NCBI RefSeq assembly: GCF_036669915.1
Contig: NC_089316.1
Location: 8,048,020-8,112,019, forward strand
Source of the DNA: Pocillopora verrucosa
Lineage: Eukaryota; Cnidaria; Anthozoa; Scleractinia; Pocilloporidae
DNA: 64,000 nt
Direction of reading: 5' to 3'
The first letter of the stretch is position 1. Every line of letters starts with the position of its first letter. Of the stretch, positions 1 through 64,000 are shown one piece after another. The notes beneath the pieces are model-generated. The model saw nothing but the letters and a program-made list of their open reading frames with translations, searched no databases and was not told the DNA's origin. The translations under genes and the position numbers were made by a program.

Positions 1-303
1 TGATCCTGAACTTCTATTCGAATTATAGCTCTCTGCACTCAAGTATATATCTCTGCACTCGAGTTTTTATGTCGTTCTCAAATAATGGAATCTTATTTAC
101 TCCTGTCAAGCTGCTATGGAGTGTTCTCGCAAGATTTCGGGAGGGCCATTAATCAGTCCATGACATGTATTATGATTTTTATTATTATTCGCCTGGTAGA
201 TAGATAGTTTTCAAAGTAAGCTGTAACTGGGCGGGAATTCAACATTTACCTGTGGCGTCTTATCCTAAATATTCTCAGATTAAGCACAAGGAAAGAAGTA
301 TGT
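1..303 (+). repeat. first copy of a tandem duplication (partner 398-700)
   Basis: Bases 1-303 read the same as 398-700 (offset 397) and stop matching just after the ATG of the gene A signal peptide. In this first copy the ATG is followed by a few codons and a stop, so it is a promoter/5'-end duplicate without a gene. The left end lies beyond the window. Confidence 0.9.
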
Positions 304-397
304 ACAAGCTGAGTAGTAGGTGATTGATTTTTTTTCTGGAATTTTGTAAGTTTGTTTGTATTTCTGGCTAAGTAAATTTGGCCAAATTTACTTGGCC

Positions 398-700
398 TGA
401 TCCTGAACTTCTATTCGAATTATAGCTCTCTGCACTCAAGTATATATCTCTGCACTCGAGTTTTTATGTCGTTCTCAAATAATGGAATCTTATTTACTCC
501 TGTCAAGCTGCTATGGAGTGTTCTCGCAAGATTTCGGGAGGGCCATTAATCAGTCCATGACATGTATTATGATTTTTATTATTATTCGCCTGGTAGATAG
601 ATAGTTTTCAAAGTAAGCTGTAACTGGGCGGGAATTCAACATTTACCTGTGGCGTCTTATCCTAAATATTCTCAGATTAAGCACAAGGAAAGAAGTATGT
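398..700 (+). repeat. second copy of the tandem duplication, carrying the start of gene A
   Basis: Matches 1-303. It holds the presumed promoter and 5' UTR of gene A and its first four bases of coding sequence. The 94 bases between the copies (304-397) are AT-rich and show nothing recognisable. Confidence 0.9.
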
Positions 701-3700
701 GGTGGCTGTTCCGCCATTTAAGATTCGTCCTTTTCACATTTACCATGGAGTTTGTCACAGCTAATGATCAATGTAGGACCGAAGTAAATGTACAAGGAAT
801 GGCTCTCAAGCGTTCTGTTTTCAAAAGATGGTCAGTGGCGGCTCCTCATCTTTGCGATGTCAAATGTGGACAGGAGATTACATGCCAAAGCTATAACTAC
901 AATAGAAATTACCAGATATGTGAACTAAATAACCGCACCAAGGAGGCGAGACCAGAGAATTTCCTTTCAGCACCCGCATGGTTTTACATCCGGCGATTGA
1001 ACGGCAGAGGTGAGAAATCAAAGGTATTTCCATCTATGTGATTTCTATTTCTCAAAATCTTCTCTGTCCTAGAAGAACTAAGAATTGGTGGTTAACGTAA
1101 AACTTGTCTTTGCTGCAGCTCCCTTAGGCTCTATCCCCGAATTACCGGCGTTGTCTTGTCACGAAATAAAGGCAAGTGAAGGTAAACACATCATAAGCGG
1201 CAAGTATTGGCTGAATCCAACTTGTAAAGGAAAGGCAAAACTGATTTACTGTGATATGGTTCACGAAGGTAGGTCTTATAAGTTTGCATGAGTTACTTTA
1301 TTTTGTTACGAGTTATCAGTAACATGAGATTATTATAAAATTATACTATTATTGATACCATTATCCTAATATTTGGTTTGGATCAGTTCTAGCGAGGATG
1401 CCTTTCTCAAGTTGCTCTAACTTAGTTACTGCTTCTCTATCCACATTCTAGATATGGATGAATGTAAATATAACATCAGTAACTGCGATGTGAATGCAAA
1501 CTGTACTAACACGTATGGTTCTTACAAATGCACATGTAAAGTGGGATACACCGGCGATGGACACTCATGCTCAGGTAATTTTGATGATGACCTTATCAAT
1601 ATTTCCCAATAAAACCCATTTTTGTAAATATTCTCACGATTTTAAGCAGCGTTACCCATGCATGTTTAGGCACAGAGTAACCATGGTTTACACCTGGCTT
1701 GTTTCAGAGCAGTCAGGTTGATAAATTAAACTATTTGAGCTGAAATATAATTTCGCAATATCTAATTTATGTAGCCCTAAAAGAGAAACATTTGTTTTAA
1801 AATTTATGATGATCAAAGGAATTGAACGACTATAAGTTACAAAAAACGATAAGGTGCAAAAATGTATCGATTGTTTTTCAGATATTGACGAGTGTAAAGG
1901 AAATCACTCTTGTCACGTGAATGCTATCTGCATGAACACCAAAGGATTGTACGTTTGTACTTGTCACCCCGGATATACTGGAAATGGACGCAACTGCACA
2001 GGTATTTGATGCGTTTCTTTTGTAACCATTTCCATCAGAAAGAAAAGCACCATTATCGTTGTAAGACTTGTTTTCGCCATTTTACCTTGTATTAAGAAGA
2101 GATGAATGTAGGCCCGAAGACAATATTGATGATGACACAATTGTTTTAAATAAACATTCAGGGGGAAAAATCTCAACTGGCAAAGGGAGACTTGATGAAT
2201 GGGCTTACAGGACTGAACAATAGATTTAAACTTGCGGGAAACTAAGCACTATCATCGTTGCAAGACTTGTTTTACCAGCATACCTTGTATAAAAAAAGAG
2301 ATGAGTGTACTGAGGCCTGAAGACAATGTTGATAATGACACACTTGTATTAAATAAACATTCAGTGGTAAAAAAATCTCAACTGGCAAAGGGAGACTTGA
2401 TGAATGGGCTTACAGGACAGAACAATAGATTTGAACTCGCGGGGAACTAAGAAAAAATCTAGTAAGCGTTAAAGACTAAAGACACGGTCTTACCTGCTAT
2501 AATTATCAAAACCTGGGTGATGCCAATATTAAGAGTAGTTACGCTACACCGAAATTTGGTCCAGTGTTTTGTGACGACCTATCCCCCAAGGGATGGTACG
2601 TTTTGTGGGAGCAGCAGGAACAAGCCAGTTGTTTCAGAGCCGATAGCTTGATAAACTGAAATACTCGTGATAAAATATACGTTTCAAATATCTAATTCGT
2701 GGAACACAAAAAGAGAAAAATTTTTTTTAATTATGTTTGATTATCAAAGTAATCACTCGACTGAGAGTCCGCTCATTTTTAAAGTGACAAACATGATGAG
2801 GTGCAAATATTTATGTGGTTTCCTCAGATATTGACGAATGTAAAGGAAATCACTCTTGTCACGTGAATGCTATCTGCACGAACACCAACGGATCCTATCG
2901 TTGTGAATGCCACCCTGGATTTAATGGAAATGGTCAAAGCTGCACAGGTGAATTTAATCTCTTTGCTATAATATTTAGAATATTCCTGCTCGAATATAAC
3001 CTGAAGCTGCTGAGGTGGTTATATTATTAGTTTCTTATATGTAAACGATACCGGTTGTGCCCTAAGTCTGCCTACAGCTGTCCTTTAATGCATTGTCTGA
3101 AAGAGAAGGAGCTCAAATTCGGATCCTGATGAGTTTATCTAGATTTCCAATATCACTGTTTTAGTCTCAAAGCCTTAAAGTAGTTTAAGACATGCGAGTT
3201 ACAATGTTCAATTCTTTTTCGCCTAAAAACACTGTAGGTACATTTAAGCAATTGCTATCTACAATCGAGTGAGTGAATAACAGACCAATAATAACTTGCA
3301 TGCTATATCTGTGGATCCATAGCACTAAATAAAGCAATTTTAGCAGGAACTATTGTCCTACCAGTACTAAACACGATCGTTAGCAAGCGATCTAAGATTT
3401 TAGGGCTTAGTTACCTTTTGTAATTGAGCGTGGCTTTAAGCAACGTTAGGGCTTTTCTTTGATACATTTCATAAACCATATATGAAAACTCTAAGAACGG
3501 GTGCTGTTAATTTTATCGTGAATTAATTCATCAATAAATTAAACTTGCTTCATGTTGAAGTTTATCAAAATGAAACAAAAACGAAGGTTACCTGCTATAT
3601 TATTCAGTGTTATTTGTTGTCATTGTCGTTTTAACCGTGATTAAAAATTGTTCTGCGAATTGAAGTCAGAGATAAAAAAATTTGAGAATAGCTCGGGCTG

Positions 3701-5357
3701 CACTTTTTTATGTCTTTAGTTTTGATCAGCGCCGGTGAAAACTTAGACAAGAAAGTCATCTACGAAAGAAAATAACAATCAACTTGATTTCGGCACGGTT
3801 TTCTAAATCTATTAATTTGATTCAGTCTTCAACGACTTTATTCGTCAAAAAAATTAAACTAAAAATAAAAACAAAATAAAACAGGAACGAAGTCTGATTC
3901 CTCAGTCTAACCGTTTCCTTGGTGACTAGTTTGAGTGCATTTCATTGGTTCATGGTTAAACGGGAACTCATTGTAAACAACTCCATCGTTGGGTCGCTTG
4001 ATCTCTACATGTTTCGCCATGACACTTGCTTAAAAGAGGTGTACTGTCATGATTGAGAAGAAAATTCAGTAAACAAGGGAAAAACGGCGACGATTTCAAT
4101 TCCAAAATTGAGCTCTACCAATTGAGCTAACAAGCCAACTGGGAGCTGGTTAATGAATTGGGTACAAATAAACATCCGAGTGAATGAAGATTTTAGATAT
4201 ATGAAAAATTCACATATTTGCACTGCGGTGGAAAGATGAAATTAGAAGATCCTCGCAGCTAAGAACACTACTGTAAACTACAACTACTAGTTTCAGCTCC
4301 CAGTTGGCTTGTTAGCTCAATTGGTAGAGCGCTGCACCGGTATCGCAGAGGTCATGGGTTCAAATCCCGTACGGGCCTGAAATTTTTTTCAGGTCCTACT
4401 TACAACTACTAGTTTCAGTAGTGTTCTTAGCTGCGAGGATCTTCTAATTTCATCTTTCCACCGCAGTGCAAATATGTGAATTTTTCATATATTTAAAGTA
4501 ATTGCTTAGGAAATCTTTGTGCAAACGCAAGGATCCGATTACTGGCAACTCATTCATTCGCGTTATGATTATAAATAATTGGATGGTGTTAATAGACAGA
4601 GAGTCATTGCACACTCCTGGGACTTAATTGTGTTACTACCAAATACCTCTGGGCTGGTATCGTTGTTTGGGAACTGAAGATCAAAAATGTCCTAAACGCG
4701 TTTGGTAGCTTCCAGTTGAGGTCCAAACAACTAAAGGGCTTTGATGGGCGATTAAAGCAAGAGTTCACATAACTCTGTATAATGCTATCATTTTATTATA
4801 GTTCCTATTTGCATCATCACTGTCCAATCCAAATTCTTCTTTAAATTTTACTTAACGCATAGTTGTTCTTGTAAAACATTAGTCCCATCTAGTTGATGTC
4901 GAACTGATTGACTTGAAAAATGTCAACAAAAAATGTTACCTTTGTTACTACAACCTTTTTATAATGTTTATTTCATTTACTAGCCGACCCATGTCATAAT
5001 TATCAAAACCTGAGTGATGCCAAGAGAAAGAGCAGTTACGTAACACCGATAAACAACCCAACCTTATGTGACGACTTACTCTCCACGGGATGGTATCGTT
5101 TTGTGGGAGCTGCAGGAACAAAAATGCCCACAACACGTGTGCCAGCATACAGATGTGGTACAGACTGGTCAGGCTGGTTGGATGATGTTCATCCTACAGT
5201 GGAAGATGGTGAAGTTTTCAGGAAGGTCTGCTTTAGTGATCGCTCTACTGGTTGCCGATACACAAGAATGTTTTTTGTAAAAAACTGTGGATCCTACTTT
5301 ATCTACAAACTTAAAAACCCACCTAGTTGTAACTCACGCTATTGTGGTACAGACTGA
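697..5357 (+). CDS. gene A: secreted PAN / fibrinogen-start / 3xEGF / D8C (uromodulin-like) protein
   Basis: Exons 697-1009, 1119-1268, 1452-1574, 1882-2001, 2828-2947 and 4984-5357 join in frame to 399 aa with GT-AG borders; every junction is phase 1. Residues 1-22 are a signal peptide. A PAN/apple-like domain spans about 26-103, ending in a TKEARPENF motif. Residues 105-154 resemble the first strand of a fibrinogen C-terminal domain (SCHEIK, YCDM). Three calcium-type EGF repeats, each opening D-x-D-E-C, follow (155-275). A D8C domain with eight cysteines (GWYRFVGAAGTKMP) fills 276-399. No ZP domain or membrane anchor is seen, so it is probably a soluble extracellular glycoprotein. The ATG at 697 is preferred to an in-frame upstream ATG (649) because exon 1 then has the same 313-base length and signal-peptide layout as paralogues B and C. 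Function unknown; adhesion or recognition is inferred from the domains. Confidence 0.88.
2045..2451 (+). repeat. intronic tandem duplication, about 200 bp x2
   Basis: Units 2045-2243 and 2244-2451 in intron 4 of gene A share most of their sequence, including a run around CTCAACTGGCAAAGGGAGAC and the next 40 or so bases. The unit is non-coding. Confidence 0.85.
2491..2660 (+). pseudogene. relic D8C exon fragment inside gene A
   Basis: Translation gives the beginning of a D8C domain (CYNYQNLGDA, FCDDLSPKGWY), then frame loss and a jump into unrelated sequence near CAGTTGTTTCAGAG. It resembles the first half of exon 6 of gene A and lies between two EGF exons. A homologous relic lies at the equivalent place in gene C (33500-33662). 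Confidence 0.8.
4112..4492. repeat. interleaved inverted repeats around a SINE head
   Basis: Two perfect inverted pairs interleave: 4112-4148 with 4294-4330 (37 nt, the 5' part of a tRNA-like sequence) and 4197-4273 with 4416-4492 (77 nt). They could arise from two SINE insertions in opposite orientation sharing a flanking module. Located in intron 5 of gene A and absent from the other arm. Confidence 0.85.
4307..4395 (+). mobile_element. tRNA-derived SINE (A and B boxes present)
   Basis: The sequence folds as a tRNA with seven acceptor pairs, D arm TAGCTCAATTGGTAGAGC and B box GGGTTCAAATCCC. The anticodon stem has an A.C mismatch and position 33 is C rather than T. It ends in a short hairpin tail (CCTGAAATTTTTTTCAGG). 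These are signs of a SINE rather than a working tRNA gene. Confidence 0.75.
4606..4760 (+). pseudogene. second relic of a D8C-like exon in intron 5 of gene A
   Basis: A short stretch translates to a GWYRC / GTEDQKCPKRV pattern recalling GWYRF-GAAGTKMP-TTRV of the D8C exon, with the rest decayed. A matching relic sits at about 33880-34045 on the other arm. Confidence 0.55.
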
Positions 5358-7466
5358 ATGTAAAGCAAATATACTTCACGTAGAAAGAGAACTCACAAAT
5401 CGCTCCGTAGATACATGTATATAAAGTTTTGACATGTAAGGTATTCAACCTTTCTTCTCTATCCTAAACATTATCATCAGATTTTAACTTTGGTGGCAAA
5501 CAAGTATTTATTTCATTAGAATGATGATTCTCATCGGATAGCCTTTGTCATTGAAGAGAGAATTGCCCGAAGGATCTTTAAAGTAATCTTCAACTAAAAT
5601 CTGCAAGACAAACTCTCAAGCTTATGGTTTTTGAGCCTTTTATGTTTTTTTTTTTCGTTTTTTTCATTCTTCTGTTGCTCTAATTATAAACCATGATTAT
5701 TTTAGCGTTGGTCAGTGTAATACAAACAGGCGCTATCTTTCGTTATAGGCATAGTAAAAAAATTGATGACTCTCGAAATCCGATGTCCTATGAAACTACG
5801 TAAAGTTAACGTAATAATAGTAACTCAGTATTTTGAAACGTTGAACCAATTTCCAGACACACAGTAAGCAAAATTCAATAGTTTAGCCTGAGTAACCGTG
5901 TGTTAAATGTGTCCGAATCGACCAGAATTCATTTGAAATTATTGGATCGCTTACATCTCACGCTTATTTTGAATCCAAGTTAAAGATCTTTACGCAATGG
6001 CTTCAAAGTGTCCCTATGCAGCTTATTTAACTAAGCGCACGGGCACTTCATTTATTCGAGACAAAATTTGTTCAAATAATTTTATATAGGTAATCACGCG
6101 TTTCCAGTGCAATTTGGGATAAAACAGAACGAGAAAATTTTAAACGACTGACCAAATTGCATAAAGCCGTAAGGCGAGTGCAACTTGCATGTGTATTATT
6201 AAGTTTAAAAGCTGCATGTAGCTTTTAAAAGTTGACCTGTTTTTACTATGGTTAATGTTTGCCTACAACATTAACACGCTAAAAGAAAGGTATTCAGAAC
6301 TGCAATGTGTTAATAACAAGTATTTAGAGTAGCTTAGGTAAACACAAGTTGTAAACAACTTTTTACACCGTTTAAGTACATCACCAAAAATATTTTACAG
6401 GAATGTTAGATTTGAAATCAAAATCACAGTTTCTCTCGGCGAAGTTTTCCTTTTATATAATGCAAACATATTCAAAGAATCCTATGAAAAATAGTAAGCG
6501 CAGAAAAGAAACCCACTCTCACCGTAACCCCCAAAGGCTACTGCCTGATATTTCAATATTCTAACTAAGACTAGTCTTCCAATCATTTGATGTTCATTTG
6601 TCTCTAATTTACAATAAGAGACCTGAACACAAAGCAAATGAGGCAAAGCAAGGCGAGTTTCTTGACAACGTATAAAAATAGACTCTTCAAAGCAAAGTGA
6701 TATGAGCTGGGTCAATTGTGGCTCAGCTTCTTGAGTGGTGTAAATAAATTATCTCATTATTTAACAAAAACTGTGTATCTCTTTGTAAATAAATTTAACT
6801 TACACGGACTATTTTTAGCTGAGTTTCATAACACGAACACGAGTAAGCGTTAAGGGCAGTGTAGTCCATGGGTCGGAGTAGGTTCTCGATACCACTCATC
6901 TAATAGCGATCGCGAAAGAGTAGCTTTCACCGTTTTTTACTGAAGTTAATGTCAATAACCAGGGAAAAATAACAACAACAACAAGGAAATGTCGCTGTGA
7001 GGTAAAAACAGAGCCATAAATAAAAACTGGGTTTAACTTTACATCGCAACAATTCAGTAACAAATGGAGAAAGTTATTGAAAAAGATTTTAACGTAAGGA
7101 ACAGGGGATGTACATAATTTGATACCCGTATGGGACAAGGGAAAAAGGGGAGGGGGAAGGTTCTTTATAAAAGAACAATGGGAGAAATCATTGTTACCCT
7201 TAAGACCTGATAGTAAAAATGGATACCTTTTGCATTGATGTACAAAAGTTGCTCTGAAAAAATTCATATTCACATTCCGCTGGTAAATGAAGTTATCGAT
7301 AAAATGTGTAAACGCACTGGGCGGTTAACTTCGCTCGGTTAATATATTTTTTTCCATAAATGAATCAGTCGGAACTGTTGCAGAATAAAGTCTGGTAATA
7401 AAACCAAGTGCTGTAGTATTGCCCATCGTCTCCCGTTGCCGGATTCCATCATTTATCCTGTCGATG
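5358..7466. other. intergenic, tail-to-tail between gene A and SLC25A32
   Basis: No coding sequence seen. The whole stretch belongs to arm 1 of the inverted duplication and must hold both 3' UTRs. Short ORFs here are not conserved on the other arm. Confidence 0.7.
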
Positions 7467-10400
7467 TCATCTGTCCGGCAGAAGGAAGTGAATAACGTTT
7501 TCGTACACCACAAATGTAAGTGCACATGCTGGCGTTACTCTAAAAAGAAACAAAATCAACAACAATCAAACGCACAATACACAGTAAAATCGACAATGAA
7601 CGTTTTACATATATTACAGTTTCAGGGTTTCTTCTAAAGCGCTCTTTTGCTGGATTTCCAAAAACAAAAAAACCGCTAAAACTTACACTAACATATCAGG
7701 TGGGGCACAAACATTTGTGATAACGATAAGTATCTTAATAATTTCACAGTATTCGAACATGTAACTGACGAAAACAATGACATGACACCTACTCCAAATT
7801 TTATAGCCTCTTAATGTATCTATCGCCTGTCTCTTCTTCCCAGTTTCTCACAGACTGGAGGGTGCAAATAAGTTCAAACACCTTATGGGGGTACCCCATC
7901 TCTTAAGACCCTTTCCTTTACAAAGTGCCACCGAAAATTAAAGATGGGAGCCCACTAAGCCCTCTTGGCAAATTCTAGATTATACATTGCGGTTTAACAC
8001 ATAAAACTAACAAGTAAATCTACTTGTATCATCAAATTTATTTTTAACATTTAGCCTTACCTGAGGACACTGGGAATTAATCCTTTATAAAATCCTGTTA
8101 CTCCTTCATGCCTAAGATTTTGAAAAGAACCTGCCGTGAGGAGAGGCCAGAAAAAGAAGAATACCTTCTTTCATAAAAATGTGGACTTTACCACTAAGCC
8201 GTAAGTCAATCCGAAAATTGGATCCAGTTCTCAAACAAGCTGGTTTCAGTTCTCCGCCAATTTCGGTCCAATTCTTTGTCAAATTGTTTCAAACGGGCAA
8301 AACATGTACCTCTCTTTAATGTAGAGGGTTTGAAACTAAAGATGGAAAGCTAGTCTATAACGTATCGAAAACTTTAAGTCCTCATGTCAAGTTCCAACTT
8401 ACCTGAAAGTCTTACTAATCACATCCAACGCGCCTTTGTATTCCACCATCGTGTACTGATTCTTTAGAAAAGTAAAATTCATGAACAATAAATGACAGCA
8501 GGAAACAGTAAATACTGAACGATTTAACAAATCAGACTTGCTCAGGGACAGCTCCAGATATATTCAATTGGTTTTAGCTAATTTTATGGGCACAGGATCA
8601 AAACTTTCGCGCCGTGCGTTCTCATAACAATCTTGGATCCGTGTTTCTTAAGAGGAATAGAGAGAGTGAAAGAGGGTGAAAGCTACTCTCCCTCGTGAGA
8701 TTTGGTATTTATCCTCATTGAAGGGTCTCCCTGGCCTTTTGTTGGTGCCAATTTGAACCACTGGGAGGGGGATGTGTGGGGCTAACGAATCTTTTCCCAA
8801 GGAATCGATACAATGACCTAGTTGAGGCTCGAGGCTCGAGCACAGGCCACATCAACCTGGAGTCCAGTAAACCAACCGATGAGATCACCGGCCTGAAAAC
8901 TAAAAAAAAAACCCTTAAACTAAAAGTTTATTTCAAGATAATAGCATACAAAAGTAAAACAAAATCGATTTCGAAAGGTTAATAATTTGCTAATGAATCT
9001 CCCATTCTAACCTGAAGTCTTGCTCTAACCACTTGATAAGGATATGTCGCTGTTGCGGCGAAAATTTTCGACAGTGAAGCCATTACAAGGTACTCAGTTG
9101 AACTCTATGAAGAAAATGAAAGTTAGCAAAACATAAAGTAGAGAGCAAAACACTTTATATAAAAAAAGAACTACTATATTTTCAGCACTTCAGAGTGATT
9201 CCCAAGATAACCCACGGTTACATAATAATAAACGTCATCCTATTAGTACCTTCCTACCAGCCACATGTACAACAAAGGTAATAGAGGTTGTCTTTTGGAC
9301 GTCAGTTGTAGCTTCAAAATGCTGAAGCTCGTCATGGAGGACTACTACTCAAGATGAGAAGCCAAAAACTTCCCCCACCCTTCCCTCTCTCGTGTTCTCC
9401 CTTTACATTCGCTACTGGCCACTACATGTGTTCGTGTTAACCCTTTACACCCTAACATCAATATCCATCTTCTCCATACTGTTCTCTGTACATTTCCAAA
9501 GATACTAACAAGGAGAATTTCTTAAACAGTCAAGAACTTTTTCAGTGGCTGAATATTTCCTCTATTCTCATGACCTCCATGTGTGATTCAGAGGTGATAT
9601 TGTAAGGAGAAGTTAGATGTCAGTCAATCTTGTGGGGGGGGGGGGGGGGGGGCAAAGGGTTGATTCTTATCAATCCTTCTGGGTGGAGAGGGGAGTTGAA
9701 AGTAAAGTTTCGTTCCAGTAAATGACAACACTTCAATCATCCACCCTAAGCTATGAACATGATCAGAGCACTTCACATGTTTTGTATATCAAGGATTAAA
9801 TTCAAGAGTTTCTTGTTTGCTAACTCGGTTGAATTTGTGAGCTTTAACACGTATACAATCAACTATACAAACACATGCAGACAGTATGCACCAGCTTCTT
9901 GTTGATTGGTGTTCCAAAATATTGACTGTAGCCTTTCTTCAGCTCCTCATAGGCCATGAATTGTAGTGCTCCGTGTGATACGCCAAAAATACCTGGAATG
10001 TAACCCTGGTCAAGTAAAATAAAATGATATGAGCAAACTTCATGTTCCATCCAAACACATAAACTCAGGTTAATCACTCACAATGCCATTATCTTAGCAA
10101 CACCAAGTTGGTGAGGCCTTCAATAAGGCTCAAATAGCTTTGTATGGTTCCTGACTCTAAGACTGATGTTTATGCTTCTCTTTCCTTCCCTATTTCTCTT
10201 TTTGATTGTTCCCCTCCTTTTTCTAAGGAAGTTTAAAAACCACTGTTGGCTTAGTGCATATCCAGCGACCAAAATATACCAACTACAATATCAAAATGTT
10301 TTACATAAGGTGACAAAAGTGAATATCAAAGACATAATTGTGATTGCATCATGCAGACCTACACCTGTAAGATAGGTGGATGGATTTCCTATGCACGTAT

Positions 10401-13400
10401 AAAAACTAAAGATCGTATATATATTTTTTAATTCCTTTATTGTAGTACATTTTATTCCATTTTTTTCTTAAGCCCAAGGTATTAACGTACACATGGTGCA
10501 GTACACACTGCTGGTGACTTTTTGGACTTGACTGACTTTACTAGAGACCAGTACCCTGCATACTTCACAACAAGTCCAGTACACACAGTCAAAATTACTG
10601 TATCTTAATTTTTAACTTGATCAGTCAATCAAAAAGCTGTCAACAGATACATATCAAGGTTACCTTGTATAAACCTCTCAACCCCTCATGTCTCCACAAC
10701 TTTAACAGAGCATCTGTAGAGAACAAGGAGTACAAAATAAGTCATGCATCTGGATTTCATTTATATGGGGAGTTGGTGAGCACAATTACATATACCAGCA
10801 CCTTGACTCAGGTTCAATTCCCTCACAGTGAAATTGTGATTGAGAAAAGGATCAAACAATTTATTATTCAGTGCTGAATCAAACTTTAGGCTTATGAATA
10901 ACTAGAAGACATAATCACAAAGTTGAAAGGGCTCTTGATTTTTAACTACGTTCTCCTCATAAGTGGCAAGTTCGAAATTTATCAAGAACAGTACGAGGAA
11001 AATACATACTGATGTAAGGGTGCAAAGGGTTCACTTTTCTTTCCTCCCTCTTGGGTAAAAAAGAGTCATTCATCTTTGCAAAAAAAATGTCTTACCAAAC
11101 ATTCCTTTGTACTGTGGTGTTTGTGTTTTTCCTGCAAGGGGATCAGAGTACTGGAGACATAGGCGAGTTTTCACCACCCATATTGGGTTTGTGACTGACA
11201 AAGTCCCTATTCCTAGTGATAAAAAGAACACATTCCATTAGGCACAAAAGCTGACTAAGTGCAAATACTATACAATGTACAATTTAAAAACAGGTTTACA
11301 GCTAACATTTACAAGGATATTTAGCATGTTGGTTTTTTTCATTGACCCTTTAACCACCAAGATCTGATTGTGAATTCTTTCCTCTAACCCCTACACATTT
11401 CCTTGTAAATAAGGAATGAGAATTTGGTGTAAGATTAGGATGTGTTTGTGTATTCTTATAACCTGTTTGCTGGATAATGTAAGGATATTATGGGGAGAAG
11501 TTATATGTTGATCACTTCTGAGATTAAGGGGTTAAGCTAAGGAGGACAAGTTTGAGTTATGGAGGAAGGAGTAGGGGGAAGGAGGAGGGCAAAGGGGAAG
11601 GGGGAAGGAGGAGGGGAAAGGAGGAGGGGAAAGGAGGAGGGGAAAGGGGGAGGGGGAAGGAGGAGGGGAAAGGAGGAGGGCAAAGGGGGAGGGGGAAGGA
11701 GGAGGGGGAAGGAGGAGGGGGAAGGAGGAGGGGGAAGGAGGAGGGCAAAGGAGGAGGGGGAAGGAGGAGGGGAAAGGAGGAGGGGAAAGGAGGAGGAAAA
11801 GGGGGAGGGGGAAGGAGGAGGGGAAAGGAGGAGAGGGAAGAGGGAGGGGGAAGGAGGAGGGGAAAGGAGCAAAATAACCAAAATAACCAAAACCAGGGGG
11901 AAAGCTGGGAAGAAAAGGAAAAGCCTGCCACTGTGACCAGAGATTTAACTGACCAACATTCCTTCACAAACGATATTGTACATGGTATTGAACATAGTAT
12001 TGACTGAGACATTGTCATTGGTCAGTTACAAGTAAATAAAACTGATTAATAAAAAAAACAGATTGATCAGAAGTAAATTCAGAGAACTTACACCTAACAG
12101 ATCAAATAAAACAGGAGTGGCCCTCAAAAAAACTGAAATTTCCTCAAACGAACTGATTTGGTCTTTTGATTTGCTTTATAATAATTTTCACAGAATAGCC
12201 ACCTCAAAGCCCATGTCACCTCAAGGATTCTCTTTACAGCTGTATAATTATGTACGCTTAGCAATAATTTTAGTAAAAATTTCCAAGTGCCTTTCCAGAC
12301 CAGGAGAACTGTTATTTCTTTTCTCTCTTTTTGCAGATCCTTCCTTTTAGTGGAGTTTGGGTGAACAATCTCTTGCACTATGTCAAAAGTTAGTACATAG
12401 AGACAACCCACACTGCAGGTTTCATTTTCAAACAGACTGCAAATGCTGATGCTTGCCTCAAAGGAACAGAAAATACTGTTTAAGCTTAAAACAAAAAGTG
12501 CCTCATTTATCAGAATATGTTGCTCTAACAGAATTGTGCTACCTCAACTCTAAAGACAAAATGGCAAACCACAGTGTTTGTTATGACTGGAGCTACCTGT
12601 GCCTCCAATTATAATACTAAAATCCCTCACCTGCCACAGCTCCTGCTATCAGATGCCTCTCAAACCCTAAAGGCTTATCACTATCTTTCTGCATCCATGC
12701 TTTTAAAATGTTGTAACTGTGTTAAAGAAAAATAGCAATAATAATCAAATCTGAGCTGTGCATTTAAAAAGAAAACATTTCTTTGGTGAAATAATACTCT
12801 AAAGACTTTGAGAGTGAGGTAAGTTTATGGAATTTTGTTTGTGCTCAAGTATTTACCTGAAAAAGTACAGACCCCACGCTGATCCATTTCCCCAAACATT
12901 AGGTGTCACACCCTGTTTGTGAAAAGACAAAAAAATATATTATCTTCCAGGCAAAAAAAAAAAACATTTGAGAGTCTCCTCACACCATAGTTAGGTTAGA
13001 TAACACTTGGAAAACTGTGGATTTAGTATGATAAAATTAATAAACTTTGTCTATTTTTCTCATCACATGCAGGGCAAAATTACTGAATGCTGATAGGCTG
13101 AGACAGAGGGCATTTTTTTCCCCAAATTGCCCTCATCACTCCACGACTCAGGCAATTTTGGAAAAACTTTAAAAATATGCATGAAATTAATTTTTAATTG
13201 CCTTCAGGCCCATGCGATTACATATCCACAGAGGACTCAGATGGAAGAAAAGAATGTTTGTGATGAATGCATGTTAGGTGGATTACTCAGTCAAAGATAC
13301 ATTAAATACAATTGAGTCTGGACACAAGGAAAACAGTTTTCCCATGGGTAAAGATTGCAACTACACACTCAAAACTGGAAGGACCTAACTTAGATATAAA

Positions 13401-15016
13401 TTTGTGTATGAAAGTGACACCCACAATTTTTATAAGACACAAATTAAAGAGAATAAACACAACACATCCCAGTGATTTCATGTCAAAATAATTTTTGTTT
13501 AGGATTAACTGCACTCGGGGCGCACTTCAAATCCTCATTTCCCATCCAAAAGAAACCTGCTGCTAATCACATTCAGGCAGCAAGGATCAAGAAAACATGC
13601 CTTCATGATCCATGAGCAAATTATCTCTTATCATTAAGTAGGAGTGCCTCTATCTCAGCCAATTAGTATCTAGTAGTTGTTAACCTCATATATGATAAAT
13701 TATAGAAATGCATGTTTGGACATAGAAAATATATAGAACGATGTATTGATGATAATACTATCATTTAAAACTTAAAACCATTATCACCAAGTTAAATGAA
13801 ACCATTGCAGATCTTAAACATTTCATTCCAGGAACAATTAAAAAGTATATTCTCCTTAGAATAAAAATACAATGTTGAGAAAAAAAGTGATAAGAAGAAA
13901 AACAATTTAAATGAAGAGGTATTACTTGCTTTCGAACCACATTCTCAAGATAAGAAAAAAAAACAGAATTTATGGTGAACAGTAACGACAATTTATAGTC
14001 AGATTTCAAAAGTGGTTTCAAGGGCTAAAAGAAAAACTGCTGCGAACCCTCAAAATTAATAATGCACAAACTGTGCAAGTATTGCAATACTTTTTACAAA
14101 TCAAAGTACCTGATATAATCCTTTTAAGCCAGCTGTTCTCACAATTGACTTCACTGCATCAGTAAGTCCTCTGTAAGCTGGTAACTTTCCACTTCCATCA
14201 TTAACTGAGAAATAATAATATTGGTAATATCTTTCTGGCAAATGTTTCATGCATGTATGCTCTCTGATACTATATCACAACGAAGGTATTTTTAAACTAG
14301 ATGTCAAACAACACGTCACTAACACGTCAACACGTCACGTCCGTGTGAACTTTAACACGTCACTAAGTTTAAACAACGAGAGTTTTCAGTTAACGAAACT
14401 GAGAGTTTCAAAGAGTTGCAAAAAACATTCCAAATGTTCCTAACTGGATTATTGTGGATCACTTCCTTTTTTGAATGGTTCTAAAGTAAGCGAAAGACAA
14501 ATACAAGTAGTCTTGTATGTGATGGAAGTTTCGATTATTTCATCTCACAGTTTCGGGTCAAATTATACTACAAAAATGTATGAAATTTACTGTATTGAAA
14601 GAGGTGCAAACATTTATGAAATAGTTGTATTAGTGCCGGAATAAATTCACACATATATGTTTTGCATAACGATTAACGCTCAAGTTAATTTATTAAACTT
14701 AAACTATTAAAGTAACCTCGCCACTTACAATTCTAACGTCACGATGAGTCGATGGTGATTTCCGAATTCGGCGGAAGGCAGCTTCGTTAGTGAATGGAGG
14801 GTATCTAAAACCTGGTGTGTCTATTGTAAGATGTTATATTTATTACCCAATCTTACCTTGGAATCTTATTTTAATCAGGTCCAACGGATGCAGCACAAGA
14901 GTTGACGTAACTCCTCCAGACACGCCAGCGATAAGATGCTCGTAGCGAATAAACCGAGTGATTGAAGGCGTTTTTGAAGTTGCTGGACGGTCTGGAATTG
15001 CCTGTTGCTCGCTCAT
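7467..15016 (-). CDS. SLC25A32: mitochondrial folate/FAD carrier, SLC25A32 orthologue
   Basis: Eleven coding exons on the minus strand: 15016-14857, 14204-14110, 12912-12857, 12716-12631, 11206-11096, 10713-10664, 10005-9892, 9104-9012, 8461-8403, 8111-8061 and 7539-7467. They join in frame to 315 aa, the length of the human protein. The three carrier signatures are visible: [18 protein letters not shown] (with Trp in place of the usual acid, typical of this subfamily) and YPYQVVRAR. The end [14 protein letters not shown] is also diagnostic. The protein carries folate and/or FAD across the inner mitochondrial membrane by six helices in three repeats. Introns hold MITEs, a poly-G run (9634-9652) and a long homopurine tract. 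The last exon lies in the inverted duplication and has an orphan copy at 30254-30326. Confidence 0.96.
9437..9663 (+). mobile_element. MITE family 1 copy (TTAACCCTTTA terminus)
   Basis: Begins TTAACCCTTTACACCC, ends AAAGGGTTGA; the core (CTCCATACTGTTCTCTGTAC, then TCTCATGACC and GATATTGTAAGGAGAA) recurs at 22707-22918 (inverted) and 53537-53746. This copy contains a 19-base G run near its 3' end. Intronic in SLC25A32. Confidence 0.8.
11344..11535 (+). mobile_element. MITE family 2 copy
   Basis: CCCTTTAACC...GGGGTTAA termini and shared internal words (CTACACATTTCCTT, AGAATTTGGTGT, CCTGTTTGCTGGATAAT) with 54637-54847. Intronic in SLC25A32. Confidence 0.78.
11551..11871 (+). repeat. homopurine GGA-rich minisatellite
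   Basis: About 320 bases made almost only of A and G on the plus strand, in irregular 6-13-base units such as GGAGGAGGGGAAA. It lies in the intron between the SLC25A32 exons at 12631-12716 and 11096-11206, so the transcript carries the pyrimidine strand. Long ORFs on both strands here are an effect of the repeat, not genes. Confidence 0.92.
14309..14362 (+). repeat. short degenerate tandem repeat (ACACGTCACTA)
   Basis: AACACGTCA recurs four times in about 55 bases in intron 1 of SLC25A32. Confidence 0.7.
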
Positions 15017-16806
15017 GTTGTTATAAGTTGAATGTGTACTTTCAACTCATTATTACGTGCAAGAAAACCAATGTTTTGTCATACTATCACAGTCGTAATT
15101 ATTTCATCAGCTTCGTCCGCCATGTTGAAGAAAGTGTTTACCAGGTTCCCACTGCCTATATTGACCGATGAAAGTTAGTACTGGATAGTGCACAACTAGG
15201 TTCAATCATGCGTGCATTGCCTCTAATGACTAGGATGACAATTTCTGCGTAGCTTATCGAACGTCGCTCACAACAACCGACAACATATGTCCTTCTCAGG
15301 GCTACATTGGACTGGGACGATCAGATACGCATTTGTTGCATATCTTTTCTCTAAAGTCCTGTTCATTGAAATGATCTTATTTCAAATAAAGATTCATTGA
15401 GTTTCCTTCAATGGCGCCTGACTAAAGCAAGGATCTAGGGATTTATTTATTACTTACGGAATAAATAACGATATTTTAAAACGAATGAGCCTCCTTCATG
15501 AGTAGTTTATGAAGACGTTTTAACATAAATAGAAAAATGCAAATACAATTTCTGTTGTTGTTGTTGTATTGACTCTTTACTTCCAAAAGTGATGAATGTA
15601 TAATTCCCTCTTCTCCTATTTCAAGCTATAAAAGTATCACAAGAGGAGAGCCTCCCACCTTCCCGCCGGTGCTCGGGCCCGATAACAACTTGTGTAATCT
15701 CGATACACGTAAATAGCAGTCACAAGGGAAAACTGTGAATCATATCTTTGGTGATAAACAGACAAGCGCAAGTCGTAGGAGGATCTCAATGGGGTGATGG
15801 CTTTTATTACTACCGGTTAAAATTTAGCCCATTTTACAGCTAGCGGTAAAATTTCGGATATTCCTTTGCATTCGTCGATTTTTACGCCTTAAACGGCTCT
15901 GTTTTTGCCGTTTTACTGCTAAAGGTTAATCCCGTTGAGACCCTTTTGTAGAGCCGAGGTGCACTGATTATTTTTTCCATTGATTCACAATCTACCCCTA
16001 GTGGACGACTGGCACAGTACTCAATGAACAGAATTACTCTCATTTAAAAACCATTTATTGTATACTCGGAGTGAACACAAATCACTCAGGTGAAATAAAA
16101 AACATTAATTTTAGACGATGGGAAATATAGTTTTGGCATTGTGTATCATAAGCCTTTCAAATCCTAAGACAAAGTATGGATTGGCTGAGTTATATCCTAC
16201 TTTTATATCTTTGCTATAGGAAAAAAATCGAATTTAACATGGTTAGTCGACTTGCTGATTTTTCAAAACTATTTAGACAATCTTTTGGATAAACGAAAAT
16301 CCACATATTGTCTCCTCTTATTAAATCACGAGCGACTCAAATTTCAGAAAGGACACTTCGAATTCGTCACATTTTACTACTTCCATCGGAGACGTATTAT
16401 GTCTTGCGACTTCTTCACCAATAACTGCCTTCTTTTAAATCTTTTTTATTTCATTTAAGCATATACTTATCTACTCCTATTTTTTTTGTTTGCTACTTTC
16501 CACGCGTCCTTGTCAAAGTTCAGAAATGAAACGATTTTAAGAGATACGGACCGTTGAGTGGCACTCAAATAATGATAGACGGTATTCTTCACTCGCTCTC
16601 ATGTTTCTCCTAAAAATGAAAGTTCTGAACTGTTTCAAGTCCTATTTCAAGTTAAAGTCTTTTTACGGTGTAAATTCATGTGATGTCATCTCAGCAAGGC
16701 TCTTTGGCGACGCTATATTTTGTAGAACAGTCTATTCGCATCACTCAAAACAGCTCAAAGCTGATATCAATTAAAATGGAACTTAGAAGATATCGGATTA
16801 CTGATT
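15017..16806. other. intergenic, promoter side of SLC25A32
   Basis: No coding sequence recognised. The first 200-300 bases presumably contain the SLC25A32 promoter; no TATA box or other motif could be assigned. 15800-15935 has partly self-complementary AT-rich sequence without clear identity. Confidence 0.6.
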
Positions 16807-17835
16807 CTAGTCGAATATAACTATAATTTGCACTAGGCCGTCTTCATTTACATTGCCGCCAGTCACACCGTGGCAATTTTCACCAGCGCAATACGAACCA
16901 CCTCCCCCTCCGGCTTGTTTACCATGGGTACCGCTGCCTCCTCCTGAGTACCCTCCCCCTCCACCTGATGCACCGTTATCCTCTGCTCCTCCTCCACCTC
17001 CACCAAACCCTCCCACTGCTCCTGGTGCCGGTCCACCGTTATTTCCACTGTTCATACCTCCTGCTTGACCTCCAATCCAGCCCTGAGCATGTGACCCACC
17101 TCCCTCTCCGTGCTCAGATCCTTTTCTTGAACAGCTTTGGCCATTCCAACCCGCACCCACTCCCCCATGGTAGTTAGCGTCATCATTGTTACATTCTCCT
17201 GGTTGCCCCGTGGTACCACCCTTCTTCACATGTGACGGATCGTTCCCCACACTACTGGTTCCACTTGTTCCTGCCTGACCGTCCACACCATTATATCCAC
17301 CAGATGCGCCTCCACCTCCTCCGGCAGCTAACAACAGCACATTGGTTGCGGTATAAACAAAGCTCCCTCCTCCTCCCCCAGTGCCAGCATTGTCTTCAAC
17401 AGACAGCCCAAGCTGAGCTGCTGTCATAGTAGTGCTTTGGCCACCTTTTACCTCCACTGAATCTCCTCCTCTCTGCCCTACAACAATACTTAGAATAGTG
17501 CCTTTGGTCAGTCTAAACGTCCCTTCTATCGCTGCCCCATAGCCGCCATAATAGGTTCCTGGTCTGAATCCATAGTCGTAGGAATGCGCCCCTCCCCGAG
17601 CGCCCAAAGCTTTAATGAGATACTTGGCTGATCTTGGGACGGTGAATTTTTGAATGATACCAAGTCGTCCTTTACGGCCATCAGGTGTAAAAGAGAGGGG
17701 AGCTTTAAGAAAATGACGTAACATCCGATAAGTGATTGACCATCCCCGGCCATTATTACTTTGGTTATAGTTGCACCACACTCGGACAAATAGCACTCCA
17801 ACAAAAAAATTATATATCAAGAATTTCCTAAACAT
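16807..17835 (-). CDS. secreted glycine-rich protein with ALK/LTK-type Gly-rich domain, intronless
   Basis: A single open frame of 342 aa. Residues 1-21 look like a signal peptide (MFRKFLIYNFFVGVLFVRVW). From about residue 60 it matches the extracellular glycine-rich domain of ALK/LTK receptors: FTVPRSAKYLIKALGARGG, later GGGGSFVY, LLLAAGGGGGASGG and a tail of Gly runs with paired cysteines (SYCAGENC), ending in an acidic strand (DGLVQIIVIFD). There is no transmembrane or kinase part in the frame, so it may be a free-standing ligand-binding or matrix protein. It lies 443 bases downstream of the collagen-Ig gene on the same strand. A possible acceptor at the signal-peptide region has the phase needed to join the last Ig exon, so it could instead be the final exon of that gene. 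Confidence 0.8.
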   Translation of the reverse strand: MFRKFLIYNFFVGVLFVRVWCNYNQSNNGRGWSITYRMLRHFLKAPLSFTPDGRKGRLGIIQKFTVPRSAKYLIKALGARGGAHSYDYGFRPGTYYGGYGAAIEGTFRLTKGTILSIVVGQRGGDSVEVKGGQSTTMTAAQLGLSVEDNAGTGGGGGSFVYTATNVLLLAAGGGGGASGGYNGVDGQAGTSGTSSVGNDPSHVKKGGTTGQPGECNNDDANYHGGVGAGWNGQSCSRKGSEHGEGGGSHAQGWIGGQAGGMNSGNNGGPAPGAVGGFGGGGGGAEDNGASGGGGGYSGGGSGTHGKQAGGGGGSYCAGENCHGVTGGNVNEDGLVQIIVIFD

Positions 17836-18278
17836 TTAAGATTGAAGAAAAAATTGTTTGAATTTTCATATATTGCATACTAAGAAACGGCCTGGCGCAA
17901 AAAATAGGGCCTGTTCACAAGTAACTGCGCCAGCTCAATCAGTGGTATTAATTCTGAGTTCATTTCAGACTAATGGAAATGCAGCCTGGCCTGCCACCAT
18001 GGCGAGCTGAGATTTCGGTAATTAAAATGAGAGAGTTCAATTTCCTTTACAATTACGTTAACCGGACTCGTGTGGAAAAAATTGTTCCAGTTACTGAGAT
18101 CTTGGTCGTCATTCAGCTGACAGGGTTTCATTTAAAAAGCGGTTAGGAAAGATTTAACGTGTTTAACTAAAATTCAGCGCACAGAAAACCGAAAAGAAAA
18201 GGATGAAATCGCGTGATACGGCCAAAGAGTGTGTGCCGAACATGTATGTTAAAAACAACAATATGGAACGCTGTTCAA

Positions 18279-21200
18279 CTAACCTTTCACCTTCAGAAAT
18301 GTTCTTGCCTCAATTGTAAATTGGGGACCTTTGGCTTCGCACACATAAATTCCTGAGTCTAATTCTCTCAGAACCGAAATAGTTAGGGTTCCTTTGTCTA
18401 CCTTCATTCTCTTTTCGTCCCATGCCCCCGCTGCTCGTTTCCAAGAAATCAGAGGAATAGTCTCTCCTATGGCGGAACAGTTTAGAGACACTGACCCACC
18501 AACCCCATTAGTGGCCATGTCTGGTGGCTTCGTGACAAATTTTGGTGCCGACCAAACAAACAAGGTCGTAACTGCGAAAGCTTCTCCGAGATGGTTCCTG
18601 GCTCTGCATTCATACGGTCCAGTGTCGTTTTTTTGCACATCAATCACTGTCAAATCTTGCTGATTATAAACTGCTCTCTTTTTAGCTAAGGCACCGGTCA
18701 ATCTTTTCCACGACACGACTGGCTTCGGAAAGCCGGTCACGTGACATTTGGGTAAAGTGATGTTTTGTCCCACCCTTGCATGAATGGGTCCTGAAGAAAG
18801 TCGAACTTGTGGTTTGGCTAAATGGAAGTAAATTAAATAATTGATATTAAAAAAATAGTAGTAAGCAGATAACGAAATAAATTCACACCCAGTCTTTCCT
18901 GTGGCGATAGAGAAAAGAATTGGAAGGGAAAATATTGGACGTAGTAGAGTTTTTGTTCCACGTACTTTTCTCTTGTCGGTAACCATCGCGTATATCGCTT
19001 TCTGAGCGATTTATTACAGGACCAAAACATTTGATTGGCTAGCGAGACAAAAATGTTGATCAAACTGAGTTGAAATAACTTGGACTGAACCACGGGCTTT
19101 GATTGAAGAACGAAAGTATTTTTCTCTCTAAACCGTGGAGTTCAAAATTATATTAGGCTGAAGTCAGCAGTTGAATACTCGGAAAACTTCAACATGAAAA
19201 CTTAATCGCATCGGCTAACTTTATGGTCATGTTTATTGTCACAAAACTAAAATGTTCCCGAAACAAATGTTTCCATCCAATTGTTTGCATCCAAAACTTT
19301 GCATCCAAAACTTTGCATCCAAAACTTTGCATCCGTAATTCTTTCAATGGATTTTCGTGCAAAATAATTCAATTGCTATGTCACCCTCGAGGAAAACAAA
19401 GCAAAAAGATTCGTTTATGCTTAACTCTCACATTCAATACCGTCAATACCTATTCCTACCTTCAACAATTAGCTTCGCAGACTTGCTCTCGGAACCCAAG
19501 ATATTCCTTCCAACGCAAGTGTATTTTCCCGCGTCGCTAAGAGTCACGTTATGGACTTCTAATCTCCCACCCCGAGTGCCAAGGTGAGAATCACTTTGCA
19601 GATGAGTACCATTTCCTCGTACCCACATCATAGTCGGTTGAGGATTTCCACTGACAGAACATTGGAACGCTGCTCTTTGATTTTCTCTAACTGTTTGCTT
19701 AGCTGGAGAAACGACAACTGAGGGGAGAGAAATGGATTCCCCAGGTTCTCCTTTAGTACCGGGTGGCCCCCTGAGACCTGGGATACCTTTAGCACCCTGC
19801 GCACCCTTTTGACCCGGCGGTCCGATATTTCCCTGTTTTCCTGAAGGCCCTGGTTCTCCTCTAAAACCACGTAACCCTTTCCTTCCCGTAGATCCACGCG
19901 GACCCTTCCTTCCACGTGATCCTTTAGGTCCTTGCAATCCCGGTGGTCCCTGTACACATGTTTGTTCTTTGGGCGAACAAAATGATTGTGGTGACCATGA
20001 GCTTATGGTCTTGTTTATCTCACTTCTAACCACCTCTATAGTAACTCCGTCAGGGATAGGTCGTTTTTGAGATGAAGAGTGGTGACGGGTTCTTCTAGCG
20101 TGAACTGGAAAGAATTTGTTCGTTTTTTTCAAAAAGTATTTGAAAATTAAAGCTGGGAACACTTTCAAATCTCTTCACTTCATAAAAATCTAAAAAGCGG
20201 TTTATTCATTAAACCAAGTTTGGTTCCAAACCGGATTCTTCTAACTAACAGTTACCCGGTTTTTGCGAAGCCCTGTAAACCTTCGGTCGCTGAAAATTAG
20301 TGAAAGGAGACCACCTTTTCTCGGGCAATCACCGATATTCGTTTTCTCGCTCTTTCTATAGCCTCCTTTGAACGAGAACCTGAAAAAAGGCTCAACTTTT
20401 CCCTGAGTCACGCAAGAACACTTCACGTTTATTCAGTAGTTTTTAAAAAAAGGGGCTGAAAACACCACAATCAGAACTGCTCTCTTGAATGTAACACATT
20501 CAGCACAAGGGTGGCAGAGGTTTGACGTGGATGGTATCTTGGGAAATTTGAGTAAGGACATAGCATGGTCTTCGATGAACACCCCTACCCCAATCCCCTC
20601 GAGTTTCAAAACGCTCCGCCATCCCTGACCTTTTTGTGCTGCTATCACGATGAATAGCAGACGTCCCACTCTTGCCAATTATTCAATCAACGATGGACCC
20701 TTTATATCCTTGGAGGGCTTAGCTGTATAACAATTCAATCATGAAAAAATTAATCGAAAAATTGATCCAAATTATAGATGTAGAGGGAAAAAAGAAGTAC
20801 TTTGAACGATCGATTGAATGATTTTGATCATTTCAACTGCTCTTGGACTTTTGCAACCATGATCGCCAAAGAAAGCCCCCGGAAAAAAAATTGAGATAGT
20901 GGAAAATATTTCGCCAGGAAAAATTTATATCGTATCATTAAGATAGACAAAATCACCGGTACTGGCATGAAATAAACAGAGAGCAAAAGGTAGTGCAATA
21001 GCTTTGGATAAGCTCGAGGATCCTTTAAATTGTAAGTTGATTAGAGGAAAAAAATTACCTTCGATCATATCTTTGCTCTCCTTAGAAATATTGCTATCAA
21101 AGTTCCCGACAGAACCAGTCCTTCCAGAGTCTTGGAAGCTTGCTCCTTCACTAGAATCCTTAATTATGGATTCATGTATTTGCCTCACTTCCGCTATGAC

Positions 21201-21353
21201 ATCTTCAACGTGATGAACTCGCTGGTTTATGATCTCAACACGAACCAAGGCAGCGGTGCAGATTAATAAACATACGAACGATACTGGACAAACAAACTTA
21301 GGTGAACAGCTGGGGACATCACCAACAGAAGAGCGATCTTGTTTTTTGGACAT
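18279..21353 (-). CDS. type II membrane protein: collagen stalk plus three Ig domains
   Basis: Exons 21353-21059, 20104-19460 and 18817-18279 join in frame (phase 1 junctions) to 492 aa. A short cytoplasmic N-terminus is followed by one hydrophobic segment (about residues 19-38, [16 protein letters not shown]) without a cleavage-type start, suggesting type II topology, then a short helical stalk. Residues 151-222 hold 24 unbroken Gly-X-Y triplets, so a trimer is expected. Three Ig domains follow (about 228-312, 315-402, 405-492) with cores such as AAFQCSVSG and [11 protein letters not shown]. The stop TAG overlaps a possible donor (AAAG/GTTAGT), and the decayed paralogue has GTAAAT there, so a further exon cannot be excluded. 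The layout suggests a trimeric surface receptor or adhesion protein; ligand unknown. Confidence 0.85.
19273..19334 (+). repeat. 15-bp tandem repeat, about four units
   Basis: GCATCCAAAACTTT repeated head to tail in the second intron of the collagen-Ig gene. Confidence 0.9.
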
Positions 21354-22130
21354 AACGAGACGTTGTTAGAATTGAACTTACATGTAATGCTTTTGTTTGT
21401 TTGGCAGAGCGATGCCAAGGAACCAGCCGAGACACGTACGAAATATGATACTGACATGCAAATCGCTTGTTGACAAAAGTACTGATTAACTTCCTTTCTG
21501 TCACGTTGACACCGAAAGTTAACGCACGGGAAACTCATGGTCGTTGAAAATTCACTATTTCAGAATTCTAAAATTCCTTTCCACAGCGTAGATGTGAGAA
21601 AATCGATAGAAGCATCTTACCTCATGGTGAGAGGATGTCTCCACAATCGGCCTGCCGGGTTCAATTTTGACCTTAAGATCAACATTCAAATTTTTTACTC
21701 TGTTTCCTAATCATGAGCTTTGCTACAGGTGAGGAGAAACTGTTTGAAAAGTGAGGCTTGATGAACATTATTTTATCTCGCTAGGCTTTTGACTGAGCCT
21801 CGATAGGAGTACTCTCTCTATCTCTGTCTCTCTCTCTCTTAAAATTCTATAATGCATAACAAGTATGTGACAATTTGTTTTTCAATGGAAGAGCTTCTGG
21901 AGGCAAACAGAAGTTATCACGCCAAGTGGAATGTGTTGGTTTGGCTCCAAGAACTTACTTGGGTGATTGGGTCATTCAACCATAATTGCTTAAGGTTAAC
22001 AGAGTTTAAAATAGTCCAATTGCTAATTCCCAACCTTTAATTCAAGAAAGACTGAACGCTATAAAATACAATACATGGCATATTCCTTCTTTTTTTATTA
22101 ACGGGATGTGTTGGTCTCCGTTTCATAATA

Positions 22131-22467
22131 GCGACCTTAAGCAAACCACGACGGCGACGGCAACGAGGACATGGAAAAACAAACGACATAATGAGCAGAA
22201 CAATAGCTCAGCACGTGCGTTTGTACATTTCTGAGCCGTCCTATACAAAACAGCAACGTGAAATCACCAAAACCGCGACGGCAAACTATTTTAATTTCCA
22301 TTTGGAACTCAACGCTTCTTTTATACGTTATGGTGAAGTTAAGGTGTGGCGCCGTATGAGACGGTAAACACATGCAGCCATTTTTGAAATTGTACCTAGA
22401 GGCAGAAATTTATTTTTAAATCGAAGTCTTCCTTGGCGTTGCCGTCCTGACTGCTTAAGGTCCCCAA
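22131..22467. mobile_element. MITE with GACCTTAAGCA termini
   Basis: Left end GCGACCTTAAGCA followed by GACGGCGACGGCAACG; right end GCGTTGCCGTC...TGCTTAAGGTC is its imperfect reverse complement. About 337 bases, no ORF of note. Confidence 0.75.
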
Positions 22468-22539
22468 TAAAAAAAAACTATCATGTATAGAAATAATCGT
22501 TATAAGTGAGCTACAATTGTGAAATTGCAGAAAAGGAGC

Positions 22540-22600
22540 CTTGAAAATTCAGACTTCGACGGGATTTGAATCCGTGCCTTCCAGGTACCATTTCTTCTTC
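22540..22600 (-). mobile_element. degraded tRNA-derived SINE end
   Basis: On the minus strand a B-box-like GGATTCAAATCCCGTCGAAG is followed by a GTCTGAATTTTC tail like that of the SINE at 4307; the A-box half is not recognisable. Confidence 0.5.
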
Positions 22601-22706
22601 CTTTCTGCAATTTCTTCAATTGGGGCGGCTCATAGGCGAAGATCATTCCTTTACGGACCTTTCCTGGTATTTCATCCAAAGGTCACGATCACCAACATTT
22701 CTTACG

Positions 22707-22918
22707 TTAACCCTTTAAACCCTAAGAGTGACTAGCATCACATTTCTCCTTACAATATCACCCCTGAATCACACATTAAGGTCATGAGAATAAAGGAAAT
22801 GGTCACTAAGGAAGGAACCTTTTGATTGGCAAACAAATTCTCCTCGTCAGCACCTTACGAAATGTATAAACAACAGTGTGGAGAATATGCATACTGATGT
22901 TAGGGTGTAAATAGTTAA
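22707..22918 (-). mobile_element. MITE family 1 copy (inverted)
   Basis: TTAACCCTTTAAACCC...TTAGGGTGTAAATAGTTAA; its reverse complement contains the family core words GGTCATGAGAATAAAGG and GTGTGGAGAATATGCAT in the matching order of the other copies. Confidence 0.8.
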
Positions 22919-24112
22919 TGAAAGATGTAATTCGTTTGCAATACAAGCGTTGGGCAAACGACAAATCTGAATAGACCATAATTAATTTAATTTATGACGC
23001 GTATCCTAAGAAAGGTGGTAAATATTAACGCAGTGCTCAAACGTCTGCGTATGCATGGCCATTTTAAGAACCAGGTGGCGTATGTTCAGGCTGTCAGAAG
23101 CAAAATGTTTCAGTAGAGTAAAAAACTGACAAACAAGTAATTCACGGTGTTTTAAAAGCGTATGAATTCTTTGGTAAAGGTCAAAAGTAAATGGTTAATC
23201 AACAGGATACACGCGCTTAAAAATTCTGGAGTTTTCCTTTCCTCCACTTTTTTTTCCTTTTACAGACTTCTGTTAACGATTCACTTTTTCTTTTGCTCAT
23301 TTTGCTAGACTGTGGTTGTTTCTTATGTTATCCTTTGATATTTTGCACGGAAAATCTGCTCATGGCCAGCCAGAATTGACCCCTCGCCTATTCCCTAAGT
23401 ATCATTAAAATCAATCTCGGTTGCGCGGGTCGACTCATCGTGGAGAGTTAGATCTTTTCTTTGGCTCACGCCTAAGGAAAAAACGAAAAGCATATTTCTT
23501 TCCTTCACGACCAAGCTCAAATTTCACCATCTTCCTTGTTCTTTCTATTGTATTCCAATTCCCCTGTAAACTATCAAACGAATAGATTCGATGACTATTG
23601 CATTACAAACTCTGGTTGTAAAGCTGGTTGAGCTGTTTAACTCTTTAACTTAAAGTGATTTGTCTGGTAATTCTCTATTTTTGTCTACATGAGGTTTTGC
23701 AGTGAAGTAGGTGTCTCAACAAAAATTGATAATAAATTAGTGACTATATTTTCGTAGTTTCATCAACTTTTGCTGGGTGATGTTTTTAAAATTGTTAGAA
23801 GATGTTTCATTTCAATCACTACTGGAAGCTTAAAGGTAAGTTAACCAAGAAACAAACTTAAACATGGGAATACGGAACACCAAAACTTTAGAAATTTAAA
23901 GGCGCCAAAAGGGATCGATGATAAACAAAACAGATCCCTATAGTATTTACTGTAAAGTTGCATCGGCGCTTTGCTTCAGAACAAGAGAAAGATATTGTAG
24001 TAGTGTAGTGAAGCCACAAAGGTACACTACAAAGGCTTAAAAACATACGCTCTCGCACACACCTTTAAGTTCCCGGATATTTGCGAATTACCGCTGTCCT
24101 AATACACTACAG

Positions 24113-25976
24113 CTATTCCGTACTACAGTAACGGGTATTACATGTTGGTACTCCAGAGAAGTAATATACGTAATAAGAGCCACAGTTTCTTACTTGGATG
24201 TAGGTGGACCATCTACAACAGTTTGAAAACCAGTGAAAGCAGACCTGCCTGGTAACTTGACCCTCAGCCACTGTGGGATGAACTCCATTTAACCAGCTTG
24301 AGATATCAGCTGTACACCTATGAGTTGGTGGACAAGTGGTTGGCATTTTTGTTCCTGCAGCTCCTTGGAAACGATACCAGCCATGGGGGAGTGAGTTATC
24401 GCACAAAGCAGACCCGGCTTTGGGGATTGTGGATTTACGGTCGGCACTGGTCAGACTTGAGTAACTTTGGCACTCCTCGACTGAAGCAAACATTACTTCG
24501 TTGGATTAATCAGTAAGGAGTTCACGCGTATGAAAAGTCAATGAAAGTTCAAATCAAATTAATTACAAATTATTCAATTGGGAAAATTCTTTTGATTATT
24601 TTGTATCATTTGTTGGATGCCCAAGCTACTATTTCATACCTTGGCATGATTTACCATCGCCAATGTATCCTTCGTTACAGGTGCAGTTGTGAGAACCTTC
24701 AGTGTTGGTACAATTCGCATTTACGTCACACACAGTATTGCTGTCTTTGCATTCATCTATATCTGATTGGAAAGTAATCAAAAGAAGTCAATGCTAGCAA
24801 AGATTCCTTGAATGATTTACGCATGAGAATCGAATTAACAAATAGATTCCAAGTTGCCGTCCGTCTGTTCAGTAATAGATCACAGAGGACGTCAAAATGT
24901 GATGACGTCATCTATACGTCTGTCCTCCAATAGATCATAAGTGACAACCAATCAGAATGCGTGCATAACTGAGCTTATTATATAATATTGTACCATAGCG
25001 TCACGATAATTTTCTACCTGAGCATGAGTGTCCATCCCCAGTAAATCCTTCTTTACAGGTGCAATTATAAAACCCAACAGTATTGGAGCAGTTTGCATTC
25101 TTGTCACAGACATCGTTGCTGCTTTTACATTCATCGATATCTAATTGGAAATTGATCGAAAGAAAACATTAAGACAAGGTCCAAACACTGTGTAAAGTAA
25201 TTCTGTTCTTGGTATACTGACTTACCTCCCAAGTTCATGTCGCAATAAACCAACTTTGAACTCCCGACATAAGTTGGATCCAACCAGTACTTTTTACTGA
25301 TGCTGCTTTTTCCTTCACTTAGTTTTATCTCTTGGCACGATAACGCTGGTAATTCAGGAATAGATCCTAAGGGGGCTACGATATAGACATGACTTCATTA
25401 ATGGTTTGAGGGTAATAGAAGTTGCAATACAGATTAGAGATGAATATATATTTGTCTGGGCGAGATAAACATGGAATGATAATAATTAAGAGCTGTGAAG
25501 TTTAGCTGCTATTAATATAGAATGGAGGGTGAATTTTGCTTTAAGACAGTGCCCCTATTTAATAACAAAGCAATCAGACACTTGCTCTCGGAAAGTGATG
25601 GGTTTTTACTAAGAACTCACTGAAAAAGATTTGTATGTAAAATAAACTAGACCGGATACGTACCTCTACCACTGAGGCGTCCCATGTAAAAGCGTAAACC
25701 ATCTGGCTGGAAATTCTCGGGCCTTGCTTCCTTAGTTCGGATGTTCAATTCACAGGACTTTTCCCCAATTACATAATTGTAGCTTTGACATATCGTTTCT
25801 CTCTCGCAGGTGATATCGCACACATGAGGAGCTGTTACTGGGACCTTTTTAAAGACGAATCCTTTGAGAGCCATACCAGGTACGTTAACTTCTGTCTTGC
25901 ATGTATTTTTAGCAGTAGAGAAGTTCATGAGATACAAAGAGGCTAGGAAGATTAAGAAGCTTGAATTCCTCGCCAT
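24113..25976 (-). CDS. gene B: secreted PAN / fibrinogen-start / 2xEGF / D8C protein
   Basis: Exons 25976-25664, 25375-25226, 25140-25018, 24762-24640 and 24480-24113 join in frame to 358 aa, all junctions phase 1. The signal peptide (about 1-22) precedes a PAN-like domain, the fibrinogen-like SCQEIK...YCDM segment, two EGF repeats (155-236) and a D8C domain (237-358). This D8C has ten cysteines, including TTC and a CC pair found in vertebrate uromodulin-type domains but lost in A and C. The ATG at 25976 was chosen over an upstream in-frame ATG because it gives a compact signal peptide and the family's 313-base exon. The gene is intact. The DNA upstream is shared with gene C, so promoter control may be similar. 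Confidence 0.9.
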
Positions 25977-26619
25977 TCCCGCTGATGCAGAAATTGGAAA
26001 GTGTAGATTACTTAGCCAAACCAGTAGACAAAAAATTATGACAACAGATAGACAGACAGACAAACAAACATGAAGCAAAGTAGAAATCAATTCTGAATCG
26101 ACTGTATCTTAGCAATAAGAAAAGTACAACTTATAAGATTTAATTAAAATAATTGAAGGCCTTTTTTTTATATTTTCCCCGCCCAACTGTTTCCGTGGCA
26201 AGAGTCCACTTTTTAATGATGCTACTCGTTATTTCGCCATTCTACCTAGAAAAGAAAATCAAGTCGATACAATTGCAAAGGCCATAGGTTTTAAACAAGT
26301 TATCCCCACGCTTTATACATATTAAAGCAAATTCCCGCACGAATGGCACAATTTTTTGGTTATTTGATTAGCTTCGTAGCACAAAAAAACTTCAAAATCT
26401 TGGAGAAAAAATAGAGTTTTGTAAGCTCAACCATCATCATTCTTAAACTAAATAAGCACACCTTCTATGGATGACGATCTATGGTGATGTTAAGAATCAT
26501 CCGTGTACATACGGTATACAAAATGGAGCGCTCATGGAAACATCGAAGTTTTCTAAAATATGATATTTTGATTGAATAACATAGGTATACTCGAAGAAAA
26601 AGAACTCGATCAGAGTGCT

Positions 26620-26700
26620 CGCAATAGGAATCGAATTTATGGCTCTCTGATTAGTACTTCGGATATTCTGCCAACTCGTGGCAGGCTAGGCCGTTAGGCT
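26620..26700 (-). mobile_element. tRNA-like SINE, copy upstream of gene B
   Basis: Minus-strand sequence has a B-box-like ATTCGATTCCTATTGCGAG and a tail with TTCTTTTTCTTCG. The same element at the same relative place upstream of gene C (38095-38190) shows it was there before the B/C duplication. Confidence 0.6.
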
Positions 26701-27339
26701 ATGTGCGTAGTGACAAACTTCATGCACATTGCTAGCACATGAATGTCGAATGTGATGCTTTCGCGCAATGATTTAACTAAATTAAAAAAAACTAAAAACT
26801 AAAAGCTGACACATTGAAGAATTCTCTCTTGCTCAACACTAAAGAAAAAAATTGTTCTAAAACCTTGCGTCACACAGTAAATCACAAAAAGTCGTAGAAA
26901 GTCGATAAAAAGAAAGAAAATTAAACGTTTCTCATTCTCTGCCCAAGATTTCAACATTTAAAATTTTTCTGTGTCGAGCAGCAACACCCGACTTACGTCT
27001 ATTATGCTGCATAAAGACAGCGTTCATCATCAATTAACATATTCTTTTTGAACAAATTACTTGAAAAAAAATAGTAAATAGCTCACGTCGTAAATCCGTC
27101 GATTTGAAAGATCCTTTCTCTGTTAGTTAGAGAATTAGAGATATTACAGTCATTCCAACATCTTATCCCATTACATAGCTGCAAGGAGAGGGAGATCATC
27201 TCATCCTAGTTTTTTCGGAAAATGTTTTTCTTTTCTATTCTTTTTTCTTAGAAAGGAATAATTATCATACTATATCGAAATAATCATTTAAAAATGAAAT
27301 GTCTCATTCTCAGATTTTTAACTTGCTAGCGTCAAAGAA

Positions 27340-28541
27340 AACTGGCTCACGTTTTTTAGCATGTAACACGCTTCCTCCAGAGTTTTTAGCGAGGAATAAA
27401 AAACCCTCTAAAAACGGACAGTATGCTAATTGGAATGTCAAGAGACAATGTAAAGTACAACTTCAAAGTTGTATCAGAGTATCTGAGGTCTTTTGGCTTC
27501 TCTCAGCTTTTGTGGAATGATACCTTTGATGTTCCTATCTAGTGTTGTTAACTCACGTAGATAGCCTTACCAAATTGGTTAAGTAGAATTTCAAGTAGCT
27601 GCGGTTCAAAAAAAATTAGAAATTAGAAATTAGATATAGAAATATTCATGAAAAGGCTCAGTTTGGAAACACATTGAATCAGGGAAACTAAATCCTAAAA
27701 TTGATGGTCTGGTCTTACATAGCAGCCGTAATTAGTTTGCCGTCAAAAATTTACCAAACTCTATTTTGGGATTGAAGCCAAACTTATTCTACGAAACTCT
27801 AGGGCTGATGAATATAAGAAATGCGATCCTTAAACATCTGCAGCTGATTGTCAACGAGTTAAACATGCTCTCTTTCAACTTCATCGTTTCTGTTTTGGTT
27901 CCTCGCGTGCAACAAAATTCAACAAAATTCGGGCGGGAATTTGAGTAATATAATCGTTAATTCTGTCTACGATGTTTGTAAATCAACGGCGAAAAAACCT
28001 GTTTCATTAATTTCAAAGTAAAATTTAATCGGTACAAATTATTAGCTTTAGGCACGAAGTAGAGTTCGGTAAATTTTGATTACAGACCTACGAAAGCTAT
28101 ACTTTAAAATGAGCTCTTAGGAGTATTTTGGTAACAAATCCCTCTCGGTTTTCCATTATCCATTGCCTAACTAAAGAAACTCATCCATTACCTAATTAAG
28201 GAAAAAATAATTTAGCTTCAAGAAAAAAAACTGGTTTACCTTTTTTAGCATGTAGCACGCTTCCTCCAGAGTTTTTAGCGAGGAATAAAAAACCCTCCAA
28301 AAACAATGCTGTCATTGGCACTTATAACAGTAGTTGCTGTTACAATAGCCAATATCTATCATGCTCTTAATAATTTATTTCTTGCTCCTGTTTGTCGTTG
28401 ATCAACCCTTTAAAGGCGATGCTGTCATCGGTGCTTGTTTCTTGTAACTATAGTTACTGTAACAATATTCCATATTTATCATGCTATTAATAATTCATTT
28501 CTGGTTCCTGTTTGTCGTTGATTAACCTTCTAAAAGCGATG
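27340..28541 (+). repeat. dispersed direct repeats and a 118-bp tandem pair
   Basis: 27340-27415 and 28228-28305 share TTTTTTAGCATGTA and CGCTTCCTCCAGAGTTTTTA plus GCGAGGAATAAAAAACCCTC. Directly after, 28304-28417 and 28418-28541 are two degenerate tandem units sharing CTCCTGTTTGTCGTTGAT-type sequence. Non-coding. Confidence 0.8.
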
Positions 28542-30253
28542 CCGTAAATGCGCTGTTTTTTTGTCCTAAAAAAATCAGAATCTATTAAAAAAATGTACGT
28601 TGCAACTTTTCGAAGTTGTATGAGTGTCTAAAGTGTAACTTAGGATAAAATAAAACAGATGATTTTCATAGAATATTCATCAGCCTTAAGATAAAAACAA
28701 CCTTAAAGGAATCTTTATATGATGAAATCAATCGCACACACTTCGAATGGCAAAATGGAACCACACTGTTTTGCCCCCCACAACGCATGCTTTACCAGCG
28801 CCAAAAAGGCGTCCTGTATTCTTAAAATATTAATAAAAAGAACCCCTGAACGTCTTTAGTTAAATTCCTTTTGTTTCTCTTTTTTATTTTGGAAGGTAAA
28901 TGCCTGTTTGCGATATCATCCAAATTAAGAACGGCTTTGAACATCATGACAACTTTGGAAAACTATGATTTTAAAGCGATCATAGTTTTGATAAAAAAAA
29001 ATGGCAAAAGTGCTGTAACTTCATTCATTTTCCTTTTCTCCTTCCTTTCTATAGATTCTACAATCCGCCACGGCTGCCTGCGTTTAGAAGTTGCATTGCA
29101 AAGTGTTAGAAGGTGTTAGCAATATTTGACTTTCCAAATATGGAAAGATAACCTGTCAATTCTGAGTAATTCTCTTAATTCATGGTACTCTTTCTTATCT
29201 TGGGAGCTTTGAATAAATTTGAAAATGTCATAACAAGTAGAAAGACGCTTCAGTTTAATCTTGGGTTTATGAGCCGCAATAACTCTTAAAAAAAAAAAAA
29301 AAAAAAAAACTCTAAATTTGCAACCCCTTCGTCACCACAATATGATATGGTATCGTATAATTTGCTTAAAATGAGAGACAGGTCCTAAAAACTATTTATG
29401 ACCATCATTTGAATGCAAAACTTTTGATACTAATAGAGACTCGTGATCCTAATAACCACTAGTCCTAAAGAATTTTCTAATTTAATTTACAGGTGCCGCT
29501 TTGGTTTACAACTTTGGCGCTTATATTCCTGTTTTGTTTCTACCGCTGAGAACTATAGAAATTTAAAAAAAAAGGAATAAAAGAATTGTGAAACTATTTC
29601 GAAAAAAGTGTCTGGGACATGGTGTTTGTTTCCGTTGAGAGACTCGAAGTTTGAGGCGTACTCATTTAGCGTCACTCTCAGGGTCCTGTTCGCGGTTCGA
29701 GATATTATCAGATTTTAATTCATTTGATGCCCGATAGCCTTTCCATATTCGTTCTAGTGCGCTGATTAATTTTAAACAAATAGATCATTTTTATGTTTCG
29801 CAAGAAATCGATTCCGTTGCGTTATTTTTGAGATTATGTTGGGAAAAGTTTCAAGTTATCACGTTGACTTATTTTCCAACGATTACGGTCCATCTATTTG
29901 CTAATTAGAATGATAAATCCAACTTTTAGTGGTTTGGGCCAGGTTACCTATGAGTAAGAGTCTCTTTATTTTTCTTCTCCTTAACATTTATGGAGATATC
30001 AGGTGTGTTAATTTGATAGACGGTAATGACTTCTTAGCGTACAACAAAGTTACTCTCATTTCACCAATAGGCCTCGAAGGAAAGCTTAGGAAAATCTCTG
30101 GTCATAAAATGTCACCTGATTGGCAATTCACCTCTATAATAACAATAACCGTAACGTATCAAAGAAAAAGTGCGCGGTGTGCGGTGAAAACACATTTATT
30201 GTTGATTTTACTGTATATTGTTTGTGTCATTGTTGTTGTTGTTTTTTTTTCAG

Positions 30254-30326
30254 AGTAACGCCAGCATGTGCACCCACATTCGTGGTGTACGAAAACGTTA
30301 TTCTCTTCCTTTGGCCAAACAAATGA
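30254..30326 (+). pseudogene. orphan last exon of SLC25A32
   Basis: Seventy-three bases behind a pyrimidine-rich CAG acceptor, the same length and phase as the genuine last exon (7539-7467). They encode [20 protein letters not shown] ending PNK and stop. No other carrier exon lies upstream; the homology ends at about 30190. It was carried here with arm 2 and is not expected to make a protein. Changes such as A-L to A-P and a Trp suggest relaxed selection. Confidence 0.93.
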
Positions 30327-32388
30327 CATCGACAGGATAAATAATGCAATCCAGCCATGGGTAGCAAATGAATGTACATCCCTTAGCACTAACAAAGGCA
30401 AAAACTGTAAAAAATGCCTTTTTGCAAGGTTTTTTTTTATTACTATTTACTTAAAGATAATTAACAATTGAATTCTAACGATACTTGTGACAAATTACTT
30501 GCAATTTAATGAAGAAAGATGTTCAATATAAATTAATTATAAGAAAGTAAATTAATTTAGTTAACTGTACAAAAGATTGACCTTATTTTCGTTTTTCTGT
30601 TACTTACGTTACAATCTTTTTCATCAACTCTCTCCATTTGTTACTGTATCGTTGTGATGTTAAGTTACAACCAGTTTTGATTGATTGCTCTGTTTTTACT
30701 TCACTAGGTTCTGGTTTCATGCATTTTCTGGACTAATTCCTTGTTGTTCTTGTTATTATTCCCTGGTTATCTATATTAATTCCATTACAAAAATTGTGAA
30801 AGCCTCTCTTCGCGATTGCTATTAAGTGAATTTGAAGAGTCTTTTACATAACCTTTCATCAGATGAGTGGTGTCGAGAACCTACTCTGGCCCGTGGATTA
30901 CACTGCCCTTAACATTTACTGTCGTGTTCGTGTTATGAAAGTCAGCTGAAAAAAATCCGTGTAAGGTAAATGTATTTACAAAGAGATACATAGTTTTTGT
31001 TAAATGATGAGATAATATACACGATGTCTGTCTATTTACACCACTCAAGGAGCTGAGCCACAAAGTGACCCAGCTCATATCACTTCCCTTTAAAAAGATC
31101 AACAACAGTTTTTCTATATTTTGATACGTTGTTAATAAACTCGCCCTACTTTGCCCCATTTGCTTTGTGTTCAGGTCTCTTCTTGTAAATTAGAGACAAA
31201 TGAAATGAAAAACATTTATATAGCGCCATCTTCCATTAATTGTCCACGCCGCTTTACAATACTCTAAAAACCGTAAAAATTAAATTCCTAAGAATTAAAT
31301 ACACTATAACTACAAGTACAAATTAAATGCACATCTAATTTCCCGAAGACTAGTATTAGAATATTGAAATATCAGGCTTTGGGGGTGGGGGGGGGGGGGG
31401 GGTTTCTTTCCCGCGCTTATTATTTTTCATAGGATTCTTTGAATATTTTTGCATCATAAAAAAAGGAAAATTTCACAGTGAGAAACTGTGATTTTGATTT
31501 TAAATCTAACATTCTTGTGAAAAGTTGTTGGTAATGTACTTAACCGGTGTACAAAGTTGTTTACAACTTGTGTTTACCTATGCTACTCCAAGTACTTATT
31601 TTTAACGCATCGCAGCTCTAAATACTGTTCTTTTGCGTGTTTATGTTTGAAAAACAAGTCAACTTTTGAAAGCTACTTGCAGTTTTTAAACTGCACTCGC
31701 CCTACGGGTTCATAAAATCTGGTTAGCCTTTGAAAACTTACTCGTGCTGATTTCTTCCAAATTGCACTCGAAATGCCTGATTTCCTATACAAATTGTTGC
31801 GAAAATTATTTTAACAAATTTTATCTTGAATAAATGACCTGCCCGCGCGCTTAGTTAAGTAAGCTCTATAGGAACACTTTGAAGCCATTGTGTAAAGATC
31901 TTTAGCTTAGATTCAAATCAGTCTGAGATGTAAGCGATCCATTTCGAATGCATCCTAGTCGATTCGGTCACATTTGATACACGGTTACGACAGGCTAAAC
32001 CATCGAGGTTTGCTTACTGAGCGTCCGAAAATTCGTGATTATCATCACTTTTTTTTCTACGCCTATAAAGTAAGATGGCGCCTACTGGTCATTCCACTGA
32101 CCTACGCTAAAATAACCATGGTTAATAGTTACAGCAATAGAAGGATGAAAAAAAAACGAAAAATTAATACATAAACAAAAGGCTCGAAAACCATAAGTTT
32201 GAGAGTTTGCGTTTCTCTGCGATGACAGAGGCTATCTAATGAGAATTATCACTATGGTGAAATCAATAACTGTTTGCCACAGGTTAAAATCTGCTGATAA
32301 TGTTTATGATAGAAAAGAAAGGTTAACTATGTCACATGGTAAAAGCGGTTAGAGTCCTCTTGCTACGCAAAGTATGTTTGCTTCATAT
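30327..32388. other. intergenic, counterpart of 5358-7466
   Basis: Reverse-complement match to the gene A / SLC25A32 gap, with indels. A poly-G run at 31381-31402 and about 190 bases around 31200-31380 are present only in this arm. No gene seen. Confidence 0.7.
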
Positions 32389-32499
32389 TCAGTCTGTACC
32401 ACAGTAGCGATAGTTACAATAACTTGGCTGTTGAAGTTTGTAGATGAAGTAGGATCCACAGTTTTTCACAGAAGTAGTCTTCGTGGCTTTACAACCAGA

Positions 32500-35400
32500 C
32501 TAACGATCGGTAAAGCAGACCTTCCTGAAAACTTCACCATCTTCCACTGCAGGATGAGCACCATCCAACCAGCCTGGCCATTGTGTTCCACATCTGTTTG
32601 TTGGCACACGTGTTGTTGGCATTTTGGTTCCTGCAGCTCCCACAAAACGATACCATCCCTCAGGGAGTTGGTTGTCGCACAATTCTGAACCGTGACTTGT
32701 TAAGTAACTTATCTTTCTATTGGCATCACTCAGGTCTTTATAATCATAGCAAGGATCGGCTACAAAGTAAAATGAAAATGCAGAAGGACTTCGGGTATTA
32801 AAATCAATGGTTCAAGATTTTTTCTAATGTCTTATAATTCTGGCAGCTTGCCAATCAGAGGTGAAACTTGTATTTAACAAGAAAAATGACTATGCATTAA
32901 TTAAGGGGTCAAGTAGTACATGGGATCATGTGTAGGATATCATCACTCGAAGAGGCTCAGTGATATTAAAAATCCAAATGAATTCAGCAGGATCCGAATC
33001 TGAGCTCCTTCTTTCTCAGACAGCGCCTTAAAAGACAGCTCTTGGTAGACTTAAGGTGCAACCAGTACCGTTTACATATGAAAAAATAATAATATGGCCG
33101 ACAGTGGCCACCTCAGCAGCTTGAGGTTAGATTCGAGCAGGAATATTCTAAATATTATAGCAAATAGATTAAATTCACCTTTGCAGTTTTGACCATTTCC
33201 ATTAAATTCAGGCTGGCATTCACAAACAAAGGATCCTTTGGTGTTCGTGTAGATAGCATTCACGTGACAAGAGTGAATTCCTTTACATTCGTCAATATCT
33301 GAGAAACCATATAAATATTTGCACTTTATCATTTCTGTCACTTTAAAAATAGGTGGACTCTCAGTCATGTCAGTATTACTTTGATAATTATAAATAAAAA
33401 AAAAAAATTTTCCTCTTTTTTGTGTTTCACAAATTAAATGTTTGAAACGTATATTTCACCACAAATTTTTGAATTTATCAAGCTATCGGCTCTGAAACAA
33501 CTGGCTTGTTCGTGCAGCTCCCACAAAACGATATCATCCCTCGGGGGGTAAGTCGTCACAAAACACTGTTCCAGATGGCGGTATAGCGTAACTGCTCTTT
33601 CTATTGGCATCACTCAGGTTTTGATAATTACAACATGGGTCGGCTACTAAATTAAATAACATTGAGAAAAGATTGTAGTATCAAAGATAAAATGTTTTTG
33701 TTGACATTTTAAAATCAGTGACTTGTGTTTTACAAGAACAACTATGCATTAAAAAAATTTTTTAAGAAGAATTTGTGTCGGACAATGATGATGCTCATAG
33801 GAACTAAAATCAAATGATAGCATTATAAAGAGTTATGTTTCCCCTTGCTATAATCGCCCATCAACTAAAGCCTGAGTTGTTTGTATGTATCTCAACTCAG
33901 TGGATGCTACCAAATGCGTTTAGGACATTTTTGGTCCTCAGCTCCTACACAATGAAACCAGTCCAAAGGTATTCGGTAGTAACACAATTATTTCCCAGGA
34001 CTGCGTAATAACTGCGTAATAACGTAATAAATATTAGCATCATCCAATTATTTATAATCATGAAGCAAATTGCCTTGCATAAGTCAAATAAGTTTGAATG
34101 ACCATAGCTGTTATTGTGATAAGGTAATTCTCGAAGGTTAGAGAATCTTAAAGGATTTTTACGGTTCCACGAAAAGGGTCAGATAAGGTCAGAGAAAAAT
34201 GTGCAATCCCTTCAGAACTCAGCCTAACCATTTCTTTTTAGATCTTTTTGTTTTTGTTTTTGCTTTTTTTGTTATCATTTTCGCATTCGTCATGAATCTG
34301 GTTAGTGAGATAATTTGGTTTTATTAACTGAGTTGATAATGTAAATTGGCCACTATAAAGAGTTATGAAGCTGACGTTTCGAGCGTAAGCTTTAAAACTC
34401 TATACGATGGCCAATTTACGTCATCAACTAGGTTAATAATACTTAGATACCCTGTTATACTATCCCACCGATGCAGCATCACAGTTTCTTTAGAACCTTA
34501 CCCCCTTCGTCATCGCTCTTTCTATCAGTTCACTAGGGAGGTAGATCACGCGGCATGTTGTAAGAACAACAGAAAAGTTTGTACTTCCGAGCTGGAGGTG
34601 ATTGATTTACTTTTTTTTCGAATGGTTTTCCAACATCTGGAGACGTTTACTACGCTGGTAAACCGTTAGAAAATGCAGTCTGTTACTTTAATAAAAGCCC
34701 TGGGTATTAGCGCAAGATCCATTCGGATGACATTCGTTCATTTTAATGAAGTAAATCAAGGCATGAGCCTGGCTGCATTCGTCAACAACATAAACTTCAA
34801 TTTTCCATAGGTTTACCGGTGCAAGCAACGATATTTTTTTGACCAATCAGAGCGCTCGAAGTATCTTGATAATTTTATAAGCAGTTTTCAACTTCTTACG
34901 CGTAAACGAAAACGGAACGCCTTGGAAAAGCACTTATATATCCAACCTGTAGACAGGGTTCAGAGCCAAACGAGCGATATTATTTTCATACTTTTGTCGA
35001 CCACTTTTACAGGATCTATTTAAAAGCAGAATAACAATGCATCAGTCACCAAAATTGTTCATTCAAAAGTCAGGAACGTTACCTAAGAGGTCCTTAACAC
35101 GAGAAACGGCTACTTGAATTAAAACGAGTTATGAGTGAATGGTACTGCTGTAGTCGAACGTGTCTAAATGTTGAAGCGAATAGATTAAACTCACCTGTGC
35201 AGTTTTGCCCATTTCCAGTATATCCAGCGAGACATTCACATACATGTGATCCGAGGGTGTTTTTGCATTTAGCATTCTTGTAACAGGAGTGATTTCCTCT
35301 ACACTCGTCAATATCTGAGAAACCGTAGATTTGCATTTTATCATTTTTGTTAACTAACAATTTGTAATAACTTTAATCGTTTTAAATAATGAGAAACAAA

Positions 35401-36789
35401 TTTCTTTCTTCTGTCTTTCACGAACTAGATTTTTGAAAAGTACATTTCACCACCAATTGTATTCTCTTGTCACAAAGAATGTTTTTTTCTTTTTATCTCC
35501 TAACATGATGACTCTCGAACAAACCGGTTGTAGATCATGGCAACTCTGTGCATAAACATGTATGGGTAATGCTGCTTAAAAAGCAAAACTTAACACTGAT
35601 AGGACAACAGTTCCTTCTAAAATTGCTTTGTTTAATGCTAGGGCTTCACTGATATATATAGCATGCAAGCTATTATTGGTCTATTATTCACTCACTCGAC
35701 TGTAGATAGCTCAAATGTACCTCCAGTGTTTTTAGGCGAAAAAATATTAAATATTGTAACTCGGCATGTCTGTAACTATTTTACCTGAGCACGAGTGTCC
35801 ATCCCCAGTAAATCCTTCTTTGCAAGTGCAATTATAGAATCCAACAGTATTGGAGCAGTTTGCATTTTTGTCACAAATGTTATTGATGCCTTTGCAATCA
35901 TCGATGTCTGATTGAAAATTAATCGAAAGAAAAAATTGAGACAAGGTGAAAAAATTCTACAAAAGGGAAGTGTAAAGGTAGACCAACCACTGTGTAAAGT
36001 AATCCTGTTCTTGATATGCTGACTTACCTCCCAAGTTCATGTCGCAATAAACCAACTTTGAACTCCCGGCATTAGCTGGATCCAACCAATACTTTTTACT
36101 GATGCTGTCTTCACCTTCACTTAATTTTATCTCTTGGCACGATGACGCTGGTAATTCAGGAATAGATCCTAAGGGGGCTACGATATAGACATGACTTCAT
36201 TAATGGTTTGAGGGTAATAGAAGTTGCAATACAGATTAGAGATGAATATATATTTGTCCGGGCAAGCCTTGTTTATGATAAACATGGAATAATAATGATT
36301 AAGAGCTGTGAAGTTTGGCTGATATTAATGTAGTATGAAGGGCGAATTTTGCTTTAAGACAGTGGCCCTATTTAATAACAAAGCAATCAGACACTTGCTT
36401 TCGGAAAGTGACAGGTTTTTACTAAGAACTCACGGAGAAAGATTTGTATTTAAAATAAACGAGACCGAATGCGTACTTCTACCGCCAACGCGTCCCATGT
36501 AAAAGCGTAAATCATCTGGCTGGAAATTATCGGGCCTTGCTTCCTTAGTTCGGGTGTTCAATTCACAGGACTTTTCCCCAATTATGTAATGGTAGCTTTG
36601 ACATATCGTATCCTTCTCGCAAGTGATATCGCACATATGAGGAGCTGTTACTGGGACCTTTTTAAAGACGAATCCTTTGAGAGCCATACCAGGTACGCTT
36701 ACTTCTGTCTTGCATGGAGTTTTAGCAGTAGAGAAGTCCATGAGATACAGAGAGACCAGGAGGATTAAGAAGCTTGAATTCCACGCCAT
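32500..36789 (-). CDS. gene C: PAN / 3xEGF / D8C paralogue truncated by a stop codon
   Basis: Exons 36789-36477, 36177-36028, 35907-35785, 35314-35195, 33298-33179 and 32759-32500 join in frame to 361 aa. A TAG at 32502-32500 follows VFRKVCFTDR in D8C; the frame then continues to the family's usual stop at 32391-32389, so 37 residues and four of eight D8C cysteines are lost. The stop is in the last exon, so the transcript could escape nonsense decay. The third EGF has Tyr where the third Cys should be (IYTNT against ICTNT in gene A) and PEF for PGF. Signal peptide and PAN domain look sound. Exons 1-3 resemble gene B, exons 4-6 gene A. It is a decaying or truncated gene; expression is unknown. 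Confidence 0.85.
33500..33662 (-). pseudogene. relic D8C exon fragment inside gene C
   Basis: Minus strand behind a TAG acceptor reads ADPCCNYQNLSDANRKSSYA, then FCDDLPPEG, a stop in place of the conserved Trp, YRFVGAA and decay at the same CAGTTGTTTCAGAG junction as the relic in gene A (2491-2660). It lies between EGF exons 4 and 5. Confidence 0.85.
33880..34045 (-). pseudogene. counterpart of the second D8C-like relic
   Basis: Reverse complement matches 4606-4760 (words such as ATTTTTGGTCCTCAG and AAATGCGTTTAGGACA). Heavily decayed. Confidence 0.55.
34345..34530 (+). mobile_element. remnant of a dispersed repeat (GCTGACGTTTCGAGCG type)
   Basis: Contains AAGCTGACGTTTCGAGCGTA and GATGCAGCATCACAGTTTCT, with a partly inverted TATAAAGAGTT / AACTCTATA. 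It has the look of a common cnidarian MITE fragment, from memory. Inside gene C intron 4, with no match in arm 1. Confidence 0.5.
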
Positions 36790-36941
36790 TCCCGCTGATG
36801 CTGAAATTGGAAAGTGTAGATTACTTAGCCAAACCAGCAGACAAAAAGTTATGACAACAGATAGACAGACAGACAAACAAACATGAAGCAACGTAGGAAT
36901 CAATTCTGAATCGACTGCATGTTAGCAATAAGAAAAGTACA

Positions 36942-37012
36942 TAGTTCCTCATGGGAACTCTGAATTTTTCTTTGTCCCACACTCGTGACAAGACGAAAAA
37001 CATCTTTCTTTA
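36942..37012 (+). mobile_element. 5'-truncated SINE inserted upstream of gene C
   Basis: GTTCCTCATGGGAACTC, then TTTGTCCCACACTCGTGACA and AAGACGAAAAACATCTTTC, is the 3' part of the full SINE at 61773-61898. Gene B lacks it at the matching place (near 26130), so it arrived after the B/C duplication. Confidence 0.8.
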
Positions 37013-37204
37013 TTAGATTTAATTAAAATAATTGAGGGCATCTTTTAATATTCTCTCCGCCCAATTGTTTCCTTGGCAAGAGTCCACTTTTTAATAATGC
37101 AACTTGTTATTTCGCCATTCTAACTAGAAAAGCAAATCAAGTCGATACAATTGCAAAGGCCATAGGTTTTAAACAAGCTCATCTCCACGCTTTACACGTA
37201 TTAA

Positions 37205-37824
37205 GAGAGGATGTCAGTATCAATCGAACAAATTTAAAATATTTTGGCGAGTCGCCCAAAATTCGATTTAACTCCTACTTTCATATTTTGTAGCCCAGTA
37301 TGTCCTAATAATTGTGGTGTAGTTTTTTTGTGAAAATATATTTTAGTTTTCGAGAAATAATTTTTTTCGTTCGATCGCTCAAGTATGCAAATTTTCACCG
37401 TTGATATTACCCAAGTTGTGGGACCTCATGTAACGAATGTACTTGACCTCTGGTATTTCTGTCAACATAATCCTTTGTTTTATCACCTAAACTTAATCTC
37501 CTGTCATTATTGAAGCTGGAAAAGTAATACTTATTTTTTGGCTAACATTTTTGTCCGACATACTTTTCCTATGTTGAAAAGTAACATCGAAACAAAGACA
37601 GTTTTAACAATGACCGATATGACAGAATCTGCTGAGCTTCAAGTTTTTAAGAGACAAAAGGATGGTTAAAAAGTTACTGTAAAAGTTTCCTTGTGTATTT
37701 GTGTTGTTCTATCTTGAGACGAACTCAAAGTCCGGCAAAATTTACTTGTTAGCGACTATGAAATATACATGGTGTGCCTGATACGACTTGCCGCTGTTAG
37801 TCCCATTCATGCTGACATAAGCTC
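37205..37824. mobile_element. 620-bp TTAA-flanked DNA element (piggyBac-like MITE)
   Basis: Flanked by TTAA at 37201-37204 and 37825-37828, with imperfect 13-base inverted ends (GAGAGGATGTCAG and, reversed, GAGCTTATGTCAG). The homologous site upstream of gene B (26322-26325) has a single TTAA and no insert. Exact TTAA duplication is the hallmark of piggyBac-type transposition. No transposase ORF, so non-autonomous. Confidence 0.85.
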
Positions 37825-38094
37825 TTAAAGCAAATCCCCGCACAATTGGCACAATTTTTTGATCATTTGATTGGCTTCATAGCACAAAAAGACTTCAAAA
37901 TCTTGGAGATATAAAAAGAGTTTTATAAACTCAACTATCATTATCCTTAAACTAAATACACACACCTTCTATGGATGACGATCTATGGTGATGTTTTGGA
38001 ATCATCTGTGTACATACGGTATATAAAATGGAATCATCGAGGTTTTTTATAATATGATATTTTTAGTGAAAGACACGGGTATACCCGAAGAAAA

Positions 38095-38190
38095 AGAACT
38101 CAGAGTGCTCGCAATAGGAGTCGAACCTACGGCCTTCTGATTAGTACTTCGGATGTTCTATCAACTCGTGGCAGGCTAGGCCTGATGACA
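38095..38190 (-). mobile_element. tRNA-like SINE, copy upstream of gene C
   Basis: Minus strand has a good B box (GGTTCGACTCCTATTGC) and the tail TTCTTTTTCTTCGGG. Shared with 26620-26700. Confidence 0.6.
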
Positions 38191-38936
38191 AACTTCGTGC
38201 ACACTGCTAGGATATGAATGTCGGATGGGAAGCTTAATAATAAACCTAAATTAAAAACTGACACATTGAAGAATTTTTTCTTGCCTAACATTAAAGAAAC
38301 AAAGTGTTCAGAAACCTTGCGTCACACAAGACTGAGCCCCAAAAAGTTGTAGAAAGTCGATAAAAAGAAAGAGTCTTTCAACGTCTCTTATTCCCTGCCC
38401 AAGTTTCGACATTTAAAGGTTTCCCGTTTCGAGCAGCAAGACCCGACTTACGTCTTCCACGCTGCATTGCACCTTAAAATTGGAGATTTGATAAGGACAG
38501 TTTTCATCGTTAATTAACATATTAAAGTCACGCACGGCTTTGCACATCATGAAAACTTTGGAAAACTTTGATTTTAAAAGTGATCATGGTTTTGATAAAA
38601 TGGCAAAACTACTGTAACTTCATTCATTTCCTTTTCTCCTTCCTTTTTACAGAAGCTATAATCCGTCACGGCTGCATGCGTCAATAGAAGTTGCATTCTA
38701 AAGTGTTTGCAGGTGTTAGCGATATTTCACTTTCAAATATGGAAAGACAACTTCTCATTCCTGAGTAATTCTCGAGATTAATGCTACTCTCTCTCTTATC
38801 TTGGAAGCTTTGAATAAATTTTTGAATGTCATAAATAGAAAGACGCTTCAGTTTAACCTTGGTTTTATAAGCCGCAATAACTTTCAAAAAGGGAAAAGAA
38901 AAACTTCTTTTCATATATTATTGATAGCAGCTAAGT

Positions 38937-39137
38937 ACAGCTGTGTACTTAGATGCCAAGCCTTTGATTTGGAGTGAGGCTGAAGGTGACCTAGTTGTCA
39001 TAGAGACCAGAATCAAGTTAGTATGATAACAAAGTAATTTGTATTTGAAAAGCAGCAAGGTTTGTATCGTGACAAGGTCAACATTACCCTCACTCCTGTT
39101 CAAAGGCTTGGCAACCAAGCACACAACTGTACAATGG
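38937..39137 (+). mobile_element. MITE with about 28-bp terminal inverted repeats
   Basis: Left end AGCTGTGTACTTAGATGCCA and AGCCTTTGA; right end CAAAGGCTTGGCAACCAAGC then ACACAACTGTACAATGG is its reverse complement with few mismatches. A second copy lies at 50202-50409. Confidence 0.85.
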
Positions 39138-39904
39138 ACTATTCTGGCAAGGAACAATCCAACAGAGAAAATGCAAATATTTCCCATAACCCCCGCACTT
39201 AGCAACTTCACGAAAAATTGGTTATCATCTAAAACATGTCGAATCTTTGTTAAAAACAGGTGCTCTCAAACAGCAGAGCATGATTTGCTAGAGATAAGAA
39301 CTACACCTTGCGTCAAATACCATAAACAACTCGCCATGATTTAGTGCGATCCAGTACTTCGCAGCCTCTTTACAAAATGAAAAGGCTAAGACCTACGCTA
39401 TTGGTTGGAATATGGTGACGGGAAAACAAGAATAAATAAGTGGAATGAAAAGCGCTTGTTGATCGATACCATGGGGATTAAGAGTGCCAATTTGAAAGAT
39501 AAGTTTTTGTTCTCGAGTTTTGGAAAGGAAAAGGCCGCAAATAAGCATATGCTGCTTAGAATAATCAGGGAGATTTGTAGTATACATCTATACACCCTTT
39601 CCTATAAAACTTTAGCCATTGACATTTTGCTCCGCCAAACTCGAGGCAACTGGTCCTTGCTGCAATAACGCAAATTGCATGCCAGTGCACCAGAGAAGTA
39701 TTATCTTTAATGGCCATTTGAAAAACAATACGTTTGTTTGCCCTCGACACTCTTAAAAGTAGTAACCTCTATTGGTTAATGTAGTAACCTCTATTTTGAT
39801 AGCTTTTCACCTGCCGTTGCTTTAAACAAACATGTATGGCTCAATCACGACTAACACTCATTGCATGCATAATTCCTTAAATTGCTATGAGGAAAATTAT
39901 TTAC

Positions 39905-41180
39905 CTTTTACAACTACCTCGTTTCTAGCCTCGATAGTAGAGAAAAGCAAGTTTGCTTCACAAATGAACACTCCATAATCAGCCTCTTTGAGTTTAGATA
40001 TCTTCTTAACTCGTCTTGTCGAATCTCGCCATACTCGCATCTCTGGCACCTTTAAATCTCCTCCAAGAAATACTTGAGGGTGGAGAGCAATCTAAGAGCC
40101 ATGTCATCCCAAAGACTTTTGGAAAATTTTGCGGTAACCTTGCTTTAAATGTTGGTACAAACCAGACAAACAGCGAGTCAACGGTTAATGCTCCCCTAAT
40201 GAATTCTTGGCGTGGCAGACGTACAGTCCAGTGTCTTGTTTTTGGGCGGCTCCCACAGTCAAAAGTGCCTTCAACCTGAGAAGTCCGGTCTTTCGACAGA
40301 TAAACTGGTAGCTTACGCCGAGAGATAACTGGTACTGGAAAACCCGTTACGTGGCACTTTGGCAGCGCAGCGTTTTCACCTACTTTTGTTTGGGTCGGAC
40401 TTCAAGCTAGTTGAACCCGAGGAGGTGCTACGAGGAGAAGAGTTATACATAATTTTCAAAGTTCACCCATGGATAAACAACTTTAAAAAACTTTTAACGA
40501 TGGCGGTAATAAAAACTATCATGATAATAGTGGTACTGCTAGCATTTAGATCTGGGGTAGATGAAATCGTGTTCCGAATTAATTCGGCCCTCGAGTCCAA
40601 TTTTATCTTGTTCATAGGAAGTGCTTACCTTCAATAATCAGTCGGGCTGTATGGTTTGCGGTGCTTGATAAGTTTCTTCTCGTGCAGGTGTATTTACCCG
40701 CGTCGTCAAGAGTCACGTGACGCACTTGTCATCTCCCACCTTGACCAAAATGAGAACGACTACTTAGGAGGATTTTTTTTTACCTCTAACCACGTAGTGT
40801 CGGTGTAGGATTACCACTCACAGAACATTGGAACACTACACTTTAATTTTTCTCTGACCGTTTGGGGTCTATCTTAGCACCAGGTGACCCTCTTGTACCC
40901 GGAACTGCTTTGATTCTCGGTTCCCTAATCGGGTCTCGTGGTCCAGCATTGCCCTGTTTTCCACACGGCCCCGGATCTACTCCGACAAAACGTGATCTTT
41001 TCTTTCCCACGTCTGCTCGCGTTCCTCTTCTCCCATGGGATACTTTGGGATTCTTGCATTCCCAGCAGTCCTTGCATACATATTAGTTCTTTTGTTGAAC
41101 AGAATGATAGTGGGGACAGCTAGTTTAAAGTCTTGTTTATCTCGCTTCTGATTGTCACCATGGGAATTTGATTGGGTTTG
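39905..41180 (-). pseudogene. decayed copy of the collagen-Ig gene
   Basis: Minus strand matches exons 2 and 3 of the gene at 18279-21353: collagen part about 40865-41030, first Ig about 40640-40860, donor GAAG/GTAAGC at 40627, then Ig2-Ig3 to a donor AAAG/GTAAAT near 39905. Gly-X-Y periodicity survives only by changing frame, and stops occur in the collagen and Ig parts. No counterpart of exon 1 (membrane segment) was found upstream to 43 kb. It is a broken duplicate. Confidence 0.82.
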
Positions 41181-43052
41181 GATCTAGATTCTCCTGAAAA
41201 TCGGAGAACTTTTTCGAAATGCACTAGCGAGGAAAGAGGAACAGGAGCGTAGTGTCTTTTTTTTTACCGCCCCCCGCCCCTTTCCTTAGAATATTCCTTA
41301 TTTTCAACCAGAGCATGTTTAGATCGCGCGACGTATTAAATCGATGGCGCGGGAGGAAAACTTCTCAGATCGGGACATTACTTTTCGAAATTCTATAAAT
41401 ATATTTGTTAAGGAGTAAAAACTTTGTGGGAAACAAGGCCTGCTCCATTCATTATTGAATATAGCTCTCCTCTCCGTCACGCACAAGAAGAAAAAACTTG
41501 ACCAACATTCTTAGCTTATGAGAATGGAATAAATGATTCTCCCAGCAGGAAAGCGCTTGGTTTAGTTGCAAGAAATCAAAATTTTAAGTCTGAGCAACAT
41601 AAATCACTAAGGAGGGCGCATTCACTAGATGAATGCAAGGGTTTATAATATTTTGATTAATGATATCCTCTTCTTGTTAGAAATCACCAACAGTTGCTTG
41701 ACGGAATATAGACCATTGACCCTCGACCGAACAAAATTGTTGAAGAAGTTTTGTTTTTCAGATTTTAAACCACATCCTAAGTTTAAACGTAGTTACTGGT
41801 AATTAGAAAATGTTTAGGATCTTTAAGAGCAACTTATTCAATTCTTGCAGTTCAATATTGTATTTCCAGGTTTAATATCGATCATCAGCCGTCATTTCCA
41901 AAATTGCGAATCTTAGTATCTCCTTAATCTTGTATTGATTTATCTTCTTCCTAAACCCTGTAACTCCCAGATCAAATTTCTAATTCTCCTTAGTGTCAAC
42001 CATACAATTCTTTTTATGTTAGTTCAGAGAATTTAGTATTGGACCAACTGATTATCCCAAACTGATATTTTTCTTTATTCTCATCACTTATCCGGTTGAT
42101 ATTGTAAAGATATTGTAAGGAGAAATTCTGTCTTGGTCACTCGTGGGAGTTAAACAGTTAATCTATTCATAGCAAATGAATTTTTTTGGAGTTTACACTT
42201 TTAAGGTCATGCATTAAATTAGATTTTTGTCTTTTGATATTACAATGCTATTAGCCTTTACGCAATGGTTTTTAATAGTTTTTAGTTGTTAAGGGGGGCT
42301 TGGGTAAAACAACTCAGTGACTTTAGAGTCTTCCTGCGAGATATCGAATCTCCAGTCCAACTTACAAGTGGGTCCTTCACTGATCTTCGTCATGTTTCGA
42401 AAAATAGCCACAGTTGTGAACAAAACAAAAAGAGGCGCAAAATTATTTCCGCCTACGTACACGATAGTCAGCTGAAATATTCTGTGTTTTATAAATTCAT
42501 ACGTTGTGAGATTAAAAATGCGAGTCTAATATATTCCCTCCTCACTTTAACTAAATTTCAAAGAGAGCCACTAATTTTCATCATAGTATCAATCAATAAT
42601 TTCTGAATTTCTTTTTTTCTATACAGAGGTAAAATAACGAAATTCGATCAGATGAAATTGATAATGTGTTTGCTATTAGAAGAAAATTCGTGAGTCTTTG
42701 TTTTGGCCTAAGGTAAACATTTTATTGCCAAGTGTGTTTTTGATAGGCTGGCGATGTAACCACGTGTCAGTCGCCCTAATACGGAAAGCACATCTGCAGT
42801 ATATTATGAACCTTTGAAATGTAAATAAGATACTGAGAGCAGGTGCTTTGTTACGCAAATTTTTGTATCTTAATTTTCATGCGCCAACAACTTTCAGAGA
42901 GAACTGAAGTGCAACGATACAGCAACATCATTGTGGCCTCGGAGACGATTGCGTTCAGCTCTAAATTTCAATCGTCGAAAGTTGTTCGCAGATCAAGTGA
43001 CACCCGTGAAACGAAGAGATAGCATCGCTGGTAGAGCTAGAATTTATCCAAA
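41181..43052. other. intergenic before the acidic-protein gene
   Basis: No coding sequence recognised. A MITE-like segment occupies 41952-42162. The last 100-200 bases presumably hold the promoter and 5' UTR of the acidic-protein gene. Confidence 0.6.
41952..42162 (+). mobile_element. MITE-like element related to families 1 and 2
   Basis: Starts AAACCCTGTAACTCCCAGAT and ends GGGAGTTAAACAGTTAA, with GATATTGTAAGGAGAAATTC and TTTATTCTCATCAC internally. Confidence 0.65.
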
Positions 43053-46000
43053 ATGCTGAAAATCGTTCTCGTGATGATGTTCGCGGCCTTCGCACCGACC
43101 ACCGCGTTGCCGTTGAGGAACACCTTTTACGAAGATGTCGACGATTACAGTCGGGATTTTATCCCAAAGGAAAACGCCGATTATGACGAGTCTGCTTACG
43201 ACGGATATCTGTTCCGCCGCGATCCGATCGAAAGAAACTCAGGTTTGAACGAGTTTCACTAGATTAATCCTTCAGAGTGCGCATTTTGTATTCACATGCG
43301 AATGTTTACTTGGTGTTTACAGATCTCTTGGGGAAGTATCCTAGCATTCGAGAACGTCTGTATGATGAATTCTATAACCGCGATCTACCGGGTAAGTGTT
43401 TTAGAACTCTCTCTCAGTGTCCGTAAGTGAGTATGAATACGCTCAATTTCGTGACGGTATAATTCTCAATTCTCATCAATAAATTCGACTTTGTCAAAAA
43501 TCTGCGAAGGATGAAAGCTGTTTTACACGCAACCTTCGATTCTTTTTTTCACCGATGGCAAATCTTCGTATATTTTACATTTTCAGAACGGGATTTTTCA
43601 GATATGTCTTCCAATGGATTTTTTAATGATATTTATATTTATTTTAGAGATAACAATTTAAAAGGATCGAAAGCTTGCATTTCAAAACACAAAATTGCAT
43701 AGATAATGTTAGAGACTTCAGAATCCACGGGCGGAAATTTCGCCGCAGGGGGAGCAGAGCACAGAAATTTAAAATTTCATCGCTAGAAAGGTTTTAAATC
43801 GAGATATGAAAATATTGGTACGTGTAACATCATAATTCAAGCGAGTCAGACTACGGCGAAATTTAAACAAGGAATAATTTGCGGTGAATTTTCCTGGTAG
43901 TTAAACTAATGAATTTAAAAAACAGTTTGGCCAATTCAAGATCGCGACATTAGTGCGACGAAAATTATGATTGTTGCAAAAAAAAAAGTGCAGTTTAGGA
44001 GCCAAACGATTTATCATTTCTACATCAGAAACAGGTTATTAATTTAAGCCTCCTTACTTCAAGGCATTGATCATTTAAGGGCACGAAATGCATTGAACAC
44101 GTAAAGGGATCGAAAATGAAGACAAAGTTTCTGTTTCTGTCTTTTTTTTTTTTTTGTGAGTTGCGAAAGGCTTCAGTAAATGACTTAAATTCTTACCTAA
44201 ATAAATATTAAGCGATAAACGTTGAATTTCATGTAAGTTACCGACGTGGTAATTGTTTTTGTTACATCTATTACCGCAAAGAAAACTTGGATGTATGAAA
44301 TTTAGTTTTTCAAAGCAGTTATTTAGAAAGTGAGGATTGCCTCACTTAGTTACATAATGTTCCATAGCAGGTTGATTATCAGTGGACAGATAAAGTGTCA
44401 GCTAAAGTGAAAAGACTGGATAGAAACGAACGAAATGGAGTTTTGACAAGAAATAGCGTTCAATTTCGAAGCGATTCTACCTGAGTAAACATGCAGATTA
44501 CGAACCGGTTTTGTCGAAACGATCTGTTTCGACAGCAAAGCTCATTTAATGAGAAACTGAAATTTTCCTTTTTTTGTTCTTTTGATAAATATCCGTTATA
44601 CGGTTGCTGAACCTTGCAACCAGTATTGAGAGACAGGAAAGCCGCAGGTAAAATCTAAATGAATACGTTTTTCTCCCTCGCTCGCATAGCTACAGGCAAA
44701 GATCCGCCCTCATAACCCCACGCAAACTTTCAGTGCATCACATTAAACAGAAAACGTCTTGACAACAGGTCGAATGCAATTGGCTACGATCAAAGATCGT
44801 CATCGTTTCGAATACTGGTCGAGTTAGAACATTGTCTTTGAACTCCCTCAGGGAGAAACTGGCAAATTTTGTCATGATCGTAATCGCTAACCCTAAACAA
44901 TATATCTGCCTAAAGATTAATGGTCTCTAACTTATGGCTCCAGGTTTGAATACCATTTTCTAGTACAACTTGACGTTAAATAAGCGCACTGACGCAGTTT
45001 GGGCATCCTGGCCCAATATTACTTGCCATAAGGAGCGGAAAAGGAGGAAAAAGCAACATGTGACTTTATTTCTGTGATATATTTGGAAAAGTATTCAGCA
45101 AATCATCGAACCGCAACAAATTCCTTAGCGCTTAACTTTCTTCACAGCACGTAAAGTCAATTTTATCAACCAGCTTCGATCACCTTGTTTTCGATGAGTA
45201 CTACGGATTAAATATAACAAAACTTCGCTGTCTCCATCTTAGTGAACTGGAACTTCCGCTTAATCGAAACTAAACCGAGCCCTTTTTTTTTTTGAAGTAT
45301 AACTAGCAGTCTTTAACCATCAGCTGACCAGACCTTTCCGGTATTGCCAACAGTTTCTTGTTACCTTCACAAGTCGCGCTCAACAGGGCTCTCATGAATA
45401 TTTACCAAGCGTAGGAATCGGAAATTTTAAAATCTGCTTTCTATCTAGGAAAAGTTAGAGAACCTTGCCATTCGTTAAGCTTGAATAACCATAGGCATAT
45501 TTTTCGACATGGAATAACCCAATATCACCATTTGATAGCCATTTTCGCTGTCTTCTCTTGCATTAAAGTTGATTAAACAATTTTTAACGCTAGACAAAAA
45601 ATTTGGAGATTATTGCAAGCGATGCCATAAAGTGCTGTTTAAAATGTTTATGATTAATGAACTTTAAAAGATTTTCAATGCAATTGCCTCTTATTGGACA
45701 AAATTTACATAACAGGCGGAAGACCGTTTTGACGAACAAGTAATTTAGATGCTGTTGAAGAAAGCCTTTTGTTTCCTTTCCAGGCGTGCAATATTCATAA
45801 AACCAAGGGGTGTAGACATAACCGCGACCGCACGGGAATCCACTTCTACTAATTCGGATATTTTATAGAACTTGTTCAGTAAAGGATGTTTGATTTCCAA
45901 TTTTGAAACTGATAACTGACTTTTGGATATAAGTCGCAAAATTTCTCGTCCAGACAAAAGCCAGAATATTGATCAAAATATTGCCAGAATAACAGCTGTA

Positions 46001-49000
46001 TAGCAATTAACGTGAGTGTTTCAGAATATTTGCCAGCCTTGGTTAACTGGGGAAAGTTTTCCGCTTATTAATCACCATATGACAAGCAATATTAATAAAC
46101 GCTTTTTCGTCATCCAAGCATAACCTTAAGAAAACATCAAAGAAAAGCGAGCTCGATTGTTTTTTTTCACGGAGAACGGAGAAGTACAACAGCTCCCCAC
46201 GAGAGGCGAGCGAGCAAATATAGGAACATTACACCCTGAGGGGCGAGGCGCCATTCTCATCACACAATTTCACTCAGGCTATCCTTTATTGCAAGTGGAA
46301 GGCAAAAATCCAATTTCTTTCTTACGGAGAAAGACAAGTACAATGGCTTTCTCCTTAGGAGGATCCTTTCGACATGAAAATATTCTACCCCACAGAGCAA
46401 GACACATCCATCACGCTGTAAATACAATGCATCCTTCTATTCTATTGCGTGTGAAATATTGAGTACTTTCAATTAATTTAATGAAAAATGAGTTCATCAT
46501 TTCTCTCAGTTTGACAGCAATGGATCAAAATTAATTTTCGCTCTCTGACCCTTGATTTTAGCGTTTACAAAATTATATTCTAAGAGGTTTTAGAGGCGTA
46601 GCGCGCGAAATCCTCGATCATAAGACTTATTTCAGAGTTTAAGAACTCTTGGCCTTAGTTAGGTGAATATAGCTCTCTACAACCAAGAGATTTGATGTCA
46701 GGAAATAAAAAAGTCTCAAACATCTCCGCTAATACTTCAGACTGCTTATTAACCCACGCCCTCTCTTTTAATGATTGAAACAAAACCGCGCAAATCTTCC
46801 TTTCAATTCGTTAACATCAAAGCTTGCCACTCCTATTTGTCGGTGAGTTCAATCGTTCATCTGATAACTACTCGCTAGGACGGTTGCGTCAGTACCGCAA
46901 TGATCACGGTTACCTTCGCAGTTGATCCGCGAAGTAAAAATTTAAATCCCCAGGGGGAAAGTATTCACAAGCACAACTTTATTGACGTGGAGCGCGTTTT
47001 GAATTTGGTTTTAAAAAACCAAATTAAAGTAATCACGAGAGCCAATCAGAGAAAAGAAAATTTCTCAACGAACCAATGAGAACTAAAAACAAAACAAAAC
47101 AACTCAGAAGCGTTGGAAAGCCCGAGTGACCGAGTCGCGATTTGTTTTAGTTTACATCTGACTGGTTTAGAAGAGGACGCAAGCTGTATGGAGCAATCAC
47201 AGGGCTTAGCAATGGAAACCCCAAGCAATCCCTAAACACACTCAATTCAAAATTTTTCAAACACCCTCTGCCACAATTGATGAATTTACAGTTTGCTTTG
47301 CCTTTTTCTGTAGAAGACGACAAGAACAAGGCTGAGGAAGACGAGGGAGAGTATGAGGAGGACGACAATGACTACGATCGTGAACTGAACGACGATAGGT
47401 CTTTTCCAAAATATTCTAGAGAAGAAGATGCCGAGGAGTCGCTTTATCGTGAAGAGGAGCCGTTGAGGAGTGATGACGAAGAGGAATCTTACAGTGCACC
47501 AGTAGAAAATGACGATAGTGAAGCGGAGTATTTCGAGGAGGATCCCAATGACGTCGAGGCGGAAGAAACCGAAGATGCTGAGGATGAGGCCCTTCCGTCT
47601 GACGATGAACCCGAAGAAGTATCGAACGACTTTGCAGACGATGCTTTGGAAACAGCCGAAGAGGAAGCTGAGGCCGCACAAGATGATGAGGCCCATAGTG
47701 CACCAGCAGAGGAGGATACAGCTCAGCAGGATGAAGCAAAGGAGGATTCTGTAAAAGACGAAGCAGAGATGCCCACCGATGAGGACGAAGCAGAGATGCT
47801 CACCGATGAGGACGAAGCAAAGGAGGAAGATGAGCCTGAAAAGGAGGAGGATGCTGAAGACACATCAGAGGAGGAGGATGAGGCCGCGGAAGTTAGCCAG
47901 AACGAAGATGAATCAGACAAGGATAAATATGATGATGACACCTTTGCAGATGATGAGATAGAGGAAGTACCTCAAGAGGAAGATGAGGCCAAGGAAGAAG
48001 AGGAGGCAGCGAAGGAAGAAGATGAGGCAGAAGAGACAGGTCATAACGACGATGCAGGTGAGAAGGCAGAGGATGAAGCCAAAGAGGAAGAGGAGGCCGA
48101 AGACGTGCCTCTGGAAGAAGATGCAGCTGAGGAAGTACCTCAAGAAATGGATGAAAGTCAAGAGGAAGACTATGCCGAGAAAGAGGCAGATGAACCATCT
48201 GACGATGAAGATGAGGCCGAAGAGGCCGCTGATCACCGTGTAAGTGCGTCTCGCTTCAGAGATCTGCCTTCTGTGGAGAAAATGGTCATGGATACCAAGA
48301 AGTTGGGTAAGTTATTCGGTTTACACATCTCATTTCCAGAAAAAGTTTTCTGCATTGAGAGATGAAGCCACTTCATTATAACACTAAGAGATTTAGGACA
48401 AGTTTAGGTGTTGTGGCATTATTTGAAAACTTGATAGCAAGCCGCACGATATTGATCAAAGTTAAGATCAAAGATTAACTGCTGTTCTGCTAGACAACAA
48501 GGGGACGACGATTGCGGGTATTTGGATATTTTCAATCGTCTAACTGACCTGACATTGGTTGCATGGCATTAATATGTTTTTGATATCTTAGAAAATAAAG
48601 TTCATTGTTTAACAAAGCAGAGAATGAGTGACTAATAATTATCAAATAGATATCATGTTGCGGTGCGTCTGTTCAGTAATAGATCACAGATAATGTAAAA
48701 AAAAAAACAAAAACAAAAACAAAAAATCATCACAGCCGAGTATGGCTCTGATGTTCTGGCCACATTTTGTCGTTAACTGTCATTCATTACTGTACAGACC
48801 CATGGCAACATGAAATCTACTTGTGTTTAAAGGTTAAAAGCAAAGGGTTGTTAATGGTGACGTCCTCTATGCGTTTCCCTCCAAGAACCAATCGAGATGC
48901 CTGTATAATTCAGCCTTTCATATCATTCCGCGAAACTTTTCTCCAAACCAAAATGAAGAAAGGCAGGAAATCAGAACTAACCGTCAGCAAACCAGAATTA

Positions 49001-49273
49001 AAAATTAAATGACGCCAAAGATGCACCAAAATGAAAATGTCAACTGGCAAACTAAGTAGGAGGAGGGAAGGGTTGGTTAAGTGTATTATTATCCAAGAGG
49101 CTTAGCAACCCCACATCTTTTTTTTTAACCTTAAGAATGAATGAAATCTGAAATTAAATTCATGCTGTTGCTTGATGATTTTGTTTCGATTTTTCTTCAC
49201 AGAAAGAGAACTGGCGTATTTTAAGAAGAATGGACTTCTGGACGAAGAGGATGCTTATGAGCTTGACCAGTAA
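43053..49273 (+). CDS. secreted Glu-rich acidic protein
   Basis: Exons 43053-43242, 43323-43391, 47314-48306 and 49203-49273 join in frame (phase 1) to 440 aa. Residues 1-19 are a clear signal peptide (MLKIVLVMMFAAFAPTTALP). The next 85 residues are Tyr/Asp-rich with a dibasic-like LFRRDP. The 331-codon third exon is dominated by Glu, Asp and Ala in EEDEAEE-type runs with scattered Ser, Pro and Val, almost free of Cys and aromatic residues. The last 40 residues are ordered-looking and amphipathic (ASRFRDLPSVEKMVMDTKKL, then RELAYFKKNGLLDEED). It could be an acidic matrix protein of the skeleton, a granin-like secretory-granule protein or a calcium-binding luminal protein; the sequence alone does not decide. 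Intron 2 (3.9 kb) shows nothing recognisable. Confidence 0.85.
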
Positions 49274-49539
49274 ACCTGATGAGTTTAAAGCATATCTTTC
49301 TTAATTTTTTTTTAATCACAATCATTTTACAAAAAGATAGCAGACCTTTTTTTCAAGTTAAACTTGCATGTGCAGTATGTTGTATAATCGGTATTATATT
49401 CAAAATAAGCTTGTAAAAAAATTTTATTTTTATTAATTAGAAAGCCTTTGTTTCCATTTTCCATTGTTTCTAAGCATTTTTGAAATTTCCTTTTGAACGC
49501 CAAGTGTATTGTCAAAATTTTGTTTCTAATCCGATGCAC

Positions 49540-49545
49540 AATAAA
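49540..49545 (+). terminator. polyadenylation signal AATAAA of the acidic-protein gene
   Basis: AATAAA about 270 bases after the stop, in a T-rich context. Confidence 0.65.
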
Positions 49546-51753
49546 GTATTCAATCATTTGTTACTTGCTTTTCGTGTTACATGCTTTTCATTTAGCTACA
49601 TCCGTTTTGTGTTGCATGTTTCGCATTAACGCGTGATACAAGGGGGGACCTGAATCGCCGTTTAGGGAGGGAGGGGGTCCTGATCTAAAGAACACGGAAT
49701 ATTTTTAAAAATACACCAAGAGAGGTCGCAGTCATAGAACCTAGTAATTTAGAACCGGTACAATCTCTGATCGCTTTAAATACTTAAATCAAAAACCATT
49801 TCAACAATCTTCCTAATATTCTTTCCCGTGTGCAGATTGAAAGCCTTAGTCTCGTACTTTTTGTAGTGCAAAGTCTGGGTACTATCATGGTCTTCTTAAG
49901 GAAGACGAAGCCTGGACCAAGCGAAGGGTCAGAAGGACCATCAAAAAGTTTCTAGAGACCCTCTTCTTCTCCAGGTAGTGTGAAGAAATATTACCCTGGA
50001 AATGCAATTACGCTTTTACAACAGCCCCGCCACCTTGAATTTTTTTATGTCATTGATATCTATAACAAGAAGCTGTGATATCCTTTGAAAATGGAAGCGT
50101 TGATAGGATCAGGTCCTTTAACGCCACAACTGAAAAACTGTTGGTGCAAGAATTTAAAAAAGAGCCCATCACACTACGAATTTACATAACGTTCTAATAG
50201 GCCATTTTACAGTTGTGTACTTAGTTGCCAAGCCTTTGATTAGGAGTGAGGCTGATGGTAACTGTGTTGTGATAGAGACCTGTATCTAGTCAGCGTGATA
50301 ACAAAGTAATTTTTATTTTAAAAGCGGCAAGGTTTGTATTATAGTAAGGTCAACCTTGGCCTCACTCTTGTTTAAAGGCCTGGAAACCAAGCACAAAACT
50401 GTACAATGGACAATTTGCGTTGTGGTTCGAACGGTGGAGACATCGAGACTACAGCCAAGCCGGGGGCCCTCTCGCACGCTGGCTTCGCTCGTTGGCTCGA
50501 ATGTCACGGGCATCACCGCGGCTCATCCCGCAACGCAAAAGAGGGCCTGTCAATATCAATATCCAATTGATTAAGCTTCCCATAGGTATTGACTTGTAAG
50601 ATGGATAATCAGACTTCTCTGTTTTCTTAAGAAAAAACTGTCAGTCTAGCTTAAAGAAAAGGCGGTTCCTGTTTTTCCTTGTTCGGGCGAGTGAAGCGAA
50701 AACATGGATTAACGCGTCCTCCTTTGGAACGTGACTTACCTTTTATGCCAGCCTTGTGTTTTCTCTCTACCCCTGAAAAACGGGAAGAAAACACTCTTAT
50801 CAACGAAAGTGAAATAAGAAAATTAATGATGGTGGAATGGAAGAAAGGAAACAAATAAAGACATGGGAAACTGATGTCGCATGGTTGAAAATAGAATGAA
50901 GATTAGTCCACTTACAATTAAGGATTGAGGCCTACTTCTGTGCTGACCTAACTTACTATGTCAATGAGAAGCAGCTGCGTAAAAAAAAACAACAACAACA
51001 ACAACAAAAAAACACGGAAAAAGTTGAAGGGGTCGTAGTTCTCCATCGGACTCACAGATTTCCATCGTAACCACACCCAAATTTTGGCATACGGACTGTA
51101 GAATCCAGTCCACCGCTCCGACAATTGTAGTTCGGTTTGTGCATGCGTATACCGTTTTGAAAAAAAAGAACGCCACGTGTTTGTAGTTGTCAGGAAGTCT
51201 AGTTATTAAAAGAGTGTATTATATAGAAGCGGTTGTTACACGGAGTTCGACCATTAAAGTTACAACCGCGCTCAAAACAAATTGTTGCAGCGGAAATTTA
51301 GCCCTAAATCTTTTGTTTATTGCACGTTTTTAAAATTTTTTACTCCAAATGATGCATTTCTAGTGTTCTGATTGGTTCATTCAACCCCGGCTATCAGCTC
51401 ACATTCCGAGTCACCTCATATGAAAATGCAATGCACCAACTGTTGCAGCAAACTGTGGCAGAGCTGAAAAATGCTCCAAATACCCAAATATCCAGGATTT
51501 GATGGAATTGAGTAAAATAGTTATTCCATTCGCGCTTGCTGGACACAAAAATAATTGGTTGAAGCTCACTCGGTGCTAAAGGCCTTATTGGGTACGCCTT
51601 GTTACGGCAGTTGGTAATTACTCTGAATAAATCATTATGTTGAGATGATATTTAACACGTTGTAACATGTTTTGCGACGAAAGACGTGAAAGTTTTTAGA
51701 GATACGGCTGACCAGCATGTATTGGGTCGTCAGATCCGTTTGAAATCAACAAA
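49546..51753. other. intergenic between the acidic-protein gene and MFF
   Basis: Holds the MITE at 50202-50409. A CAA-type microsatellite lies at about 50984-51010. No gene recognised. The MFF promoter must lie in the last few hundred bases. Confidence 0.6.
50202..50409 (+). mobile_element. second copy of the 28-bp-TIR MITE
   Basis: CCATTTTACAGTTGTGTACT...GCACAAAACTGTACAATGG, matching 38937-39137 along its length. Confidence 0.85.
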
Positions 51754-53077
51754 ATGGCGGGGGTGTCTTCTGAGTTGTCTTCAAACATACCGTTTGACTT
51801 TCATGACGGAAGACTCGACGGAGATCTCTCCCAAAAAATGAGGATCCCTCAGACAATCACTGTACAAGGAGGTGACGAAGAGTACTTACTGAACGAACCG
51901 AAAAAGATTCTCAGCGATAGAGTGCCCATGTCGATCCCTGACAGAATTGAACTTGGTTCGTACTCGCCCAAAAGTGACATTCCGAGAGATTTAAAAGATG
52001 AAATGGTGGCAGTCAACTCTTTGAGTAGCATGATAACTCCTCCACGAACACTGACCGTTGAAGATACAAAATCAGCGCATTATCCTCAAACTAGAACCGC
52101 GCCTGTAAGTGGTTCGCCAACAGCAGCTCGTGGAAACATAAATCGCAGAACGAATGCCGCCAGAGACATTGACGATGAAAGGTGTGTTTGAATTAATTAT
52201 ATTAGATATTTTGGTTTTCGATCAAGATCCGACGTCTTTTTCTACCTTTTTTCCGCTTAGAGAATGGTCATACACGTTGCTTGTTTGAAAATCTATCAAA
52301 TTAGTTCTTCTTGATATTTTGAAATCGAGATTCTTATATTTAATCCTTGATTAAAAGATGAGTATTCTCTAGGTTTTACTAGTAAATAGCACTAGCCATC
52401 GACACAGTCGATCGAAGAATTATGTTTTTTAGCCATAATAGTCATTTTTGTTTTAAATATCCATCACTTTTAAACCTTGTTTGTTGCGGGTGCTTTTATA
52501 GCATAATTTCAATTTTATCATTATTTAAAGTTACAATTAAGCAGCTGAAATGTTTGACAACAGTGCAGCGAAGATTTTTCGGACAGGGGGAAGGGAGGGA
52601 GGCTATTGGTGTTGTTTAAGTGGTATTTGTTGGGATACCATGCTATTTTACAATCACATATTATTGCTTTCTGTCTGCAAAGAGGAGAGGCATTCATTTG
52701 ATTGCCCCTCTTCTCCTCTTCCCCACTCCCCCCTTCTAAACCCCATTTAGCACTGGATAGAAAGTAAACCATATTGCCCTGCATGGTTTTTCATTCTGAA
52801 CTGAATTCATTCTTTTTACAGCATTGCTGTTGGTCTTGAGGTGATAGGAGAAGGAACTACTTTAGAAAGTGACAGTGATATTGGCCATTATTTGGGAGGC
52901 GACTCACCTGACTCAAGAAAATTAATCCTGCAGATGCAACTTCTAAATAGCAGAGTAAATGAACTGGAGAGAAATGTTGAACACAACTCAGTTGGATTTT
53001 GGTCAAAAATGATTTTCTTTACTTTCACGATTATCAATCCCATTCTCTTACACTGGCTGTTCTGGAGAAGGAGGTGA
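51754..53077 (+). CDS. MFF: mitochondrial fission factor
   Basis: Exons 51754-52181 and 52822-53077 join in frame to 227 aa. The N-terminal part has the family's short repeated motifs (KMRIPQTITV, MSIPDRIEL, TPPRTLTV, equivalent to the MRVPEKL, VPERI and TPPRVLTL elements of vertebrate MFF). The C-terminus has a short coiled coil (LQMQLLNSRVNELERNV), a tail-anchor helix (MIFFTFTIINPILLHWLFW) and a basic RRR end. MFF is a tail-anchored receptor on the outer mitochondrial and peroxisomal membranes that recruits the dynamin DRP1 for fission. The protein is shorter than human MFF; the variable middle is reduced. Confidence 0.93.
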
Positions 53078-53156
53078 AGAAATAAACCAAAGTACCACTT
53101 AGCTTTACTTTTGAGCTTTAGACCATCATGTAAATTTTGTTATACACGATAGTGCC

Positions 53157-53162
53157 AATAAA
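53157..53162 (+). terminator. polyadenylation signal AATAAA of MFF
   Basis: AATAAA 80 bases after the MFF stop codon. Confidence 0.7.
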
Positions 53163-53536
53163 AAGATAAGGGTAGAGCTGACTAATGTAAACCATTTTTG
53201 ATGAGACTCTTTGTATCATCAAGCAAAAATAGTGCTGTGATTTTCAGAGTAGAAGGGTCAATCTCAATGAACTGGTTAATGCCCACATCAATGTTGACAC
53301 TTTCATCTGATAGAGAGGCAGTACTGTTAAAAGGTCAATGCTTTTTTAAAAAGGAGTAGGAGACTGAATATATAAATGGTAATAATTGCACTTTGTTTTT
53401 GTTTAGAAGTTTCCTGACATATTACTTAGTATACTGGTTATTGAATTTGTGTAGAGGAAATTTGGATTTTTCCAACAATTAATTTATAGGCCTCTTACAT
53501 TAAATCTCTTAAAATGTTAACTAAGTGCAACTTAGC

Positions 53537-53746
53537 AACAACTCTTCACACCCTAACATCAGTATGCATATTCTCCATACTGTTCTCTATACATTTCCTG
53601 AGGTGCTGACAAAGAGAATTTGTTTGACAACGAAGAGCTTCCATAAGTGGTGATCAATTCCTTTGTTCTCATGACCTTAATGTTTGATTTAGGGGTGATA
53701 TTGTGAGGAGAAATTAGATGCTAGTCACTTTAGATCAAAAGGTTCA
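53537..53746 (+). mobile_element. MITE family 1 copy
   Basis: ACACCCTAACATCAGTATGC, TCTCCATACTGTTCTCTATA and GGGGTGATATTGTGAGGAG in the family order; the termini are eroded. Confidence 0.8.
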
Positions 53747-54086
53747 ACCAACTTGTTTTAACTCTTGACTGTAAGTGAAAGTATTCATATAAAGAAACAG
53801 ATTAAACATTTAACCAATTATTCTAAGCCTTGATTTTTTACACCACAAAATCATACTACAGCCAGTCCAGTGTTCTACGCCATAAACCAACGCTCCAGGT
53901 TCCAATTTTGGCCTAGAAACAGTGAATAAAGAGCCACTTTGGGGATATGCCACTGATGAAATCCATTATTTTTACTATTACTGTCATGATAACATACCTC
54001 TTACTAGCCAAGTTAGAGGTGCACACTGTGAGGTACAGACTGAGTTTTTTCTGCTGGTATTTAGCATTTTATGGCCTGGGCACAAA

Positions 54087-55073
54087 GTGCGTTGGCCATA
54101 AATAAGAGAGGAAAAAACAAGACAATACTTACAATCAAGAAATATTTTTGCGATGGAGGTGTCCATGGTTAATGATTATTGACCCGAGAGAGACTGCAAT
54201 AAAGTTTGGAGTCTGGGAATGAGGTAGTAACATTAACAACACCACTTTATTTGATTCAGTTGTTGTTAGTGATGTGCCGATTGATCTAGTTGCCAGTGCC
54301 AAATACTAGGCCTCAACATCACCAGTGATATGAAATGAACTGTCACATTGACTCCATTATCAAGAAAGGCAAGAAGTGCTTGTATAGTAAACTCTGGTTT
54401 TTGTACTTGCGAGCTAGTTCAGTTTTTCTACTCTTGCATTTGTCCCTGTCACAGAGTATGCTTGTTCTGTCTTTTAGAACAGTCTCCCCATGTACCTCTC
54501 CAATGGACTGGAAGGAGTAGTAAAAGTGCAGGCTATGCATGTCATTTTTATCTTTTTGCTGATATAATGGAGCATTGGTTGAATCAGGCTTACTTAAACT
54601 TTCAGACAGCCATCAGGAACTAATTGATAAACTATTTAACCCTTTAAACCCTAAGATCTGATCGTTGTTTCCCCCTTCTAGCTGCTACACATTTCCTTTT
54701 AAATTCGTTACAAGAATTTGGTGTTAGATCAAGAGAACAACCTCTTCCTGACAAGTTTGAGTATTCTCACTACCTGTTTGCTGGATAATTGAATGGATAT
54801 TATAGGGAGAAGTTACATGTTTATCACTTCTGGAGGTTAAAGGGTTAAGAGTGCGTTGGCCACAAATAAGAGAGGAAAAAACAAGATGATGCTTACAATC
54901 AAGAAATATTTTGCAATGGAGGTGTTCATGGTTTAATGGTAATTGACAAGAGAGATTACAATAAAGTTTGGGGTCTGGGAATGAAGTAGCAACATTAACA
55001 ACACCACTTTATTTGATCCAGTTGTGGTTAATACTGATTGGTCTAGTTGCCAGTGCCAAAATACTAGGCCTCA
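54087..55073 (+). repeat. direct duplication, about 225 bp, with a MITE abutting copy 2
   Basis: 54087-54314 and 54848-55073 share most of their sequence (CTTACAATCAAGAAATATTT, CATTAACAACACCACTTTAT, GATC-AGTTGCCAGTGCC). A family 2 MITE (54637-54847) ends exactly where copy 2 begins. Confidence 0.85.
54637..54847 (+). mobile_element. MITE family 2 copy
   Basis: TTAACCCTTTAAACCC at the left, TTAAAGGGTTAA at the right, internal words as at 11344-11535. Confidence 0.85.
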
Positions 55074-55549
55074 TACAGAGGGAACAGAAAAATGTCCGTA
55101 ACCTCCTCCTTGCTTGTGACACAGTTACCTTGAACCTAAGAAACGTATGGAAGTTTAGGCCTGTCTTCAAGACAAACAGATCTGGTAACAGTTTTGTTAC
55201 TTTTAATGCACTAAAGGCCTGAATGATTTTACTAGACTTCCATATTTCTTCGACACATTTTATTGACAAACATAACATATTTTACAAATATTTTTAAACC
55301 AACTTGTTTTAAACTATGGGTAGTCCTATTAATGTAATCATCAATATCATCTTTTCGTAGTAACCGTAAAATTCAGTTGTTGGTTCCAAAGTAGTTATCA
55401 ATAAACTATCCAGCGAAACTATATATCTAACAAGCACATTTCACTCAAGCGCCAGTCCTATAAGGAGTTGCTGTCACTGGAAGATGCTCTCCCATTGATA
55501 TATATCAGGGCATCTTTAAGAAAATTTCAAAAAGCCTTTTTAAGTCTTT

Positions 55550-55740
55550 CACTCACTCTCCTCACTCACCAGGAGTGACCAAAGAGGAATTCTCCTTACA
55601 ATTTCACAACATTTTCAAGCAGAAAGGTTAAAAGGAGAAGGAAAAACATAAATTAGTGAAAATGGATTGGATTCAACACCAAATTCTCAACACTGAAATA
55701 CTAAGAATTGTATGATAGACAGTGAGGAGAACTGAATTTT
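55550..55740 (-). mobile_element. MITE-like element (family 3)
   Basis: AGGAGTGACCAAAGAGGAAT, TCTCCTTACAATTTCACA and ACAGTGAGGAGAACTGA recur in the same order at 63453-63670. Confidence 0.7.
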
Positions 55741-56123
55741 AGATCTTAGCTGTGAGTCAGTTGAAGCCAAGTCTAATCTTGTTTTGTGGGCATGGCCCAA
55801 ATCTGTTTTCATCTCCGAAAGGAAACAATTCTCAAACAGCTAATAGCAGCGAAAACTTTAAAATGAGAGGCAATTTGATGAAGTTTCTCTAATTACAGTT
55901 TAAACCATTTTTCTGACAACCTCAGACCTCTATGAGGTACTGCTAAAGCACTAGTTGTTGTCATTTTAGGTTAATGCAGCCTCAAAAGCAAGCAGAAATT
56001 CACAAATTTAATCCCTAAAATAGAAAGGGAAATTCTATCACCTGTAAAGGGGGACTACCCCTTTTTCTGGGTGGAGTTGGGGAGAAGGGAGATTTGTATA
56101 TTACCCCAGTAGGCTGACTAAAT

Positions 56124-56981
56124 TTACACCAGGAAGCAGCAGCAGCAGCAAGCGTGGTAACAAAACTTTGCAGGAATGTTACCAGAATGTTTAGCTTTCA
56201 ACACCATAGAGGCAACACCCTTCATTAGAGCTGAAGAAACTTTGTGACAAGTCCCTGCCCTGGAGATGTAATCAGTAGCTAATGAATGGAGTCGTTTCCC
56301 ATCAAAAGAGTTAAAATGGCCGGGAAAAACTGTATCTACTTGGCTTGATAGTTCTTGTAGTCTTCTGCACGTCTGAACATAGGCAGTAATGTCGCTGTAA
56401 GGGAGCCAGTCGATTAAATATCCATCATACATGGTGTCACCACTAAACAATACCCGTGCTTGTTCATCCACTAACCCGATACTGCCACGAGAGTGACCGG
56501 GGAAATGAAGCACGCGCAATTTTCGGTCTCCAAGATCAAATTCATATCCTTCTTCTAAAACTTCGAATGGCTGAGCTGATTTCACATGGTAGTCTTGAAT
56601 GTTCCATCCCTCGTGAGGGGGAACGGAAATCTCCGCCGTAGTTGTAAAAATCGAGACTGTTTCGTAGTTGTTGCCGTGGCGAATGGCTTCGGCCTCCCGG
56701 CTGTGAATGGCAAAGTTTTCGAACTGATAAAGTCCTCCTGAGTGATCAAAATGAACGTGAGTAGCGACGGCTTCCACAGGTTTGTCGCCGATCAAACTTT
56801 GTTGTTTGAGAAAATCAGGGAGATTCCACAATCCAATCCCTGTGTCGATTACCAAATCTTTCTTGGTGCCTTTGACCAGCCAAATGTTAGCTTGATTTGG
56901 AGAATCAAAGAACCTCTCCCGAAACAAATAAACATTGTCGTATCCCTGCACCTTCTGGATGCTGAATGGTTCTTCGGCCAT
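56124..56981 (-). CDS. MBLAC2: metallo-beta-lactamase domain protein MBLAC2
   Basis: One uninterrupted frame of 285 aa, close to the human length (279). The family opening (ERFFDSPNQANIWLVKGTKK, then DLVIDTGIGL) leads to the metal-binding motif THVHFDHSGG, then LHFPGHSRGS, LFSGDTMYDG and VFPGHFNSFD. These supply the His and Asp ligands for two metal ions. Vertebrate MBLAC2 is described as an acyl-CoA thioesterase, S-palmitoylated at its C-terminus. Here the C-terminus is a cysteine cluster (CYHACCCCC) partly created by a CAG/GCA repeat at 56134-56150, which may be a lipidation site. The gene is intronless, lies tail to tail with MFF and downstream of DYRK4 on the same strand. Confidence 0.95.
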   Translation of the reverse strand: MAEEPFSIQKVQGYDNVYLFRERFFDSPNQANIWLVKGTKKDLVIDTGIGLWNLPDFLKQQSLIGDKPVEAVATHVHFDHSGGLYQFENFAIHSREAEAIRHGNNYETVSIFTTTAEISVPPHEGWNIQDYHVKSAQPFEVLEEGYEFDLGDRKLRVLHFPGHSRGSIGLVDEQARVLFSGDTMYDGYLIDWLPYSDITAYVQTCRRLQELSSQVDTVFPGHFNSFDGKRLHSLATDYISRAGTCHKVSSALMKGVASMVLKAKHSGNIPAKFCYHACCCCCFLV

Positions 56982-58634
56982 TCCAAAATCACTGTTTTGA
57001 ACTAATCCATAACTTCAGAATCGCGATCTCAAGCGTGACTGCAGTGATATCGCGTGACTTTGAACCGAGCACGGGGATCTCTCTTATCAAAATTTCAACC
57101 ATATTTCAAGGCCTTTCGTTACCCTCTTTTCGGAGCTGACAACTTAAGAAATAAATGAGATTGGATTTATAAGAGCTAACTTAATGTTAATGGCCTTTAG
57201 GAGGAAGCCCGCCACCATGCTACTGTGAAACGCGTTTGATAGCTTGAGCCCAGTCTCCCATCATGCAGAGCCCTACGAACTAGCTACCAAGCTACTGCTT
57301 CTCCCTTCATTCACACCAGACAAATGATCGCGGTCAGCCAGTTTATTGAATCCTGCACGTAACAAGATATTTCCACAGAGAATCCTCCACTCAGATAAAG
57401 ATTTCTTTTTACAATTAGAAAATTCTCTGTTTAGTTTAAAAAGGGCAGGGGATCATAATCGTATTCGAAGATAACCTTAAGCGTACAAAGATCTGTCAGT
57501 TTTCAAATACTCCTGACAGTGAACAGTTATGAACGATGCATGTCGTGGATGAAATTTAATTTAACATGTACTTTAGTTTGCTTCATAACGTATTAACATC
57601 ACAAGAAGAATGAACTTTCTGATTACATTTAGGGCTTAAGAAATTTACAATATTTTTCTCCTTAAAACAAACCCAAGGATTTTCTTCTGCATCCTAAATA
57701 TATTAATGGATTTCGAGCTAGGAAAATAACCACGTAATTCAAGACACACCGTTTTGATACCACACTTAAATATTCACTGCAATTTTCTTTCTCTCATAAA
57801 TAATTTATAAAAATATATTAACACAACTCATCAAATATATTAAAACACATCTTGTGAATTAAATATCCAAGCACTCGTATATCAAAATTAAATATACAAC
57901 TTTTTTTTTGTCCTTCAATTTAAAGACAAATAAATAATTTCACTCTGTTAAACTCCAAACGGCGACAACGTTTTCCTAAAGACACCTATACATTTCTGTC
58001 CTTACTGGATTGTCTGGTTAACGCAAAAAAGTCTTCTGTCTTCGAAACTATTTCCACATTAATAGTTGAAAGATTCTGATAATTCAGTTGGAAAAGAAAT
58101 ATATGAATACCGCTTCTTTCCTTGCAAAATTTCTGTACATGTTATGAACATTTTCTTTCAAAATCTTTGAAGTTTTCCTTACAATTGTTATGTCAAACGA
58201 GGGAAAATGTTTCCCGCGGGGGTAAAAACCCAAAGTACAATTTATGAACGATTTTTTTTTTTGGTGAAACTTTGATCACGATCCTTTTAAAATGAGATAT
58301 TTTCATATATACAAGAACCAATTCAAGTCGTGGTACGAAAATAGAAAACACTGTTGTAATATTACCTCATTCACTATACCAAAAACGATGTACCAGTTAA
58401 CTAGCGCTCTGTCTGTATAAAATATTAATGTATGAAAGAAAAAAAATTAAAATCACAGATAGAAAATGACCCTCAGTTTAAAAGTCAGTCTTAAAATCAG
58501 TTCCGATTAAAAAGGTCTGTAGTTAAAGAATTCGCAGCTCGCGGATCAAATTCAGTTTCGATACATCCAATGTGGTATCGCAATTAAAATCTAAGGCATA
58601 TCCCCTCTCGTTGAAGCGACTTAAATCCATTCAT
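56982..58634. other. intergenic between MBLAC2 and DYRK4
   Basis: AT-rich, no coding sequence. It must contain the MBLAC2 promoter at its left end and the DYRK4 3' UTR at its right end. Nothing else recognised. Confidence 0.65.

Positions 58635-64000
<5,366 letters not shown>

Follow-up and report, generated by a model that had tools for sequence, protein, structure and literature searches.

The terminal exon of a mitochondrial carrier gene is present twice in the window, a 64,000-nucleotide stretch of Pocillopora verrucosa genomic DNA: once in its own gene and once in inverted orientation, about 23 kb away. With a probability of about 80%, the second, orphan copy is a neutral relic that marks where a DNA-mediated, partial (chimeric) segmental duplication ends. 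This class of event, a chimeric segmental duplication with a passenger exon, is already known; the present case shows legibly how a local gene family forms chimeric paralogs, with the passenger exon of an unrelated gene marking one edge to the base. It also calls for caution in gene prediction, as the intact-looking terminal exon at 30254 is probably located outside any gene.

The carrier gene and the orphan copy of its last exon

The carrier gene and the two copies of its last exon are located as follows:

7467–15016, minus strand: SLC25A32-like mitochondrial carrier gene (parent), approximately ten coding exon pieces positioned by tblastn, E3 only in part
7467–7539, minus strand: parent copy of the last carrier exon, 73 bp (sequence, tblastn)
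30254–30326, plus strand: orphan copy of this exon, 64 of 73 positions identical (tblastn E = 8e-9)

The joined carrier peptides match the Pfam family Mito_carr (PF00153) in three stretches with an E-value of 2e-55, which supports the name "mitochondrial carrier". The finer name SLC25A32 is an assumption, because the solved structures matched by the carrier are other mitochondrial carriers only (13 sequences). A pattern scan for the carrier matched 11 stretches in genome contigs and 4 in viral contigs, none of which was confirmed.

The parent exon, read from 7539 to 7467, opens with one base from a split codon, continues with 23 codons, and closes with TGA. The orphan exon has the same phase and length, an AG acceptor at 30252–30253 preceded by a run of nine T and one C, and a TGA at 30324–30326; it aligns to the parent without gaps. 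The preliminary description had reported a 73-base terminal exon occurring twice, inverted and about 23 kb apart, with its acceptor, phase, and stop kept, and this is confirmed to the base. A chance match is ruled out: when the parent and the copy are set aside, the third-best place for the exon on both strands of the window has 35 of 73 identical positions, and 20 single-base shuffles of the window, with one strand searched in each, gave maxima of 34–39. Seven of the 23 codons differ between the copies, and five of the 23 residues are changed, one of them from L to P.

A tblastn search with nine query peptides covering approximately ten exon pieces (E3 as a 22-residue part only) found a significant second copy of the last exon and of no other tested carrier exon within the window. 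The next-lowest non-self E-values, 0.009–0.08, belong mostly to carrier repeats matching one another. The earlier statement that the second site holds no other carrier exon is thus valid for these nine peptides. The orphan copy is not a mitochondrial carrier gene, as complete carrier repeats are absent and tblastn found no further exon nearby; the 68-aa frame that holds the exon has no Pfam match at an E-value of 0.01.

The duplicated block and its edge

The orphan exon belongs to a longer region of inverted homology, in which the following features can be distinguished:

697–5357, plus strand: gene A, encoding PAN, three EGF_CA, and D8C_UMOD domains, with TGA at 5355–5357 (Pfam, ORFs; start guessed at the first suitable ATG)
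2531–7609, plus strand: source block at gene A, comprising EGF exons, D8C exons, the 3' flank, and the tail of the carrier (alignments; the inner order differs in the copy)
30185–30361, plus strand: that end of the duplicated block which derives from the carrier, with approximately 70 bp of the last intron, the exon, and approximately 35 bp past the stop (alignment)

On the intron side, the alignment extends approximately 70 bp into the last intron of the carrier and ends sharply at 7609/30185. Beyond the exon, the inverted homology goes on into a third gene of the gene A family, gene C. Both the extension into gene C and an end near 30190 had been described before the alignment and agree with it. 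The 3' flank of approximately 2.1 kb mostly aligns between the gene A locus and its copy (84.4% identity, 1307 of 1548 aligned positions, 25 gap runs), and the D8C exons of genes A and C are identical at 300 of 372 positions. The frame of gene A (PAN/EGF/D8C, plus strand) ends at 5357; therefore, the block takes in both 3' ends of a convergent gene pair, the other member being the carrier on the minus strand, as had been proposed.

A stretch of 235–327 bp inside the block (7105–7431 and 30362–30596) is located between well-aligned flanks and does not align: identity is 44%, and the local score, 25, stays below the highest value of 200 shuffles, 31. A small inversion was rejected as the cause of this gap, the corresponding score being 21 against a shuffled maximum of 33.

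The marks of a DNA-mediated partial segmental duplication are present: intron and intergenic DNA has been copied, the breakpoint is inside the donor gene, and the other tested exons of that gene are absent elsewhere in the window. Because the copy contains an intron flank and intergenic DNA, it is not a processed retrocopy. A repeat-bearing element as the carrier of the exon was also rejected, since 29900–30450 contains no repeats of at least 14 bp and the homology is kilobases long.

The orphan exon could also have been left alone by a deletion, if a larger duplication once held a complete second carrier. A deletion ending at 30185 would mimic a duplication edge, and nothing directly separates the two histories. 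However, the other tested exons have left no significant trace elsewhere in the window, the edge at 30185 is sharp, and one extra step is required, so that we regard this explanation as unlikely.

Mosaic structure of gene C

The copied block forms only part of gene C, the organization of which involves another member of the family:

24116–26108, minus strand: gene B, same family, with its own D8C exon (D8C_UMOD E = 3.4e-17, ORFs; ends approximate)
30185–35783, minus strand: gene C region, A-like part in inverted orientation, with its end at 30185 (200-bp sliding best match)
35779–38903, minus strand: B-like part of the gene C region, with the upstream side, PAN, the next exon, and the first of the EGF exons (matching pieces of 25012–29305 in direct orientation)
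35765–35790: B-like sequence gives way to A-like sequence at the 5' splice site that follows an EGF exon (pairwise alignments)
32500–32502, minus strand: TAG that interrupts the frame of the gene C D8C exon, a sense codon in gene A (alignment, ORF end)

Gene C is a mosaic of a B-like 5' half and an A-like 3' half. Overlapping 200-bp windows, taken every 100 bp, were compared with 1–9000 (A) and 23000–30000 (B). Matching windows that start from 30100 to 35600 favour A, and those that start from 35700 to 38800 favour B; windows starting at 30000, 30400, 34100–34900, 37200–37600, and 38900–39100 match neither, while those starting at 29800 and 29900 fall inside the B comparison stretch itself. 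Genes B and C diverge right after the GT of the splice site at approximately 35780, where the A-like sequence begins.

The exons give the same picture. B and C are 92–93% alike across PAN, the exon that follows, and the first EGF exon, and A is 65–76% like either; two exons in the 5' half of gene C are 93% identical to B versus 66–70% to A. For D8C, likeness is 81% between A and C and 60% between B and either of them. When alignment columns are counted by the pair that they unite (B with C, A with C, A with B, each time against the third gene), the numbers are 62/6/4 for PAN, 43/4/4 for the following exon, 20/1/5 for the first EGF exon, and 21/97/22 for D8C. The two halves thus group with different paralogs and have different histories, and, as in a chimeric gene duplicate, two donor sequences are found in one locus. 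The exon following PAN, common to all three genes, looked to us like the presumable start of a fibrinogen-type domain, with no Pfam match to back it.

When the A-like half is compared with gene A, a rearrangement can be noted. From 5' to 3' along gene C, the pieces of A appear out of order: 3172–3365, an EGF exon (72–79% like those of A), approximately 0.9 kb without a match, 4556–5121, 2531–3158, and 4964–7609. The jump back from 5121 to 2531 coincides with a pair of related D8C pieces in gene A (2499–2623 and 4996–5121, 80% alike), which suggests an unequal exchange between them. In one EGF frame of gene C, a Tyr replaces a Cys of gene A. With the TAG in its D8C exon at 32500–32502, gene C may be decaying or may encode a shorter protein.

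The preliminary description had assumed a single event. This is not established, because the halves of gene C differ in donor and the order of pieces in the A-like half departs from that in gene A; a history with at least two steps of copying or conversion is the better fit. Noncoding identity between B and C in four pieces is 0.93, 0.907, 0.856, and 0.874, compared with 0.844 for the A–C 3' flank; two of the pieces are significantly higher (p = 0.0003 and 0.018), and two are not (p = 0.56 and 0.17). Given the two higher values, the A–C copy may be older, with the B–C likeness refreshed afterwards. Homologous conversion of the one-ended type, with its start in the EGF exon, is not upheld, as at the 35780 switch the A-like side enters at approximately A 3172, past the end of the nearest EGF exon of gene A.

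Errors of assembly could in principle produce both the mosaic and the orphan exon, given that the joins at 30185 and 35780 are known from the assembly alone and gene families are hard to assemble. However, with the unalignable stretch set aside, A–C pieces differ by 11–22% and B–C pieces by 7–14%; thus, a mere double count of A or B would not account for gene C, although a false join of two unseen paralogs would be compatible with such divergence. We consider this source of the pattern quite improbable.

In the favoured explanation, the starting material was the convergent pair of gene A and the carrier. A block with the end of gene A, the common 3' flank of approximately 2.1 kb, and approximately 140 bp from the end of the carrier gene is found in inverted orientation approximately 23 kb away; since the complete carrier stands at A, we infer that copying proceeded from A to C. 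Joined to the B-like 5' half, this A-like block makes gene C a chimeric paralog. The likely route would be replication-based template switching or ectopic conversion within the local gene family. The acceptor, frame, and stop of the orphan exon would have been kept by chance, and the exon presumably has no present function.

Partial and chimeric gene duplicates, as treated in PMC3449122 and PMC4546093, are similar to this case in being DNA-mediated, with breakpoints in genes, flanks included, and more than one donor. According to the former source, a chimeric duplicate can result when a single duplication takes in parts of two adjacent genes; in the latter, inverted and direct pairs are about equally common among young human duplicates (77 and 66 of 143). 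Unlike in those duplicates, the donor neighbours here are convergent, so that the copy took in their 3' ends, with the carrier exon on the opposite strand beyond gene C; unlike the adjacent-gene chimeras of PMC3449122, the chimera here joins the paralogs A and B. Replication-based segmental duplication (BIR/MMIR; PMC2518615) also involves template switching able to leave fused genes at junctions. That route was shown in budding yeast, whereas here it is conjectural, as junction microhomology is unreadable at this divergence. Tandemly duplicated genes make up 29.9% and 32.6% of the genes in two coral genomes (PMC10236652), where related genes likewise occur in local clusters; the words inverted, pseudogene, D8C, and uromodulin are absent from the main text of that paper. 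The phrase "orphan exon" is absent among the literature matches listed.

Between the exons of gene A, an element at 4112–4497 has 85-bp inverted arms, 98% identical, around a tRNA-Thr-like gene (4306–4378). A 37-bp perfect inverted copy in it reaches into the tRNA start, and the element looks like a tRNA-derived repeat. Another tRNA-like sequence, at 61773–61847, has an odd anticodon call and overlaps a repeat common to 36945–37008.

Selection and transcription at the orphan exon

Identity between the orphan and parent loci is 0.779 in the intron flank, 0.877 in the exon, and 0.857 in the approximately 35 bp after the stop. The exon and the following 35 bp are slightly more alike than the intron flank, and three perfect runs of 22, 22, and 20 bp are left, both of which count against a relic, as does the unalignable stretch inside the block; however, the exon does not differ significantly from the intron flank (p = 0.18) or from the 3' flank with 0.844 (p = 0.62). 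In a simulation of neutral decay with nine random substitutions (20,000 runs per setting, all changes loaded on the copy, indel rates chosen), the acceptor, frame, and stop survived in 20.9%, 14.2%, and 10.4% of runs at 0.01, 0.015, and 0.02 indels per bp. With 10–21% of neutral runs leaving the exon intact, its intactness needs no special explanation, although 73 bp make this a weak test. Over the same 73 bp, identity relative to the flanks and codon changes gave no sign of selection.

It had been suggested that the preserved acceptor could trap transcripts from upstream. The orphan exon would then be a working alternative 3' terminal exon capturing plus-strand transcripts, and the AG behind nine T and one C, together with one donor-like GT[AG]AG site on the plus strand at 29954, the only one in 28.5–30.25 kb, speak for it. 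However, the genes recognised at 7.4–30 kb, namely the carrier, a single-exon ALK/LTK glycine-rich protein, a collagen-Ig gene, and gene B, are all on the minus strand, so that no donor for an exon trap is seen and the suggestion is not supported. Joining the 29954 donor to 30254 gives a TAA one codon past the split codon in the frame from the ATG at 29950, and the exon shows no sign of selection; such capture is very improbable. Among 97 plus-strand ORFs of at least 45 aa at 7.6–30.3 kb, eight, including 30120–30323, were scanned against Pfam, and none matched at the curated cut-off; the sole sub-threshold match was DUF5621 (17.2 bits against a cut-off of 25).

It is likewise very improbable that the duplication edge made a new gene part, or that read-through from gene C yields an RNA which is antisense to the mRNA of the carrier and tunes the carrier. 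An ORF of 102 codons does cross the breakpoint (ATG at 29950, stop at 30258), with a hydrophobic signal-like start and, at its end, a hydrophobic run encoded by the T-rich tract of the old intron. The 113-aa stop-to-stop frame spanning the breakpoint (29917–30255) has no Pfam match and is mildly unusual, a frame as long occurring in 5.3% of 300 shuffles of the 1.6-kb region; over 7.6–30.2 kb, 15 frames of that length were seen against 2.65 per shuffle, real exons included. As for antisense pairing, the perfect runs of 20–22 bp would provide the complementarity of the putative read-through RNA to the carrier mRNA. On the minus strand past the D8C exon of gene C, the first AATAAA/ATTAAA hexamers are at 30510, 30441, and 30200, so that only the third or later ones would carry gene C transcripts across the orphan exon. 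Both hexamers are absent from the 1.17 kb 3' of the carrier stop (6300–7467, minus strand).

The ALK/LTK glycine-rich domain (PF12810, 30.2 bits) is encoded by a single-exon 342-aa frame at 16810–17835. The collagen-Ig gene is located near the carrier; in the literature, one paper that names both corals and SLC25A32 covers synteny of the carrier. Collagen-Ig gene pieces at 19515–20027 and 40684–41149 form a second local pair, approximately 71–75% alike and in direct orientation.
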